Origin: an uncultured Bacteroidales bacterium
Lineage (GTDB): Bacteria; Bacteroidota; Bacteroidia; Bacteroidales; FEN-979
Length of the DNA: 56,575 nucleotides
Reading direction: 5' to 3'
Assembly (NCBI GenBank): GCA_903929315.1
Contig: CAIYUC010000178.1
Location: 1-56,575 of the forward strand
Position numbers and translations under genes: made by a program. The notes beneath the pieces are model-generated. The model was not told the origin of the DNA. It saw only the letters and a list, made by a program, of their open reading frames with translations, and made no database searches. Below, piece after piece: positions 1 through 56,575 of this stretch. Positions within the stretch are counted from its first letter, which is position 1. Each line of letters starts with the position of its first letter.

Positions 1-2126
1 AAGATACATGATACCAGATCACCGGATGCCGGATTATAGGTGTAGATTGGGCTATCTGGTCCTGCATTACTTCCGTTAATCTTCCATTGATACGATGGCG
101 TTGAACCGCCATTTGTGGGAAATGCCTGGAACGTCACGGACGTTCCACTACAGACATTGTTCGTTGAGGCGGAAATTGAGACTTTTGCTGAATCCCCGGG
201 ATTTACGGTTACCGGAAAAATAACAGCAGTTCCTGAACAACCTCCGACTTTTGGTACTATGTGATATGTAACAATTCCGGCAGAAGATCCATTATTGGTA
301 AGGATCTGATTAATGACCAATCCGGAATCAGGGGTGAAACCAGTTATATTTCCTGACGTTAATGCAGCTGTCCAATAGAAATTTGTCCCCGGCTCATTGG
401 AGGTTAATGCAACATTGGTGGACTCTCCCGAACAGATGGTTTTAGAAAGAGGATTGTTAGTCACAGCAGGTTGCGGATTAGTTATCAGTTGAACCGTGTC
501 TCTTCCGATGCATCCGAAGGTATTGGTGACAGCTGCTTCATAGGTCCCTGCCTGGCTTGTTGTATATGTCTGGCCGGAACCAACCGGCAGCATGGTGGTC
601 AGATCTGTCCACTGGTATGTACATCCGGTGCAGGCGCCGGCATCGAAGGTTACCGAAGTGCCGGTGCAAACAGACCGGTCGGGACCTAAAGCAGGCTCGT
701 AGGTCGGTTGTATGGTCACAACCTGCCAGGCAGTATCTGTCCTCTGATCGATATGCTTTACGAATAATTCAACAGTATAAGTACCAAGATTAGAATAAAT
801 ATGTGAAGGATTCGGAAGATTTGAATAATTTGAACCTCCTGAGGCAGGATCCCCGAAATCCCAGTGAATGCTATCTGCGGTTGGCCAAACAATGGAATAA
901 AAAAGGACCTGCTGGTTCAGGCACTGGCCTGTATGATGGATGTACGCATAGTATCGTTCGATAAATTGGGGAAAACCATCATTACAGTGATTACCTGTTC
1001 CTAAATAGACGGCATTTTTCTGAAAATTACATCCGGCACCCTGTATGGTCGGATTAAGAATGACAGCCATAGAATCCCTCATGACTTCCGTGACATAAAT
1101 TCTATTATCCGGACCCCGCTGAAGCCAGGGTTCATCATAAGGATTACTTGAGGGGACGATGATCAATTTACTTTGGACAAATTGTGTAGAATCGGTCTTT
1201 GTTGCGTCGTATTGAAAGACTTTGTAGTCTGCTGAAAGATAGAGGTATTTCGAGTTGATTGAAAACTCTACATTTGGTTCATTTGACCCAGCCCCGGCAA
1301 AGCATACTTTAAAAAGAGGAGTAATGTAACCGGTTTGGGGATTGAACTGGCAATATTCCATTGTATCTGTATAAATACAGGCAAGCCGGTTCCCATCGGG
1401 CGAGAACCTCAGCATAAACGGTCGTGAATTTGTATAGGGAAAAGGAAAATGAACCGAACTGTTCGAGATAACCGGTATGGTATCAAGTCCTGTATTTGTG
1501 ATCCGATAGGTTTTATAAACATTCTCATACCTGTAGGTCCGGGTAGTGATCCAAACATCGTGATTGTTTTTGTGACGGGTTCCTGATAACATTTGTCCTG
1601 CCTGGTTGGCACCGGGAACCTGTATGCTTTTCTGAGTTGCTACAATATCTCCCAGACCTCCATTCAGCCGCATATCAATTACCGAATAGGTCAGCCCCTT
1701 AGGATAAGGGTAAGGATACGAAGGAGGGTTCCATTCCTCGTCCATAGTAAAAAGGTAATAAGAACTATCGTCATCGAGCTTTTGTACGACCAGATAGTTT
1801 TGGTGCGTGTCCCAACCGGTATAGAGATTATGCCCGTTCGGCATGATCTGGTGGTTCCTGTTGGTGACGGTTCCCTGCAGATTCTCAGATTCATAATACT
1901 CGCCCGCGTAGAAAAGAAGATTCCCTGCAGAATCTGAAACTGATGCATTTGCGTGGTTTGCGGCGAAAGAGAGAGAGCAATTGGTAAGCGCGACAGGTGT
2001 GCCCGAATTAAAGGTTACTCCTGCATGTTTGCCGAAGTACCAGTTATTGAATTCTCCTTGCGGAAAACCTATAAAAGGGGAAAACAGGAAGGAAAAAATT
2101 AAAAACCGGGTAAATCTGTTGATCAT
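1..2126 (-). CDS. Secreted PKD-like-domain protein, 5' part (partial)
   Basis: An open frame of 708 codons runs on the minus strand from ATG at 2126 to the left edge without a stop, so the C-terminus is missing. The first ~22 residues (MINRFTRFLIFSFLFSPFIG) look like a Sec signal peptide. Residues ~25-370 hold a propeller-like region beginning NNWYFGKHAGVTFNSG, an opening typical of large Bacteroidota surface proteins; later blocks include FSPDGNRLA. A PKD-type domain follows (DSIHWDFGDPASGGS), then several Cys-rich PKD-like or Ig-like repeats with SVCTGTSVTF, TICSGESTNVAL and NVCSGTSVTF. Proteins of this build are usually exported by the type IX system and anchored at the cell surface, but the C-terminal sorting domain lies outside the window, so that is inference. 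The exact ligand or role cannot be told. No neighbour on the right is co-oriented. Confidence 0.85.
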   Translation of the reverse strand, partial: MINRFTRFLIFSFLFSPFIGFPQGEFNNWYFGKHAGVTFNSGTPVALTNCSLSFAANHANASVSDSAGNLLFYAGEYYESENLQGTVTNRNHQIMPNGHNLYTGWDTHQNYLVVQKLDDDSSYYLFTMDEEWNPPSYPYPYPKGLTYSVIDMRLNGGLGDIVATQKSIQVPGANQAGQMLSGTRHKNNHDVWITTRTYRYENVYKTYRITNTGLDTIPVISNSSVHFPFPYTNSRPFMLRFSPDGNRLACIYTDTMEYCQFNPQTGYITPLFKVCFAGAGSNEPNVEFSINSKYLYLSADYKVFQYDATKTDSTQFVQSKLIIVPSSNPYDEPWLQRGPDNRIYVTEVMRDSMAVILNPTIQGAGCNFQKNAVYLGTGNHCNDGFPQFIERYYAYIHHTGQCLNQQVLFYSIVWPTADSIHWDFGDPASGGSNYSNLPNPSHIYSNLGTYTVELFVKHIDQRTDTAWQVVTIQPTYEPALGPDRSVCTGTSVTFDAGACTGCTYQWTDLTTMLPVGSGQTYTTSQAGTYEAAVTNTFGCIGRDTVQLITNPQPAVTNNPLSKTICSGESTNVALTSNEPGTNFYWTAALTSGNITGFTPDSGLVINQILTNNGSSAGIVTYHIVPKVGGCSGTAVIFPVTVNPGDSAKVSISASTNNVCSGTSVTFQAFPTNGGSTPSYQWKINGSNAGPDSPIYTYNPASGDLVSCI

Positions 2127-2314
2127 TCCCGAAATTCTTATTAACCTAACAAATGTAGTGAATAAATTGTGAAATGAAAATATGTAATTCCTGTTTTGCA
2201 GAAATTCAGACGCAATGGCTATCGGGTGCAAAATAAAGACAAGAAATTTCCCCCTGACACATAATTAAAAAGAAAAAAATAGAAGTTATGAAGCCCATTA
2301 TATAGAAGTTATAT

Positions 2315-2322
2315 TATATTTG
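2315..2322 (+). promoter_or_regulatory. Bacteroidota -7 promoter box
   Basis: TATATTTG matches the Bacteroidota sigma-ABfr -7 consensus TAnnTTTG and precedes the 2414 gene by ~90 bases. A TTTG -33 element at the usual spacing is not visible, so the call rests on the -7 box and position only. Confidence 0.5.
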
Positions 2323-2354
2323 CATTGGATTTCTAACGAATAATAAACGTATAA

Positions 2355-2387
2355 AAACGTAAGATAAACGTAGGATAACCGTAAGAT
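2355..2387 (+). repeat. Three tandem 11-bp repeats in the leader of the small basic gene
   Basis: The units AAACGTAAGAT, AAACGTAGGAT and AACCGTAAGAT lie end to end between the -7 box and the start codon of the gene at 2414. They could be a protein-binding array or a slipped-strand repeat in the 5' leader. Confidence 0.75.
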
Positions 2388-2413
2388 AATTAGGTCAACA
2401 ACGAACTAACACT

Positions 2414-2707
2414 ATGGCAATAGTTAAGAAAAACCTTGTAACAGAGGGATTACGGGGAAGAGTCGGCAACCTGATTTTCCGAATAAGAGGCAAAACGACA
2501 ATGGTTTATCCTTATTCAAAAAGGGAAACCCCGTTAAGTAAAGAACAGGTCAATGCGCAAGTAAGATTCGCAGAAGCTGTCAGGATGGCCCGCGCAGCCC
2601 TGACAGATAAGGCCGAACGGAAAAAGTTTAAAAAAATGGCGAAGCGTGAAGGGAAAGCGAGCGCATACGGCGCTGCCGTTTCATATTTCATGTTACATAG
2701 AGATTAA
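2414..2707 (+). CDS. Small basic protein of unknown function
   Basis: 97 residues, rich in Lys and Arg, beginning MAIVKKNLVTEGLRGRVGNLIF. The block GLRGRVGNLIFRIRGKTTMV recalls the N-terminus of a Bacteroidota family (DUF6266-like, start pattern G..GKVGN....G), but the protein is far shorter than that family and I am not sure of the link. The C-terminal half (ALTDKAERKKFKKMAKREGKASAYGAAVSYF) is a basic helix. The charge would suit nucleic-acid binding, but that is inference. It stands alone, with its own -7 box and a leader carrying tandem repeats. Confidence 0.7.
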   Translation: MAIVKKNLVTEGLRGRVGNLIFRIRGKTTMVYPYSKRETPLSKEQVNAQVRFAEAVRMARAALTDKAERKKFKKMAKREGKASAYGAAVSYFMLHRD

Positions 2708-2757
2708 TAACGGACATTAACAATATCTGAACCTGGATCAATCATTTTACTTTATAT

Positions 2758-2799
2758 CCGCGAAACTCTGCGCCTAACTTTGCGAAACTCCGCGAGAAA
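2758..2799. repeat. Interspersed repeat D, copy 1 (GCGAAACTC type)
   Basis: About 40 bases with ACTCTGCG, then TAAC, GCGAAACTC and GCGAGAAA. The same order of blocks occurs at 56524-56569 at the right end of the window. Both copies are intergenic. Confidence 0.75.
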
Positions 2800-2856
2800 A
2801 AAACCACTGCCTGTCCGGTACCAAAGTCGGAATAGACAGAAACATTAAAAATCTGG

Positions 2857-2864
2857 TACTTTTG
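2857..2864 (+). promoter_or_regulatory. Bacteroidota -7 promoter box for mce
   Basis: TACTTTTG fits TAnnTTTG and lies 27 bases before the start codon of the epimerase gene. No -33 TTTG is seen at normal spacing. Confidence 0.5.
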
Positions 2865-2891
2865 TGCTGTTTTTAAACAAAATTGAATTGA

Positions 2892-3293
2892 ATGGAGCCA
2901 ACTCACATTGAACACATTGGAATTGCTGTAAAAAACCTGGACGAAAGTATTTCCTTCTTCGAAAGCCTTCTCGGTCTGAAGTGTTATGCAGTCGAAGAGG
3001 TAAAAGATCAAAAGGTGAAAACTGCATTTTTCAGGATCGGTCAGACCAAGATTGAACTTCTCGGATCGACCGATCCGGAAGGGCCGATCGGCAAATTCCT
3101 GGAGAAAAAAGGAGAAGGTGTTCATCACATTGCTTTCGCTTTTGATGATGCCGGCCTGGCTCTGAAAAAGGCAGAAGAAAATGGTATTGCACTTATCGAT
3201 AAAGTTTCACGAAAAGGCGCCGAAGGAATGAATATCGGCTTCCTACACCCTAAGTCCACACACGGGGTGCTGATAGAATTCTGCAGTAAATAA
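2892..3293 (+). CDS. mce: Methylmalonyl-CoA epimerase
   Basis: 133 residues, the usual length of the family, made of two glyoxalase/VOC half-domains. It interconverts (2R)- and (2S)-methylmalonyl-CoA, linking succinyl-CoA to propionate formation through methylmalonyl-CoA mutase. The metal-site pattern is present: His8 in IEHIGIAV, Glu55 in KIELL, His79 in GVHHIAF and Glu129 in LIEF. The segment GPIGKFLEKKGEGVHHIAF is characteristic. The enzyme is cytosolic. No mutase or decarboxylase gene is nearby, so the pathway must be completed elsewhere. The ATG at 2892 follows a -7 box by 27 bases, giving a short leader. The assignment is firm from motif content. Confidence 0.93.
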   Translation: MEPTHIEHIGIAVKNLDESISFFESLLGLKCYAVEEVKDQKVKTAFFRIGQTKIELLGSTDPEGPIGKFLEKKGEGVHHIAFAFDDAGLALKKAEENGIALIDKVSRKGAEGMNIGFLHPKSTHGVLIEFCSK

Positions 3294-3330
3294 AATCTAC
3301 TGATAACAGTTTTTATGTGAACAAAGATTA

Positions 3331-3397
3331 ATGAATCAATGAAGTAATGAAATAATGAATAATTTATAATTACTTCATTATTTCATTGTTTCATTAT
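3331..3397. repeat. AATGAA-rich palindromic repeat
   Basis: A long AT-rich imperfect palindrome whose left arm is built of AATGAAGTAATGAAATAATG-type units and whose right arm is the complement (ATTACTTCATTATTTCATTG). It resembles the GAGCAATGAA palindromes at 11521, 14467 and 14968 in design, but the unit differs. It sits between mce and the rubrerythrin-like gene. Confidence 0.7.
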
Positions 3398-3521
3398 CAC
3401 ATTACATTTAGCAGTTTTCAGGTTTCAGTTCTTTGAGGGGGATTGAGGGGGTGAGTTTATTAAACAGGTCAAATGCAATGAAAAAAATGTGTAAGTTTAC
3501 CGTGAATTTAAACAAGTGAAT

Positions 3522-4025
3522 ATGGAAACAAAAAGCCCGCTTGACATTTTGAAAATGGCGATCCTTATGGAAATGAGAGGATTTTCGTTTTATACCAAGG
3601 TTGCAGAACAAACGAATGACGATGACATCAGGAGTGTTTTCAGTATCATGGCACAAGAGGAAAACATGCATATCAAATATCTGTCGGAACAATTTTCCAA
3701 CTATGAAAAGAATAAAAGTTTTAGTCATACTTCTGTAACCGATTCTTCTGCTGCAGGAATCACCAAGCTGATCCTGAGCGAGGAGATGAAAAACACCATA
3801 TCGGCAGCCGGTTACGAAGCGGCTGCTATTTCTGCGGCGATCGACATGGAGAAAAAAGCGATCGAAGTCTATTCAAAACAGGCTGAAATTTCCACTGATC
3901 CCAACGAGAAGAAACTATACAGGTGGCTGGCAGATTGGGAAAAAGGACATTTGAAAATCTTAAGCGACCTGGATAATGAACTGAGAGATAAGATCTGGTT
4001 TGATAACCACTTTTGGCCATTCTAA
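3522..4025 (+). CDS. Rubrerythrin-like ferritin-family protein
   Basis: 167 residues from ATG 3522 (an in-frame GTG lies 6 bases upstream). The protein is helical with two ferritin-like half-sites. Each has a helix with Glu in EMRGFSFYTKVAEQ or DMEKKAIEVYSKQAE, followed by an ExxH helix (AQEENMHIKYL and DWEKGHLKIL). These Glu and His residues are the expected ligands of a di-iron centre. The C-terminal rubredoxin domain of full rubrerythrins is absent, so it is an erythrin-only form. Likely roles are peroxide reduction or iron handling in the cytosol of an anaerobe. No redox partner gene is adjacent. The family is clear; the exact substrate is not. Confidence 0.85.
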   Translation: METKSPLDILKMAILMEMRGFSFYTKVAEQTNDDDIRSVFSIMAQEENMHIKYLSEQFSNYEKNKSFSHTSVTDSSAAGITKLILSEEMKNTISAAGYEAAAISAAIDMEKKAIEVYSKQAEISTDPNEKKLYRWLADWEKGHLKILSDLDNELRDKIWFDNHFWPF

Positions 4026-4080
4026 ACATCTCATCCTATTCTTGGGTTAACTAAAAAGTATAAAGGATGATATGTTTTCC

Positions 4081-4183
4081 TTCTTTGTGTGCTTTGTGCC
4101 TTCATAGTGTTCATTGTGGTTCAGTTTTTTATGAATTAACCACAAAGGTCACAATGTTTTACACAAAGATCACAAAGACTTTT
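4081..4183. repeat. Interspersed palindromic repeat A, copy 1
   Basis: About 103 bases with left arm TTCATTGTGGTT and right arm AACCACAAAGGTCACAATG, then ACAAAGATCACAAAGACTTT. A closely similar copy lies at 9595-9697. Each copy lies between two convergent genes, where a hairpin could end transcription from both sides. Confidence 0.85.
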
Positions 4184-4210
4184 TAGACAACCCCCGGGGG
4201 GTGAGGTGGT

Positions 4211-5455
4211 TCAGATCGCAGTCCTCATAGCTTCAACCGGATCGAGGCGTGATGCTGAATAAGCCGGGATAATACCGGAAACAAGTCCGATAATTGCGGA
4301 TACACAAATCCCGAGCATGACATTCCCTCCCGTCAGAGTGAGATGAAAATCGAATCCTTGGCCCACAATGATGGTGAGCAACAGGACAATCAATATTCCC
4401 ACTATCCCCCCGATAATCGATAAGAAAACAGCTTCAAATAAGAATTGGAAAAGGATAAAATAATTCTTCGCCCCCAGAGCTTTTTGGATCCCAATAATGT
4501 TGGTCCGTTCTTTTACCGAAACAAACATGATATTGGCAATTCCGAATCCTCCGACAAGAAGTGAAAACCCTCCGATGATCCATCCTACCATTGCTATCAC
4601 ATGGAATAAACTATCAAAACCTTTTGAAATAATACTGGTTTCGTTAATCGAAAAATTATCTTCCGCTGAAGGCTTAAGCTTTCTGATAGATCTCATAATT
4701 CCTGTAAGCTCGTCCCTTAATTCATCGTTTGACACATAAGGCTTTGCCTTTACCATAATGGAAGTTCCGACGTCTCTCAGATCGATCAGCGTTTTGAAAT
4801 AATTGATCGGAAGCATGACGAGTTTGTCGTTTGAATTGCCAAACAGATCTTCACCTTGCTTCTTAATCACGCCTATGACCTCGATATTTCTACCGAAAAT
4901 CTTGATTTTATGACCGATCGGGTTCAAATTCAGATAGAGATTTTGAGCAATGTCGCTCCCGATGACCGCAACATCTTTTCCGGCATTAGATTCCGCCGAA
5001 GAAAAATACCGTCCATCCGCAAGCTCAAAATTCCAGATTTGGTCAAAATCCTGGGAAACTCCCAACACTCCAACATTTTCAACGTAGTTATTCTGATATT
5101 TAACCGTTTTGTTAACCTGTACCATAAAAGCAGAAGCGTCTGCCAGTGAGCTCCTTTTTTGTATTTCCTTCATATCCTCCAGCTTTCCTTCCGGACGCTG
5201 TATGTACTTCCACCATGGATAATCGCCTCCCATTGCCCATGGCCATTTATCGATATACAAGGTATTGCTTCCCAGAGATGCAATACTTTTCCTGATGGCA
5301 ATCTCCATCGAATCAAAGATGGTAAATACCGAAATAATACAAAAAATGCCGATCGTTATTCCAAGCAAAGAGAGGAGTGTACGAACTTTATTGACAGCAA
5401 TAGCTTGAAATGCAAACAAATAGCTTTCTCTTAATAATCTAAGAAGGAGAAACAT
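4211..5455 (-). CDS. ABC transporter permease, MacB/FtsX family
   Basis: 414 residues from ATG 5455; an upstream in-frame ATG at 5527 would add a poor N-terminus running into the purH promoter region. The layout is that of MacB-type permeases: an N-terminal cytoplasmic helix (LLRESYLFAFQAIAVNKVRTLLSLLGITIGIF), one TM, a large periplasmic domain (MacB_PCD, ~residues 45-260), and three C-terminal TMs with the FtsX-like block SLLVGGFGIANIMFVSVKERTNIIGIQKALGAK. The C-terminus SGIIPAYSASRLDPVEAMR is typical. Such proteins work with an ATPase (MacB-like or LolD-like) to move lipoproteins, peptides or drugs across the envelope. No ATPase gene is adjacent, so the partner must be elsewhere. It diverges from purH. 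Confidence 0.9.
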   Translation of the reverse strand: MFLLLRLLRESYLFAFQAIAVNKVRTLLSLLGITIGIFCIISVFTIFDSMEIAIRKSIASLGSNTLYIDKWPWAMGGDYPWWKYIQRPEGKLEDMKEIQKRSSLADASAFMVQVNKTVKYQNNYVENVGVLGVSQDFDQIWNFELADGRYFSSAESNAGKDVAVIGSDIAQNLYLNLNPIGHKIKIFGRNIEVIGVIKKQGEDLFGNSNDKLVMLPINYFKTLIDLRDVGTSIMVKAKPYVSNDELRDELTGIMRSIRKLKPSAEDNFSINETSIISKGFDSLFHVIAMVGWIIGGFSLLVGGFGIANIMFVSVKERTNIIGIQKALGAKNYFILFQFLFEAVFLSIIGGIVGILIVLLLTIIVGQGFDFHLTLTGGNVMLGICVSAIIGLVSGIIPAYSASRLDPVEAMRTAI

Positions 5456-5612
5456 AACCAGCCGGGATGATTGAATGATTTTCAATTGTAAAAGTAATAC
5501 AAATACTTCAAAAAAAATTGGTAACATTGCAAGTCAAAGAGAAATACAATTTTCCGGCACTTCATTAACCCGGGAACAGGTAAAAAACAAGCATGGAATA
5601 AACAAAAACTAT

Positions 5613-7142
5613 ATGACCCCACAGGTACAGATCAGGACCGCATTAATCTCTGTCTTTTCGAAGGATCGTATTGATACCATTGCCTCAATTTTGAACGGAC
5701 TTAATATTAAAATCCTCTCCACAGGAGGCACCTATGATTACATCCGGAATCTTGGAATCGATGTAACTTCCGTCGAATCAATCACAACATACCCTTCGAT
5801 TTTGGGTGGCAGGGTAAAAACGCTACACCCCAAAATTTTTGGAGGGATCCTTTTCAGAAGGGATTTCGATCAGGATACCCTGGAACTGAAACAGTATGAG
5901 ATACCACCCATAGACCTGGTCATCGTCGATCTTTATCCTTTTGAGAAAACGATTGAACAAACAACAGACCAGCAGGAGATCATTGAAAAAATCGATATAG
6001 GAGGTATTTCACTCATCCGGGCCGCTGCAAAAAACTTTAAAGATGTGCTGATCGTTCCCTCTTCTGAATATTACGATGAGCTGATCGGATTGTTGAAGTC
6101 AAAGTCGGGATTTACTGATATAGAAGACAGGAAATATTTTGCAGCCCAGGCATTTAATGTCTCTTCACATTATGATACGAGGATCTTTGAATATTTCAAT
6201 AAAGAAAGAAAGATCCAGGTATTTAAGCAAAGCATTAACACGCCGAATTCTCTTCGTTATGGGGAAAATCCTCATCAAAATGGGATTTATTATGGGAAAT
6301 TGGATGAAGTATTTGAACAGCTTCATGGAAAGGCAATCTCTTACAATAACATTGTGGATATCGATGCGGCTATCAGTCTTGTTGATGAATTTACTACCGA
6401 ACCGACTTTTGTAGTGATCAAGCACACGAATGCCTGTGGAGTAGCCAGCAGGCCAGGTTTGAAGGAGGCGTGGCTCGATGCATTTGCATGCGATCCTGTT
6501 TCTGCATTCGGTGGGGTCATCACGGCCAATCGCCCGGTTGACTATGATACTGCCACAGAACTAAATAAACTTTTTTTCGAGATCCTCATCGCGGAGGACT
6601 ATGAGGAGAATGCCCTGGAGCTGCTGAAATCGAGGAAAAACAGGATACTTCTGAAGAAGAAATCATTTAAGCACTCAGGCCTGCAATTCAAGTCCATCCT
6701 CAATGGTGTCCTTGAACAGGAGAAAGATCTGAAAACAGAACATGAATCCGATTTGAAACAGGTCACAAAAAAAGCGGCCTTAAAATCCGAAATTTCAGAT
6801 TTATTATACGCGAATGTCATTGTTAAGCATCAGAAGTCGAATACAATTGTATTAGTGAAAGATAAACAACTAATCGGCAGTGGAATCGGGCAAACTTCCC
6901 GGGTTGATGCGCTGAAGCAGGCTATAATCAAAGCAAAAGAATTCGGGTTTGAATTGAAAGGAGCTGTTTTAGCTTCGGATGCATTTTTCCCCTTTGCTGA
7001 TTGTGTTGAGATTGCGCACAAGGAAGGAATCGGGGTTGTGATTCAACCGGGAGGATCGATCAGGGATGCCGATTCCATCAACTTCTGCGATGAACATGAT
7101 ATGTCAATGGTATTTACGGGAATAAGACATTTTAAACATTAA
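5613..7142 (+). CDS. purH: Bifunctional AICAR transformylase / IMP cyclohydrolase
   Basis: 509 residues from ATG 5613 (MTPQVQIRTALISVFSKDR); an open frame begins at 5475 but that extension is not PurH-like. It catalyses the last two steps of de novo IMP synthesis. The N-terminal MGS-like cyclohydrolase domain (~1-190) carries STGGTYDYIRNLGI, GGRVKTLHPKIFGGIL and IDIGGISLIRAAAKN. The C-terminal transformylase domain includes LRYGENPHQNG, VVIKHTNACGVAS, SAFGGVI and SDAFFPFADCVEIA with GGSIRD near the end. The His of KHTNACG is the expected catalytic residue. It lies 12 bases before mreB and is probably cotranscribed with mreBCD, a linkage often seen in Bacteroidota. Confidence 0.97.
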   Translation: MTPQVQIRTALISVFSKDRIDTIASILNGLNIKILSTGGTYDYIRNLGIDVTSVESITTYPSILGGRVKTLHPKIFGGILFRRDFDQDTLELKQYEIPPIDLVIVDLYPFEKTIEQTTDQQEIIEKIDIGGISLIRAAAKNFKDVLIVPSSEYYDELIGLLKSKSGFTDIEDRKYFAAQAFNVSSHYDTRIFEYFNKERKIQVFKQSINTPNSLRYGENPHQNGIYYGKLDEVFEQLHGKAISYNNIVDIDAAISLVDEFTTEPTFVVIKHTNACGVASRPGLKEAWLDAFACDPVSAFGGVITANRPVDYDTATELNKLFFEILIAEDYEENALELLKSRKNRILLKKKSFKHSGLQFKSILNGVLEQEKDLKTEHESDLKQVTKKAALKSEISDLLYANVIVKHQKSNTIVLVKDKQLIGSGIGQTSRVDALKQAIIKAKEFGFELKGAVLASDAFFPFADCVEIAHKEGIGVVIQPGGSIRDADSINFCDEHDMSMVFTGIRHFKH

Positions 7143-7154
7143 AAAATTCTGGCT

Positions 7155-8168
7155 ATGGGATTATTTACGAAAGAAATAGCAATTGATCTGGGAACAGCCA
7201 ATACCATCATAATATACAATGATAAAGTTGTTGTCGATGAGCCTTCCATTGTTGCAATAGAACGCAGTTCCGGGAAGATCATAGCAGTGGGGAAAAAAGC
7301 CCAGATGATGCACGGGAAGACCCATGAAAATATAAAAACGATCCGTCCTTTAAGAGGCGGCGTGATTGCAGATTTTCATGCGGCCGAACACATGATCCGG
7401 GAAATGATCAAGATGATAGAAATCCGGAAATCATGGTTCCCTCCTGCCTTGAAGATGGTGATCTGCATTCCTTCGGGAATCACAGAAGTGGAAGAAAGAG
7501 CCGTTAAAGATTCAGCTGAACAAGCCGGGGCCAAGGAAGTACGACTGATCCATGAACCCATGGCAGCTGCCATCGGTATCGGAATTGATGTTCTTGAACC
7601 GGTCGGGAATATGGTCATTGACATCGGCGGAGGAACCACTGAAATCGCTGTCATCGCCCTTGGAGGTATTGTGAATAATAAATCCATCCGGATTGCCGGA
7701 GATGAATTCGATGCCGATATCGAAGAATATATGCGTAAACAGCACAACCTCAATGTTGGCGAACGCACTGCAGAACGGATAAAAATTGAAGTCGGCGCTG
7801 CCCTTGCCGATATCGACAACCCTCCCCCCGAATACAAAGTTCACGGAAGGGATATGCTGACAGGCATTCCCAAAGAAGTGATCGTAAATCATGCGGAGAT
7901 TTCACATGCCCTGGATAAATCAATCTCCAAGATCGAAGCAGCTGTATTGAATGCACTCGAGATGACTCCACCGGAACTTTCGGCAGATATTTTTGAAACA
8001 GGGATTTACCTTGCAGGAGGCGGATCATTACTTCGCGGCCTCGACAAGCGTATCCACATGCGAACAAAACTAACGGTGCATGTCGCCGAAGATCCCTTGA
8101 GAGCTGTGGCTAGGGGGACAGGTATTGCACTAAAGAATTTTGACAAATTTACCTTCTTGATCAAGTAA
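7155..8168 (+). CDS. mreB: Rod shape-determining protein MreB
   Basis: 337 residues, the normal size. This actin-like ATPase forms filaments under the inner membrane that guide lateral wall synthesis. Actin-fold motifs are visible: phosphate-1 (AIDLGTANTIIIYNDK), the connect region (VRLIHEPMAAAIGIG), phosphate-2 (MVIDIGGGTTEIAVIALGG) and the adenosine motif (IYLAGGGSLLRGLDKRI). The N-terminus MGLFTKEIAIDLG can act as the membrane-binding amphipathic stretch. It sits between purH and mreC with gaps of 12 and 8 bases, so it is part of one operon and would put the cell in a rod-shaped group. Confidence 0.97.
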   Translation: MGLFTKEIAIDLGTANTIIIYNDKVVVDEPSIVAIERSSGKIIAVGKKAQMMHGKTHENIKTIRPLRGGVIADFHAAEHMIREMIKMIEIRKSWFPPALKMVICIPSGITEVEERAVKDSAEQAGAKEVRLIHEPMAAAIGIGIDVLEPVGNMVIDIGGGTTEIAVIALGGIVNNKSIRIAGDEFDADIEEYMRKQHNLNVGERTAERIKIEVGAALADIDNPPPEYKVHGRDMLTGIPKEVIVNHAEISHALDKSISKIEAAVLNALEMTPPELSADIFETGIYLAGGGSLLRGLDKRIHMRTKLTVHVAEDPLRAVARGTGIALKNFDKFTFLIK

Positions 8169-8176
8169 CAGCAGCC

Positions 8177-9010
8177 ATGCGCTACCTGCTTTATTTCTTC
8201 CGGAAACACTATTTTTACTTCTTATTCCTGTTCCTGGAAGTTCTCTCGCTGGTTTTACTATTCAATTTCAACGAATACCAGAATAGTGCTCTTTCACGCC
8301 TGTCAGCCAATGTAGCAGGTTCAGTTTTAAATCTTTCATCCGATATTTCAGAATATTTTTCCCTGAAAAGGACAAATAAGATTCTTGCTGAAGATAATGC
8401 CAACCTTCATTCTTATCTCCGGGATGCATTTTACCAGACTGATACTCATTCCTATTATCACAAGGATACACTCTATAAGCTTGAATACAAATATATCAGC
8501 GCTAAAGTCATCAGCAATTCCACCAATAAAAGAAATAACTTCCTGATGCTGAATAAAGGAACATTGCATGGGATTGAAAATCATTCGGGTGTGATCATTG
8601 GCAATAGGATCGTCGGGCAGATCGTCAGCGTTTCTCAACATTTCTGCTGGGTGATGTCGATTCTGAATAAGGACACTAAAATTTCAGGAAAATTCAGGAA
8701 AAATGGCCAGTTAGTGAACATTGAATGGGGAGGGGGAACTTACCGGAGGGGAGAGGTGAAAGAGATACCGAAACACGTGGTTATAGAAAAAGGGGATACC
8801 ATCATCACCAGCGGGAATTCAGATGTATTTCCTGAAGGGCTGATCATAGGAACGATTGATGATTATACCATTGCGCAGGATGAGAATTTTAACAATGCAA
8901 CGCTTCTTTTTTCAACGGACTTCAACAGTTTAAGTTACGTTGAAGTAGTAATCGATATGATGCGCCAGGAAAAGGATGCATTGAAAGCTTCATTTAAAAG
9001 CAGCAATTGA
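8177..9010 (+). CDS. mreC: Rod shape-determining protein MreC
   Basis: 277 residues. One N-terminal TM (FLFLEVLSLVLLFNF), then a coiled coil (~residues 55-85, RTNKILAEDNANLHSYL) and the double beta-barrel periplasmic domain. Typical family blocks are AKVISNSTNKRNNFLMLNKGTLHGIENHSGVIIGNRIVGQIVSV and the GDTIITSGNSDVFPEGLIIG loop. MreC is the periplasmic scaffold that links MreB and MreD to the PBP2-RodA synthase. The gene follows mreB by 8 bases and precedes mreD by 19 bases. Confidence 0.95.
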   Translation: MRYLLYFFRKHYFYFLFLFLEVLSLVLLFNFNEYQNSALSRLSANVAGSVLNLSSDISEYFSLKRTNKILAEDNANLHSYLRDAFYQTDTHSYYHKDTLYKLEYKYISAKVISNSTNKRNNFLMLNKGTLHGIENHSGVIIGNRIVGQIVSVSQHFCWVMSILNKDTKISGKFRKNGQLVNIEWGGGTYRRGEVKEIPKHVVIEKGDTIITSGNSDVFPEGLIIGTIDDYTIAQDENFNNATLLFSTDFNSLSYVEVVIDMMRQEKDALKASFKSSN

Positions 9011-9029
9011 ACTAAGCCAGAGAAATATA

Positions 9030-9542
9030 ATGGGAATCGTTTACTTAAAAAATATCGGCCGGTTTTTCTTCCTGGTGTTTTTCCAGGTACTAATCCTGAA
9101 CAATATCCAGTTAGGAGGATACATCAACCCTTATTTTTATGTTTATTTCATTCTGCTGCTTCCTTTTGAGACACCTCGGTGGTTGTTACTTATATCTTCC
9201 TTCCTTCTCGGACTAACGATTGATCTTTTTATGAATACACCGGGAGTGAACGCCGCGGCATGTGTTCTGATGGCCTTTGCACGCCCTTTTATCATCACTT
9301 CCATCTCCACGGGAACGGAATTCCAGATCGGTCATTCCCCCAGTCTTAGAAACCAGGGTGTAAAATGGTTCGGATATTATACAGTCATTCTCGTTCTGAT
9401 CCATCATTTTGGATTGTTCTACCTCGAGATCTTCCGTTTCAGCGAATTCTTTTCTACCTTCTTCCGTGTCGTCTTGAGCAGTATCTTTACCTTACTGCTC
9501 GTATGGATCAGCGAATATCTCTTTTATCCGAAAGGACAATAA
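9030..9542 (+). CDS. mreD: Rod shape-determining protein MreD
   Basis: 170 residues with about five hydrophobic segments (for example FFLVFFQVLILNNIQL, YINPYFYVYFILLLPF, WLLLISSFLLGLTIDLFMNTPGVNAAACVLMAFARPF). The family pattern of a polar FMNTPG turn after TM3 is present. It is the small membrane member of the Rod complex. In many Bacteroidota the next genes are mrdA (PBP2) and rodA. Here the gene is followed by a palindromic repeat and then a convergent nfo, so the operon ends early. Confidence 0.92.
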   Translation: MGIVYLKNIGRFFFLVFFQVLILNNIQLGGYINPYFYVYFILLLPFETPRWLLLISSFLLGLTIDLFMNTPGVNAAACVLMAFARPFIITSISTGTEFQIGHSPSLRNQGVKWFGYYTVILVLIHHFGLFYLEIFRFSEFFSTFFRVVLSSIFTLLLVWISEYLFYPKGQ

Positions 9543-9594
9543 ACTCATCCGTAAAAGGGGCTGACAAATAAAGAATATCAAAAGGTACTTTCTT

Positions 9595-9697
9595 CTTTCT
9601 TTGTGACCATTGTATTTTCCTGGTGTTCATTGTGGTTAAGTTTTTTTAAATTAACCACAAAGTGCACAATGTTTTATACAAAGATCACAAAGACTTT
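9595..9697. repeat. Interspersed palindromic repeat A, copy 2
   Basis: Second copy of the element at 4081-4183, sharing TGTTCATTGTGGTT, ATTAACCACAAAG, CACAATGTTTTA and ACAAAGATCACAAAGACTTT. It again sits between convergent genes (mreD and nfo). It may act as a two-way terminator, and recombination between copies could explain the loss of the usual mreD neighbours. Confidence 0.85.
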
Positions 9698-9712
9698 CCA
9701 GGTGGCCCTGAA

Positions 9713-10555
9713 TTACTTGACTAAACTATAAAGCCATTTGATCTCTTTTGCCCAGAGATCTTCTTCCGGAGTCTCTAATATCAGGGGCATATTATCAAAG
9801 CGGTTGTCATTCATTATCCTTCTGAAAAGTTCTTCACCAAGCAGACCTTTTCCAAGATTTTCATGCCTGTCAACATGTGTGCCAAGATCTTTTTTCGTAT
9901 CATTCAGATGAAGGCCTTTAAGGTATTTTATTCCTACAATCTTTTCGAATTCTTTCAGGGTTGCTTCATACCCTTTATCAGACTTAATATCATATCCTGA
10001 TGTAAAGGTATGGCAGGTGTCAAGGCAAACCCCGATACGGCTTTTGTCTTCCACAAAGTCGATAATGAAACTGAGATGTTCGAATTTATAACCAACCCAA
10101 CTACCTTGGCCGGCTGTGTTTTCAATCACTGCGGTAACTCCATGTGTCTTCTCCAGGCTCATGTTGATGGATTCTGCAATGAGCTTTAGGCATTCTTCTT
10201 CAGTGATTTGCTTCAGGTGTGCCCCCGGATGGAAATTAAGAAGTTTCAGCCCCAGCAATTCACACCGTTTCATCTCATCGAAAAAGGCCTTACGCGATTG
10301 ACCAAGAGGTCCTTTAGACGGATTACCCAAATTGATAAGGTAACTGTCATGGGGCAGGATCTGCCCGGGTTCAAATCTATATTTGGCACAATTCGCTTTG
10401 AATTGCTTTATGTTCGTTTCTGTCAATGGATTTGAAAACCATTGCCGTTGATTTTTGGTAAAAAGCGCAAATGCCTTAGCGTCTATATCATGTGCATTGA
10501 CGGGTGCATTTTCCACGCCACCCGAAGCGCTGACATGAGCTCCAACGTATTTCAT
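9713..10555 (-). CDS. nfo: Endonuclease IV (AP endonuclease)
   Basis: 280 residues from ATG 10555 ([13 protein letters not shown]), the standard start; an upstream ATG at 10618 would add an unrelated stretch over the promoter. It cuts 5' of abasic sites in base-excision repair. The TIM barrel with the tri-zinc site is seen through [78 protein letters not shown] and LILETP. All expected His, Asp and Glu metal-ligand motifs of AP_endonuc_2 enzymes are present. It stands alone, divergent from the methyltransferase at 10634, with a shared short promoter region. Confidence 0.97.
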
Positions 10556-10569
10556 AGTATCTTTTTGGC

Positions 10570-10577
10570 CAAAGATA
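10570..10577 (-). promoter_or_regulatory. -7 box for nfo
   Basis: On the minus strand this reads TATCTTTG, a match to TAnnTTTG, 14 bases before the nfo start codon, so the leader would be very short. No -33 box stands at normal spacing. Confidence 0.4.
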
Positions 10578-10599
10578 GTTATAACTGAACAAAATTTTA

Positions 10600-10607
10600 T
10601 ACTTTTG
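10600..10607 (+). promoter_or_regulatory. -7 box for the 10634 methyltransferase
   Basis: TACTTTTG fits TAnnTTTG, 26 bases before the start codon. It lies back to back with the nfo box on the other strand, so the two genes share a compact divergent promoter. Confidence 0.45.
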
Positions 10608-10633
10608 TTTGACTCCAAACGGACATCTTTTTA

Positions 10634-11524
10634 ATGAAAAATACCCTTTCCCCCTTTTTTAATCCTGTCCAACTTATAGGAGCTTATATTTACCATAAAA
10701 AATCTCCAAAATATAATAAAACAGCCAATGACCTTGAGTTAAAGCTCTATTCTGAAATATTACATAATGATATGCTTCATTTTGGATATTTTGATGATAT
10801 TGAAATATCTCCTGAATATATATCCATTGGCCGGCTTGAAAACGCTCAAAAAAGACATGCAGAAATTATTGTTGAACAGATCATAGACAAAAATTCTCCT
10901 GTATTGGATGTGGGATGTGGAATGGGAGGGCTATCCAATTATCTTCTTAAACATGGTTTTAATATCGAAGCATTGACTCCCGATAATAACCAAATGCAAT
11001 ACATTCGACGGGTATATAAGGATTTACCTTGTCATTATTGCAAATTCGAAGAGTTAAAGACACAAAAAAAGTTTGGTACGGTCATTAATTCCGAATCTCT
11101 TCAGTACATCTCCATCGATGAAGCGTTTAAAAAAGCAGAAAGCATTATTCTTCCGCATGGAAGATGGATCATAACCGATTGTTTCCGGACGAATGAAGAG
11201 TCGTGCAACGGGTCAGGACATGTGCTGATCCAGTTTTTGAACAAAATAAAAGAACATGGCTGGACCATCTGCTATCAGCGCGATATTACCATGCATATTT
11301 TACCTATGCTGAAACTTATTTACATGTATGTTGACAGGTTTCTCATCCCTTTGTCGCATTACGCTGACGAGAAATTAAAATACAAAAAAGCATGGCTCTA
11401 TTATTTAACGGAAAATCTCAGGAAATCGATCGCCGAAAAATCCAAAAAGGAGATTTGTGCAATCAATCCCGAGGTATTTCTTGCGGAGAAGAAATATATG
11501 ATTTTCGTACTCCAGAAACAATGA
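10634..11524 (+). CDS. Class I SAM-dependent methyltransferase, small-molecule type
   Basis: 296 residues. Motif I is clear (PVLDVGCGMGGLSNYLLKHG, about residues 95-114), followed by an acidic-type motif II region (IEALTPDNNQMQYI) and SESLQYISIDEAFKKAESIILPHGRWIITD, as in the cyclopropane-synthase/UbiE-like branch. It should transfer a methyl group from SAM to a small molecule or lipid. The N-terminal ~85 residues are helical and family-specific. The stop codon lies inside the first GAGCAATG repeat at 11521, so this repeat may have reshaped the 3' end. The substrate cannot be told. Confidence 0.8.
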   Translation: MKNTLSPFFNPVQLIGAYIYHKKSPKYNKTANDLELKLYSEILHNDMLHFGYFDDIEISPEYISIGRLENAQKRHAEIIVEQIIDKNSPVLDVGCGMGGLSNYLLKHGFNIEALTPDNNQMQYIRRVYKDLPCHYCKFEELKTQKKFGTVINSESLQYISIDEAFKKAESIILPHGRWIITDCFRTNEESCNGSGHVLIQFLNKIKEHGWTICYQRDITMHILPMLKLIYMYVDRFLIPLSHYADEKLKYKKAWLYYLTENLRKSIAEKSKKEICAINPEVFLAEKKYMIFVLQKQ

Positions 11525-11590
11525 GCAATGAAGATTGAGCAATGAGCAATATATTGTCAATTGTCAATTCTTCATTCTTCATTGCTCATT
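11521..11590. repeat. GAGCAATGAAGA palindromic repeat B, copy 1
   Basis: Left arm ATGAGCAATGAAGATTGAGC, centre with TTGTCAATTGTCAATT, right arm TTCATTCTTCATTGCTCATT. It lies between convergent genes and overlaps the stop codon of the methyltransferase. Related copies are at 14467-14540 and 14968-15054, and part of one lies in a coding frame at 11819-11863. Confidence 0.85.
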
Positions 11591-11618
11591 ACTATTCCTA
11601 GGAACTATAAGAGATTTG

Positions 11619-14432
11619 TTATTTTTTCTTTTTTGCAAATAACCCTGCCGTATACTTTTCATACAACTCAAAAAGGAATTCAATGCGTTTAGTTTCATTT
11701 GGAAATGGTTGCGGCCGGTAGCAAAGATCTACTGCCTTATCTAAATCTTGATGTGCTTTAACCAGGGTTGGAGGCATAGTCAATGGATCATAAAGGTCTG
11801 CTAATGAACATTTCTTTGTCAAATATTGCCCATTGTCATTTGCCAATTCTTCATTGCTCATTTTCTCTGGCTGTAAGAACATGTTCCTCACAGCCAAAAC
11901 CTTTTGTGCAGCCTCTTCAACTGTTTTTACCTGTTTTTCAGTTGGGTTTTCAGGCCAGGAGAAGTTGTTGTAAACGATTGTTGTTGAATAGCTAAACCGA
12001 CTTTCTAATCTTCCACATATGTATTTGACCCAAGACATGTGCATTAATGAACACAATACACCAAACGAATACCCCGTTGCATTTGAAATTGAATATATTT
12101 TATTGCTAATTATTACATTGGATTTTAAATATCCTATGGGAATGTATTTCCTTTTCTCTGACGTAACTTCTGGAAAAGCTAAAAAATTAGTTTTTGGTTG
12201 ACGAATCTCCCCAAACAGCATAGGTGTTTCAGAATCTTTAACAGTTGTTTTCCTTTTGCTTTTAAGTCGAATTTCTCGAACTTGTTGAACTCTTTGATAA
12301 ATAATATTATTCTCTTTAATTTCTTCAGGCAAAATATCTACAAGCCATAAACAATATCGTTCAATACCGTATAAAAACTCATCTCCTCCAAGAAATAAGC
12401 GTATGAACTTTTCAGAATTTGGATACCTTTCTATTAATTCGTTTTTCTCTTGCAAGGAAAGAATAAGATAACCACCATCATTCGGCATACTCCCTTTGAG
12501 CATTGACTGAACATTACAAATGGGAGAAGTCCGTTTTTTGATAAGACTATCTTTTCCGTCAATTAAATATGGATTAATATTTTTCACTTTTATTTCATGT
12601 GGTTCTCCTTTAATGTCCTCATATTCATAAATTCGTTTTTCAAAAATATCAAAATTTGAAAACCCAATAATGACAACATGTACAGCAGCTTTTCCTCGTG
12701 CTTCATTGCTCCACTTAAAAGTTCTGTGTGCAAAAAGTATTTTTATTTTATAACGGGTAAACAACTCATTCCATAGAATACCGACTTGTTCCCCTTGGGA
12801 AATGGAGTTGGTGGAAACGAATGCACATTTTGTCTTAAAGGAAGAAGATTGATCCATGTATTGTCCGGCCCGAATATACCAGGCCGTTACAAAATCCAGG
12901 ACACCGGCACCTTTTACGTTTTGGAAAACTAACTCCATATCTGCTTTCTGGTCAGAATTCATCATCTGTTTTCCCACAAACGGTGGATTTCCATAAATAA
13001 AATCAAATCGTTGTTCTCCCTTCTCCCAGGGAATAGGATCAATCAGGCTTTGCCAGTCGATCCGGAGAGCGTTGGCGCAAGCGATATTCGGGCTTTTCTG
13101 TAAAGGAAGCCGGACAAAATATTGACCGAATTCTTCACTTACCCTCATGTTCATCTGATGATCCATCAGCCACATGGCCACCTGGGCAATCTGGGAAGGA
13201 AACTCTTCGATCTCAATTCCATAAAAGCGGTCCACGTCCAACTTCAGCAATTCATGAATATCAAATACCTGTTGGCCTTTTTGTAATGTTTTAATGATCT
13301 CCAATTCCAACAATCTCAACTCCCGGTAAGAGATCACCAGGAAATTTCCGCAACCGCAGGCAGGATCAAGAAACCGAAAAGCGGCAATTTTTTCATGAAA
13401 ACGGATCAGCTTATTCCGGTTATCATTAACGGATTCATATTCTTTCCAGAGGTCATCCAGGAACAGGGGCTTTATGACTTTAAGAATATTTTTCTCAGAG
13501 GTATAGTGTGCACCAAGGTTCCTTCGTTCAACCGGGTTCATAACACTTTGGAAGAGGGAGCCAAAAATCGCAGGAGAAATAGCGCCCCAATCCAAGGCTG
13601 TACATTCCAGCAGGATCTCCCGCATTTTACTGTCGAAGGAGGCTGGAGGAAGGGATTCTTCAAACAATTTCCCGTTCACATGATGAAAAGAGGCAAGATC
13701 TTCATCCAGGTTGGTCAGTCGTTTTTCCTTGGGGGTATTCAGAACATAAAACAAAGTTGCAAGGTGATGAGCCAGGTCGCTTCCGTCTTCTTTTGTTTTA
13801 TTTTCAATATAATCCCGGAACTGGTCTTTCTCAAATATGCTGGTATCTTCAGCAAACAGGCAAAACAGCAACCTGACCAGGTACAGTTCCAGAGGATGGC
13901 CGGAATAACCAATCTCTTTCAACCGGTCATGAAGTTTCCCCATCAATTCGGCTGCATGAATATTCACAGGATCCTGTTCCCGGAACACATGTTTCTGGTA
14001 CCCGGCAATAAAGCCAAAATGTTTTACATTTTTATAAAGATCCTTCAGCTCGAATTCGCAATGAGTATCATCATCCAGGTTATATAACCGGAAACGGGCA
14101 AAATCCGACACTAAAACATACTTTGGCAGTTCGTAGTCCTTCAGTCCTGGAAAGTAATCCAAAGCTTGTTTATAAGCCTTATCGAGATCCTTTCCACGGG
14201 ATTTATGTTCCACCAGGATCGTTCCTTTCCAAAGCATATCAATATACCCGGTGGAATCATCCAGTTTTTTCACCGGTTTCTCAAAACTGGCAACCTTTCG
14301 TCTGTGAAGACCGAAAACATTAAAGAAATCATCCCAGAATGATTTTGCCTCAGCATCTTCAGAGGTTTCAGTTTCCCATTCTTTTGAGAATCGGATCGCA
14401 CGGTCTTTGATTTCGTTCCAGCTTAGTGGCAT
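11619..14432 (-). CDS. Single-chain MmeI-like (type IIL) restriction-modification enzyme
   Basis: 937 residues, close to MmeI (~920). One chain holds nuclease, N6-adenine methyltransferase and target recognition. The N-terminal PD-(D/E)xK nuclease shows D65, E75 and K77 (the D-x9-E-x-K spacing of MmeI), in GYIDMLWKGTILVEHKSRGKD. A helical spacer with LGAHYTSEKNILKVIKPLFL (~306-325) leads to methyltransferase motif I (LDPACGCGNF, 355-364) and motif IV (NPPF, 482-485). The target-recognition domain follows (~600-830), then the C-terminal SLADLYDPLTMPPTLVKAHQDLDKAVD block. Because it modifies and cuts itself, no separate methylase gene is needed. All active-site residues seen are intact. A stretch just before SLADLYDP (MSNEELANDNGQYL) is encoded by the genome's palindromic repeat B. 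Confidence 0.92.
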   Translation of the reverse strand: MPLSWNEIKDRAIRFSKEWETETSEDAEAKSFWDDFFNVFGLHRRKVASFEKPVKKLDDSTGYIDMLWKGTILVEHKSRGKDLDKAYKQALDYFPGLKDYELPKYVLVSDFARFRLYNLDDDTHCEFELKDLYKNVKHFGFIAGYQKHVFREQDPVNIHAAELMGKLHDRLKEIGYSGHPLELYLVRLLFCLFAEDTSIFEKDQFRDYIENKTKEDGSDLAHHLATLFYVLNTPKEKRLTNLDEDLASFHHVNGKLFEESLPPASFDSKMREILLECTALDWGAISPAIFGSLFQSVMNPVERRNLGAHYTSEKNILKVIKPLFLDDLWKEYESVNDNRNKLIRFHEKIAAFRFLDPACGCGNFLVISYRELRLLELEIIKTLQKGQQVFDIHELLKLDVDRFYGIEIEEFPSQIAQVAMWLMDHQMNMRVSEEFGQYFVRLPLQKSPNIACANALRIDWQSLIDPIPWEKGEQRFDFIYGNPPFVGKQMMNSDQKADMELVFQNVKGAGVLDFVTAWYIRAGQYMDQSSSFKTKCAFVSTNSISQGEQVGILWNELFTRYKIKILFAHRTFKWSNEARGKAAVHVVIIGFSNFDIFEKRIYEYEDIKGEPHEIKVKNINPYLIDGKDSLIKKRTSPICNVQSMLKGSMPNDGGYLILSLQEKNELIERYPNSEKFIRLFLGGDEFLYGIERYCLWLVDILPEEIKENNIIYQRVQQVREIRLKSKRKTTVKDSETPMLFGEIRQPKTNFLAFPEVTSEKRKYIPIGYLKSNVIISNKIYSISNATGYSFGVLCSLMHMSWVKYICGRLESRFSYSTTIVYNNFSWPENPTEKQVKTVEEAAQKVLAVRNMFLQPEKMSNEELANDNGQYLTKKCSLADLYDPLTMPPTLVKAHQDLDKAVDLCYRPQPFPNETKRIEFLFELYEKYTAGLFAKKKK
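11819..11863. repeat. Repeat B fragment inside the type IIL enzyme gene
   Basis: On the minus strand this reads ATGAGCAATGAAGAATTGGC and continues with a variant of the centre of repeat B (GACAATGGGCAATAT). It is in frame with the restriction-modification gene and codes for MSNEELANDNGQYL. Relatives of this enzyme normally pass straight from the ~VLxxR helix to SLADLYDP, so the segment looks inserted. Confidence 0.75.
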
Positions 14433-14466
14433 GATCAGACATTAAGATTCAAAGTTATGGATAATT

Positions 14467-14540
14467 AATGAGCAATGAAGAATGACCAATTGTCAATTGG
14501 ACAATATATTGCTCATTGCTCACTCTTCATTGCTCATTGC
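14467..14540. repeat. Palindromic repeat B, copy 2
   Basis: AATGAGCAATGAAGAATGAC, then CAATTGTCAATTGGACAATA and a right arm of GCTCATTGCTCACTCTTCAT plus TGCTCATTGC. It lies in the divergent space between the restriction-modification gene and the four-helix-bundle gene. Confidence 0.85.
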
Positions 14541-14543
14541 TTA

Positions 14544-14575
14544 TGTATTACCTTTTCAAAAAAAGCCGATTAATG
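14544..14575 (+). repeat. TGTATTACCTTTTCAA repeat E, copy 1
   Basis: TGTATTACCTTTTCAA, five variable bases, then GCCGATTAATG. The same two blocks with the same five-base gap occur at 53051-53082. The copy here is followed by ATTAATCTGATCGGC, so the element can form a further hairpin. Confidence 0.7.
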
Positions 14576-14599
14576 ATAAACTAATTAATCTGATCGGCA

Positions 14600-14959
14600 A
14601 TGAAAGAAAATGTGATAAAAGAGAAGTCTTTTCAGTTCTCAATAAAAATTGTTTTCCTGACAAGACAATTAAAGGAGAAGAGGACCGAGGCAGCTCTGGT
14701 TAATCAGCTTCTCAAAAGCGGTACGTCAATAGGAGCTAATGTAGAAGAAGCCTGCGCTGGGATCTCTAAAGCAGAATTTTCAATGAAAATATCTATATCC
14801 TATAAAGAAGCTAAAGAAACTCTATACTGGCTTAATGTATTGAAGAATACAAATACTATATCCCTGGAAGAGTACACCTCACTTTATAAAGATTGTGATG
14901 AGATATTAAGGATTCTGTGGGCTATCCTGAAAACAACCAGGATGAGTGGGAAGAAGTGA
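14600..14959 (+). CDS. Four-helix-bundle protein (S23 / 23S-rRNA-IVS type)
   Basis: 119 residues of four amphipathic helices with the family signature LLKSGTSIGANVEEA (about residues 40-54) and the terminal CDEILRILWAILKT. Family members were first found in intervening sequences of 23S rRNA genes, but in Bacteroidota they are common as stray genes. The crystal structures are pentameric bundles; the function is unknown. No rRNA is near. The gene is bracketed by two copies of palindromic repeat B, at 14467 and 14968, so the repeats and the gene may move or be amplified together. Confidence 0.88.
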   Translation: MKENVIKEKSFQFSIKIVFLTRQLKEKRTEAALVNQLLKSGTSIGANVEEACAGISKAEFSMKISISYKEAKETLYWLNVLKNTNTISLEEYTSLYKDCDEILRILWAILKTTRMSGKK

Positions 14960-14967
14960 ACAACAAG

Positions 14968-15054
14968 AATGAGCAATGAGGAATGAGCAATCGGCAATTG
15001 ACAATATTGCTCATCTTTTATTGCTCATTGCTCATTCTTCATTGCTCATTGCTC
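14968..15054. repeat. Palindromic repeat B, copy 3
   Basis: AATGAGCAATGAGGAATGAG with CAATCGGCAATTGACAATAT and a right arm built of TTGCTCATTGCTCATTCTTC units. It ends four bases before the 3' end of tRNA-Cys, so it may affect processing or termination of that tRNA. Confidence 0.85.
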
Positions 15055-15058
15055 CGGG

Positions 15059-15129
15059 AGGTATCGAGCGGAGTCGAACCGCTGTACGAGGTTTTGCAGA
15101 CCTCTGCCTGACCACTCGGCCACGATACC
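15059..15129 (-). tRNA. tRNA-Cys (GCA)
   Basis: The minus strand folds to a full cloverleaf of 71 bases: acceptor GGTATCG/CGATACC, D arm GGCCGAGTGGTCAGGC, anticodon stem-loop GGTCTGCAAAACC with anticodon GCA, T arm GCGGTTCGACTCCGC, and discriminator U. No CCA is encoded. Cys identity is firm from the anticodon and the U73 discriminator. It lies just upstream of a copy of repeat B (in its own direction, downstream). Confidence 0.97.
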
Positions 15130-15159
15130 ATAATTGGGAGGGCAAAGATAGAAAAAAAT

Positions 15160-15510
15160 TTATTGGGATAACATACAAGCCACCTGGTGAACCTTGCCTC
15201 CAAGTGGCGGGTTTATCTTCGCGATCCTGACCTTTGCAGATATGACATGAGGGAAGGATGAACGAACTTTGTCCAGGATCCTGTAAGCGACATGTTCAAG
15301 TAAGTGTGATTTCTGTTCCATTACAGTTTTTACAGTCTTATAAACTTCCTGATAGTTTACCGTATCATGCAACAGATCGGATTTTTCCGCAGCAGAGGTA
15401 TCAAACTCAAGTTCGAGATCGACGTTGAACATCGTTCCGATGATCTGTTCTTCTTTTAAATGGCCATGGTAAGCAAAAAACTCCATTCCTTCAAGCAAAA
15501 TCTTTCCCAT
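15160..15510 (-). CDS. folB: Dihydroneopterin aldolase
   Basis: 116 residues, normal for FolB. It splits 7,8-dihydroneopterin to 6-hydroxymethyl-dihydropterin and glycolaldehyde in folate synthesis. Key blocks: GMEFFAYHGHLKEEQIIG with the active-site Glu, DTVNYQEVYKTV, HLLEHVAYRILDKV, and VRIAKINPPLGGKVHQVA with the catalytic Lys. Other folate genes are not close. The frame is followed by tRNA-Cys in the same direction and both may share a transcript. Confidence 0.95.
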   Translation of the reverse strand: MGKILLEGMEFFAYHGHLKEEQIIGTMFNVDLELEFDTSAAEKSDLLHDTVNYQEVYKTVKTVMEQKSHLLEHVAYRILDKVRSSFPHVISAKVRIAKINPPLGGKVHQVACMLSQ

Positions 15511-15579
15511 AAGAAATTGTATTTAAAAAGACTAAATTATCAATTTTAGCTGAATAAACGCTGCCTTGTGCAATTTTCG

Positions 15580-15587
15580 TAAGTTTG
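15580..15587 (+). promoter_or_regulatory. -7 box for glnS
   Basis: TAAGTTTG fits TAnnTTTG, 40 bases before the glnS start codon. The leader that follows contains a GACGCAAA-type repeat. A -33 box at normal spacing is not visible. Confidence 0.45.
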
Positions 15588-15603
15588 TGCCATTGAAAAA
15601 TAC

Positions 15604-15627
15604 ACCGCAAAGACGCAAAGACGCAAA
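15604..15627. repeat. Short GACGCAAA tandem in the glnS leader
   Basis: ACCGCAAAGACGCAAAGACG followed by CAAA just before the glnS ATG: three short CGCAAA units. It covers the place where a ribosome-binding site would lie. Confidence 0.55.
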
Positions 15628-17310
15628 ATGGAAGAGAAAACAGCAAAGTCGTTAAATTTCATAGAGGAAATTATTGAAGAAGACTTGAAAAACCAGGTCT
15701 ATGACGGAAGAGTTCATACGCGGTTTCCGCCTGAGCCCAATGGTTATCTCCATATCGGTCATGCAAAATCGATCTGCCTGAATTTCGGGATAGCAAAAAA
15801 ATACAACGGAATGACCAACCTGCGATTCGACGATACCAATCCTGTGAAAGAAGATGTGGAATATGTCGATTCGATCAAGGAAGATATCAGGTGGCTCGGA
15901 TTTGACTGGGAAGACAGGCTTTTCTATGCTTCCGATTATTTTAACGAACTTTATAATTATGCCCTGATCCTGATAAGAAAAGGAAAAGCATATGTGTGCG
16001 ACATGACTGCGGATGAGATCAGCGAGACACGCGGTACACTTAGCCGGCCTGGGAAAGAAAGTCCATACCGGAATCGCCCGGTCGAAGAAAACCTCGATCT
16101 GTTCACCCGTATGCGTAACGGTGAATTCCCGGATGGATCCAGTGTATTAAGAGCAAAGATCGACATGGCATCGCCCAACATGCAAATGCGTGACCCGGTC
16201 CTCTACCGTATCCTTCATACATCCCATCACAGGACCGGGGATCAGTGGTGCATTTATCCCATGTACGATTTTGCCCACGGACAGTCCGATTCCATTGAGC
16301 GTATTACGCATTCGATCTGCACGCTTGAATTTGAGGTTCACCGGCCATTGTATGACTGGCTTATCCGTGAGATCGGGATCTATGCTCCCCGGCAAATCGA
16401 ATTTGCCCGTTTGAACCTGAGTTATACCGTCATGAGCAAACGCAAGTTATTGGAACTTGTGCAGGAAGGAAAGGTAACCGGGTGGGATGATCCGCGAATG
16501 CCTACGATTTGCGGTTTACGTCGCAGAGGCTATACTCCGGAAGCCATCCGGAATTTTGCCGATATTATCGGGGTGGCAAAAAGGGATAATGTGATCGATG
16601 TGAGCCTTCTTGAATTCTGTATCCGGGAAGATCTCAACAAAAGGTCCAACAGGGTTATGGCGGTGATAAATCCATTGAAAGTCATACTGGATAATTATCC
16701 GGAAGACCTGACCGAAGAAATGGAAGCAATAAATAATCCTGAAGATGAATCCCGCGGTAAAAGAAAAGTCCCGTTTTCACGTGAACTTTATATTGAGAAA
16801 GAGGACTTTATGGAGATCCCGTCCCAAAAGTATTTCCGGCTTTCCCCCGGTAAAGAAGTGCGTTTGCGGTCAGCTTATATCATAAAATGTGAAAGCTTTG
16901 TAAAAGATCCTTCCACCGGAGAGATAACAGAAATTCATTGCACATATGATCCGAAAACCCGAAGCGGAATGCCGGAAAGTAATCGCAAAGTGAAGGGTAC
17001 GCTTCACTGGTTATCAGTAAAACATGCGATTAAAGCGGAGATCCGGCTTTATGACCGGTTGTTTATGAAAGAAAATCCGGATGAGGCAGTTGAGGGGAAA
17101 GACTACAAAGATTTTCTCAACCCCGATTCGTTAAAAGTGATAACAGGACAAATCGAACCTTCCATTCTGAGGGCAAATCCCGGTGACAAATTTCAATTCG
17201 AGAGGATCGGATATTTTTGTGTTGACAAGGATTCTGCAGGGAATAACCTGATCTTTAACCGTACGGTAACGTTAAAGGATTCCTGGGTGAAAATCGGAAA
17301 AAATCAATAA
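15628..17310 (+). CDS. glnS: Glutaminyl-tRNA synthetase
   Basis: 560 residues. This class I synthetase charges tRNA-Gln directly. The HIGH motif is in [19 protein letters not shown] (about residues 34-52), and the KMSKS-equivalent is VMSKRKL (~268). The blocks [21 protein letters not shown] and [32 protein letters not shown] match GlnRS rather than GluRS. The C-terminal beta-barrel anticodon domain is complete ([21 protein letters not shown]). It is followed within 50 bases by tRNA-Gln(CUG), so the enzyme and its substrate RNA lie together. Presence of GlnRS suggests the indirect GatCAB route is not needed. Confidence 0.97.
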
Positions 17311-17315
17311 TTTTG
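17308..17315 (+). promoter_or_regulatory. -7 box for tRNA-Gln
   Basis: TAATTTTG fits TAnnTTTG, overlaps the glnS stop codon and lies 44 bases before the tRNA. It allows transcription of the tRNA apart from glnS. Confidence 0.4.
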
Positions 17316-17359
17316 CACCTCACACTCACACTTCCATCACACACAAACTCACACCCTAT

Positions 17360-17432
17360 TGTCCGATGGTGTAACTGGTAACACAACTGACTCTGGATCA
17401 GTAGAGTCCAGGTTCGAGCCCTGGTCGGACAA
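17360..17432 (+). tRNA. tRNA-Gln (CUG)
   Basis: A 73-base cloverleaf: acceptor TGTCCGA/TCGGACA, anticodon stem ACTGA/TCAGT with loop CTCTGGA (anticodon CTG), T arm CCAGGTTCGAGCCCTGG and discriminator A. The U1-A72 start is usual for tRNA-Gln. Its 3' end (from 17420) is the attachment site of the integrative element that follows: the same 14 bases recur at 27599. Confidence 0.96.
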
Positions 17433-17433
17433 C
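17420..17433 (+). repeat. attL: 14-bp direct repeat at the 3' end of tRNA-Gln
   Basis: CCTGGTCGGACAAC is identical at 17420-17433 and 27599-27612. It covers the 3' part of the T stem and acceptor of tRNA-Gln, the standard target for tyrosine integrases. The pair bounds the ~10.2 kb element holding the integrase at 26051. Confidence 0.9.
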
Positions 17434-17445
17434 AATTAATGACTG

Positions 17446-17480
17446 AAAAACCCTGTAAATATGATGTTTACGGGGTTTTT
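17446..17480 (+). terminator. Terminator hairpin after tRNA-Gln
   Basis: AAAAACCCTGTAAA (17446-17459) pairs with TTTACGGGGTTTTT (17467-17480) over a 7-base loop, with a T-rich tail. It ends the tRNA transcript. A close relative follows attR at 27629-27657. Confidence 0.8.
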
Positions 17481-17490
17481 CTTTTTCCGG

Positions 17491-17515
17491 GGGACGGTAG
17501 GGGGGACGGTAAAAT
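17491..17515 (+). repeat. Possible integrase arm sites, left copy
   Basis: Two GGGGACGGTA-type units in direct repeat followed by AAAT, 58 bases inside attL. The same pair is found 125 bases inside attR (27449-27474), and a decayed pair lies outside attR (27668-27694). Direct repeats at this distance from the core fit arm-type binding sites of a tyrosine recombinase. Confidence 0.65.
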
Positions 17516-17601
17516 CATTATTGGAATGAAAAGAAGAACATAAGACCTTGGATTGTGATTTTTTTATTGTATAGTATCTTTATTGATTTGAATTAAATTA
17601 C

Positions 17602-17609
17602 TAATTTTG
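17602..17609 (+). promoter_or_regulatory. -7 box ahead of a possible small RNA
   Basis: TAATTTTG fits TAnnTTTG. A T-tailed hairpin ends at 17815 with no credible gene between, so a transcript of about 200 bases is possible. Confidence 0.4.
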
Positions 17610-17615
17610 AATGTA

Positions 17616-17815
17616 TGAAGAAAGGAGTATAAGAGAAAAGGAGATACCTTTAAGATTTAGCGTTTAGCTGAATTCTGCTGTTAAAATCGACCTATTTCAA
17701 CAATGTCGCAGGATAGTAAGCAAATGCCCAAGCTCAGCGTGGGCATTGTTTATTTGCGGCATGGGCTCTTGGTCGAGCCTTAACAGCGGTAGGCAATTGT
17801 CTCACGCTGTTTTTT
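17616..17815 (+). ncRNA. Candidate structured small RNA
   Basis: There is no coding frame here beyond a five-codon ORF, yet three hairpins stand in a row: AATGCCCA/TGGGCATT (17723-17730 with 17740-17747), GGCTC/GAGCC (17764-17768 with 17775-17779) and AACAGCG/CGCTGTT (17782-17788 with 17805-17811), the last followed by a T-run to 17815. A -7 box lies just upstream. GCTC in the first loop could instead pair with the GAGC of the second hairpin, allowing two forms. It does not fit an RNA family I know. It may also be a leader regulating the TPR gene at 17892. Confidence 0.45.
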
Positions 17816-17891
17816 GTTACACATAATAGTATCATCTTTCATTTAAGGTCTTATTGTTTTAACCCTACTACAATGATAAAATCAAATAAAT

Positions 17892-18875
17892 ATGGGACCA
17901 AAAGAAAAGCCAAAGAAGACCTTGGCGGAGAGAATGGAGATGTTTGATCGGATCAGGGAGTACCTCCAATTGAAGGTTGAATCAAGAAAGAACAAGAGAT
18001 TTCCAAACTCTAACATTCCAGAAGCAAAAGCATTCTTTTATAAGGGTGAGGTAAAAGCCTTAACTCAGGATTTTATAGGTGCTATAGTGGATTTTAGTCA
18101 AGCTATTGAGCTTGACCCTCAATACGCAGATGCATACCTCAATAGGGGCTATTCAAAGGCTTCCAGCAAGGATCACATAGGTGCAATCAAAGATTATAAT
18201 AAAACAATTGAGATTTGTCCTTTATATGCTGAAGCATTCTATAATAGGGCTATTTCAATGAACTCCTTACAACTTGTTAAAGAGGCTTTACAAGATTATA
18301 ATAGAGCCATAGAGATTAACCCTTTATATGCGGAAGCATATAATAATCGAGGATTATTAAAACATTCCATTCAGGACAATGATGGTGCAATAGAAGATTT
18401 TAATAAAGCAGTTGAGATTAAACCTTTGTTTGTGGAAGCTTATAATAATCGGGGATTGTTAAAGGATTCCTGTCAGGATTACGATGGTGCAATACAAGAT
18501 TTTAACAAAGCTATTGAGATTAACCCTCGATTCGCTGGAACATATTACAATCGGGGCGAAATGGAAATGGAGTCCTTTCAGGATTATATTAGTGCTATGC
18601 AGTATTTTACTAAAGCAATTGAGTTAAATCCTCTATTCTCAGTTGCATACCTCGAAAGGGGCAGAGCAAAGGCTGCTCGTTATTATTTCAATGCAGCCAT
18701 AGAAGATTATGATAAGGCCATCGAAATTAATCCTCAATATGCAGAAGCATATTTTAACCGAGGAAATGCAAAGTATAAGAATGATGATAAAGAAGGGGCT
18801 TGCTTGGACTGGAATAAAGCCGGGAAACTTGGAATAAAGAATGCTTATGATGTTATAAAAAAGTACTGCGAATAA
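17892..18875 (+). CDS. TPR-repeat protein, cytosolic
   Basis: 327 residues with no signal peptide. After a basic N-terminus (MGPKEKPKKTLAERMEMFDRI) come about eight tetratricopeptide units from residue ~48 to the end, of the form GAIxDFNKAIEINPxYAEAYNNRG. The last unit is altered to KEGACLDWNKAGKLGIKNAYDVIKKYCE, the same ending as the secreted TPR protein at 20177, so the two share ancestry. TPR solenoids bind other proteins; no enzyme domain is present. It is the first cargo gene of the integrative element. Confidence 0.85.
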   Translation: MGPKEKPKKTLAERMEMFDRIREYLQLKVESRKNKRFPNSNIPEAKAFFYKGEVKALTQDFIGAIVDFSQAIELDPQYADAYLNRGYSKASSKDHIGAIKDYNKTIEICPLYAEAFYNRAISMNSLQLVKEALQDYNRAIEINPLYAEAYNNRGLLKHSIQDNDGAIEDFNKAVEIKPLFVEAYNNRGLLKDSCQDYDGAIQDFNKAIEINPRFAGTYYNRGEMEMESFQDYISAMQYFTKAIELNPLFSVAYLERGRAKAARYYFNAAIEDYDKAIEINPQYAEAYFNRGNAKYKNDDKEGACLDWNKAGKLGIKNAYDVIKKYCE

Positions 18876-18895
18876 CAGAGAAAACTATGTCTACC

Positions 18896-18939
18896 ATAAA
18901 ACAGTTACTCATTCACTTTGCGGATTATCAGTTATTAAA
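18896..18939 (+). repeat. 3' tag of TPR gene, copy 1
   Basis: AACAGTTACTCATTCACTTT then GCGGATTATCAGTTATTAA follows the stop codon of the first TPR gene. A similar stretch (AACAGTTACTCACCCAGCTT then GCGGAATATTATTAATAA) follows the second TPR gene, and a weaker relative (CATTCATTAACTTAGCGGGA) follows the 21010 gene. Confidence 0.65.
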
Positions 18940-19057
18940 TTGTTCAGAAAAAGTAATAAGAAATGAATAACCACAGAGAGAACAAATCATTTTCTTAGGG
19001 AATCCACATATAATTGTTTAACGAGTTCATTATTATATATAATGTAAAAGGTATATC

Positions 19058-20092
19058 ATGAAAACAAAAATTTATTTTTATTCATTAGTATTGATAGGTG
19101 TTCTATTGATGCTTCCAAAATTCTATGGTCAAATAACCTACTCCAAAAAAGATTTCTTCCCTTTTTATATTGGCAGGTTTGGATTTAATGATATAGCCAC
19201 TGATGCAAGGGATAAAGGTTATGTGTTGATCTTACTATCAGAAGATGATGCATATTCAAAATATACCTCTAAAGAATCTCCATCACTTACAGAAAATATT
19301 TATCCGGGAATGCCAAGAAGTGAATTCAATAAAATTTACTGGGGTGCCAAAGAAAGTTTTGATCATTTTCAAAAATCATACTCTAATTGGGGTATTATCG
19401 GAACAAATCAAAGTTCTGGAGTACAAGGGGTAATTCCTTCAGGTTATGATCAATATGGACGACAAATTGCCAGTCCTCAAGAAGTAGCTGCAAAAGCAGA
19501 ATATTTTGAAATGTGGGCAACAGGTAATTCCCATGATGTAATCTTCATGTTATCAAATAACAATCATTTTTCGTTATATTTATTGCCGGAAGATAAAGCC
19601 TTTGAAAAATACACCCAAAAGGGGAACATTCTTGAAGGTATGGCAAAAGACAAGTTCCACACCTTTTATTTAAGGGCTAAAGATTCTTACGAAGGCCGAA
19701 TCCCTAACGATGTTCATGTTAGTATTGTTAACCCAAATTACGATTCAGGGGTCAGGGGTAGTCAGCCTATTGGTTATGACAGATATGGTAGAATGATTGC
19801 TTCACCTGATGAAATTATTAAAAAGAAGGAAGATTCCAAAAATGCATCACAAGTTGATTATACTGAAGTATGTAAATGTCGATATCAATCTTATTTAAAC
19901 TTACATAAAGACGCCTGCCATAAAGAAGAACAAAAATGGGGTATGTTGCTACAAAGTATATGGGAAACCAATTGCACCCAGAATTATAGTTTAAAAAGTG
20001 ATGCCTTTAATGGTTTGAATGAAAAAGATTTAATAATTATGTATGATAGTCATGGAGATCCCTATTGGCAAGTAGTATATGTTCCAAAATAA
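19058..20092 (+). CDS. Secreted protein with two internal repeats, unknown function
   Basis: 344 residues with an N-terminal signal peptide (KIYFYSLVLIGVLLMLPKFYGQ). I do not recognise the family. Two ~120-residue units follow each other: each has an aromatic-rich opening (YVLILLSEDDAYSKYT; HFSLYLLPEDKAFEKYT), then GMPRSEFNKIYWGAKESF or GMAKDKFHTFYLRAKDSY, and ends with SGVQG..PSGYDQYGRQIASPQE or SGVRG..PIGYDRYGRMIASPDE. The C-terminal ~80 residues form a separate part with four Cys (CKCRYQSYLNLHKDAC and a later Cys) and end DSHGDPYWQVVYVPK. The Cys pairs would form disulphides in the periplasm or outside. It lies between two TPR genes in the element. Confidence 0.75.
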   Translation: MKTKIYFYSLVLIGVLLMLPKFYGQITYSKKDFFPFYIGRFGFNDIATDARDKGYVLILLSEDDAYSKYTSKESPSLTENIYPGMPRSEFNKIYWGAKESFDHFQKSYSNWGIIGTNQSSGVQGVIPSGYDQYGRQIASPQEVAAKAEYFEMWATGNSHDVIFMLSNNNHFSLYLLPEDKAFEKYTQKGNILEGMAKDKFHTFYLRAKDSYEGRIPNDVHVSIVNPNYDSGVRGSQPIGYDRYGRMIASPDEIIKKKEDSKNASQVDYTEVCKCRYQSYLNLHKDACHKEEQKWGMLLQSIWETNCTQNYSLKSDAFNGLNEKDLIIMYDSHGDPYWQVVYVPK

Positions 20093-20176
20093 TAACAACC
20101 TTTGTAAATTACAATAGTTTAAAGGGTTTCAAGACGTTGAGTGAAATTTTATAGTGTTTTGATTAATAAGATAGTT

Positions 20177-20887
20177 ATGCAAAGGATTTTATTCAGTATT
20201 GTATTTTTATGTTTACCATTCTCTCAAGTATTTTCACAAACTGCTTTAGAATATGACAAATCAGGTTGTTCAAAGTATGTGGTTAAAGATTACACAGGTG
20301 CTCTACAGGATTTTGATAAAGCTATTAAGATTAATCCACATTTCGCTGAGGCATACCATAATCGGGGTTTGGCAAAGGTTAAACTTCAAGATTACAATGG
20401 TGCTCTACATGATTTTGATAAAGCCATTGAAATAAATCCTGAACTCGCAGAGGCATACCGTAATCGGGGTGCAGCAAAAGAACACCTTCAAGATTTCAAT
20501 GGTGCTATGCAGGATTTTAATAAAGCTATTGAGATTAATCCTCAATTCGCAAATGCTTACAATAATAGGGGTTTTGTAAAGGAAGACCTTCAAGATTACA
20601 AAAGTGCAATACAGGATTATACTAAAGCAATTGAGATTAATCCTCAATTTGCAGTGGCATATAATAATCGGGGTGAGGCAAAGGTTCAACTTCAAGATTA
20701 CAAAAGTGCTATTCAGGATTTTACTAATGCAATTACGATTAATCCTCAATATGCAGATGCATATAATGATCGGGGGTTGGCAAAGCACCTACTTGGTGAT
20801 AAAGAGGGAGCTTGCTTAGACTGGAATAAAGCCGGCGAACTCGGTCTCATAAATGCTTATGATTTTATTAATATGTATTGCAAGTAA
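20177..20887 (+). CDS. Secreted TPR-repeat protein
   Basis: 236 residues from ATG 20177, which starts a good signal peptide (MQRILFSIVFLCLPFSQVFSQ); an in-frame ATG at 20141 would place 12 residues before it. Six TPR units follow (YTGALQDF, YNGALHDF, FNGAMQDF, YKSAIQDY, YKSAIQDF, KEGACLDW), each of 34 residues and very alike at the DNA level (102-bp period). The ending EGACLDWNKAGELGLINAYD matches the cytosolic TPR protein at 17892. It probably acts as a periplasmic or surface protein-binding solenoid. Confidence 0.85.
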   Translation: MQRILFSIVFLCLPFSQVFSQTALEYDKSGCSKYVVKDYTGALQDFDKAIKINPHFAEAYHNRGLAKVKLQDYNGALHDFDKAIEINPELAEAYRNRGAAKEHLQDFNGAMQDFNKAIEINPQFANAYNNRGFVKEDLQDYKSAIQDYTKAIEINPQFAVAYNNRGEAKVQLQDYKSAIQDFTNAITINPQYADAYNDRGLAKHLLGDKEGACLDWNKAGELGLINAYDFINMYCK

Positions 20888-20910
20888 TTGGAAAATATAA
20901 ACTTATACCA

Positions 20911-20955
20911 CAAAAACAGTTACTCACCCAGCTTGCGGAATATTATTAATAAAAC
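20911..20955 (+). repeat. 3' tag of TPR gene, copy 2
   Basis: AACAGTTACTCACCCAGCTT then GCGGAATATTATTAATAA, matching the stretch after the first TPR gene from the stop codon on. The gene end and its 3' flank were duplicated together. Confidence 0.65.
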
Positions 20956-21009
20956 TCTTTAGTCCCAGTATTTGAAGTAATTTTATACTTAATCCTAAAA
21001 CCTAAACGT

Positions 21010-21564
21010 ATGAGAACCAATTTCATATTACTTGCAATATTTATTTTCAGTTCATTGTTTAGCCAGACAAAACAATATACACCGATAGATGATATCTATA
21101 ATTCCTATAAAAACAAGCCCAAAATTACAATTTCCAATATAAAAGGTGATCTTTCCGTCGATGTTAATATTCAATTAAATAAAAAAATGGAACCAAAGTC
21201 CATAACATTCTCAGGAACTACTGAAAATAAAAATGCATTGGATATTTTTTTGCAAGAAATTATGTATAAGCGCAATCAAGAGGGCTATACGCTCATATCA
21301 AAAAAAGAAGGTCCTTGCCACATACCGGGTTTAGATTATCAAGAAGAGTTTATTTATCAAAAAGGTAATATGTATTCAATAATTGCATCAAAGTCAACTG
21401 AAGTTGATGATTTAACAGAACCACAGTATACCGTTGGTACTTTACTCGGAACTCCAGATCATACCTTTCTGGGTTACAGAAAAAAAAGTGTTTATAACTT
21501 CTCAGTTGAACTAAGAGATCTTTACCGTATGAATGATTCTGAAGGTAAACCTATAGATTTTTAG
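21010..21564 (+). CDS. Secreted protein of unknown function
   Basis: 184 residues. The N-terminus MRTNFILLAIFIFSSLFSQ is a signal peptide ending near Gln20. The rest is mixed alpha/beta without a motif I recognise: KITISNIKGDLSVDVNIQLNKK suggests a beta sandwich strand set, and PCHIPGLDYQEEFIYQKGNMYSIIA follows. It is the last gene before the long non-coding stretch of the integrative element and probably forms a cargo group with the preceding secreted proteins. Confidence 0.7.
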   Translation: MRTNFILLAIFIFSSLFSQTKQYTPIDDIYNSYKNKPKITISNIKGDLSVDVNIQLNKKMEPKSITFSGTTENKNALDIFLQEIMYKRNQEGYTLISKKEGPCHIPGLDYQEEFIYQKGNMYSIIASKSTEVDDLTEPQYTVGTLLGTPDHTFLGYRKKSVYNFSVELRDLYRMNDSEGKPIDF

Positions 21565-21699
21565 ACTATTCAACAAATTATTCAGTTTCAGTGCACTTAA
21601 ATCATTCATTCATTAACTTAGCGGGATGATAAAAACCAAGATCATCTAAAAGGAAATGAGCAATTTAATGTCATTCACCAGATCAGCGGAAGCAGTAGC

Positions 21700-21825
21700 C
21701 AATAAGCATTCTTTTCCGGAATTTTTTTGGGTTTTTATCTTACGAAATCATTGGTGATCAAAGGAGCTTTCCCGCAAGCTTCGGTAGGCAGGTTGGTAGG
21801 GGATAACCTAGAGAGATATGGTTGT
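21700..21825 (+). repeat. Repeat F, copy 1
   Basis: Shares AAGCATTCTTTT, GGAATTTT, GAGCTTT/GCGCTTT, GGTAG and TTGGTAGGGGATAACCT with 22447-22572 in the same order and orientation, with moderate divergence. Confidence 0.65.
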
Positions 21826-22320
21826 ATTGAATAAATGGAATTATTGGGTTTGTTGTTATTAATAAGTGTCTTTCCCTGACAGCAAGTTCAAAACTACCGA
21901 ACCCCCTTGCGGTATTTTAATTAGAAAACAGAAAGTGATACTAACCATTCATTTTAAAAAGATGAACAATCTAAGGCATAGGGGTTGTCAAAATCGACAG
22001 GTCAAGGGGGACAATTTGAGCTGTTAATCCCATTTGTATATTTTACCGCCGGATATAGATACATTTTTACCTATACTGATGTATTAATCATCAAGTAGGA
22101 TTGTTGGTTCCTTTTATTGAAAACTACCGCAAAAAAACTCTCGAATGACAGAACAGATCGAGGAAAGATAACTTTTCACATTAAGAACTAATGCGCTGAA
22201 AGAAAAGTAAGACGAGTTTATTCTTTGTTTTTTCTGCCAAGCGATTAAAAACGGTAAATACCCCAAAAATGCCCATATACGGGGTTACCCGAACACGTGC
22301 AGACGTTTAAAAAAATGTGC

Positions 22321-22364
22321 TTCAATTGTCTTCGACAAGTATAATCTGGTGCTGTTTACACCCC
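22321..22364 (+). repeat. Repeat G, copy 1
   Basis: TTCAATTGTCTTCGACAAGT then ATAATCTGGTGCTGTTTACACC. A diverged copy at 22879-22922 lies just upstream of the two-gene module at 22948. The 3' part can fold as GGTG/CACC. Confidence 0.55.
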
Positions 22365-22446
22365 TGGCTGGCTCCCCTGACCTACAGGTTGGGTTATCTG
22401 GTTGGGTTCCGGTTCCCAATCTCCCTTTCCGGCTCCTGCAAGCATT

Positions 22447-22572
22447 AAAAAGCATTCTTTTTCAGGAATTTTCAGAAATTTTTCTATGGGAAATTACGGA
22501 CAACTGTGGCGCTTTGCCTACAAGTAGGGTAGAGGACTTTGGTAGGGGATAACCTGAAGGGATATAGTAACG
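22447..22572 (+). repeat. Repeat F, copy 2
   Basis: Second copy of the segment at 21700-21825, about 750 bases away, with AAGCATTCTTTTTCAGGAAT and TTTGGTAGGGGATAACCTGA. Confidence 0.65.
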
Positions 22573-22725
22573 CTATATATAAGTTGAAGTAAATGTGCGG
22601 TTATTAACAATGTCTTGTTTAATAAATGATCAATTAAATGACGTAAATGAAATAAAAACACTATTTTTGTCATCAAATCTGTTTTTATCTATTGAGTACC
22701 AAAAATAAGATAAAATGTTAGGCGT

Positions 22726-22753
22726 TTTCAATTACGGGTTCCCGTAATTGAAA
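22726..22753. repeat. Perfect 13-bp inverted repeat
   Basis: TTTCAATTACGGG, two bases, CCCGTAATTGAAA. Perfect arms with a 2-base centre suit a dimeric protein's operator or a cruciform better than an RNA hairpin, and no T-run follows. Confidence 0.8.
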
Positions 22754-22878
22754 TATCTACCCCATATTGAATACTCGGAAGAAATTAATAAAAAGATACA
22801 AGTATACCGACATTTTAACGGTAATGTCTTGTAATTTATCAATACATACTGAAGAATAGTCTATATTGGCTTGTTTTT

Positions 22879-22922
22879 TTCAATAGATTGCCTCGATAAT
22901 ATAATCTGGCGTGTAAAACACC
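22879..22922 (+). promoter_or_regulatory. Repeat G, copy 2, upstream of the two-gene module
   Basis: TTCAATAGATTGCCTCGATA then ATATAATCTGGCGTG and a GTGT/ACAC hairpin, 25 bases before the 22948 start codon. As a copy of 22321-22364 it may be a shared promoter or operator. Confidence 0.4.
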
Positions 22923-22947
22923 ATAACATTAACAAAAAACCTCGCAA

Positions 22948-23190
22948 ATGTATTTTGTTTTAAATGACAAAAGCAAGAAGTCAATTGAAAGGCGTACTGG
23001 AATTTCTGTGCAAGAGATGATATCTATGGACGCAGTAGATATTGATAATACTTTGGAGAAAAAGGCCAGAAAGAAGTTTAAATATCTTATAAAGATTGGA
23101 AATGTTTTAATTTCCAGAGGGTCGGTTTACCTTTTTTTGCAAAGGCTTATCCCTATGGGGAGAATTGACAAAAAGCTGTCCAAAATTTAA
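22948..23190 (+). CDS. Small protein, first gene of an unknown two-gene module
   Basis: 80 residues, no signal peptide or TM. It begins MYFVLNDKSKKSIERRTGIS, then QEMISMDAVDIDNTLEKKARKKF, and ends with a distinctive ISRGSVYLFLQRLIPMGRIDKKLSKI. The basic surface and small size would suit a regulator, an immunity protein or an adaptor; none is shown. It is 9 bases before the membrane-anchored protein at 23200, so the two form an operon. I do not recognise the family. Confidence 0.65.
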   Translation: MYFVLNDKSKKSIERRTGISVQEMISMDAVDIDNTLEKKARKKFKYLIKIGNVLISRGSVYLFLQRLIPMGRIDKKLSKI

Positions 23191-23199
23191 CACCTCTCC

Positions 23200-23838
23200 A
23201 TGCCGTTTGATTTTCAACCTTCATTAAAAGAATTATATAAATCTTATAATGAAGTGATTAAAATATTAATTGCGGACTTCGAAGCAAGAGAGGAAACATT
23301 TCCACTTCCAATTTTTAATGAAATTCGGGCATTTAATGATCATGTAGCTCAATGTTATAGAGATGATATATCTGATGATGATATAAAAGGAGAGCTACAA
23401 AAAGCAAAGAGACATATAAGTCGGATCATTTTTGACTGTTATAAATTCCTAAACGTTTCCTTATTTGAAAAAGTAAAGAAGTTTGAGAATCAAACAAAAA
23501 GTATTGATCTTACATTAATTGATAATGGGCTATTTTATCCTCGATATCGAGATTTAAAAAATCGGACAAAAAACAAAGTAAGAGAGGCTAGAAAAACTGA
23601 ATCAAAGAATAATAATGCAGCGTTTGAGTTATATCAAGAAGCATACAATCTTTATTGTGAATTGGAGGAATTGATTGAAACTCATGGACAGGATATTCAG
23701 TGGGCTCGATGGAAGTTTAGGTTAAAACGATTGTTAAAATTTTTGGGATGGCTGTTAACTGCTATAATTGCAGGTTTTTTGGCATTATTAATTTCTTGTG
23801 ACTACATAAGAACATTTTTTCATACGTTTTGTAATTAG
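23200..23838 (+). CDS. Membrane-anchored helical protein, second gene of the module
   Basis: 212 residues. Residues 1-170 are mostly charged helices (FNEIRAFNDHVAQCYRDDIS, ELQKAKRHISRIIFDCYKFL, RYRDLKNRTKNKVREARKTE) with possible coiled coil near 145-165. A basic stretch (RWKFRLKRLLK) is followed by one TM (FLGWLLTAIIAGFLALLISCDYI, ~183-205) and a short tail. The layout is a cytosolic sensor or effector domain tethered to the inner membrane by its C-terminus. Together with the 80-residue partner, in a mobile element, this resembles the build of some membrane-acting defence or toxin pairs, but no known family is recognised. Confidence 0.65.
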   Translation: MPFDFQPSLKELYKSYNEVIKILIADFEAREETFPLPIFNEIRAFNDHVAQCYRDDISDDDIKGELQKAKRHISRIIFDCYKFLNVSLFEKVKKFENQTKSIDLTLIDNGLFYPRYRDLKNRTKNKVREARKTESKNNNAAFELYQEAYNLYCELEELIETHGQDIQWARWKFRLKRLLKFLGWLLTAIIAGFLALLISCDYIRTFFHTFCN

Positions 23839-23884
23839 CAGTTTATAAAAGCTTTGACCTTGTAAGAAATAGACTTTCCATTAA

Positions 23885-24802
23885 TTAACCGCTACTATAC
23901 AGAGTTAAATCCTGTAATCCTTCGAATTCAGAAAACAAGAGATTATTCCATTTCTGAATAATTAGGTTCTTAGTCGTTTCCTGAATATTCTGGTTCCCAT
24001 AAGTCCTGACTAATTCCCGGAAGCGTTTTCGTTTTTTAAAATAGTTTTCCGGGTTAGATTTTTTCAAGTTCTCCCAATATCCTGAACTTTGTCCCTGACT
24101 TAAAATAAGACGTTTTGACGGTGTTAAGTCCATTTCCTGTATTGTATAGTCATAATATAAAAGTTCGTTGAAATTCGTCTCCAAATCCTTGCCTATAGGG
24201 GTTATTTTATCCCGTTCCAATAGGTCGGCAAGGGTAGAAATCATATAGGGTTCCAAGTCTTTTAACTTAATGAACTTAACTTCAAACCTTAATATCTTTT
24301 CAGGTCTTTTGTATTGTAAGCCCTTGTTATAGATTTTTACAATATAGCGTTTGTGCATGCACTCCCGGAAAAATTTGTTTTCGGCATGTTCCTGGGTAAA
24401 GGCTTTCCCCTTATGGTTGATAATCGATCTTAAAACTTCGTTTACCGGGATCCAAGTTTTAACATTTACTCCAAATTCAATGTTTTGAATTTTACAGTTC
24501 ACAGGCATGAGGTTAAACCGGTCACAAAAATCCTTTATTGAACCTATTAAGGAAAGGAAGGAAAAATCATCATAGTTTTGTTCGATCCCAGTATTTATGC
24601 AATTCCAATACTTATGCAAGCTTCCGGAAATGTATAAATATCGTTCATTTATTATAACAATTGTTAACCCGTTGAACTTTGCAGTGTGTTTTTTTATTTC
24701 TCCAGTACTTTCGCTGGTGAGCTGATCCCAGTCTAAGAAAGGTAGGTTCCTGATCCCCTTAATATCTGGATTAAGAATTTTCAGTTTCACATAGTCAACC
24801 AT
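23885..24802 (-). CDS. Possible replication initiator of the element (RstA/gpII-like)
   Basis: 305 residues. The central part has IQNIEFGVNVKTWIPVNEVL, then HKRYIVKIYNKGLQYKRPEK and ILRFEVKFIKLKDL. The order of a Tyr-Asn-Lys-Gly block followed by LRFEVKF resembles initiators of small phages and rolling-circle plasmids (Rep_trans, RstA and gene II types), in which a YDKG..E/RxExR pattern is common. The gene faces the same way as the HTH, RteC-like and integrase genes and lies first in that leftward set. The call is inference; a catalytic Tyr cannot be fixed by eye. Confidence 0.45.
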   Translation of the reverse strand: MVDYVKLKILNPDIKGIRNLPFLDWDQLTSESTGEIKKHTAKFNGLTIVIINERYLYISGSLHKYWNCINTGIEQNYDDFSFLSLIGSIKDFCDRFNLMPVNCKIQNIEFGVNVKTWIPVNEVLRSIINHKGKAFTQEHAENKFFRECMHKRYIVKIYNKGLQYKRPEKILRFEVKFIKLKDLEPYMISTLADLLERDKITPIGKDLETNFNELLYYDYTIQEMDLTPSKRLILSQGQSSGYWENLKKSNPENYFKKRKRFRELVRTYGNQNIQETTKNLIIQKWNNLLFSEFEGLQDLTLYSSG

Positions 24803-24964
24803 GCTCTACGGAATTAAGTGAAATCAAGAAATTGTCAAGGAATTTACTTTCGTTTCACAATACCCCGTTATAGTTGTACCTTTGTATATCCTTTCTGGCT
24901 TGCCAGTCATTAAGGTTTGAACAACGGGGAGGGATTGAGAAATCGATCCCTTTTCGTTTTACTA

Positions 24965-25267
24965 TTAACGGTGTTTGTATTTTAATGATTGAATTGACTG
25001 AACAGCGTTTTTAACTTCCTCAGACTTATATAAAACACGTCCGCCAATCCGGTACCCTTGCAGGATTCCATCCTTTGTATAATAGTGGAGGGTCGCTAAA
25101 GAGATTTTAAGAAGATCGCACACATTCCGGCGGGTCAAAAATTCATTGTTTCCGGGTTGCTGTGGTTCCTCGGTTTTGTGTTGTTGAAGTTTTTCGTCCA
25201 ATAGGTCGCTGAATATTTGCCGCAACTCTTTTATGGGAGTGCTGTGTAAAAAAATTGGATTTTCCAT
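24965..25267 (-). CDS. HTH protein, excisionase / MerR-like
   Basis: 100 residues from ATG 25267 (MENPIFLHSTPIKELRQIF); a longer frame begins at 25315 without a better start. The C-terminal half is a HTH_17/excisionase fold: NEFLTRRNVCDLLKISLATL, HYYTKDGILQGYRIGGRVLY, KSEEVKNAV. Such proteins sit beside tyrosine integrases in Bacteroidota mobile elements as directionality factors or regulators. The N-terminal part is a helix that may pair. It lies between the initiator-like gene and the RteC-like gene. Confidence 0.85.
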   Translation of the reverse strand: MENPIFLHSTPIKELRQIFSDLLDEKLQQHKTEEPQQPGNNEFLTRRNVCDLLKISLATLHYYTKDGILQGYRIGGRVLYKSEEVKNAVQSIQSLKYKHR

Positions 25268-25353
25268 TTGCAGTTTTTTTCTGCAAATTTGAAACACTTT
25301 ACCCCATTCTAACAATCCGTAAACAGTCCGGATTGTTCAAAGATGCAATGAAA

Positions 25354-25974
25354 TTAAGCTAAATCTGATAAGTCAGGAATCGTGAATTTCGCCTGTTTAG
25401 TATTAGATAATTGATTTTTTCCAGGATTCATTTCCTTAATAAGGTTCTCCAGGGTGGTTTTAATATCGAAGTTATGATAGCATAATTTTGCAAATCCTGC
25501 ATAATTAGACTCTCCGTTGCGTAACGGCGGTTCAATAAATCCATGTTTTACAAATTCTAAAAATAGATAGCCAAAAACGGAAGGTGATCCATTCCATTTT
25601 ATTTTTTGAAAAACGGTCGGCATTCCCCCTACAGCGTTTTCTTGCTTTTTTTGTTTAATCCATTCTTTCACTTGTTTTTTAACAATAGAAGTATCTGGGG
25701 ATTTCATTATTTCATCCTTATCTTTAAAGTTAAATTCTCCCATTGCCTTTATTGACCATTGCACAAATAAAAGGAAATCACTTTTTTTACCAGTATAATG
25801 TTCATAATTCCATTGCAACATGTTGGTTTTAATTGAAAATGGTTCCACAGTAAATAGGTAGTGATAATAAAAATCTATCACCTCCAGTTCAATATTTTCC
25901 GGTAAAGCTTCATTCTCACTTTCCTTTTGGTATTTTGTAAAGTGCTGCCATTGTATATAATCTGAATGTTTCAT
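25354..25974 (-). CDS. RteC-like regulatory protein
   Basis: 206 residues from ATG 25974, chosen because CCAAAGGAGGCAAGAAAATG gives a strong ribosome site; an in-frame ATG at 26016 is weaker. The C-terminal half has IKWNGSPSVFGYLFLEFVKH, then NYAGFAKLCYHNFDIKTTLENLIKEM, which follows the pattern of RteC (W.G....L.EL.YAL with a later FNI..GD). RteC proteins control excision of Bacteroides conjugative transposons. The gene is 35 bases downstream of... that is, it precedes the HTH gene and follows the integrase in the same direction. The family link is by pattern, so moderately sure. Confidence 0.6.
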   Translation of the reverse strand: MKHSDYIQWQHFTKYQKESENEALPENIELEVIDFYYHYLFTVEPFSIKTNMLQWNYEHYTGKKSDFLLFVQWSIKAMGEFNFKDKDEIMKSPDTSIVKKQVKEWIKQKKQENAVGGMPTVFQKIKWNGSPSVFGYLFLEFVKHGFIEPPLRNGESNYAGFAKLCYHNFDIKTTLENLIKEMNPGKNQLSNTKQAKFTIPDLSDLA

Positions 25975-25975
25975 T

Positions 25976-25990
25976 TTCTTGCCTCCTTTG
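25976..25990 (-). promoter_or_regulatory. Strong Shine-Dalgarno of the RteC-like gene
   Basis: On the minus strand AAAGGAGGCAAG precedes ATG 25974 at ideal spacing. Such a strong site is rare in this window and decides the start in favour of 25974 over 26016. Confidence 0.75.
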
Positions 25991-26050
25991 GTTTGAACAC
26001 TAAACAAAGTTATCAAGATTTTAAACCCCGGTTAATTACTGGAAGGTTTA

Positions 26051-27394
26051 TTACTGATTAACCACTTTTAACGGGGATTTTGTGAAATATGGGTGTTTGC
26101 TCAATTTATCGGCGTTCTGTTCCTGTGAAATCTTAATGTATTTCATAAAGGCCCGTTCCGTCCGGTGTCCGGTGATCTTCATTATTGATATGGTCGGGAC
26201 CTCCGCTAAAAACATATTGGTCGCAAAACTTCTTCGTGCCGTATGAACTGACATAAGCTCCCATTTCTCAAAAGTCCGGTCTAAACTTAAACCCTGGGTT
26301 GTCTTAGTGATCGATACATGTTCATTGATCTTTGAAAGATTACCTAAATCCTTTACATACTCATTCATTTTCTGGTTACTGATAACCCTGGGGAGTTTGC
26401 CACTATACTTTTGAAGTATCTCTTTTATCGTCCAATGCAATGGAATAACAACGGTTTCCCCGGTCTTAATCGTTTTTATCTTTAACTGTGTTCCGTCCTT
26501 AATAAATTTGTCCGGGGTTATCTGTGAAAGATCGGAAAACCTCAAACCTGTATAACAACCTATAATGAACAAATCCCGGACGCGGTCAAGTTTAGGAAAA
26601 TAGGATAAATCTTTGCTATAGAGAACTGAAAGGTCGTTTTCATTCAGGTAAATAGTTTCGGCTGTTTCCTCAACCTTTTTGAATTTTCTGTGTTTGTGCC
26701 ATTGGTTAGTAGTATATCCTTTGTCATTCGCATAATTCATAAAAACCTTTAGATTTTTTATCCGGTTTGCGATTGTGTTTTTACTGTATCCCGTCTTAAT
26801 TTTATAAATGTCTGGATTTTCCGGGTCTTTTTTCCAGGTGTATTGAATGTCATAGGTAAGGAACCGGACAAAGTTTTCATAAAAATCAATATCGATATCA
26901 TCAAAGGTTAAATCCTTGTTCAGGGTTTCATTATATTTTAATAGGGTGTTCAGGGTCATATTATAAGAAACAATCGTTTTGGGTGCCTTGTTGGCCATTG
27001 CGATATACTCCCGGATCGCACTGAACAAGGTCATTTGTTTGGGATCGTCCTGGGGTTTGGGTTTGATAACGTTCTTTAGTTCCCCTTTTAACTTGTCGGG
27101 AATGATTTTCCCGTTTTCGTTGAGGTGATCCCGGACGGCATTCATTACGTCCCCTTCAATTGTAGTCAAACGGGTGTTAATATTCTGCAATTCTGTTTTA
27201 ATGGGTTTTGTTTCCCTGGCTCTGTGATCCTTAGAAATCCAATATTTGGTGAAAATCTTTTCCCCTGTGGAAATTTTAATTCTGATCTGATCGTACCAAA
27301 AGACAAGGTAAATAGGGGTTTCCTTATTAATTTGATTCCCTTTTTCTTTCTTTGATTCGGGATTTTTCAGAATAAATGTAACGGTGCCTGCCAT
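26051..27394 (-). CDS. Tyrosine-type site-specific integrase
   Basis: 447 residues with an N-terminal arm-binding domain (beta strands, GTVTFILKNPESKKEK to about 90), a SAM-like core-binding domain (~130-240, FSAIREYIAMANKAPKTIVSYNMTL) and a catalytic domain. Catalytic residues are visible: Arg in GCYTGLRFSDL, Lys in the beta-hairpin TIKTGETVVIPL, HTARR (His-x-x-Arg), GHRTE (second His) and Tyr in FMKYIKIS. It is the recombinase for the tRNA-Gln site; its start is 205 bases from attR. It matches the phage/Bacteroides-transposon integrase group. Confidence 0.95.
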   Translation of the reverse strand: MAGTVTFILKNPESKKEKGNQINKETPIYLVFWYDQIRIKISTGEKIFTKYWISKDHRARETKPIKTELQNINTRLTTIEGDVMNAVRDHLNENGKIIPDKLKGELKNVIKPKPQDDPKQMTLFSAIREYIAMANKAPKTIVSYNMTLNTLLKYNETLNKDLTFDDIDIDFYENFVRFLTYDIQYTWKKDPENPDIYKIKTGYSKNTIANRIKNLKVFMNYANDKGYTTNQWHKHRKFKKVEETAETIYLNENDLSVLYSKDLSYFPKLDRVRDLFIIGCYTGLRFSDLSQITPDKFIKDGTQLKIKTIKTGETVVIPLHWTIKEILQKYSGKLPRVISNQKMNEYVKDLGNLSKINEHVSITKTTQGLSLDRTFEKWELMSVHTARRSFATNMFLAEVPTISIMKITGHRTERAFMKYIKISQEQNADKLSKHPYFTKSPLKVVNQ

Positions 27395-27448
27395 GATGAA
27401 AGGTTTTTAAGGTTTGAACAGGACAAAGATAATACAAAAAAGCGAAAA

Positions 27449-27474
27449 GGGGACGGTAGAGGGGACGGTAAAAT
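27449..27474 (+). repeat. Possible integrase arm sites, right copy
   Basis: Two GGGGACGGTA units in tandem followed by AAAAT, between the integrase start and attR. They match the left pair at 17491-17515 in sequence, order and orientation. Confidence 0.65.
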
Positions 27475-27598
27475 AATGTTTATTTGTATTTTATTGTTCT
27501 TTTTTGATATAGTTATAATTTTACAATGTTTTGAAAACCCTATTATCTGCTGTTTTCAATTGTTCAATACAAATCAATGAGAAGTTAAAGGTGATTGT

Positions 27599-27612
27599 CC
27601 TGGTCGGACAAC
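27599..27612 (+). repeat. attR: 14-bp direct repeat
   Basis: CCTGGTCGGACAAC, identical to the 3' end of tRNA-Gln at 17420-17433. No tRNA precedes it: the bases to its left do not complete a T arm or anticodon arm, so this is the junction and not a second tRNA. Confidence 0.9.
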
Positions 27613-27628
27613 TAAATTAATCAGCAAG

Positions 27629-27657
27629 AACCCCGTAAATCAATAGTTTACGGGGTT
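27629..27657 (+). terminator. Terminator-like hairpin right of attR
   Basis: AACCCCGTAAA pairs with TTTACGGGGTT, followed by TGTTTTTAT. It has the same stem as the tRNA-Gln terminator at 17446-17480 and is the original or a second copy of the tRNA's 3' flank. Confidence 0.7.
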
Positions 27658-27667
27658 TGTTTTTATC

Positions 27668-27694
27668 GAGGGACGACAGAGGGGACAGTAAACT
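27668..27694 (+). repeat. Decayed arm-site copy outside the element
   Basis: GAGGGACGACAGAGGGGACA then GTAAAC matches the GGGGACGGTA pair inside both element ends with a few changes, at the same distance from attR as the left pair is from attL. Confidence 0.65.
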
Positions 27695-27715
27695 ATACAA
27701 TTACCAGGATTAACC

Positions 27716-28654
27716 TTACCGGTTTTCGTCGTCCTCGATATGGTGCCGTATATTTCCGAACAGTAATCTCACGTAAAAACCGAAGGAAAGCTTGAATTGG
27801 GTATATCCTGTAAGAGCAACATTGTTAAAGTTAATAAATCCTCCGGGTTCAATGCCAAAGATATCGACCAACGGTATTCCGGCTCCTCCTCCCAAAGCAA
27901 GACCATACCCGAGACCCCCCTCGACCACCTGGGTTTCCTGGAGATTGGAGCCCGGAACATATACCTGGGAACCGTAAATATTGATCAACGAATACTCCTT
28001 GTCTACAACATAAATGATTGATTTCATGACATGCGTATAATTCATGTTCAACCCTCCCTGGAGAAATAAATAGATTTTTGATCTCAGCCAGAAATTCCGT
28101 TGCATTAAAAGATCAATATGGATCCTTTGTTCCACTCCACTGATCGGGATCAGCCGGATATCAGGCAAAGTGTAATTATATTGCGGATTGACCAGGAAAG
28201 TAACCACATTCTCTGCTTTCAGTTGCGTGTAATTGACATCCAGGCAAACACCATAATATCTGCTGAGATTATACCGGGCAAAAACGCCACCACTCATGAC
28301 AATCTTATAATGCATATTGGTGGGAAATTCTCCAACTTTAACCGAATCGGTGATACTGAGCCCGAGTGACTGTTTAATATCATCCTTCCAGTAAGTATTC
28401 GACATTAAATAACTGACATTATTCACATTCTGATCACTTCCGTTATAAAAATTAGCTGGATATTTATTGGCATCATACATGCCAATATTGATGCCTAAAC
28501 TCCACCTGTTAACGCTTTTTTCCGCGTCTTTCGGTTTTGAAGCTCTTTGCAATGGCTGTTTCCCGGGTTTTTCTTTCGATGAGTTATCCTGGGCGATCAG
28601 GTGATGAGAAACAAACAGGCTAAGTATCAGCAATATAGCTAAAGGTCTCTTCAT
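27716..28654 (-). CDS. Outer-membrane beta-barrel protein
   Basis: 312 residues with a signal peptide (MKRPLAILLILSLFVSHHLIAQ). A charged linker of about 25 residues (SSKEKPGKQPLQRASKPKDAEK) precedes an amphipathic beta-strand series with aromatic girdles (WSLGINIGMYDANKYP, VSGGVFARYNLSRYYGVCLDVNYTQ, GLGYGLALGGGAGIPL, YTQFKLSFGFYVRLLFG), as in PorT-like/OmpW-like Bacteroidota barrels. The role cannot be told. It follows gltX on the same strand but at a gap of 55 bases in the shared direction. Confidence 0.75.
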   Translation of the reverse strand: MKRPLAILLILSLFVSHHLIAQDNSSKEKPGKQPLQRASKPKDAEKSVNRWSLGINIGMYDANKYPANFYNGSDQNVNNVSYLMSNTYWKDDIKQSLGLSITDSVKVGEFPTNMHYKIVMSGGVFARYNLSRYYGVCLDVNYTQLKAENVVTFLVNPQYNYTLPDIRLIPISGVEQRIHIDLLMQRNFWLRSKIYLFLQGGLNMNYTHVMKSIIYVVDKEYSLINIYGSQVYVPGSNLQETQVVEGGLGYGLALGGGAGIPLVDIFGIEPGGFINFNNVALTGYTQFKLSFGFYVRLLFGNIRHHIEDDENR

Positions 28655-28709
28655 TGTATCTTAGTATCTTATACTTGTAAAAACTGTAATAAAATTAGTA
28701 AAAACGCGA

Positions 28710-30224
28710 CTAAATTCTTTCCAATCCGACTCGGATCCTTCTTAAGGTTTCTTCTTTTCCTAAGATTCCAGCTATATCTGTCATACCCGGTCCCTGGTTA
28801 TCGCCAACAACCAGTAAACGCAATGGATTCATCAATTGGCCCATTTTAGCATTATGACCGGAAAGAAAAACCTCCAGCATCGCATGCAGGTTATCCTTGT
28901 TCCATTCGACAAGCTTGCCTGCTTCCTCTAAAAATGCTTTCACCAGTCCCGGGGTTTCAGGTTTCCAGATCTTTTGCTTCACCTGCTGGCTATATGCTGA
29001 AGGAGGGATGAAGAAGAACCAGGAATTATTCCAAAGGTCGGGAATAAGGTACACACGATCACGGATAAGTGCACAAACCGTAACAATATAGTTAAAATTG
29101 AATTTCAGGCCCCGGTTTTCAATTGTGGGAGATAACAACCCGGCTAACTCCTCATCGGTTTTAAGCTTCAGATATTGATGGTTGAACCATTTTGCTTTGT
29201 CAGGATCGAATTTGGAACCATGCTTTCCGATCCTTTCCAGTGAAAACTGATCGATAAGCTCGTTCAAACTAAACAATTCCTGTTCGGTCCCCGGGTTCCA
29301 GCCTAAAAATGCGAGTATATTGATAAATGCTTCCGGTAAATAGCCGGTTTCCCTGTAACCGGATGAAACTTCCTGTGTATCAGGACCGGTCCATTGCAAT
29401 GGGAAAACAGGGAATCCTAACCGGTCACCGTCACGCTTGCTTAGTTTCCCGTTACCATCCGGTTTAAGCAATAAAGGCAGATGGGCAAACTCAGGCATTT
29501 CAGCTTCCCATCCCATATACCGGTAAAGCAGGACGTGTAGCGGGGCTGATGGCAGCCATTCTTCCCCCCGGATCACATGCGTAATCTTCATCAAATGGTC
29601 GTCGACAATATTTGCCAGATGATAGGTGGGCCAACCGTCTGATTTAAACAGTACCTTATCATCCAGGTTATGCGAATGAACTACGACTTCTCCCCGGATC
29701 AGGTCATTGACTATGATCTCCTCATTTTCAGGAATTTTAATGCGGATTACGAAAGGCTCTCCATCTTTAAGTCTTTGCTGAACTTCATTTTCAGTCAGGG
29801 TAAGGGAATTTTTCATTTCGAGCCGTGTCGCAGGGCCATACTGGGCAAAAGCAGGATCCGAAATTTTTAACCGTTGACGCATTTGTTCCAATTCCTCTTC
29901 CGTATCAAAGGCATAATAGGCAAACTTATTCCTGACAAGCTGTAAAGCATAATGACCATATATTTCCTTTCTCTCGGATTGGCGATACGGACCATAGGGG
30001 CCACCTTTTCTTGGATCTTCATCAAAAAGTATCCCGCACCAATCCAGTGATTCCATGATATATTCCTCGGCAGTTGCCACCTGGCGGTTCTGATCGGTGT
30101 CTTCTATACGCAAAATGAATTTCCCACCGTATTTCCTGGCAAACAAATAATTATAGAGCGCTGTTCTAACGCCCCCAATGTGCAAAGGTCCTGTAGGGCT
30201 GGGTGCAAACCTGACACGTATCAT
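28710..30224 (-). CDS. gltX: Glutamyl-tRNA synthetase
   Basis: 504 residues from ATG 30224 (MIRVRFAPSPTGPLHIGG), chosen because AAGGA lies a few bases upstream; ATG 30236 is the alternative. It charges tRNA-Glu. HIGH appears as LHIGG (about residues 13-17) and KMSKS as KLSKRDG (~250). Other signature blocks are FILRIEDTDQNR, SDGWPTYHLANIVDDHLMKITHVIRGEEWLPSAP and LPLLLKPDGNGKLSKRDGDR. The C-terminal helical anticodon domain is complete. With a separate GlnRS in the same window it is likely a discriminating GluRS. It lies 23 bases after cysC and is probably cotranscribed. Confidence 0.96.
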   Translation of the reverse strand: MIRVRFAPSPTGPLHIGGVRTALYNYLFARKYGGKFILRIEDTDQNRQVATAEEYIMESLDWCGILFDEDPRKGGPYGPYRQSERKEIYGHYALQLVRNKFAYYAFDTEEELEQMRQRLKISDPAFAQYGPATRLEMKNSLTLTENEVQQRLKDGEPFVIRIKIPENEEIIVNDLIRGEVVVHSHNLDDKVLFKSDGWPTYHLANIVDDHLMKITHVIRGEEWLPSAPLHVLLYRYMGWEAEMPEFAHLPLLLKPDGNGKLSKRDGDRLGFPVFPLQWTGPDTQEVSSGYRETGYLPEAFINILAFLGWNPGTEQELFSLNELIDQFSLERIGKHGSKFDPDKAKWFNHQYLKLKTDEELAGLLSPTIENRGLKFNFNYIVTVCALIRDRVYLIPDLWNNSWFFFIPPSAYSQQVKQKIWKPETPGLVKAFLEEAGKLVEWNKDNLHAMLEVFLSGHNAKMGQLMNPLRLLVVGDNQGPGMTDIAGILGKEETLRRIRVGLERI

Positions 30225-30247
30225 TGAATCCTTCATAACAAAAAAGA

Positions 30248-30847
30248 TTAACGTTCAGAGATTTGAATTTTAGGGAGAATGAAATGAAGCGCTTTTTCGA
30301 TTGTTTTTTCGATGGTTAGTTCGGAGTTGTTTAATTCCAGATCCGGGTGTTCCGGCGGATCAAAAGGGGAACCGATTCCCGTAAAATCCCTGATCTCGCC
30401 TCTTCTGGCTTTGGCATAAAGACCTTTGGCATCCCGGAGTTCACAAGATTCAAGGGATGCGTTCATATAAACTTCAATAAAATCATCTTTCCCGATAATA
30501 TCCCTTGCGAGTGTCCGGATCTCATTCGTAGGGCTTATGAAACAATCGATGGTAATGATCCCGCAATGGATGAACAGCTTACTGACCTCGGCGATCCTGC
30601 GAATGTTCTCCTGGCGGTCCTGAACAGAAAAAGATAAATTATTGTTTATTCCTGTCCTTACAAGGTCTCCGTCGAGAAGCTGCACCAGAAAACCCCGGGT
30701 GGACAATTCTTTTTCAAGTCCTAATCCAAGCGTTGATTTGCCTGAGCCTGACAAACCGGTCATCCATATTGCCCTGGCTTTTTGATTCAGCCTTTTTTCC
30801 TTTTCAGATCGGCTGACAGGTAAAGAATCGGAGAAAAAAAGATCCAT
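30248..30847 (-). CDS. cysC: Adenylylsulfate (APS) kinase
   Basis: 199 residues. It makes PAPS from APS and ATP. Walker A is GLSGSGKST (about residues 32-40), followed by LLDGDLVRTGINNNLSFSVQDRQENIRRIAEVSKLF, which carries the APS-binding DGD and the conserved R-I-E/A-V pattern. FISPTNEIRTLARDII takes the place of the usual FVSPY block, and GLYAKARRGEIRDFTGIGSPFDPPEHPDL ends the core. Sulfurylase genes (cysD, cysN) are not adjacent. The gene is first of a unit with gltX. Confidence 0.93.
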   Translation of the reverse strand: MDLFFSDSLPVSRSEKEKRLNQKARAIWMTGLSGSGKSTLGLGLEKELSTRGFLVQLLDGDLVRTGINNNLSFSVQDRQENIRRIAEVSKLFIHCGIITIDCFISPTNEIRTLARDIIGKDDFIEVYMNASLESCELRDAKGLYAKARRGEIRDFTGIGSPFDPPEHPDLELNNSELTIEKTIEKALHFILPKIQISER

Positions 30848-30885
30848 GCAGTTATTGTTGGGTTAAGAATATGAAACAAGGAGAA

Positions 30886-30893
30886 CAAAATTA
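30886..30893 (-). promoter_or_regulatory. -7 box for cysC-gltX
   Basis: On the minus strand TAATTTTG fits TAnnTTTG, 38 bases before the cysC start codon. A matching -33 box is not evident. Confidence 0.4.
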
Positions 30894-30935
30894 GCGTTAT
30901 TTTTTGACGCTGATAAAAGAAAACCCGTTGATTGC

Positions 30936-30943
30936 TATCTTTG
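30936..30943 (+). promoter_or_regulatory. -7 box for the DUF4175 gene
   Basis: TATCTTTG fits TAnnTTTG and precedes the ATG at 31011 by 67 bases. The cysC box lies on the other strand 43 bases to the left, forming a divergent pair. Confidence 0.45.
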
Positions 30944-31010
30944 TATCCAAAATAATGGTGTTAAAATAATCTGACTTAACGATCGTTTTTATTTGAAAGA
31001 ACAAAAAAGC

Positions 31011-34000
31011 ATGCCTGATAATTATCAGATACTAATCCGGAAACTGGATGAATTTATAAGGAAATACTACCGGAATCAGCTCCTGAAAGGGCTGATATTG
31101 TATGTGGGTGTTCTTGTTTTTTCGTTCCTTCTGGTTACGTTCCTGGAGTATATTGGACATTTCGGGTCCGGTACAAGAACGGTACTGTTTTATTTATTCA
31201 TCCTCGTAAATGCAGGCGTTTTCTATTATTACATTGCCGATCCACTTTTAAAGATAAGAAGAATAGGGAAGATCATATCCTATGAACAGGCATCACAGAT
31301 AATCGGGAAGCATTTCGAAGAGATCCAGGATAAACTTCTGAATACATTACAATTAAAGAAACTTAATGAATCCGGTGAAGAAAATATCGAATTGGTTAAG
31401 GCAAGCATCGATCAGAAGATAATTCAGTTAAAACCAATAGTATTCCTGTCGGCCATCGATCTTTCCGGGAACAGGAAATTTCTCAAGTATGCTTTACCCC
31501 CATTGTTTATCCTGCTTTTATTGGCCTTCATCTTTCCTTCGTTTATCACCCGGCCTACAGAAAGGATTATCTATTATAATAAAGAATTTGCCGTAGAGAT
31601 GCCCTTCCATTTGCTGATTCTAAATAAAAGCCTGGAAGCTTTTCAACAGGAAGATTTTACACTTAATGTAAAAATCACCGGTGAACTGATCCCGGAGGAA
31701 ATTTTCCTGGAAACTGAAGGAGCCTCCTTTAAACTCAATAAAGATAATAAGATACTATTTTCCTATACGTTTAAAACTCTCCAGAAAACTACATCCTTCA
31801 GGCTTGTGGCGGGGAAATATAAAACCGGCGAATATGAATTGAAAGTCTATCCAAAGCCGACGATCCTGAATTATGATGTTGCTTTAAACTACCCGGATTA
31901 CCTGAACAGGAAAGGTGAGATCCTTGAAAATACGGGAGATTTTATAATACCGGAAGGAACAAAAGTAACCTGGAAGATTTACACAAAGGACGTTGACGAA
32001 CTTTTAATGCGGCTGGATACCATCATGAAAGTTTTGGGAAAAAATAACGGAAATACCTTCGAATATACTGCAGTATTTCCGAAAAGCATACGTTATTCAA
32101 TCCGGGCCAATAATTCGTATGTCAAAAAGAACGATTCATTGTCCTATACCATTACCGTTATACAGGATGCCTTTCCAACGATAACGGTTACGGAAACGAA
32201 AGACACCACCTTAAAATCACATCTTTATTTCCAGGGTGTGATAAAGGATGATTATGGCTTCAGCAGGTTAACATTCAATTATACGATTTCCTATAATGGA
32301 GATACAACCCAAAAACTCACGAAGGTTGACAACCTGGCCATCAATAAAAATATCAACCAGCAACAGTTTTATTATTCTATAGACCTTTCCCGGGTCATTA
32401 AAAATCCGGGGGATCGATTAGATTTTTATTTTGAAGTTTGCGATAATGATGGAATTCATGGTCCAAAATGTGCCCGGTCCGGGATGTTCCAATTTAACGC
32501 ACCTACTATAGAAGCCATTGAAAACCTCACTGCTAAACAGGAACAGAACATTACGAAAGATCTCCAAACTACGTTAAGCGAAGCCAAAAAATTACAACAG
32601 CAAATTGATGATCTGAATAAGAGGCTGATCGATAAAAATAGCCTTAACTGGCAGGATAAAAAACAGATAGAGGATCTCTTGGACCGCCAAAAAGAAGTAA
32701 AAGAAAACCTAGAGAAAATCCAGCAGCAGAATGAGCAGAAAAACAGCTATGAAGAGCAATATAAAAACATTGATCAATCGATCATGGATAAACAGAAACA
32801 GTTAAATGAGCTGTTTAACCAGGTTATGGATGATAAAATGAAGAAAATGTTCGATGAATTAAGGGAAATGCTGGATAAACTTGATAAGGATAAAGTCAAC
32901 GACCTCCTGGAAAAGATGAAATTCAGCAATAAAGATCTGGAGAAACAGCTTGACCGAACCCTTGAATTATTTAAACAGATTGAGTTTGAGAAAGACTTGT
33001 CAGAAACAATTGAAAAAATTAAGCAGTTAGCGGAAAAGCAGCAAAAGCTTTCGGATGATTCAAAAAAGAATGAGAGTACCGCTGAAAAACTTGAGCAGGG
33101 TCAAAAAGAAATCAATAATGAATTTGATAATGTGAAAAAGAAAATTGACGATCTTGAAGATAAGAATAAAAAGCTGGAGGAACCGAATCAATTTCCGAAT
33201 ACTGAAAAAAACCAGGAAAATATACAGAATGAATTAAATAACAGTTCTCAGGCACTCGCTAAAAAGAACCGTAAAGATGCCGCTAAATCGCAACAGAAGG
33301 CAGCCGGAGGGATGAAATCCCTGTCCCAGCAATTGCAGGATCTAGAAGATGAAATGGATAACGAACAGCTGGGAGAAGATACTGAACGGTTACGCCAGAT
33401 TCTTGAAAACCTGGTCAGGATCTCATTTGATCAGGAAGACCTTATAAGTAAGACACAAACCACCCAACATGCTGATCCAAAATATCTTAAAATTATACAA
33501 GATCAGAATGACCTCAAAGATGACCTGGCAATGGTAGAAGACTCTTTATATCAATTGGCTAAGCGTCAGATAATGATTAAACCTTATATCATGCGCGAGG
33601 TTTCAAGTATCAACCAAAATGTTGAGGATGCTGTAAATACATTGAACTCACGTAATGTACAAGTCGCGGCATCCAAACAACAGTATGTCATGACATCTGT
33701 CAATAACCTGGCATTACTGTTGTCGGAAGCCTTAAAACAAATGGAAAGTAATCTGCAAAGCCAATGTCAGAAAAGCGGAAAATCTTCCTGTAAAAATGGC
33801 AAGACAAACGGAAAAAAATCAATGAAGAATATCAGGGCCATGCAGGAGGAGATGAACGACCAATTGCAGAAACTGAATAAACAATTGGAATCCCAGAAAA
33901 AAGAAGGGAAAGAAAAAACCGGTAAAGCCGGGAGCGGCAAGATGAGTGAGCAACTGGCACGTCTTGCTGCTGAACAGGAAGCGATCCGGAACGAAATGAG

Positions 34001-34367
34001 CAAGTACCTTGATCAGTTGAATGAGCAGGGGATTAAGGATGAGAATAATTTGAATGATGCTGCTCAACAAATGGAAAAGACGGAAAAGGATCTTGTTAAC
34101 AAACGGATCTTGCAGGAAACAATTAACCGGCAAAAAGAGATCCTGACACGTTTGCTCGAATCAGAAAAAGCGGAACAAAAGAGGGACCAGGAAGAAAAAA
34201 GACAGTCAACCGAAGCGAAAGAAGGGAATATAAGTAACCCTAAGGTAAATTTTCAGTATAACATGCAAAAATCGTCATCGACTGAACTATTAAAAACTGT
34301 CCAGCCATCATATAACTATTTTTATAAAAACAAGATCAACAGTTATTTTCTGAAATTCGAAAGATGA
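31011..34367 (+). CDS. DUF4175 family large membrane-associated coiled-coil protein
   Basis: 1118 residues from ATG 31011; a TTG at 30993 would add six. Two TMs near the N-terminus (LLKGLILYVGVLVFSFLLVTFL, RTVLFYLFILVNAGVFYYYI) and a third near residue 160 (FLKYALPPLFILLLLAFIFP) precede a beta-rich region (~190-490, with TILNYDVALNYPDYLNRKGE). The last ~620 residues are long coiled coils rich in Gln, Lys and Glu (EKIKQLAEKQQKLSDDSKKN). DUF4175 proteins are widespread in Bacteroidota and their job is unknown. A single base separates the stop codon from the next gene, so it heads an operon with the RsbW-like ATPase, ybeY and mnmG. Confidence 0.85.
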   Translation: MPDNYQILIRKLDEFIRKYYRNQLLKGLILYVGVLVFSFLLVTFLEYIGHFGSGTRTVLFYLFILVNAGVFYYYIADPLLKIRRIGKIISYEQASQIIGKHFEEIQDKLLNTLQLKKLNESGEENIELVKASIDQKIIQLKPIVFLSAIDLSGNRKFLKYALPPLFILLLLAFIFPSFITRPTERIIYYNKEFAVEMPFHLLILNKSLEAFQQEDFTLNVKITGELIPEEIFLETEGASFKLNKDNKILFSYTFKTLQKTTSFRLVAGKYKTGEYELKVYPKPTILNYDVALNYPDYLNRKGEILENTGDFIIPEGTKVTWKIYTKDVDELLMRLDTIMKVLGKNNGNTFEYTAVFPKSIRYSIRANNSYVKKNDSLSYTITVIQDAFPTITVTETKDTTLKSHLYFQGVIKDDYGFSRLTFNYTISYNGDTTQKLTKVDNLAINKNINQQQFYYSIDLSRVIKNPGDRLDFYFEVCDNDGIHGPKCARSGMFQFNAPTIEAIENLTAKQEQNITKDLQTTLSEAKKLQQQIDDLNKRLIDKNSLNWQDKKQIEDLLDRQKEVKENLEKIQQQNEQKNSYEEQYKNIDQSIMDKQKQLNELFNQVMDDKMKKMFDELREMLDKLDKDKVNDLLEKMKFSNKDLEKQLDRTLELFKQIEFEKDLSETIEKIKQLAEKQQKLSDDSKKNESTAEKLEQGQKEINNEFDNVKKKIDDLEDKNKKLEEPNQFPNTEKNQENIQNELNNSSQALAKKNRKDAAKSQQKAAGGMKSLSQQLQDLEDEMDNEQLGEDTERLRQILENLVRISFDQEDLISKTQTTQHADPKYLKIIQDQNDLKDDLAMVEDSLYQLAKRQIMIKPYIMREVSSINQNVEDAVNTLNSRNVQVAASKQQYVMTSVNNLALLLSEALKQMESNLQSQCQKSGKSSCKNGKTNGKKSMKNIRAMQEEMNDQLQKLNKQLESQKKEGKEKTGKAGSGKMSEQLARLAAEQEAIRNEMSKYLDQLNEQGIKDENNLNDAAQQMEKTEKDLVNKRILQETINRQKEILTRLLESEKAEQKRDQEEKRQSTEAKEGNISNPKVNFQYNMQKSSSTELLKTVQPSYNYFYKNKINSYFLKFER

Positions 34368-34368
34368 T

Positions 34369-34854
34369 ATGAGTAACCAGACTAAGGAACTGAAGATTCC
34401 ATCTGCATTGATGAATCTTTCTCAAATTGAAAAATTTGTTGAGGAGATTTGCGATCAGCATTACCTTAATGATTCATACTTTGGAAATATCCTCGTTGCC
34501 GTTGAAGAAGCAGTGAAAAATGCAATTATACACGGAAATAAAAATGACATCAATAAGCAGGTGATAATTACCTATCATTCAGGTTCCAGGGTATTAACCT
34601 TCAGGATAGAAGATGAAGGTGAAGGTTTTGATTATTCCTCCGTTCCTGATCTTTTGGAATGCGAGGAATCGGTTTCTGCGAAAATAGGAAAAGGAATATT
34701 CCTGATACGTGCCCTGGCAGATAATGTATCCTATAATGATGAGGGAAACTCGGTCGAGATAACATTCGATATATCAAGCATATATCGGGAAACAACCCTT
34801 TCCCGGATCAATAAATTACACCAGTATTTCGAAAAACAGAAATCACTGGCTTAA
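34369..34854 (+). CDS. RsbW-like ATP-binding protein (anti-sigma type)
   Basis: 161 residues of one HATPase fold. The N box is present (VAVEEAVKNAIIHGNK) along with the G1 box (FRIEDEGEGFD) and a G2-like GKGIFLIRALADNVSYNDEGNSVEITF. These are the nucleotide-binding motifs of the serine-kinase anti-sigma factors RsbW and SpoIIAB and of their stand-alone relatives. It may control a sigma or anti-anti-sigma factor, but no STAS partner is adjacent. It sits one base after the DUF4175 gene and 10 bases before ybeY. Confidence 0.88.
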   Translation: MSNQTKELKIPSALMNLSQIEKFVEEICDQHYLNDSYFGNILVAVEEAVKNAIIHGNKNDINKQVIITYHSGSRVLTFRIEDEGEGFDYSSVPDLLECEESVSAKIGKGIFLIRALADNVSYNDEGNSVEITFDISSIYRETTLSRINKLHQYFEKQKSLA

Positions 34855-34864
34855 TCTTTCCTTT

Positions 34865-35296
34865 GTGAATTCCAAAATCCAATTTTTCTCAGAGGGAACT
34901 TCGTTTATCCTTAAAAACAAGAATGCAATTCGTGCATGGTTGATAAGGACGATCAGCGAAGAGAATAAAAAGCCCTGGTATATAAATTTTATTTTCTGCA
35001 ACGACGATTATTTACTCGAACTGAACAAAGTCTATCTTAATCATATTACATTGACCGATATCCTCACCTTCCCATTTGCGGAACAACCGGAGATTATTTC
35101 CGGTGATATATATATCAGTATTGAAAGGGTGGTGGAGAATGCTGAGAATTTCGGAGAACCAAAGGACAGGGAATTACGGAGAGTGATGATCCATGGAGTC
35201 CTCCATTTGCTGGGATACAGGGATAAGACAGGGATGGAAAAGAGGAAAATGAGAGAAAAGGAAGATTACCACCTGAATAAATACGAACATATTTAA
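34865..35296 (+). CDS. ybeY: Endoribonuclease YbeY (16S rRNA maturation)
   Basis: 143 residues from GTG 34865 (MNSKIQFFSEG). It is a metal-dependent ribonuclease that trims the 3' end of 16S rRNA and helps ribosome quality control. The motif MIHGVLHLLGYRDKTG is the H-G-x-L-H-L-x-G-Y block, with the third His of other bacteria replaced by Asp-Lys as in many Bacteroidota. TDILTFPF and GDIYISIERV are also family blocks. It belongs to the DUF4175-mnmG unit. Confidence 0.93.
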   Translation: MNSKIQFFSEGTSFILKNKNAIRAWLIRTISEENKKPWYINFIFCNDDYLLELNKVYLNHITLTDILTFPFAEQPEIISGDIYISIERVVENAENFGEPKDRELRRVMIHGVLHLLGYRDKTGMEKRKMREKEDYHLNKYEHI

Positions 35297-35300
35297 GTTT

Positions 35301-35308
35301 TATCTTTG
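35301..35308 (+). promoter_or_regulatory. -7 box for mnmG
   Basis: TATCTTTG fits TAnnTTTG, 30 bases before the mnmG start codon. It lies right before the left parS-like site, so ParB binding could affect it. Confidence 0.45.
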
Positions 35309-35323
35309 CAAATTGTTTTCTAA

Positions 35324-35339
35324 CGTTTCACGTGGAACA
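35324..35339 (-). promoter_or_regulatory. parS-like site, left of mnmG
   Basis: The minus strand reads TGTTCCACGTGAAACG, a 15 of 16 match to the parS consensus TGTTNCACGTGAAACA. It overlaps the mnmG start codon by its last base. Confidence 0.8.
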
Positions 35340-37216
35340 TGAGGTATTTCCCTGAATATGATATTATTGTAGTAGGCGCTGGCCATGCCGGTTGTGAAGC
35401 AGCTGCGGCAGCTGCAACTCTGGGGTCCAAGGTACTCCTGATCACTATGAATATGATGAATATGGCCCAAATGTCGTGCAATCCTTCCATCGGAGGTATT
35501 GCAAAAGGACAGATTGTACGTGAGATAGATGCATTGGGAGGATATACGGGGATAGTATCTGACAGGACAATGATCCAATTCCGGATGTTGAACAAATCAA
35601 AAGGGCCTGCTATGTGGAGCCCTCGTGCACAGAATGACCGTATGCAGTTTTCAGAGGAATGGCGACGGGTACTTGAAAGCATAAAAAATATAGATTTTTG
35701 GCAGGATACCGTCTATGAGGTCCTTACAGAAGGACAAAAAGCAGTTGGTATAAAAACCAGCCTGGGAATGGAAGTAAAATCAAAAGCAGTAATTCTTACT
35801 AATGGAACCTTTTTAAATGGGATTATTCATATCGGCGAGAAGCATTTTGGAGGTGGAAGGATCGGAGAAAAAGCTTCAATAGGTTTAACAGAAAGTCTTA
35901 TTCGCCTGGGGTTCTCCACGGGTAGAATGAAAACTGGTACACCAGTCAGGGTAGATGGCAGATCACTGGATTTTTCCAAAATGAAAGAGCAAAAAGGGGA
36001 TGAAAACCCGAAATGCTTTTCATTCCTTGAAACTCCAAAACCCATCAAACAAAAGAGCTGTTTCCTGACAAATACAAATCCTGAGGTACATGATATTTTA
36101 CGGAAGGGATTCGACAGGTCGCCATTATTTACAGGTAGAATATCCGGGAGAGGACCAAGGTATTGTCCTTCCATTGAGGATAAGATCGACCGGTTTGCAG
36201 GCAAAGACCATCATCAACTTTTTATAGAACCAGAAGGATGGAATACCATTGAATTTTATGTCAATGGATTTTCTTCTTCATTACCGGAAGAAATTCAATT
36301 TGAAGCATTGTATAAGACACCAGGGTTTGAACATGCAAAATTTTTTCGTCCCGGATATGCAATTGAATATGACTATTTCCCACCATTCCAAGTAAATTTC
36401 ACCCTCGAAACAAGAATTATCGAAAACTTATATTTTGCAGGGCAGATCAATGGAACTACAGGCTATGAGGAAGCTGCCGGACAAGGGATCATGGCAGGGA
36501 TAAATGCCCATTTGAAAATTTCAGGGAAACCGGGTTTTATACTCAACAGGTCGCAGGCATACATCGGGGTTCTGATTGATGACCTTATTACTAAAGGAAC
36601 GGAAGAACCCTACCGGATGTTTACATCAAGGGCGGAGTACCGGTTACTTTTAAGGCAGGATAATGCAGATTTCCGGTTAACTCCACTTTCCTTTGAAATG
36701 GGATTGGCTTCAAAAGAAAGACTGGATAAAGTGAAACAGAAATATGAGAAAATAGGGAAAATCATAGAATATATAAAAAATGAAAAAGTTTCACCTGACG
36801 AGGCCAATCCGATTCTCGGGAGAAAAAATACTCCGGGTATTTTGCAAAGCGCAAAACTTTCAAATTTATTATTACGGCCGCAAATAAATATCTTTGATCT
36901 TGTCGGGGGAATACCGTCATTTTCCAGGTTCCTTAGTACGGTTGGGAAATTATCGGAAGATGAATTGGAAGGAGCTGAAATAAATATCAAGTATGAGAGC
37001 TATATCGAAAAGGAGCAGGAGATTGTGAATAAACTATCGAAATTCGAGGAAAAATACCTTCGCCCGGATTTTAACTATAATGACCTGAAATCACTTTCAA
37101 TTGAAGCAAGAGAAAAGTTGAATAAAATAAAACCGGGAACAATCGGACAGGCATCAAGGATAAGCGGAGTTTCACCTGCAGATATTTCAGTACTGATTGT
37201 TTTCCTTGGACATTAA
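35339..37216 (+). CDS. mnmG: tRNA uridine-5-carboxymethylaminomethyl synthesis enzyme MnmG
   Basis: 625 residues (usual ~620-630). With MnmE it puts the carboxymethylaminomethyl group on U34 of tRNAs. The FAD-binding Rossmann block is DIIVVGAGHAGCEAAAAAATLG near residue 8; SCNPSIGGIAKGQIVREIDALGG, TGTPVRVDGRSLDFSKM, RGPRYCPSIEDKIDRF, LYFAGQINGTTGYEEAAGQG and TSRAEYRLLLRQDNAD are all family signatures. It is flanked on both sides by parS-like sites. mnmG is often near oriC in bacteria. Confidence 0.97.
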   Translation: MRYFPEYDIIVVGAGHAGCEAAAAAATLGSKVLLITMNMMNMAQMSCNPSIGGIAKGQIVREIDALGGYTGIVSDRTMIQFRMLNKSKGPAMWSPRAQNDRMQFSEEWRRVLESIKNIDFWQDTVYEVLTEGQKAVGIKTSLGMEVKSKAVILTNGTFLNGIIHIGEKHFGGGRIGEKASIGLTESLIRLGFSTGRMKTGTPVRVDGRSLDFSKMKEQKGDENPKCFSFLETPKPIKQKSCFLTNTNPEVHDILRKGFDRSPLFTGRISGRGPRYCPSIEDKIDRFAGKDHHQLFIEPEGWNTIEFYVNGFSSSLPEEIQFEALYKTPGFEHAKFFRPGYAIEYDYFPPFQVNFTLETRIIENLYFAGQINGTTGYEEAAGQGIMAGINAHLKISGKPGFILNRSQAYIGVLIDDLITKGTEEPYRMFTSRAEYRLLLRQDNADFRLTPLSFEMGLASKERLDKVKQKYEKIGKIIEYIKNEKVSPDEANPILGRKNTPGILQSAKLSNLLLRPQINIFDLVGGIPSFSRFLSTVGKLSEDELEGAEINIKYESYIEKEQEIVNKLSKFEEKYLRPDFNYNDLKSLSIEAREKLNKIKPGTIGQASRISGVSPADISVLIVFLGH

Positions 37217-38136
37217 TGTTCCACGTGAAACAAAGATGTAATCGTATGGAAGTTTTATCAAATTGTCCGGTTTGCGGACATCCTTTCTTCAGTGAATTCC
37301 TGAAAAGCAAAGACTATTTTCTAAACAAAGATGAATTTACCATTGTAATTTGTAAAAATTGCGGGTTGAGGTTTACAAATCCCCGACCTGATGAAAGGGA
37401 AGTCTTAAAATATTATGAATCAAATGAATATATCTCTCATAACGTGCAAAAGCAAAATTTGGTCAATATCATCTATCGATTGGTCAGAACTTTTGCAATA
37501 AGACGGAAATTTCTCCTGGTAAAAAGATATTGCAATGGAAAAACCCTTCTGGATATCGGATGCGGAACCGGCGAGTTCATTGCATACTGTTCAAAAAAAG
37601 GTTTCACAACAACCGGTGTTGAACCGAATGAAAATGCCAGAAAGTTCGCCGTTGATTCCCTGCATCAGAATGTGAAGCCCGAATCCTTTTTCAATGAAAT
37701 TTATCCGGGTGGTTTTGACATTATAACTCTTTGGCACGTCCTTGAGCATATTCATGATCTTAACGGCAGGATGGAAAGGATCGCAGCCTTATTGAAACCT
37801 TCGGGAACTCTTATCATTGCTGTACCGAACAGTAACTCCCGGGATGCGTCCTATTATCAGGACTTCTGGGCTGCCTATGACCTTCCGCGGCACCTTTTTC
37901 ATTTTACACCTGATACTTTGAACAAGGTAGCCGTCAAACATGGGTTCATTATTAAAGAGATCCTTCCGCTCAAATTCGATGCATATTATATTTCCCTCAT
38001 AAGTGAAAAATATAAATACGGTCATGAGAATTATTTTCGTGCCATTTTAAATGGGATTAAATCAAATCGAAGTGCCAGCAAAAACGAGAAAAATTATTCA
38101 AGCCTGATCTATATCCTGAAACAAGCAAAAGAATAA
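37216..38136 (+). CDS. Class I SAM methyltransferase with zinc-ribbon N-terminus
   Basis: 306 residues if begun at ATG 37216, which overlaps the mnmG stop by one base (TAATG); ATG 37246 (MEVLSNCPVCG) gives 296 and fits the family better. The first residues of the longer form (MFHVKQ) are encoded by the parS site itself. A zinc-ribbon follows (CPVCGHPF...CKNCGLRFTNPRPDEREVLKYYES), then the SAM motif LLDIGCGTGEFIAYCSKKG, GVEPNENARKF and FDIITLWHVLEHIHDL, and AVPNSNSRDASYYQDFWAAYDLPRHLFHFTP. This build is found in methyltransferases of surface-sugar or natural-product loci. The substrate is unknown. Confidence 0.85.
   Translation: MFHVKQRCNRMEVLSNCPVCGHPFFSEFLKSKDYFLNKDEFTIVICKNCGLRFTNPRPDEREVLKYYESNEYISHNVQKQNLVNIIYRLVRTFAIRRKFLLVKRYCNGKTLLDIGCGTGEFIAYCSKKGFTTTGVEPNENARKFAVDSLHQNVKPESFFNEIYPGGFDIITLWHVLEHIHDLNGRMERIAALLKPSGTLIIAVPNSNSRDASYYQDFWAAYDLPRHLFHFTPDTLNKVAVKHGFIIKEILPLKFDAYYISLISEKYKYGHENYFRAILNGIKSNRSASKNEKNYSSLIYILKQAKE
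37217..37232 (+). promoter_or_regulatory. parS site, right of mnmG
   Basis: TGTTCCACGTGAAACA matches the bacterial parS consensus TGTTNCACGTGAAACA at all defined positions. It overlaps the first codons of the following methyltransferase. ParB binding here would mark the origin-proximal region for segregation. Confidence 0.9.
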
Positions 38137-38183
38137 AAATAAAGCTTTCTGGTAAACAATAACCCTCTCTTAATATATTGTCT

Positions 38184-38191
38184 TAATTTTG
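38184..38191 (+). promoter_or_regulatory. -7 box for the sensor kinase
   Basis: TAATTTTG fits TAnnTTTG, 66 bases before ATG 38258. Confidence 0.4.
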
Positions 38192-38257
38192 ACAAGAAAG
38201 TTCATTCTGAATGATCTTATGAGGTTTTTTATATCCATTTATAATTCAGCAACTTAG

Positions 38258-41200
38258 ATGAATTTAAAAAAAATATTTAAGAATCATGCCGTTTTAGTTT
38301 CCTTCCTGGCTGGCGTCATCCTTATTTTAATTGCAATCTTTCTGCGGAATTATTTCTCCTTTCAAAGCACCCCTGAGAAAATAAAAAGAAGTTTTGAAAC
38401 TGTTTTACGGGAAAAAGAAGCAAATGTGAATGATCAAATTAAAAGATTAAAAACAACATTTGCACATATTTCTTCTGAGGATTGGATCAAAACCTCGATG
38501 GAATTTCAAAAGTTATCAGATGAAAACGGATTGGCCTTTTTTGTCTATGATAAAGATTCTCTTATTTTCTGGTCGACAAATGCTGTTCCTTTCCCGGAAC
38601 GGTTGAAGACAAAAAAAAATCCGGGCTCTCCTGAGATCCAGAAACTGAAAAACGGGTGGTATGAAATTGTTGAAACCAGTGATTCATCAAAAGTCTATAT
38701 CGGACTAATCCTTCTAAAGCATGAATATCCGCTGGAGAACGATTTCCTGGAAAACAGTTTTCAGAATTCTTTTCAGGTGCCGGCCGGTACAAAGATAAGC
38801 TTCACAAAAGGCACCATCAGCATCAACACAACGGATGGACGTTCCTTAATAAGACTTCAATTACCGGAGGTGATTGAACTTTCAACTCAAAGGCTATTCA
38901 TACTCTTTCTTTTTTATTTCGCCGGATTTATTCTTTTCATTATATCTGTTTATTGGATATACCAGACTTTTGAACATTTATTTCGCCGGAAATTATACTT
39001 CCTCCTGTCTTTTACAGCGGATATAGCAATTCTTCGTTTTGTTCAGTATTATTTTCGAATTCCGCGAGTACTTTACACCTCTGGACTATTTGGACCCGGA
39101 CTTTTCTCATCATCTTCTTTTCTACCATCTCTGGGAGATTTCCTTGTCAACGCCATTTTGATACTGATCATTGCTTATGTGATTTATCTTCAGTTTCCCT
39201 CGGTCCAAAAGACGAAAATGAAAAGTCAATTAATCCGACTTACCATTTGTGCTTTTCTCCTGGTGATGCTGATTGCCGGTTTCTGGTGTTCCATTGAACT
39301 TACCCGCCAACTTGTGATCAATTCGACCATTCCTTTTACCCTTCAGAATATTTCGGACCTTACCCTGTACAGTGTCATCGGTTTTGTCATTATAGCTGCT
39401 ATTTTTCTGGCCTTTTTCCTTATCGCTTTGCGTTTACTGGAAGCTCTTTATGAATTATCGGGTATCGGCAAGCACTCTTTATTAAAAGGCAGGAATTTTA
39501 AAAAATTTTCCATGACAGGTATCCTGTTATACGTGGTTTTCTTTGCAATTACGGTCACCATCACACTGGATCATGATAACAACGCCACTGAAAAGGAAAA
39601 GCGAAGGCTTATTGCTATGAAATTAGGTACAGAGAGAGACCCTATAGGAGAAATGCTTTTTGCAAGACAGGAAGCCGAAATGCTCAAGGATTCGGTTCTT
39701 TACCTTTATTATAAGGCGATTCCCGACACTTCCGGATCCACTTTTGAAGATAGCATTACAGATTACCTGGAAGACAAATATTTCAAAAAAGACTGGAACA
39801 ATTATACGATCCAGATCACCATCTGTTCCCTGAAGAAACTTTTACGCATTCAACCCCAGGATTACCTGATCAATTGCGACCTTTATTTTCAGAATATTCT
39901 GAAAGAGTTTGGCAAACCGACCTTAAGCAAGCATCTGTATTATCTTGATTATGGTTACGGGTACCGTAATTATCTTGCAATCATTCCATTGATCCCGGAA
40001 AAAACCCCCATTGAATCCTATTTTGCTTATGTGGAGATCAGCTCAATGCTGGTTTTTAAAGATTTGGGTTATCCTGAACTTTTGATCGATAAACGACAAA
40101 ACACGATCCCTGACCTTTCGGAATATTCTTACGCTTTTTACCGGAATGGCATATTAGTGCACCGGGTTGGAAATTTTCATTACAGTCTTGATCTTGATCA
40201 AACCCTGGCGAATCATGATAAATCTGCGCATTTTTATCTGAAAGGGGGAATCAGCCATTACTGCCATCCGATAGACAATGCAACTATTTTTATTATCAGT
40301 AAGAAAAAATCTACGCTGCTCGACGAAATTGCACCATTTTCTTACCTGTTTATCTTCTTCTCTCTTATCTGCCTTATTTTCACTTTTCTGGTCAGGTTTC
40401 CCGTTTTAGCAGACATTTCTTTGTTTCGCCTTGGGGACCGTATACAAATCTCGATGATCGGTATTATGGTTGCTTCGTTCCTGATCGTTGGGATTTTGAT
40501 CGTATATTATATAATCCGGTTGAACTCGAATAAAAACATGGAAAATTTGAGTGACCGGACTCATTCGATACTTGTTGAATTACAACATAAAATGGGAATG
40601 GCAGATGAATTACCGGGGGATAGCCTGCAAAACCTGAATGAATTAATGATGAAATATTCAAATATATTTTTTTCCGATGTAAATCTCTTTGATCCCGAAG
40701 CCAGGCTAATTGCGACTTCCCGTCCTGAAATATTTGAGGAAGGATTGATCTCGGACCTTATGAACAAAAATGCGTATTCCAATCTGAAATATTCGCATAG
40801 CTCTTTATATATCCATAATGAAACGATAGGTAAACACGGGTATTATTCGGCCTATATTCCGTTCTTTAATGACAGGAACAAATTGCTTGCCTACCTTAAC
40901 CTTCCCTATTTTGCACGGCAGGATGATCTGAAACGTGAAATTTCAACCTTCCTGGTTGCATTTATAAACATCTATGTTTTCCTGATCATCATCGGTATTT
41001 TTATCGTAATCATTGTGACGAATTATATCAGTCGTCCCTTACGGATGCTGACTTCAAGGATACGCCAGATCACCTTGGAAAAATCAAATGAAAAGCTGGA
41101 ATGGAAGAAAAAAGACGAGATTGGCAAACTGGTCGAAGAATACAACAGGATGATTGATGAGCTTGCAAAAAGCGCCGGACTTCTGGCAAAATCCGAACGG

Positions 41201-41881
41201 GAAAGCGCCTGGAGGGAAATGGCACGGCAGGTTGCACATGAGATCAAAAATCCGTTAACTCCGATGAAACTAAATGTTCAGCACTTACAAAAATCCTGGG
41301 ACGACAGGAGCTCCGACTGGGATCAAAGGTTAAAACGCTTCACGGAAACGATGACCGAACAAATAGAAACATTGTCGGCCATTGCCAGCGAATTCTCTGA
41401 TTTTGCCAAGACACCCGACAAGAAAAATGAAAAAATCGACCTGAGAGAAATCATCGAAAATGCACTCTCTTTCTACCGCGATATTCCGACCCTTCAGATC
41501 AATTTTTATAGTGAGCTATCACCGTCATTCGTAAATGCCGACAGGAAGCAGCTTATGAGAGTTTTTACAAATCTTTTGAACAACTCAATTCAGGCTATCG
41601 GGGAAAGAACCCCCGGAAAGATCGATATCACTTTGACCAATGAAAATGCCCGTTATAAGATAAGGATAGAAGACAATGGTACCGGGATTATGCCGGAACA
41701 GGCAAGTAAGATATTTCAACCGAACTTCACAACAAAATCAGGAGGAATGGGACTTGGATTGGCCATTGTCAGGAGTATCATCCTGAGTGCCGGAGGGGAA
41801 ATTGACTTCGAATCACATCCTGGGGTCAAAACGATTTTTTACATCTATCTTCCTGCAATTGATCAGAATAATTTATCCTAA
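38258..41881 (+). CDS. Large NtrY-like sensor histidine kinase
   Basis: 1207 residues. An N-terminal TM (AVLVSFLAGVILILIAIFL) and extracytoplasmic domain are followed by a multi-TM region (~205-440, for example LFILFLFYFAGFILFIISVYWIY), a second extracytoplasmic domain, a TM pair near 690-760, another extracytoplasmic domain, a last TM (YVFLIIIGIFIVIIVTNYI), HAMP (~935-985), the HisKA box VAHEIKNPLTPMKLN with His994, and a HATPase with NLLNNSIQAIGE, DNGTGIMPEQASKIF and GGMGLGLAIVRSIILSAGG. The kinase core is like NtrY. No response regulator is adjacent. GldH follows by 8 bases. Confidence 0.92.
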   Translation: MNLKKIFKNHAVLVSFLAGVILILIAIFLRNYFSFQSTPEKIKRSFETVLREKEANVNDQIKRLKTTFAHISSEDWIKTSMEFQKLSDENGLAFFVYDKDSLIFWSTNAVPFPERLKTKKNPGSPEIQKLKNGWYEIVETSDSSKVYIGLILLKHEYPLENDFLENSFQNSFQVPAGTKISFTKGTISINTTDGRSLIRLQLPEVIELSTQRLFILFLFYFAGFILFIISVYWIYQTFEHLFRRKLYFLLSFTADIAILRFVQYYFRIPRVLYTSGLFGPGLFSSSSFLPSLGDFLVNAILILIIAYVIYLQFPSVQKTKMKSQLIRLTICAFLLVMLIAGFWCSIELTRQLVINSTIPFTLQNISDLTLYSVIGFVIIAAIFLAFFLIALRLLEALYELSGIGKHSLLKGRNFKKFSMTGILLYVVFFAITVTITLDHDNNATEKEKRRLIAMKLGTERDPIGEMLFARQEAEMLKDSVLYLYYKAIPDTSGSTFEDSITDYLEDKYFKKDWNNYTIQITICSLKKLLRIQPQDYLINCDLYFQNILKEFGKPTLSKHLYYLDYGYGYRNYLAIIPLIPEKTPIESYFAYVEISSMLVFKDLGYPELLIDKRQNTIPDLSEYSYAFYRNGILVHRVGNFHYSLDLDQTLANHDKSAHFYLKGGISHYCHPIDNATIFIISKKKSTLLDEIAPFSYLFIFFSLICLIFTFLVRFPVLADISLFRLGDRIQISMIGIMVASFLIVGILIVYYIIRLNSNKNMENLSDRTHSILVELQHKMGMADELPGDSLQNLNELMMKYSNIFFSDVNLFDPEARLIATSRPEIFEEGLISDLMNKNAYSNLKYSHSSLYIHNETIGKHGYYSAYIPFFNDRNKLLAYLNLPYFARQDDLKREISTFLVAFINIYVFLIIIGIFIVIIVTNYISRPLRMLTSRIRQITLEKSNEKLEWKKKDEIGKLVEEYNRMIDELAKSAGLLAKSERESAWREMARQVAHEIKNPLTPMKLNVQHLQKSWDDRSSDWDQRLKRFTETMTEQIETLSAIASEFSDFAKTPDKKNEKIDLREIIENALSFYRDIPTLQINFYSELSPSFVNADRKQLMRVFTNLLNNSIQAIGERTPGKIDITLTNENARYKIRIEDNGTGIMPEQASKIFQPNFTTKSGGMGLGLAIVRSIILSAGGEIDFESHPGVKTIFYIYLPAIDQNNLS

Positions 41882-41888
41882 TTCGATC

Positions 41889-42362
41889 ATGGATATAAAA
41901 AAGTTTATGCTGTTTTTCGTGATCCTGGCAATATTTCTTATCGCCGGGTGTCAGAAAAACAAAGATTATGTATTGTATTATCCATTTAAGCAACATTTCT
42001 GGTCCAGGTTCAATAAACTGCAATTTGAGATCCCACTTCAACCTTCAGCTAAAGGATGGGACATCTATTTCTTTGCACATCATACGAAAAATTACCCGTT
42101 TGATAATTTGGATTTTAATATGATCATGAATTCACCATCGGGAGAAGAAAGGATCAAAGAATATCACTTTGAGATCAAACGGAAAAACGGAGAATTTGCA
42201 GGAGAGTGCACGAAAGATTCATGTCTTGCAACCATTGCACTTAAAAAGGAGATCTACTTTCCTGAGAAGGGAATTCTTAAGATTGAAATTGAAAATCTCG
42301 TACCCCGGTTGGAAGTACAGGGTTTACTGGGGGTGGGAATCAGGATGCATCCCCGTGGATAA
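41889..42362 (+). CDS. gldH: Gliding motility lipoprotein GldH
   Basis: 157 residues from ATG 41889; a longer frame from 41787 lies in the kinase gene. The N-terminus MDIKKFMLFFVILAIFLIAGC is a lipoprotein signal with the lipobox LIAGC. WDIYFFAHHTKNYPFDNL and the C-terminal VQGLLGVGIRMHP fit GldH. In gliding bacteria GldH is an essential lipoprotein of the gliding/type IX system. It follows the NtrY-like kinase directly and its 3' end overlaps the convergent ribF fragment by 39 bases. Confidence 0.85.
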   Translation: MDIKKFMLFFVILAIFLIAGCQKNKDYVLYYPFKQHFWSRFNKLQFEIPLQPSAKGWDIYFFAHHTKNYPFDNLDFNMIMNSPSGEERIKEYHFEIKRKNGEFAGECTKDSCLATIALKKEIYFPEKGILKIEIENLVPRLEVQGLLGVGIRMHPRG

Positions 42363-42806
42363 TATTTCGGCGACCTGGATTTTATCTCTTGCTATTTGTT
42401 CTTTTAATTCACCCAGGGTATTAAATTTTTTCTCATCCCGGATCCGGTCAATAAAATGAACTACTAATTCTTGTCCGTAAATTTCACGATCAAATTCGAA
42501 AATATTCACCTCTACTGTTAATTCATGCTGATCCAGCGTGGGACGGATCCCAATGTTTGCCATTCCCTTATAAGTAATTTTATCCAGCGTTACTTTTACT
42601 GCATAAATACCATTTGCAAGGAACAAAGGAGATTGTTGATGCAGTTTCAGGTTCGCAGTAGGGTAACCCAGGACCCTGCCTAATTGCTGACCCTTTATGA
42701 CAATCCCACGGAGAGAATAAGTATCCCGGAGAAAAGCATTTGCCTGCCGTATATTTCCATCGGCCAAAGCTTTTCTCACTTTAACAGGGATTTTACTATT
42801 TCTCAT
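42324..42806 (-). CDS. ribF: Riboflavin kinase domain, N-terminally shortened RibF
   Basis: 160 residues, half the normal ~310. The riboflavin-kinase domain is whole: GIVIKGQQLGRVLGYPTANL with the ATP/flavin block, YKGMANIGIRPTLDQHELTVEVNIFEFDREIYGQ and VHFIDRIRDEKKFNTLGELKEQIARD. The linker before it (KVRKALADGNIRQANAFL) is kept. The FMN adenylyltransferase domain with GxxDGxHxGH is absent, and only 37 bases separate the start from the next gene, so it was lost. The product should still make FMN, if expressed, but not FAD. It may be a functional monofunctional kinase or a decaying gene; a full ribF may exist elsewhere. Confidence 0.85.
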   Translation of the reverse strand: MRNSKIPVKVRKALADGNIRQANAFLRDTYSLRGIVIKGQQLGRVLGYPTANLKLHQQSPLFLANGIYAVKVTLDKITYKGMANIGIRPTLDQHELTVEVNIFEFDREIYGQELVVHFIDRIRDEKKFNTLGELKEQIARDKIQVAEILSTGMHPDSHPQ

Positions 42807-42843
42807 GCAGCAAATCTACACACAAAAACAGCTTGAAAAGATG

Positions 42844-43737
42844 TCAGAATAAATCTTTCTTCCTTGCAAATTTGATCTTGATCAATTGGCTCACTGCATA
42901 CAGATAATGGGCCCACACTCCGGTAAGCATAATGATAAGCGTTACGATCATCCAGATCGGAGCTATTGGAGTCCATAATTCTCTCGTTGGTTTTTCCGCA
43001 AGGTAATATTGTTTTGGAATTCCCCATGTAATGGAAGATTGACCCTGCACATTCCCAAAGGTATCGTTCTCTTCGATCTTTGCAATGACCGTTATATTTC
43101 CCAATGAGTCCCCGATCAAATTTTCGGGACAATCGATACGTCCTTCGCCATTGTCGTCAAGGGCAATTTCTCCTATTTTAAGGAGATTGAACAACCGGGG
43201 AATATAAACAATGACCTTTTCTTTTGTAACAGGTTTTATTTCGCCAGTGCTCTCAAACTGGTTCGCATTTACTTTGATAAACCTTAAAGAGTCTTCTTTC
43301 GAAAAATTGACGGTGATCTTAGCAAGCTTTGCAGTGATACTTTCAGCTGATGAAAGATATTTTCCTTTCCTGTTAAATTTTACCAAATAAACGGTCTTTC
43401 CATCTTTATCGCAGGGCAATCCGGATTTGACATGCACTTTGAGTACTGCATTGCCCTGATCATCTGTTTTTGTTTCTCCCAGCAGTTTGATTTCTTTACC
43501 GGCAGTTGCTGTAAATTCGATCTCCGCATTCTGAAGGGCAAATGGTCCCTGGTCTCTGCTAACAAACAGATTGGCAGTAAGAACGACCGTATCGTTGGAA
43601 GTGTTCAGGTAAAGCAAAGAGATTTTGGTATTAATATCTGCCAGTGAATCCTTTTGTTCCTGCGAAAAAACCTTTATCTGAAAACAATCCAGGATGACTA
43701 AAAGGAGGAAACAAGAAACTTTTTGAAAACCTTTCAT
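42844..43737 (-). CDS. Membrane-anchored periplasmic protein of the cytochrome cluster
   Basis: 297 residues with a signal peptide (FLLLVILDCFQIKVFSQ). Residues ~30-250 look like two or three Ig-like beta sandwiches (VVLTANLFVSRDQGPFALQN, GEIALDDNGEGRIDCPENL). A C-terminal TM (IWMIVTLIIMLTGVWAHYLYAVSQLI, ~262-287) leaves a short basic tail (KFARKKDLF). No heme or Fe-S motif is present. Placed last in the redox unit after the NrfD-like gene, it may be a scaffold or assembly subunit of the complex. The family is not recognised. Confidence 0.7.
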   Translation of the reverse strand: MKGFQKVSCFLLLVILDCFQIKVFSQEQKDSLADINTKISLLYLNTSNDTVVLTANLFVSRDQGPFALQNAEIEFTATAGKEIKLLGETKTDDQGNAVLKVHVKSGLPCDKDGKTVYLVKFNRKGKYLSSAESITAKLAKITVNFSKEDSLRFIKVNANQFESTGEIKPVTKEKVIVYIPRLFNLLKIGEIALDDNGEGRIDCPENLIGDSLGNITVIAKIEENDTFGNVQGQSSITWGIPKQYYLAEKPTRELWTPIAPIWMIVTLIIMLTGVWAHYLYAVSQLIKIKFARKKDLF

Positions 43738-43774
43738 AGAATATGATTGAATCCCTGAATATGAAAAATAATTT

Positions 43775-45121
43775 TTATAATAATGATTCTTCTGTTAAAA
43801 ACGGTCCTTCAGTCTTATCCGTGCCAGGAACATCTGCCATTTCAGACACGTTCATGACCGGGATGAATTTAGAAGCTAAGGTATAAAGAAGGCAGAATAA
43901 AGCTACTCCAGCCGCTGTCAGGGAATACTCCACCCAGGTTGCTGAATAATTGAGCCATTCAGGACGTGAATCCTGGATTGGGAGATAAGGTGATTCTAAT
44001 GTCGGGATGACGATCAGGTAACGGTTAAACCAAAGCGCCACGATCACGATCAAGGCTGAAATTGTGATGCTCGTAATGGACCTTAATTTTGGGATACCCA
44101 CCACGATCAACGGAATCAAAACACCAATATAGTTGGAAAAAATGAACGGCCAATAATATTGTGAAAAGAGGATCTTAATCAAACTTTCATCATTCTTTTC
44201 CGATCCGTACCATTTGGTCAGGTAATCGCTAAAAGTAAAGTACCCGAACAGAGCAGCCAGGACTACCATTAACACACCCATTGCAACAAAATGTTTTCTT
44301 GTGATGTACTGTTGAAGGTGATATACTTTGCGGAATACCCACATTGCAATGATAAGGACGCCGGTACCTGAATAGATGGCGGCAATAACGAAATAAGGCC
44401 CGAAAATGGTACTGTGCCAGCCGGGTTGTAAAGTGACGCTGAAGATCCATGCCAACACGGAATACACAATGATGGCTATGGCGATAACCATGGCTGCCAT
44501 AATATCTGTTGCACGTTTCAACCGTTTTTCCTGTTCAGGCGTACCTTCATAACCCAGAGCAAGAATCGAATAGATTTTTTTCCTCCACCGTGGAAGGTTC
44601 AACTCTTTAAAATCCCTCAGGTTAGCGATATCCCGGAGTGTTGAAAGATAAAGGAATATCAAACATCCAAAGATATCGGTCGATATTGCAATCACATCCC
44701 AGGTGATAGGGGATTGAATTCTGCCGAATAGTGCCAGGTAATACAACCGGTCCAACCGGCCGATACATAATAATATATAACCAGGACCAATCAGCAATGA
44801 AATAATTGCAAGGTATTCGGCAAGCCTGATAATGGGTTTTCTCCATTCCGTCCGGAACAATTGTAAAGTACCTGAGATAATAGCTCCTGCATAGCTCATC
44901 CCCATAAAAAAAATAAAATTGACAATATAGATACCCCACACTACATTATCTCTCATCCCTGTTACTATGTGACCTTTCGTTACCTGGGTAATAAAAGCAA
45001 ATATACCGAGACCGATAATGCTTAACAGAAAAAGGATCCAGGCCAATGCTGCAGGGGTTGTTCTTTCAAGATGCGGTGCAACTTCTTTTAATAGATTATC
45101 CCGGATTGTTTTATTTTCCAT
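43775..45121 (-). CDS. NrfD/PsrC-like quinone-interacting membrane subunit
   Basis: 448 residues with ten or so TMs (for example LAWILFLLSIIGLGIFAFI, VVWGIYIVNFIFFMGMSYAG, FSNYIGVLIPLIVVGIPKL). GHIVTGMRDNVVWGIYIVNFIFFMGMSYAGAIISGTLQLF.TEWRKPIIRLAE matches the ActC/PsrC branch of the NrfD family, which takes electrons from quinol or gives them to quinone without heme. It forms a membrane module with the ferredoxin gene just before it (gap of 2 bases). It lacks a Mo-enzyme partner in the window. The family call is firm, the direction of electron flow is not. Confidence 0.9.
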   Translation of the reverse strand: MENKTIRDNLLKEVAPHLERTTPAALAWILFLLSIIGLGIFAFITQVTKGHIVTGMRDNVVWGIYIVNFIFFMGMSYAGAIISGTLQLFRTEWRKPIIRLAEYLAIISLLIGPGYILLCIGRLDRLYYLALFGRIQSPITWDVIAISTDIFGCLIFLYLSTLRDIANLRDFKELNLPRWRKKIYSILALGYEGTPEQEKRLKRATDIMAAMVIAIAIIVYSVLAWIFSVTLQPGWHSTIFGPYFVIAAIYSGTGVLIIAMWVFRKVYHLQQYITRKHFVAMGVLMVVLAALFGYFTFSDYLTKWYGSEKNDESLIKILFSQYYWPFIFSNYIGVLIPLIVVGIPKLRSITSITISALIVIVALWFNRYLIVIPTLESPYLPIQDSRPEWLNYSATWVEYSLTAAGVALFCLLYTLASKFIPVMNVSEMADVPGTDKTEGPFLTEESLL

Positions 45122-45123
45122 TG

Positions 45124-46086
45124 TTATAATTTATGGGTTTTACTATATGGCGTATTTTCGTACCTGTTCTTTACGTTTTTATCGAGGCCATTGAATCCTT
45201 TGTCAACAGGGAACTGACGTTCAACAGGTGGGAGATAATAAACACTGGGGCGGGTCCCCAGCGTTTCCAGGTACCTGTATCCGGCACGGTCACGGATCAA
45301 TTCGCTAAACCTAAGGGTTTCTGCACCATTGGTGACAGAATCTTCGTCAATGTCCCCAAAATAAATGACCCCCATCGGGCAATTTTGTGCACAATAAGGC
45401 AACTTGCCAATGCGGACAAGATCGGGACAAAAGTCGCATTTGGATACAGTTCCTTCTTTCCCGGGACTACTTGCTTCCGGAGAATAAGGCTGTTTGTCCC
45501 CTTCAAATTCAGGATACTTCTTCCATGCAAAAACACGCGTTGAATAGGGACAACCGGTCATACAAAACTTGCAACCAATGCACCGTTCATTGTCGATCAG
45601 CACAATACCATCGCTTCTTTTATAGGTAGCTCCGACGGGACAAACGCTGACACAAAGAGGATTATCACAATGGAAACAAGGTTTAGGGAACCAATATGGA
45701 GCTGATTTCTCCGAATCCTGTAAAAGGTAAACTTTCATGAATTCCTGACTTTTTGGAAGGAAGTGACCCTTCTGGCAGGATTCAACGCATTTCCGTGCAT
45801 TTTTACATTTTGCAAGGTCAATCACCATAACGAACTTCCGGCCGGGAATACCTTTGTGGGATTCCTTGATGGAGACCCGGGGTGTATGGATATGTGCTTT
45901 ATCAACCTCAATAATTTCACCATGCGTAGTAAGAGCTTTGACCTTCTCGCCTGATTCAAGCCTGGATTTGTCGATATAAGCCGCAATTAGTTTGCTACCT
46001 GTAACGACACCGACACCGGCGATCAAACTTTTTTTCAAAAACTCCCGGCGGGATTTCTTTTGCTTGTCTTTGTCCTTTTCTTCCAC
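45124..46086 (-). CDS. Tat-exported 4Fe-4S ferredoxin subunit
   Basis: 320 residues. A twin-arginine signal (KKSRREFLKKSLIAGVGVVTG) points to folded export. Four Cys-rich groups bind up to four [4Fe-4S] clusters: CKNARKCVESCQKG, CFHCDNPLCVSVCPVGA, CIGCKFCMTGCPYS and CDFCPDLVRIGKLPYCAQNCP. The order is that of the electron-transfer subunits of the PsrB/NrfC/HybA group. It works with the NrfD-like subunit next to it to move electrons between quinone and the periplasmic cytochromes. Confidence 0.93.
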   Translation of the reverse strand: MEEKDKDKQKKSRREFLKKSLIAGVGVVTGSKLIAAYIDKSRLESGEKVKALTTHGEIIEVDKAHIHTPRVSIKESHKGIPGRKFVMVIDLAKCKNARKCVESCQKGHFLPKSQEFMKVYLLQDSEKSAPYWFPKPCFHCDNPLCVSVCPVGATYKRSDGIVLIDNERCIGCKFCMTGCPYSTRVFAWKKYPEFEGDKQPYSPEASSPGKEGTVSKCDFCPDLVRIGKLPYCAQNCPMGVIYFGDIDEDSVTNGAETLRFSELIRDRAGYRYLETLGTRPSVYYLPPVERQFPVDKGFNGLDKNVKNRYENTPYSKTHKL

Positions 46087-46131
46087 TTTTACAACATTGA
46101 ATTAGTTTGATAGGTAATGTACTTTAGATAA

Positions 46132-46755
46132 TTAATGAACTTCATGATAGCCATTGATCATACCTTTGAAGTTACTTAAGGGAGTCTTACCAATGGTACA
46201 GAAATAGATATGTATGAACATAAAAACGGATATTAAAAAGCCAATGAATATGTGAAAAAGATCGGTCAGATGAAGTCCGCTTACACCTAAAAATTTCACA
46301 GGGATAAAAACGTCCGGGTACATCATGGACCAGCCTGTAATAATAATCAGGGGTACCAGGATGTACATGATTCCGATATAAGAAAACTGTTGTAAAGGAT
46401 TGAATTTTATCTCCATACTGACAGGGAAGGGAACAGGATCATTTCTGAAAATCCCTCTGGTATAATATGTAAACTGGGATTTAAGTCTTGAATACAAACC
46501 AGGGAAGGCCATCTTATAATATTTTCCGTTCCCGGAAAGAAGATTTCCCACAAAAAAAATGAAATAACTGACTGTCAGAAGGATTCCGAAAATATTATGG
46601 ATGGTTACTGCAACATCAAACCGGATCATAGGATATTTTGGATTAGAAAATTGCATGCTAATACCAGTAATGATCAACAAAAGACAAAAAGCAGCATTAC
46701 AAAGATGCCAGATCCTGATATAAATTGGGTATAAATAAATTTTTTCTTCAGCCAT
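46132..46755 (-). CDS. Membrane b-type cytochrome (cytochrome b561/FdhC-like)
   Basis: 207 residues with four TMs (LWHLCNAAFCLLLIITGISMQF region, IHNIFGILLTVSYFIFFVGNLL, FSYIGIMYILVPLIIITGWSM, LFHIFIGFLISVFMFIHIYF). His residues in IRIWHLC, VTIHNIFG, LTDLFHIFIGF and FMFIHIYF are placed to bind two b hemes, as in the cytochrome b of Ni-Fe hydrogenase and thiosulfate reductase. It should pass electrons between quinone and the periplasmic heptaheme cytochrome encoded just before it (gap 11 bases). Confidence 0.88.
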   Translation of the reverse strand: MAEEKIYLYPIYIRIWHLCNAAFCLLLIITGISMQFSNPKYPMIRFDVAVTIHNIFGILLTVSYFIFFVGNLLSGNGKYYKMAFPGLYSRLKSQFTYYTRGIFRNDPVPFPVSMEIKFNPLQQFSYIGIMYILVPLIIITGWSMMYPDVFIPVKFLGVSGLHLTDLFHIFIGFLISVFMFIHIYFCTIGKTPLSNFKGMINGYHEVH

Positions 46756-46766
46756 ATTTCTACCGG

Positions 46767-47792
46767 TTATTTTATCATCCTCAGGAATGCGTGTACCAGG
46801 ATTCCGATTACAACAGATATAACAATGATTATACTCAGAACATTCAGATAATAATTCCTGTTGGCTCCGATCACATATTTATCATTGACGATGGAACCCT
46901 TGATAAAACCCCTGGTGCTACGGATTTCTTTCACTTCATAACGGTATAGAGTCGCCAGCAGGATGGAGTTTGTTGAATGACATTCCTGACATTTCTTAAC
47001 GGCCTGTTGTTTTGGTAAAATCTCGTGTGCGACGAGGGTGCTATCCTTAGTTGATTTTTTTGTATGGCATTCAATGCACCGAACCGATATAAAATGCAGT
47101 TTTTGATTCGGCAGCCAGTCATGTTTTGTGATCAGGTTCGGGTTTTCTTTATCCGTTAACAATTGGTAATTTAAACTGTCAGCATGGCAATTAAGGCAAA
47201 TCGCATTGTCATAAGAAATCGTGTGCTTTATATTTTCACTTGGACGAGCGGTGATCTTATAAAAATGTCCATTATGACATTTCCAGCAGGTAAAATTTCC
47301 ACCCAGTCTTTTTACATGGACACTTCCATTAAATTCCGCCTCAATATTTTCGAAATGGTATTTGGCGTATTTGGGATCACCTCCGTGACAGTCAAGGCAA
47401 TTAGGCATAGCCTGCATCATCAGGTTCCCGGCATGGGGAAATGTCATGTAATCTTCCGAATGACAGTCGATGCATTTGAATTCACGGTGATTGGATACAT
47501 AAAAGAGGTCTCGCCGGATGATAAGTTCTGAATACATTTTCTTTGTCATGGTCTTTCCGGATTCCTTGTTTTCGACATAGAATTTTGACTGACCGTGACA
47601 TTTCAGGCAAGTTTCATTTTCTGCAGCATGTTTAATGGTCGAGTAGAATGATGTATCCTTATTTTCTCTGGAAGGAGCAACCGATTCTGTTACTTTGACA
47701 TTGGTTGATTTGGCTAAAATAAAAATAATAGCGGAACATAGAATTATAATAAGTATGATCAGAAAGGGATTGACTTTTAATTTAATCTTCAT
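46767..47792 (-). CDS. Heptaheme membrane-anchored cytochrome c
   Basis: 341 residues with seven CxxCH motifs: CLKCH, CIDCH, CLDCH, CWKCH, CLNCH, CIECH and CQECH. It has an N-terminal TM (PFLIILIIILCSAIIFIL) and a C-terminal TM (LNVLSIIIVISVVIGILVHAFL), so the heme domain faces the periplasm with both ends fixed in the membrane. This is a quinol-linked multiheme type; it probably takes electrons from the b cytochrome and passes them on. The C-terminal anchor near a b cytochrome recalls the NrfH/NapC role, though the architecture differs. Confidence 0.88.
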   Translation of the reverse strand: MKIKLKVNPFLIILIIILCSAIIFILAKSTNVKVTESVAPSRENKDTSFYSTIKHAAENETCLKCHGQSKFYVENKESGKTMTKKMYSELIIRRDLFYVSNHREFKCIDCHSEDYMTFPHAGNLMMQAMPNCLDCHGGDPKYAKYHFENIEAEFNGSVHVKRLGGNFTCWKCHNGHFYKITARPSENIKHTISYDNAICLNCHADSLNYQLLTDKENPNLITKHDWLPNQKLHFISVRCIECHTKKSTKDSTLVAHEILPKQQAVKKCQECHSTNSILLATLYRYEVKEIRSTRGFIKGSIVNDKYVIGANRNYYLNVLSIIIVISVVIGILVHAFLRMIK

Positions 47793-47828
47793 ACGATCCG
47801 GTCGTAGTTGATTTATGGAAAAAGAAAA

Positions 47829-47859
47829 TGGGTGTTTATTTGATAATCATAAACACCCA
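47829..47859 (-). terminator. Hairpin terminator inside the redox gene set
   Basis: TGGGTGTTTAT (47829-47839) and ATAAACACCCA (47849-47859) form a perfect 11-bp stem with a 9-base loop. On the minus strand a T-rich tail follows. It lies between the monoheme and heptaheme genes and would reduce or stop read-through from the upstream genes, so the cluster may have two transcription units. Confidence 0.75.
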
Positions 47860-47881
47860 ATTTCATCAGGATTGGTTCATT

Positions 47882-48310
47882 TTACTTTTTGAAGGTACGC
47901 ATATAAGCGACAAGGTCCCAACGGTCTTTTGCATCAGGAATCTTCTTATCATAATTTGGCATTTCGTCTCTTCCGACGGAAGTCCTATGGAAGATTTCAC
48001 CATCGGTGAATGCCTGGAAGTCCTTGGAGCTAAAATCGCCCGGGTTTGTTTTCAGGGAAGCAGCTTTGGGTCCATCTCCCAGACCTTTGCTTCCATGGCA
48101 GGATTTGCAATGTTTTGCCCAGAGGTCTTTACCATTGCTTATGGCAGCCTGGTCACCTGCTTTAACAGGGCTCTTAATGGCCTTATCTTTATCGGGTACG
48201 GGCCAGGGCTTAGCTTTTGCCTGTTGGGCAGAAGCGTTGTTTCCCAACGTTAATACTACGGCAATTGCTGCAGTAATAACGAAAATGACAGCTTTTTTTG
48301 TTGTTTTCAT
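47882..48310 (-). CDS. Monoheme cytochrome c
   Basis: 142 residues with a signal peptide (KKAVIFVITAAIAVVLTLGNNASAQ). One CKSCH heme motif sits at ~68-72 and an axial Met is offered by GRDEMPNYDKKI. The core ISNGKDLWAKHCKSCHGSKGLGDGPKA is a class I cytochrome c. It is a soluble or loosely bound periplasmic carrier between the quinol-linked heptaheme protein and the outer-membrane parts of the cluster. Confidence 0.9.
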   Translation of the reverse strand: MKTTKKAVIFVITAAIAVVLTLGNNASAQQAKAKPWPVPDKDKAIKSPVKAGDQAAISNGKDLWAKHCKSCHGSKGLGDGPKAASLKTNPGDFSSKDFQAFTDGEIFHRTSVGRDEMPNYDKKIPDAKDRWDLVAYMRTFKK

Positions 48311-48355
48311 TTGTACATTATTTATAGTGGTTAAACATGTGTTACTCGTTGAAAA

Positions 48356-49258
48356 TTAAAAGCTCCACAACCGGGTTATATTGAATCCAAAAAGGATCCC
48401 TCCATTATAGGGATTGTTGTTATTATACATAACAGTTTCCTGTGGAACAAGTCCCTGGGCAGAGGTAATAAATATCTGGAAACAATGTGTGCTGGTTGAA
48501 ATTTCCACACCCAGTCCGAAATTCGGCCATGGAGTTGTGTTAAGATAAGTGAGTACCGGCTGAGAGTAACTTAAAATAATGGATGTCTGAGGTGTGACCT
48601 TAAGCCTTCCTATTCCGGAAATATTAATGTTATCATTCTTGAAGGAAGTGTTGTCATGGGTGTCCTTCATTGTAGAGTCGACGATGTTATAATGCACATA
48701 GGCTAACCCCAACTGTAATGAAATACGTTTACCAAACCTTCTGGCGAACATGATCTCATGGAAATAAGAAAACCTGTCAGTGGCTGTAAAATCTTTCCCA
48801 AAGGTCGATTTATTGGTACAATTGATATCAAAGTTCATATAATACGCGATAGTCAGTGGAAAGCCACCGTCCCGTTGCCGTGCAAAAGTGTATTTTAAGT
48901 CAAAGTTTTGAATTCTCTTGTTTTTCGTGGTTCCGATCCCAACCAGAAGATGATTTGTGATGCTGAAATTCAGTCCGAGATGGATATTGGAAGCGCCCCA
49001 GAGTCCTCCAAGGTCGGTCCACCCATTCTGAATGGTCCCAAAATCATGCTGAATGACGAATTCAAGACTTTTAGCGTGCGGAATTGTGACTGTTTGATCA
49101 GCAATGAAATAACCACTTTCAAAAGCTGGTTTGACCAGGTGTTTTCTTTCTTTCTTCCCGGAAATGGAATCCTGACCCATTGTTATACCAATGCATGTAA
49201 TTGTGAATAACAAGCTGAGGAGAACATTTTTTGTGATCTTTATGGTAGATTTATGCAT
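48356..49258 (-). CDS. Outer-membrane beta-barrel protein, DUF5777-like
   Basis: 300 residues with a signal peptide (NVLLSLLFTITCIGITMG). The barrel strands alternate small and aromatic residues and end in TRLWSF, with a C-terminal Phe as in many outer-membrane proteins. SLEFVIQHDFGTIQNGWTDLGGLWGASNIHLGLNFSITNHLLVGIG is typical of the DUF5777 group, which in Bacteroidota is often found beside cytochromes. It may be a porin for the redox path, but no contact is proven. Confidence 0.8.
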   Translation of the reverse strand: MHKSTIKITKNVLLSLLFTITCIGITMGQDSISGKKERKHLVKPAFESGYFIADQTVTIPHAKSLEFVIQHDFGTIQNGWTDLGGLWGASNIHLGLNFSITNHLLVGIGTTKNKRIQNFDLKYTFARQRDGGFPLTIAYYMNFDINCTNKSTFGKDFTATDRFSYFHEIMFARRFGKRISLQLGLAYVHYNIVDSTMKDTHDNTSFKNDNINISGIGRLKVTPQTSIILSYSQPVLTYLNTTPWPNFGLGVEISTSTHCFQIFITSAQGLVPQETVMYNNNNPYNGGILFGFNITRLWSF

Positions 49259-49284
49259 ATCCTTAAAAATTAAAGAGTGAATAT

Positions 49285-49662
49285 TTAATCGTTTTTAGCT
49301 CCCTGCTTGATCCAGTTCAGGATAACCTGTTGATCTGAAAAATTTGGCAAATGCGAATTCATGGCTCCGCTGGAAATAACAACGGTATATATCGGACTTT
49401 GCTGAGGGGTCCCTGTATTTACATAACCGCCTGAGATGAGACTGTTATAAGCATTACCGGCGCTAAGGTCAGGTGGGATACCACCCGTAACATGACAACC
49501 GCTTAGAGCACAATTACTTGTAAACAAGGTCAGAACATCTTTCGAAAAACTTACAGGCCCGGTTGATGCTGAAGGATATACTATTGTTTTGGAGGTACAG
49601 GCCGAGAGGAAGACCAATCCCAAAAGAACCGATCCTATTTTTTTCAGTTTATTGTTTTGCAT
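49285..49662 (-). CDS. Lipoprotein with a CX4CH heme-type motif
   Basis: 125 residues. The signal ends in the lipobox FLSAC. One heme-type motif, CALSGCH, has four residues between the two Cys in place of the usual two. The rest (GGIPPDLSAGNAYNSLISGGYVNTG..PQQSPIYTVV, SDQQVILNWIKQGAKND) looks like small planctomycete-type cytochrome domains. It would be a lipid-anchored heme protein near the hexaheme lipoprotein. Confidence 0.75.
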   Translation of the reverse strand: MQNNKLKKIGSVLLGLVFLSACTSKTIVYPSASTGPVSFSKDVLTLFTSNCALSGCHVTGGIPPDLSAGNAYNSLISGGYVNTGTPQQSPIYTVVISSGAMNSHLPNFSDQQVILNWIKQGAKND

Positions 49663-49776
49663 AATGCGGAAATTTAATTTTGAAAGATAAGATAAATTAT
49701 TTTGCTGGCAATTATTTGTTGAAAAAAACTATTCAACTACTTTTTATACGTTCCTGGGGTATGATTAAGAAATTGT

Positions 49777-49811
49777 AAAAAAAGGCTTCAGGTTCACTGA
49801 AGCCTTTTTTT
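49777..49811. terminator. Strong bidirectional terminator
   Basis: GGCTTCAG (49784-49791) pairs with CTGAAGCC (49797-49804) over a 5-base loop, flanked by seven A on the left and seven T on the right. It lies just downstream of the hexaheme lipoprotein gene (minus strand) and would limit read-through to the small lipoprotein. Confidence 0.85.
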
Positions 49812-49824
49812 ACAAGAGTAATAA

Positions 49825-50889
49825 TTAAAGGCCTTTGCCAGAAAAACCATTAATACTGGCATTTAGTAAGTCGTGAGTATATTGATAATTGTGTACTCCC
49901 ATACTGCGATCCGCATCAATCAGGAAATAATTCCAGATAATTGCCAATTGCCGTTCAGTAAATTTCCTTGTTTTTTTACCTTTCATGTTTATTACATCAT
50001 TAACGGTATCGATTATGGTGGCAGTGGCCAATGCTACTTTTAACTGCTGATACATCCCCTTAATTTCAGTCTGTTTTGAATCAATATCAAAGGAAGTCGG
50101 ATTGTTCGTGTGGCAGTCAGCGCTCTGGCAGACTTTTACATTGTCACCGGTTTCACTACTCGTTACCCATAAGCTATGTCCGCCAACCACATTACCCTGG
50201 GCGTAACCGCCATGGCATGTCATGCAGGCAGCTTTATCCCTGTGAGGAGAGTTGCCATACGGAGCACCAGCGATAACGAACGCACCTTTACCACCCAATA
50301 TTAATGATTGTGGTCCATGATGGGGTCCCCAACGGTTACTGGTAATGGTTAATGAGTCTGTCCCATCAGGATTGGTCACCCATGGACTGGCAGGTCTGGC
50401 CTGGTGACATCTTCCGCAAAGATTTGCGGTGCCCTTCAACACACCATCTCCGCCTTGCAGATCCATCGTGATCGTGTGATCCATCCTTAAAGTATAAGAA
50501 GCTGTCGTCCTAATAGCCCAGTCAGTGGAAGTATATGTTTCATGTATCTGATGGCAGGTCCGGCAATTAATTGGAGCTGCATCCGTAATACCAACAGCCG
50601 TAGTATCAGCACCAGTTTTAAGACATTCCTCGAAGCCCTGGCTTGAATGGCAGGGTGCGCATGCATTACGGGTAGCTTCCGTTAAAGTACTGCCGGATGC
50701 ATGTTTTGAAGCATCATATTGGAAAATCTTAGCAACAACAGCATCATCAAAGGTGTGACACTGATTACATGTAGCGTTTTGATCCTTACCTGCCGGCCCC
50801 GTATCCCCCTTTTTTGTGCAGCTTGCCAGGAAATTACTCATAGCGATCATCATCCCCATGGCAAATAATAAAAGCATAAACTTTTTCAT
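49825..50889 (-). CDS. Hexaheme lipoprotein cytochrome c
   Basis: 354 residues. The signal ends in the lipobox LASC (residue ~24), so the protein is lipid-anchored. Heme motifs in order: CNQCH, CAPCH, CRTCH, CGRCH, CMTCH and CQSADCH, the last with four residues between the Cys. Between the motifs are His residues that can be distal ligands (IHETYTS, RMDHTITMD, NRWGPHHGPQ). It fits an outer-membrane, perhaps surface-facing, cytochrome. First structural gene of the set, with an FNR-type site ~190 bases upstream. Confidence 0.85.
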   Translation of the reverse strand: MKKFMLLLFAMGMMIAMSNFLASCTKKGDTGPAGKDQNATCNQCHTFDDAVVAKIFQYDASKHASGSTLTEATRNACAPCHSSQGFEECLKTGADTTAVGITDAAPINCRTCHQIHETYTSTDWAIRTTASYTLRMDHTITMDLQGGDGVLKGTANLCGRCHQARPASPWVTNPDGTDSLTITSNRWGPHHGPQSLILGGKGAFVIAGAPYGNSPHRDKAACMTCHGGYAQGNVVGGHSLWVTSSETGDNVKVCQSADCHTNNPTSFDIDSKQTEIKGMYQQLKVALATATIIDTVNDVINMKGKKTRKFTERQLAIIWNYFLIDADRSMGVHNYQYTHDLLNASINGFSGKGL

Positions 50890-50970
50890 GTTATTTTTGT
50901 TTGGTTAGTAATTGCTTTATATAGGATTAGATAATATATTAACAACAGTAGTTACTTTTCTAACAAGCAA

Positions 50971-50978
50971 CAAATGTA
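50971..50978 (-). promoter_or_regulatory. -7 box for the hexaheme gene
   Basis: On the minus strand TACATTTG fits TAnnTTTG, 82 bases before the start codon of the hexaheme lipoprotein gene. The FNR-type site lies about 100 bases upstream of it. Confidence 0.45.
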
Positions 50979-51076
50979 TTTATTTATATACTCCATTTTA
51001 CAATTCCAAAAATGAGATTTAGGGTTATCTTGACTGATATTAAATACATCAAATCGAAACATCCGTCAATGAAATG

Positions 51077-51090
51077 TTGATATATATCAG
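51077..51090. promoter_or_regulatory. FNR-type binding site upstream of the cytochrome genes
   Basis: TTGATATATATCAG matches the FNR consensus TTGATN4ATCAA in nine of ten positions. It lies between the FNR-like gene and the hexaheme gene. Confidence 0.65.
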
Positions 51091-51180
51091 TTCCTATGTT
51101 AAAGAGGAGAAAAAAACAGTGAAATTTTTGAGCGACAAATGATAATACAAATACTCAGGAACCGGAAAAAGGAGGATTCA

Positions 51181-51879
51181 TCACCCGGTTTCACTGATTT
51201 TCTTGAGCTGTGCCGGATTTAAAATGTGGACATTATTGCCTTCCACAGTGAGAATGCCTTCTTCCTTAAATTCTTTTAAAATGCGGATCGCGCTTTCTTT
51301 TGACATTCCGGAGATATCCGCAAGATCCTGCCTGCTGATCGTCATATCGAAGGGATTCTTGCAATAGATAACATCGGAAAGATAAAAAAGGGCATCGGCT
51401 ATTCTGCCATGCATCTGTTTTTGTGTAAGACTGACGAACTGATCGAAATTAAAAATAGACTGGAGGCTCACTCGTTTAATGAATTCTTCAGCAAAATCAG
51501 GATTCTCCCGGATCAAATGTTTGTAAGTATTCACATCGACCATGCAGGCACTTGAATCTTCAACTGCAGCTGCAGAATAATGATGACGGTTATCAACATA
51601 TACACCGGGGCCGAAAATATATTCTACTGGTTTTACCAGTCCGAGGATAAGGTTTTTTCCGTAACCTTCAATATAGAGTTTAGCAAGACCTTTCGTGATA
51701 CAAAGGAAATGAGGGGAAGGAGTGCCTTGCTTGAACATGATCTCACCTGCCTTAAAATTGACTTCAAACCTGTTCTGGTTGATCAGTTCGAGCTCTGCAT
51801 CTGTCAGTTTTTTAAATATTATTGATTTGCAATTACAATCAATACAATTTAAAGAATGACTAAACTTCGTCATATTCAA
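51181..51879 (-). CDS. FNR-like transcription regulator
   Basis: 232 residues of the Crp/Fnr family. The N-terminus has Cys12, Cys15 and Cys17 (NCIDCNCKS); Cys60 and Cys112 are further on, so an oxygen-sensing Fe-S cluster as in FNR (C20, C23, C29, C122) is plausible though the spacing is closer. The cyclic-nucleotide-like domain is ~25-150 (FKAGEIMFKQGTPSPHFLCITKGLAKLYI). The C-terminal HTH carries ISRQDLADISGMSKESAIRIL; the Glu and Arg in KESAIR match the FNR residues that read TTGAT. It is likely to control the cytochrome cluster and itself. Confidence 0.88.
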   Translation of the reverse strand: MNMTKFSHSLNCIDCNCKSIIFKKLTDAELELINQNRFEVNFKAGEIMFKQGTPSPHFLCITKGLAKLYIEGYGKNLILGLVKPVEYIFGPGVYVDNRHHYSAAAVEDSSACMVDVNTYKHLIRENPDFAEEFIKRVSLQSIFNFDQFVSLTQKQMHGRIADALFYLSDVIYCKNPFDMTISRQDLADISGMSKESAIRILKEFKEEGILTVEGNNVHILNPAQLKKISETG

Positions 51880-51921
51880 AATATGTATAAAAAATCAGGC
51901 AGACGGATGCATTTCAGGTAA

Positions 51922-51929
51922 CAAAAATA
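51922..51929 (-). promoter_or_regulatory. -7 box for the FNR-like gene
   Basis: On the minus strand TATTTTTG fits TAnnTTTG, 43 bases before the start codon. The FNR-type site at 51979-51992 would be centred ~65-70 bases upstream of the inferred start of transcription, a usual place for class I activation. Confidence 0.45.
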
Positions 51930-51978
51930 AAAAAAAATGAAATAGAACGGAAATTTTCAATTATTTATCAATAGTTTG

Positions 51979-51992
51979 CTGATAAATATCAA
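51979..51992. promoter_or_regulatory. FNR-type binding site upstream of the regulator
   Basis: CTGATAAATATCAA; read on the minus strand TTGATATTTATCAG, nine of ten matches to TTGATN4ATCAA. It sits in the asd-regulator spacer, 100 bases before the regulator's start codon. Confidence 0.65.
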
Positions 51993-51995
51993 TGG

Positions 51996-52985
51996 TCAGA
52001 CCAGGTCGTTAGCAATAAGGTATTGGGCTATCTGTATTGCATTAGTGGCTGCGCCTTTACGCAGGTTGTCTGCTACGATGAAAAGGTTCAGGGAATTTAT
52101 ATTGGATTCATCTCTGCGGATTCGTCCAACGAATACCTCATCTTTACCCCTGGAATCAAGTGGCATAGGATAAATATTTTTTGAAGGGTCGTCCCGTACG
52201 ATGACCCCTTGCGTCTCTGAAAGTATCCGATAAATATCACCCAGATCATAATTCCTTTCAAATTCCAGGTTAACTGCTTCGGAATGGCCTCCGAAAACAG
52301 GAACACGTACAATAGTTGCAGTAATTCTGATCGATGGATCAGCGAGTATCTTTTGTGTTTCTTTTTCAAGTTTAATTTCTTCCGAGGTGTATCCATTTGG
52401 TAAAAAATCACCTCCATGAGGGAACAGGTTTAGATCTATAGGATGAGGATAAGCCATTTCTCCCTTCACACCTTTTCTTTCATTTTCCAGTTGTTTTACT
52501 GCTTTAGCCCCGGTGCCGGTAACGGATTGATAAGTAGATACAACAATACGTTTTATTTTATATTTCCGGTGGATGGGAGCTAATACCAGGACCATCTGGA
52601 TCGTTGAACAATTGGGGTTTGAAATGATCTTATCCCTTCTTGTTAAAATTCCGGCATTGATCTCAGGAACGATCAAAGGGATGGCAGGATCCATTCGCCA
52701 GGCAGAAGAATTATCAATAACCGTTGCACCTGCAGCAACATATTTTGGCGCCCATTCCCTTGAGACTGCAGCTCCGGCTGAGAAAATTGCAATTTCAGGC
52801 CGAAGCTCCAGCGCTTTTTGATGATCCACGACACGGTATGTTCCTCCATCAAATTCAATAGGTTGCCCGATTGATTTCGGTGAAGCAACAGGAATAAATA
52901 AAGAGGGATTTAATTTTCTTTCCCCGAGGACTTTGAGCATTTCCCGTCCGACCAGCCCTGTAGCCCCGACAACAGCGATTTTCAT
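51996..52985 (-). CDS. asd: Aspartate-semialdehyde dehydrogenase
   Basis: 329 residues, normal size. It reduces aspartyl phosphate to the semialdehyde on the way to lysine, threonine and methionine. The NADP Rossmann block is KIAVVGATGLVGREML, the catalytic Cys is in ISNPNCSTIQMVL, and the substrate-site His in VPVFGGHSEAVNLEF. STYQSVTGTGAKAVKQL is also a family block. It precedes the FNR-like regulator on the same strand, but a site and promoter for the latter lie between them. Confidence 0.96.
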   Translation of the reverse strand: MKIAVVGATGLVGREMLKVLGERKLNPSLFIPVASPKSIGQPIEFDGGTYRVVDHQKALELRPEIAIFSAGAAVSREWAPKYVAAGATVIDNSSAWRMDPAIPLIVPEINAGILTRRDKIISNPNCSTIQMVLVLAPIHRKYKIKRIVVSTYQSVTGTGAKAVKQLENERKGVKGEMAYPHPIDLNLFPHGGDFLPNGYTSEEIKLEKETQKILADPSIRITATIVRVPVFGGHSEAVNLEFERNYDLGDIYRILSETQGVIVRDDPSKNIYPMPLDSRGKDEVFVGRIRRDESNINSLNLFIVADNLRKGAATNAIQIAQYLIANDLV

Positions 52986-53021
52986 GAGTTCTTATTTTCC
53001 GGATTGTCTTTTATCCGGATG

Positions 53022-53029
53022 CAAAGGTA
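53022..53029 (-). promoter_or_regulatory. -7 box for asd
   Basis: On the minus strand TACCTTTG fits TAnnTTTG, 36 bases before the start codon. In the leader, CCGGAT and ATCCGG (52999-53018) can form a six-pair hairpin. Confidence 0.45.
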
Positions 53030-53050
53030 ATGGAAGCAATAATAACTGCA

Positions 53051-53082
53051 TGTATTACCTTTTCAATTTTGGCCGATTAATG
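53051..53082 (+). repeat. TGTATTACCTTTTCAA repeat E, copy 2
   Basis: Same two blocks (TGTATTACCTTTTCAA and GCCGATTAATG) with the same five-base gap as at 14544-14575, 38 kb away. Confidence 0.7.
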
Positions 53083-53097
53083 CATATAATAATTATG

Positions 53098-53117
53098 CCT
53101 GCCTGACGTCAGGCAGG
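53098..53117. repeat. Perfect 20-bp palindrome
   Basis: CCTGCCTGACGTCAGGCAGG is a perfect palindrome just upstream of the lamin-tail-domain gene, and much richer in G+C than its flanks. It may be an operator or a mobile palindromic repeat. Confidence 0.8.
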
Positions 53118-53142
53118 GATTATGAATTTTAAAAGGGGAATT

Positions 53143-55731
53143 ATGAAAAGACTTATCTCTTGCCTGATGATTTTTATACCTGTGATTGTTTATGCACAGG
53201 TTGCAGATGATTTTTCTGATGGTGATTTTACACATAACCCGGAATGGAGGGGTGATACATCAAGGTTTGAAGTTAACCCGTCAATGCAGCTTCATCTGCG
53301 ATCTGCCGGTTCCGATACATCCTGTCTTTCAACTGCAAATTCAAGGATTGCAGAAACCGAATGGAACTTCTGGGTTAAAATTTCCTTTAATACTTCTGTT
53401 AGCAACTTTGCCAGGGTTTATCTCGTGTCCGACAATCCTGACCTGGAAGGGCCCTTAAATGGATATTATTTACAAATAGGAGGAAGTAATGACAGTTTGA
53501 TTTTTTTCAGGCAAACAGGTACAATAATCCAAAAGCTGTTTCAGGCGAAAAATACCTGTACGAACAATTCTACGAATACATTGCGGATAAAAGTAATTCA
53601 TGATAACCCGGGGATCTGGCAACTTTTCACGGATAATACGGGAGGAACAAATTTTCAGGAGGAAGGTGAAATATCTGAGAACAGTATGAATTCAACTTCG
53701 TGGTTCGGTGTTTTTTGCCGTTATACTTCCAGTAATGCCACAAAATTCTACTTTGATGACTTTTACATAGGACCTATTCTCATCGATACTATTTCACCGG
53801 CAATCGAAACCGTGAATCTCCTGAATGACCATCAGCTTGAAATCCTTTTCACAGAAAGTATAGATAAAACAACTGCCGGCGAAGTATCCAACTATAGCAC
53901 AAATAATAATGGTACTCCGTCACTCGCAGTCTGTGACTCATTGGTTCCGGGACGGGTGGTACTTGCGTTTCCCAAAAATTTCATAACGAATTCCTGTGAT
54001 TCAATTATTGTTAGAAATATCAAAGATATAGGGGGAAATTCAGCCGGGCTTTTAGCAGCCCCATTTTGCAATTATTATGAAAAAGCTTTCGACGTGGTGA
54101 TTAACGAGATCATGACAGATCCCGATCCTCCCGAAAATCTTCCCGATGTGGAATATATTGAATTATTTAACCGGACTAATTTTTCCATCCGGTTGAAGGA
54201 TTGGATTTTTGAGTCTGGCACCAGCAGTAAGATTTTGCCCGATGTGACTATAAATTCGCATGGTTTTGTCATACTCACTAAAGGGGATTTATTAAGCGAT
54301 TATGGAAATTCAATAGATCTGTTCACATCTTCCTCTACCCTCTCAAATGAAGGGTCAACCCTTATTCTCAGGAACAAAGACGGCAGGATAATACATTCTG
54401 TTACTTATTCAATCGACTGGTACGAAAACACATTAAAGTCGAACGGAGGTTGGTCCCTTGAAATGATCGATCCTGACAATCCCTGCGGATGTGCGGACAA
54501 TTGGGAAGCTTCGGCGGATAAATCAGGAGGTACTCCGGGGAGGATCAATTCTGTTTATCGTTCAAACAAAGATACTGTAGAACCCAGGATCCAAAGAGCC
54601 ATCGTCGAAGACCTGCAAACCGTAAAAGTGATCTTCTCCGAGCCGATGGATAGCCTCACATTGATTGACAAAGCGAGATGGATGATAGATAATGAAGTAG
54701 GCACTCCTGAAAGTCTTACACTGATACTACCTGATTTCATCATGGTTGAGATCCATCTTTCCGTGTCCTTACAAAAAGGAAAGATTTACACGATCCTGCC
54801 TGGCGACAGTATGACCGATTGTGCCGGTAATCCTTTGCTGAAAGATCATTCCGTTCAGGTGGCCCTCCCTGATTCAATTGAAGTAAATGACATTGTAATC
54901 AATGAAATATTATCAAATCCCGCAAAAGACGGAGAACGTTTTATCGAGCTTTACAACAGGTCAAATAAGATCCTTGATTACAAAGACATTATCCTAACAT
55001 CATACGATACGCTGTCAAAAGAACTCAACGATGCAGTTGTTATATCGGAAAACGGTTTCTTATCTTTCCCCGGTGATTATTTGGTTCTTACTCTTGACCC
55101 TTCGGATATTAAAAAGAGGTATTTCACTCCAAACCCTGACGGTTTTATAAAACTCGCCAAAATGCCATCATTTGGGAATGATGAAGGGATTGTCGTAATC
55201 GCAAAAAAGTCAGACGAAAGCGTTGTGGATATGGTAAAATATTCAAAAGGTATGCAATTCGCACTTTTAAATGCTACCGATGGTGTGTCGCTCGAAAGGA
55301 TCAGCCCTTTGCGGCCTTCAGGGGATAAAGATAACTGGCATTCCGCGGGATCCGGATGCGGTTTTGCAACACCCGGTTACCGGAACTCCCAGTATATTGA
55401 TCCCGGAGAAACGGGGAATATAATCTCAGTCAGCCCTGAAATTTTTACACCTGATAATGACGGGCAGAAGGATGTAGTGACCCTTCAGATCCATCCGGAA
55501 AACCCTGGATTCATCGGAAGTATCAGCATTTTTGACAGTAAAGGAAGGCTTGTACGTCAATTGATTAAAAACCAATTATTATCGGATTTGGATTCTTTTT
55601 CATGGGATGGAACAGATGATAATGGAAGAAAAGCATCAATCGGTATTTACGTTATCTATTTTGAGCTATTGAATCCTGATGGGAAAGTCAGGCATTTCAA
55701 GAAAGCTGTCGTGATTGGGGGGAAGCTTTAA
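53143..55731 (+). CDS. Secreted lamin-tail-domain protein
   Basis: 862 residues from ATG 53143 (MKRLISCLMIFIPVIVYAQ signal peptide, with AAGGGG upstream); an ATG at 53122 adds seven. Order of parts: a beta-sandwich N-domain (~20-210, FDDFYIGPI at its end), a bacterial Ig-like stretch, lamin-tail domain 1 (VINEIMTDPDPPENLPDVEYIELFNRT), another Ig-like part, lamin-tail domain 2 (DIVINEILSNPAKDGERFIELYNRS), and a FlgD-like Ig C-terminus (ISIFDSKGRLVRQL...DSFSWDGTDDNGRKASIGIYVIYFELL). Such C-termini are seen on type IX cargo in Bacteroidota. Its 3' end overlaps comF by four bases. Confidence 0.85.
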   Translation: MKRLISCLMIFIPVIVYAQVADDFSDGDFTHNPEWRGDTSRFEVNPSMQLHLRSAGSDTSCLSTANSRIAETEWNFWVKISFNTSVSNFARVYLVSDNPDLEGPLNGYYLQIGGSNDSLIFFRQTGTIIQKLFQAKNTCTNNSTNTLRIKVIHDNPGIWQLFTDNTGGTNFQEEGEISENSMNSTSWFGVFCRYTSSNATKFYFDDFYIGPILIDTISPAIETVNLLNDHQLEILFTESIDKTTAGEVSNYSTNNNGTPSLAVCDSLVPGRVVLAFPKNFITNSCDSIIVRNIKDIGGNSAGLLAAPFCNYYEKAFDVVINEIMTDPDPPENLPDVEYIELFNRTNFSIRLKDWIFESGTSSKILPDVTINSHGFVILTKGDLLSDYGNSIDLFTSSSTLSNEGSTLILRNKDGRIIHSVTYSIDWYENTLKSNGGWSLEMIDPDNPCGCADNWEASADKSGGTPGRINSVYRSNKDTVEPRIQRAIVEDLQTVKVIFSEPMDSLTLIDKARWMIDNEVGTPESLTLILPDFIMVEIHLSVSLQKGKIYTILPGDSMTDCAGNPLLKDHSVQVALPDSIEVNDIVINEILSNPAKDGERFIELYNRSNKILDYKDIILTSYDTLSKELNDAVVISENGFLSFPGDYLVLTLDPSDIKKRYFTPNPDGFIKLAKMPSFGNDEGIVVIAKKSDESVVDMVKYSKGMQFALLNATDGVSLERISPLRPSGDKDNWHSAGSGCGFATPGYRNSQYIDPGETGNIISVSPEIFTPDNDGQKDVVTLQIHPENPGFIGSISIFDSKGRLVRQLIKNQLLSDLDSFSWDGTDDNGRKASIGIYVIYFELLNPDGKVRHFKKAVVIGGKL

Positions 55732-56417
55732 CTCATCGCAGCTGCTATAGATGCCACACTGATCCTGATCCCCGGAACAGCATGAAGAGCAAGGATACAG
55801 GCTTCAAGAGTAGCCCCGGTGGTGATGACGTCATCTACCAGAAGAACATGCCTGCCGTTCAGTTTTTCAGGATTCTTCAATGCAAAAATTTCAGCAACAT
55901 TTTCCCATCGTTTAAACCTTGATTTTTTCGTTTGTGTTTCGGTAGCTCTTTTACGGTAAAGAGTAAGAGTATTCACCGGTATCTTCATTGAAATGCTTAA
56001 TCCGACCGCAAATTGCTCACTCTGGTTATATCCTCTCTTCCGCAGCTTTTTCCAGTGCAATGGAACCGGCATGATCACTTCAACGGTGGAAAAAAACGGG
56101 GAATTTTTAAGAAATGCCCCGTATTGTCTACCGAGGTATATGCCGATATCACGTCTTCCTTTATATTTCAGCAGGTGGATCAATCGCTGAACTTTGCTTC
56201 CTTTGTTGAAATGGAAATAGGAAGCAGCGCTTTCAACTTCAGTTCTGCCCCAAAAGATCCTTGAAACAGGATTATCCTCCTCCATGTGGAAATTTGTTTG
56301 CGGCAGATGAAATTCACAAAAATTGCAAAGCACCTCTTCATGTTTGAAAAGACTGTTACCACATGCAGCGCAGATATTCGGATAAATAAGGGAAACGAAG
56401 TCGTCGAGTAGAGACAT
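55728..56417 (-). CDS. comF: ComF family phosphoribosyltransferase-like protein
   Basis: 229 residues. The N-terminal zinc finger is CAACGNSLFKHEEVLCNFC, and the PRTase fold carries PVPLHWKKLRKRGYNQSEQFA and the PRPP motif HVLLVDDVITTGATLEAC. ComF homologs take part in DNA uptake or in recycling after fork repair. The frame is complete. Other competence genes are not near. The gene converges with the lamin-tail-domain gene and their stop codons overlap. Confidence 0.93.
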   Translation of the reverse strand: MSLLDDFVSLIYPNICAACGNSLFKHEEVLCNFCEFHLPQTNFHMEEDNPVSRIFWGRTEVESAASYFHFNKGSKVQRLIHLLKYKGRRDIGIYLGRQYGAFLKNSPFFSTVEVIMPVPLHWKKLRKRGYNQSEQFAVGLSISMKIPVNTLTLYRKRATETQTKKSRFKRWENVAEIFALKNPEKLNGRHVLLVDDVITTGATLEACILALHAVPGIRISVASIAAAMS

Positions 56418-56523
56418 AATTGTGATTTGAATTAGGGGGTGTCCAATAAGTTTCTTTTTTTTCTCGCAGATTTCCGCAGATTAATCGCAGATTTTCGCAG
56501 AATATTGAAAACAAGAGTTTTAA

Positions 56524-56569
56524 CTTTGCGTGACTCTGCGTTTAACTCAGCGAAACTCAGCGAGAAACA
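56524..56569. repeat. Interspersed repeat D, copy 2
   Basis: ACTTTGCGTGACTCTGCGTT then TAACTCAGCGAAACTCAGCG and AGAAAC, the same block order as at 2758-2799. Together with GCAGATTTCCGCAGATTAAT and other GCAGATT units at 56466-56505 it fills the right end of the window. Confidence 0.7.
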
Positions 56570-56575
56570 TTAACT

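Follow-up and report, generated by a model that had tools for sequence, protein, structure and literature searches.

Overall, we propose, at a probability of roughly one half, that a row of genes in an uncultured Bacteroidales bacterium encodes an FNR-type-controlled respiratory chain, which starts from menaquinol, reaches the outer membrane and ends in a hexaheme terminal reductase of the OcwA kind, probably at the cell surface. In this model, a cytochrome b/heptaheme pair would oxidize quinol in a manner analogous to Geobacter CbcL/CbcBA, and in the organism's own genome a reduced FeS-NrfD unit of the ActC/ActB type, partnered by a periplasmic 297-aa protein, would provide a second site of quinol oxidation. 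A periplasmic monoheme cytochrome would take up the electrons and pass them to a monoheme lipoprotein, which would sit against the 12-strand DUF5777 barrel of the outer membrane. From there they would reach the OcwA-kind hexaheme lipoprotein, the putative terminal reductase, whose acceptors would be humics, flavins, metal oxides or small oxidants. FMN, as a cofactor or shuttle, may come from a dedicated riboflavin kinase. The gene set, its conservation, the family assignments, the heme and ligand motifs and the excess of FNR boxes are direct results of the analysis; in drawing this route, we infer the quinone type, the electron direction, the surface location, the acceptor, the role of FMN and the outer-membrane crossing.

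Gene row and its conservation

The row lies in a contig of 56,575 nucleotides (the window). It comprises ten genes at 42844-51879, all on the minus strand, and extends past 42844 to an eleventh gene on the same strand, a stand-alone riboflavin kinase (42324-42806; PF01687, 5.3e-41). The first-pass annotation had given the same interval and the same single strand but had counted nine genes; the one it missed encodes a 297-aa protein (42844-43737). The Tat ferredoxin, NrfD-like subunit, b cytochrome, heptaheme and monoheme cytochromes, outer-membrane barrel and FNR-like regulator that it had named were all recovered, with the matches given below.

When the gene set was sought in other genomes, as had been suggested, the same row recurred in 40 order-level neighborhoods, chosen by the heptaheme protein, and in the best 80 named loci, which were chosen in the same way and overlap with the 40. 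Carriers include uncultured Bacteroidales of lakes and fens, and among the 80 named records are MAGs assigned to Labilibaculum, Marinifilum and Draconibacterium. Cytochrome b adjoins the heptaheme gene in all 40 order-level loci (one being a fusion), and these loci contain the DUF5777 barrel in 37 cases, the hexaheme lipoprotein in 30, the FNR-like regulator in 29 and the FeS/NrfD/297-aa triad in 12. The row is thus more than a chance adjacency, given this invariant pair and a barrel gene that lies behind the monoheme lipoprotein gene in 42/43 relatives. With its presence in only 12/40 loci, the triad is therefore an optional module. The anatomy of the row and its conservation give good support to a redox path from quinol to the outer membrane in a Bacteroidota, as originally claimed. 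The further idea of a new respiratory complex was only partly right, since the row consists of separable modules, each resembling a known kind.

Putative quinol-side modules

The b cytochrome (46132-46755; PF01292, 1.7e-23) has four invariant His (17, 53, 168 and 182) among 22 aligned sequences, a pattern as for a diheme protein. The heptaheme cytochrome (46767-47792) carries seven CXXCH motifs and N- and C-terminal hydrophobic helices, with eight invariant His beyond the motifs in 24 aligned sequences, and the two proteins are fused in some relatives. By architecture, the pair may be likened to the inner-membrane bc cytochromes CbcL/CbcBA of Geobacter, the quinol side of EET, as both combine a diheme-type b cytochrome with a periplasmic multiheme c part. 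CbcL is described as having nine c hemes besides two of type b (PMC9129911), compared with the seven CXXCH motifs of the heptaheme protein here. The monoheme cytochrome c (47882-48310) has one CXXCH motif and a signal-peptide-like N-terminus; Met117 is present in 36/36 aligned sequences, and His/Met ligation of the heme is likely.

The remaining putative quinol-side genes make up the triad. The Tat-signal iron-sulfur protein (45124-46086; signal SRREFLK) is PsrB-like and has 15 invariant Cys, and one of its cluster motifs lacks a Cys in 22/22 sequences. At 320 aa, it aligns with the C-terminal portion of ActB alone (e.g., 796-993 of 1039 in 6f0k_B). The NrfD-family membrane subunit (43775-45121; PF03916, 5.2e-33) is ActC-like, aligning with ActC 6f0k_C at an E value of 6.2e-84 (hmmsearch). 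The 297-aa protein has a signal peptide and a C-terminal membrane helix and gave weak PDB matches only; in a second cluster of the same genome (L029), a homolog and NrfD form one chain, which identifies the protein as an NrfD partner. The ActC-like subunit and the FeS protein, similar to the C-terminal half of ActB, recall alternative complex III (ActABCDEF). However, the molybdopterin-like half of ActB is missing here, a second NrfD (ActF) was not found in the cluster, and ActD (PF11821) had no match in the genome, which is 98.5% complete; the complex is thus incomplete in this case. We also considered the triad as a replacement for this complex, but ActD is present in six and missing in six of the 12 triad genomes, which argues against a simple replacement.

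FeS-NrfD complexes that work without a molybdopterin subunit, such as NhcABCD, DsrMKJOP and the Melioribacter NrfCD pair, likewise combine FeS and NrfD proteins that exchange electrons with multiheme c cytochromes, whereas the cluster described here additionally holds an outer-membrane barrel, lipoproteins and the 297-aa partner. No molybdopterin subunit was found in the cluster, as the first-pass annotation had stated, and the genome's two PF00384 molybdopterin proteins lie on other contigs (C66 and C75) in different gene contexts.

Outer-membrane barrel and monoheme lipoprotein

The protein described earlier as a single-heme lipoprotein (49285-49662) is indeed a lipoprotein, but its heme motif is CX4CH only, without a CXXCH; relatives have CXXCH or CX4CH. 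In the 42 relatives mentioned above, its gene lies immediately upstream of the gene for the DUF5777 (PF19089) outer-membrane beta-barrel (48356-49258; 2e-65), for which AlphaFold2 predicted 12 strands at a pLDDT of 86.5. No PDB relative of the barrel was found by sequence up to an E value of 1. The porins NanC and KdgM are among the Foldseek matches listed, and MtrB is absent among the 50 matches listed, which excludes nothing. Two invariant His of the barrel, His71 and His258, were considered as lumen heme ligands and rejected, as both seem to face outward by strand alternation in the model, judged by eye. Among the 296 Bacteroidota genomes that were sampled, 115 contain DUF5777, and no mention of it was found in the literature searched.

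A barrel gene beside a c cytochrome gene is also the arrangement of MtrAB, OmbB/OmaB/OmcB and Cyc2. In MtrAB, a large barrel encloses a multiheme cytochrome, MtrB having a larger strand number than 12, whereas the barrel here is modeled with 12 strands and its heme protein is a separate monoheme lipoprotein. The lumen of such a barrel seems too small to enclose a multiheme wire, which counts against the proposed chain at the point where it crosses the outer membrane. Cyc2 unites a monoheme domain and a barrel in one chain, whereas two genes encode them here and likewise in the 42/43 relatives.

Hexaheme lipoprotein as a candidate terminal reductase

The hexaheme lipoprotein (49825-50889) is a lipoprotein with six heme motifs, as first annotated, the motifs being five CXXCH plus one CX4CH. 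A Gly-rich, collagen-like stretch follows the lipobox Cys, and the putative surface location draws on these two features of the sequence. Profile searches matched OcwA (6i5b, E 2.4e-15), 6qvm (9.2e-13), and octaheme nitrite reductase and NrfA (5e-11), and PF02335 gave a weak match (1.3e-4). The top two Foldseek rows were both 6i5b, the OcwA match having TM-scores of 0.48/0.36, and the VIA comparison of folds gave Z values of 14.2 for 6qvm and 14.0 for 6i5b (rmsd 3.5, 223 aligned), with NrfA chains scoring less than 1 Z from OcwA. Identity to OcwA is 25% over 223 residues, the range for OcwA/6qvm being 21-25%. By these comparisons, the protein is a cytochrome of the NrfA/OcwA superfamily, with OcwA and 6qvm as its best solved relatives and NrfA close behind.

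OcwA of Thermincola potens and 6qvm, an undecaheme cytochrome from the S-layer of Carboxydothermus ferrireducens, both described as surface EET end points, have fold and heme core in common with the hexaheme protein, which matches their NrfA-family heme core and C-terminal helices. OcwA has nine hemes and 6qvm eleven, whereas the present protein has six and is a lipoprotein in a diderm, known here from sequence and model. In the HMM alignment, its heme 2 (C77-H81) falls on OcwA heme 5 and its His190/191 on the OcwA His-His motif; OcwA heme 5 is reported as an open site with this motif, and strong binding of FMN by OcwA is also reported (PMC6703420). His190 is present in 30/30 aligned sequences, and position 191 is His in 21 and Tyr in 9. 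An arrangement with all six hemes bis-His, suggested by six conserved non-motif His, was dropped because the OcwA alignment gives H190 to the active-site motif; one heme is therefore predicted to be open, namely heme 2 beneath the invariant His190. The claim that the cluster has no catalytic subunit is thus doubtful, because the hexaheme lipoprotein resembles OcwA, 6qvm and NrfA and has this predicted open heme, making it a candidate catalytic subunit. The related statement that there is no known reductase needs qualification, as the protein falls within the NrfA/OcwA superfamily.

With 25% identity, TM-scores of 0.48/0.36 and NrfA within 1 Z, a soluble acceptor is therefore possible. The hexaheme protein would then be a periplasm-facing NrfA-like reductase of nitrite, hydroxylamine, NO or a similar small oxidant, and DUF5777 an ordinary substrate porin, for which NanC and KdgM among the Foldseek matches listed would be fitting relatives. 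We consider this reading unlikely, although the superfamily membership, the predicted open heme and the kept active-site His agree with it and the FNR boxes described below are consistent with anaerobic or NO control. The coupling of the barrel to a heme lipoprotein in 42/43 relatives would be odd for a plain porin, and the top solved relatives are surface EET cytochromes, by a small margin. NrfA and octaheme nitrite reductases have the superfamily fold, the C-terminal helices and the distal His pattern in common with the hexaheme protein, a comparison that uses what we take to be the NrfA ligands. However, the NrfA active-site Tyr is not kept: at the place that presumably corresponds to it (H+3 of heme 4), the hexaheme protein has Arg165 in 29/30 sequences. 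Nor is the CXXCK motif kept, since all six hexaheme motifs end in CH, whereas the catalytic heme of NrfA is reported to be Lys-ligated through CXXCK; OcwA itself is described as slow on nitrite and reactive with hydroxylamine (PMC6703420).

A terminator-like hairpin of 19 pairs (49773-49815, minus strand) lies 3' of the hexaheme gene, among terminator-like sites that show no excess overall (9 vs 8.7 in shuffles). In several relatives, the hexaheme gene is on the opposite strand, and it does not always adjoin the rest of the row; it may be its own transcription unit. This hairpin, together with a triad that is found in only 12/40 loci and also elsewhere in the same genome, would suit unrelated redox operons standing side by side by chance, but dozens of loci show this gene order and we regard such an accident as very improbable. 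A second NrfA-family match above the cut-off was not found in the 98.5% complete genome.

Regulation and oxidase co-occurrence

The Crp/Fnr-family regulator (51181-51879; TTG start in the ORF list) has a conserved CxxC (Cys12 and Cys15) and Cys112, these Cys being present in 31, 29 and 31 of 32 aligned sequences, respectively. Cys60 (21), Cys17 (3) and Cys173 (1) are less conserved, and a fourth Cys of equal conservation was not found in this alignment. Classical [4Fe-4S] FNR has four conserved cluster cysteines, and these are not all kept here. Two palindromes match 9/10 positions of TTGATN4ATCAA, which we take to be the FNR box consensus: CTGATAAATATCAA (51979-51992) upstream of the regulator gene and TTGATATATATCAG (51077-51090) upstream of the hexaheme gene. 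Boxes of at least 9/10 precede the hexaheme gene in 17/30 loci, compared with 4.2% of shuffles and 9/227 other genes, whereas the lipoprotein (5/36), heptaheme (3/40) and barrel (0/37) genes have little or no excess.

We had expected the carriers to lack heme-copper oxidases and found the opposite: a protein of this family (PF00115, which takes in NO reductases too) is present in 59/65 carrier genomes compared with 73/230 non-carriers. Oxidase-lacking organisms are therefore not the typical carriers of the chain, and this frequency speaks against a purely anaerobic role. ActD of alternative complex III is similarly enriched (32/65 vs 16/230). Both enrichments would fit an inward or bidirectional path, in which electrons from outside donors such as Fe(II) or neighboring partner cells would enter the monoheme cytochrome and go on to a cytochrome c oxidase, the quinone-reactive modules working in either direction. 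Such a path is quite improbable in our view: PF00115 has no match in the organism's own genome (98.5% complete) or in five other carriers, the FNR-type boxes and the OcwA-type end point suggest reduction, and the co-occurrence may only mark respiring as opposed to fermenting Bacteroidales. In favor of inward flow, the CbcBA of a syntroph is predicted to operate in the reverse direction (PMC10553843), and the monoheme lipoprotein and barrel recall Cyc2 of Fe(II) oxidizers, described as monoheme plus barrel (PMC6344600).

Relation to known conduits

More tentatively than the outward respiratory chain itself, we suggest that the row may represent a new Bacteroidales outer-membrane conduit, in which interchangeable quinol-oxidizing modules would feed a split Cyc2-like monoheme lipoprotein/12-strand DUF5777 pair, with a surface reductase of the OcwA type at the end and a dedicated source of FMN for it. 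If so, these lake, fen and sediment bacteria would respire extracellularly in a way that MtrB- or OmbB-based searches would miss. Quinol oxidation joined to an OcwA-type end point would provide a testable Bacteroidales route to humics, metals or electrodes and an OcwA-like cytochrome in a diderm phylum, DUF5777 would gain a likely role as a partner of heme lipoproteins, and the gene set can also serve as a marker for metagenome surveys.

Two bioanode communities are reported to count Bacteroidetes among their abundant organisms (PMC8258643, PMC7399161). As far as the published descriptions go, one MAG from the first of these has six multiheme cytochromes clustered with a barrel (PMC8258643), Bacteroidetes have putative porin-cytochrome genes without known homology (PMC6344600), and five CbcL/MtoC/MtrH homologs occur in Bacteroidetes (PMC6295460). 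A shallow survey of the literature found no description of the present gene cluster.

Riboflavin kinase

The riboflavin kinase is on the same strand as the row in 31 of the best 80 named loci, and it may be merely the following gene within a single syntenic clade. Elsewhere in the genome, PF01687 is matched by one other frame (318 aa, contig C196).

A proposed electron chain, conserved and modular

Taken together, our results support, with corrections, the view that the minus-strand redox genes at 42844-51879 encode a conserved and modular electron chain from quinol to the outer membrane. The chain likely ends in a putative surface protein that, judging from profile searches and a structural model, would be a terminal reductase of the kind of OcwA, the Thermincola potens surface cytochrome (6i5b). 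The combination of parts and the barrel/lipoprotein pair are new; the individual parts are not all new.

The ORF list and Pfam place ten genes in this row, transcribed in the order Crp/Fnr-type regulator, hexaheme lipoprotein, monoheme lipoprotein, DUF5777 barrel (48356-49258), monoheme cytochrome c, heptaheme cytochrome (46767-47792), cytochrome b, Tat FeS protein, NrfD and a 297-aa protein. The first-pass annotation had described a redox row of nine genes without a catalytic subunit; the row and the nine genes it named were borne out, but the 297-aa protein is a tenth, and an OcwA-like candidate takes the place of the missing subunit. An eleventh gene, encoding a stand-alone riboflavin kinase (42324-42806; PF01687, E 5.3e-41), follows on the same strand 37 bases past the 297-aa gene. 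A terminator-like hairpin of 19 pairs lies behind the hexaheme gene; therefore, more than one transcript is likely.

Conservation and gene content

The heptaheme protein was matched (E <= 0.001) in 68 of 295 sampled genomes of the order Bacteroidales, the window's own included, with 65 matches at <= 2e-61 and three weak ones. Leaving out the window's own, 64 remained, of which 40 had their neighbourhoods taken and genes called by script; the others were dropped by rank or for short contigs. The heptaheme gene is present in these 40 loci by construction, as they were selected through its protein, and cytochrome b adjoins it in every one, once as a fusion. Counting contig ends as absence, we found the barrel in 37, the monoheme lipoprotein in 36, the monoheme cytochrome and the hexaheme gene in 30 each, the regulator in 29 and the triad of FeS protein, NrfD and 297-aa protein in 12; a six-heme protein of 480-520 aa, NapC-type by Pfam where checked, occurs in 12 and a 19-heme protein in four. 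A 496-aa six-heme protein resembling this NapC-type one is also encoded on another contig of the window's genome (C34; L192:6661-8151), with no further heme gene in the stretch read.

A second sample came from named genomes and took the best 80 of 396 relatives; it shares several contigs with the 40 order loci. Among these 80, cytochrome b was present in 78, the barrel in 77, the monoheme lipoprotein in 73, the monoheme cytochrome in 68, the hexaheme gene and regulator in 58 each, FeS protein in 50, NrfD in 48 and the 297-aa protein in 45. The search for this gene set in other Bacteroidota, proposed in the first-pass annotation, found it recurring in both samples. The titles of these 80 name Bacteroidota taxa, mainly Bacteroidales MAGs, and their isolate names refer to lakes, fens, permafrost and similar places. 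The sole exception, titled Alphaproteobacteria (L139), has the same layout as a Bacteroidales locus (L134) and is probably a mislabelled MAG.

Across the phylum sample of 296 genomes, the heptaheme protein was matched in 12, few strongly, and the 297-aa protein in seven, including the window's own. In the other six, genes for lipoprotein, barrel, FeS protein, NrfD, 297-aa protein and monoheme cytochrome occur together, and the stretch read gave no heptaheme match. The system is therefore modular.

The riboflavin kinase closes the row on its strand in 31 of the 80 named-genome relatives: in 21 it lies 3-40 bases behind the 297-aa gene, in two it overlaps that gene, in five it stands behind cytochrome b (18-277 bases) and in three behind other heme genes (58-62 bases). 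Most of these loci share similar following genes; therefore, this is probably the arrangement of a single clade, with few independent cases. PTAN, NxGxRPT and Glu E99 are conserved in at least 95% of 32 sequences, and the window's genome holds one more PF01687 frame (318 aa, on contig C196).

FNR boxes were defined as sites within 250 bases upstream that agree with TTGATN4ATCAA at 9 or 10 of its 10 positions. They precede the hexaheme gene in 17/30 cases and the regulator in 17/31, some from one shared divergent region, compared with 4.2% and 3.2% in shuffles and 9/227 for other genes. Little or no excess was seen for the lipoprotein (5/36), heptaheme (3/40), cytochrome b (3/40), monoheme (3/34) and barrel (0/37) genes. 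Evidence for FNR-type control is therefore confined to the regulator and the hexaheme gene. Only three Cys are conserved in the regulator.

The hexaheme protein as a likely end point

The closest solved relatives of 30 aligned hexaheme proteins were OcwA (E 2.4e-15) and the Carboxydothermus ferrireducens S-layer undecaheme cytochrome 6qvm (9.2e-13), followed by octaheme nitrite reductase and NrfA at about 5e-11. With the AlphaFold2 model (pLDDT 83.4), the first two Foldseek rows were OcwA, the sole rows with E < 0.001. VIA gave Z 14.2 for 6qvm and 14.0 for OcwA; the NrfA chains scored 13 to 13.7, which counts as a tie under the rule of this tool. The Lys and Tyr of NrfA are not conserved in the hexaheme protein. 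In the HMM alignment, hemes 2-6 fall on OcwA hemes 5-9. H63, H116, H216, H238 and H333 would be the distal ligands of five hemes, a reading based on the alignment and on the ligands of NrfA. For the remaining heme, H190/H191 align with the His-His motif over the open heme 5 of OcwA, as described in PMC6703420, the numbering offset being our own reading.

PMC6703420 also reports slow nitrite reduction, hydroxylamine reactivity and strong FMN binding for OcwA, and PMC7829351 ascribes iron-reducing activity to it. The latter paper also describes OmhA of C. ferrireducens, an eleven-heme OcwA relative among proteins washed off biogenic magnetite; from organism and heme number, we infer that OmhA is 6qvm. 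By profile, Foldseek and VIA, the hexaheme protein is a likely terminal reductase where a catalytic subunit had been thought missing. The row does lack a molybdopterin enzyme, as had been stated: the two PF00384 proteins of the genome are encoded on other contigs, among genes that by eye resemble those for NADH dehydrogenase/formate dehydrogenase.

In a different branch of the phylum, one locus (L033:8318-14057) groups a hexaheme homologue with genes for a Rieske protein, monoheme c, a 13-heme protein and cytochrome b; NrfD was not matched there.

Inner-membrane modules and respiratory context

Profile searches grouped NrfD with the ActC subunit of alternative complex III (6f0k_C, E 6.2e-84); for the FeS protein, they pointed to PsrB and to ActB, in its C-terminal part. 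Fifteen Cys are invariant in the FeS protein, and its first cluster motif is one Cys short in 22/22 aligned sequences. FeS-NrfD pairs that have no molybdopterin subunit and pass electrons to multihaem cytochromes are described for Melioribacter (PMC3534657) and, as NhcABCD, for Desulfovibrio (PMC8076601), so this part is of a known kind. Cytochrome b has four invariant His, which fits a diheme protein, and the heptaheme protein has seven CXXCH motifs plus eight further invariant His, with H334 in a C-terminal helix. As a pair, the two may work in the manner of CbcL or CbcBA (PMC9129911, PMC12307469, PMC10553843).

A second cluster in the same genome (C107:14001-32511, at 9423-16288 of that stretch) reads FeS, NrfD, 297-aa, FeS, an NrfD whose C-terminus is fused to a 297-aa homologue, and monoheme c; barrel and heptaheme gene are absent from the stretch read.

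Neither PF00115 nor ActD was matched in the window's genome, which is 98.5% complete in 244 contigs. Although related genomes are not independent, PF00115 was matched in 59/65 carriers of the heptaheme protein versus 73/230 non-carriers (Fisher p 3e-18; 128 of 132 matching genomes above the family cut-off), and ActD in 32/65 versus 16/230, which partly reflects respiring versus fermenting Bacteroidales. Therefore, the chain usually coexists with an enzyme of the heme-copper oxidase family.

Outer-membrane barrel and its partners

DUF5777 is predicted to form a 12-strand barrel (pLDDT 86.5, pTM 0.81). Its best Foldseek rows are barrels, among them FapF, OmpG and NanC; a sequence search of the PDB returned no relative, and the literature searched held no mention of it. 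The monoheme lipoprotein gene, with a CXXCH or CX4CH motif, lies directly upstream of the barrel in 42/43 relatives. DUF5777 is present in 115/296 Bacteroidota genomes. By eye, 17 of 30 such loci, read 1.5 kb each way, have a 110-135-aa heme-motif protein at most two genes away, three on the other strand. Proteins of about 180 aa that look like YceI are also often nearby (L194-L223), and barrel, small heme protein and YceI-like neighbours perhaps form a separate outer-membrane redox system.

His71 and His258 of the barrel do not vary across 43 sequences; judged from strand alternation, both seem to point outward, close to the closing seam. An EB_dh-domain lipoprotein with CX3CH adjoins the monoheme lipoprotein and barrel at three loci (L035:14440-15777 and L038:2053-3288 by Pfam, L039:15204-16595 by eye), and in L035 and L039 it occupies the place expected for the hexaheme gene.
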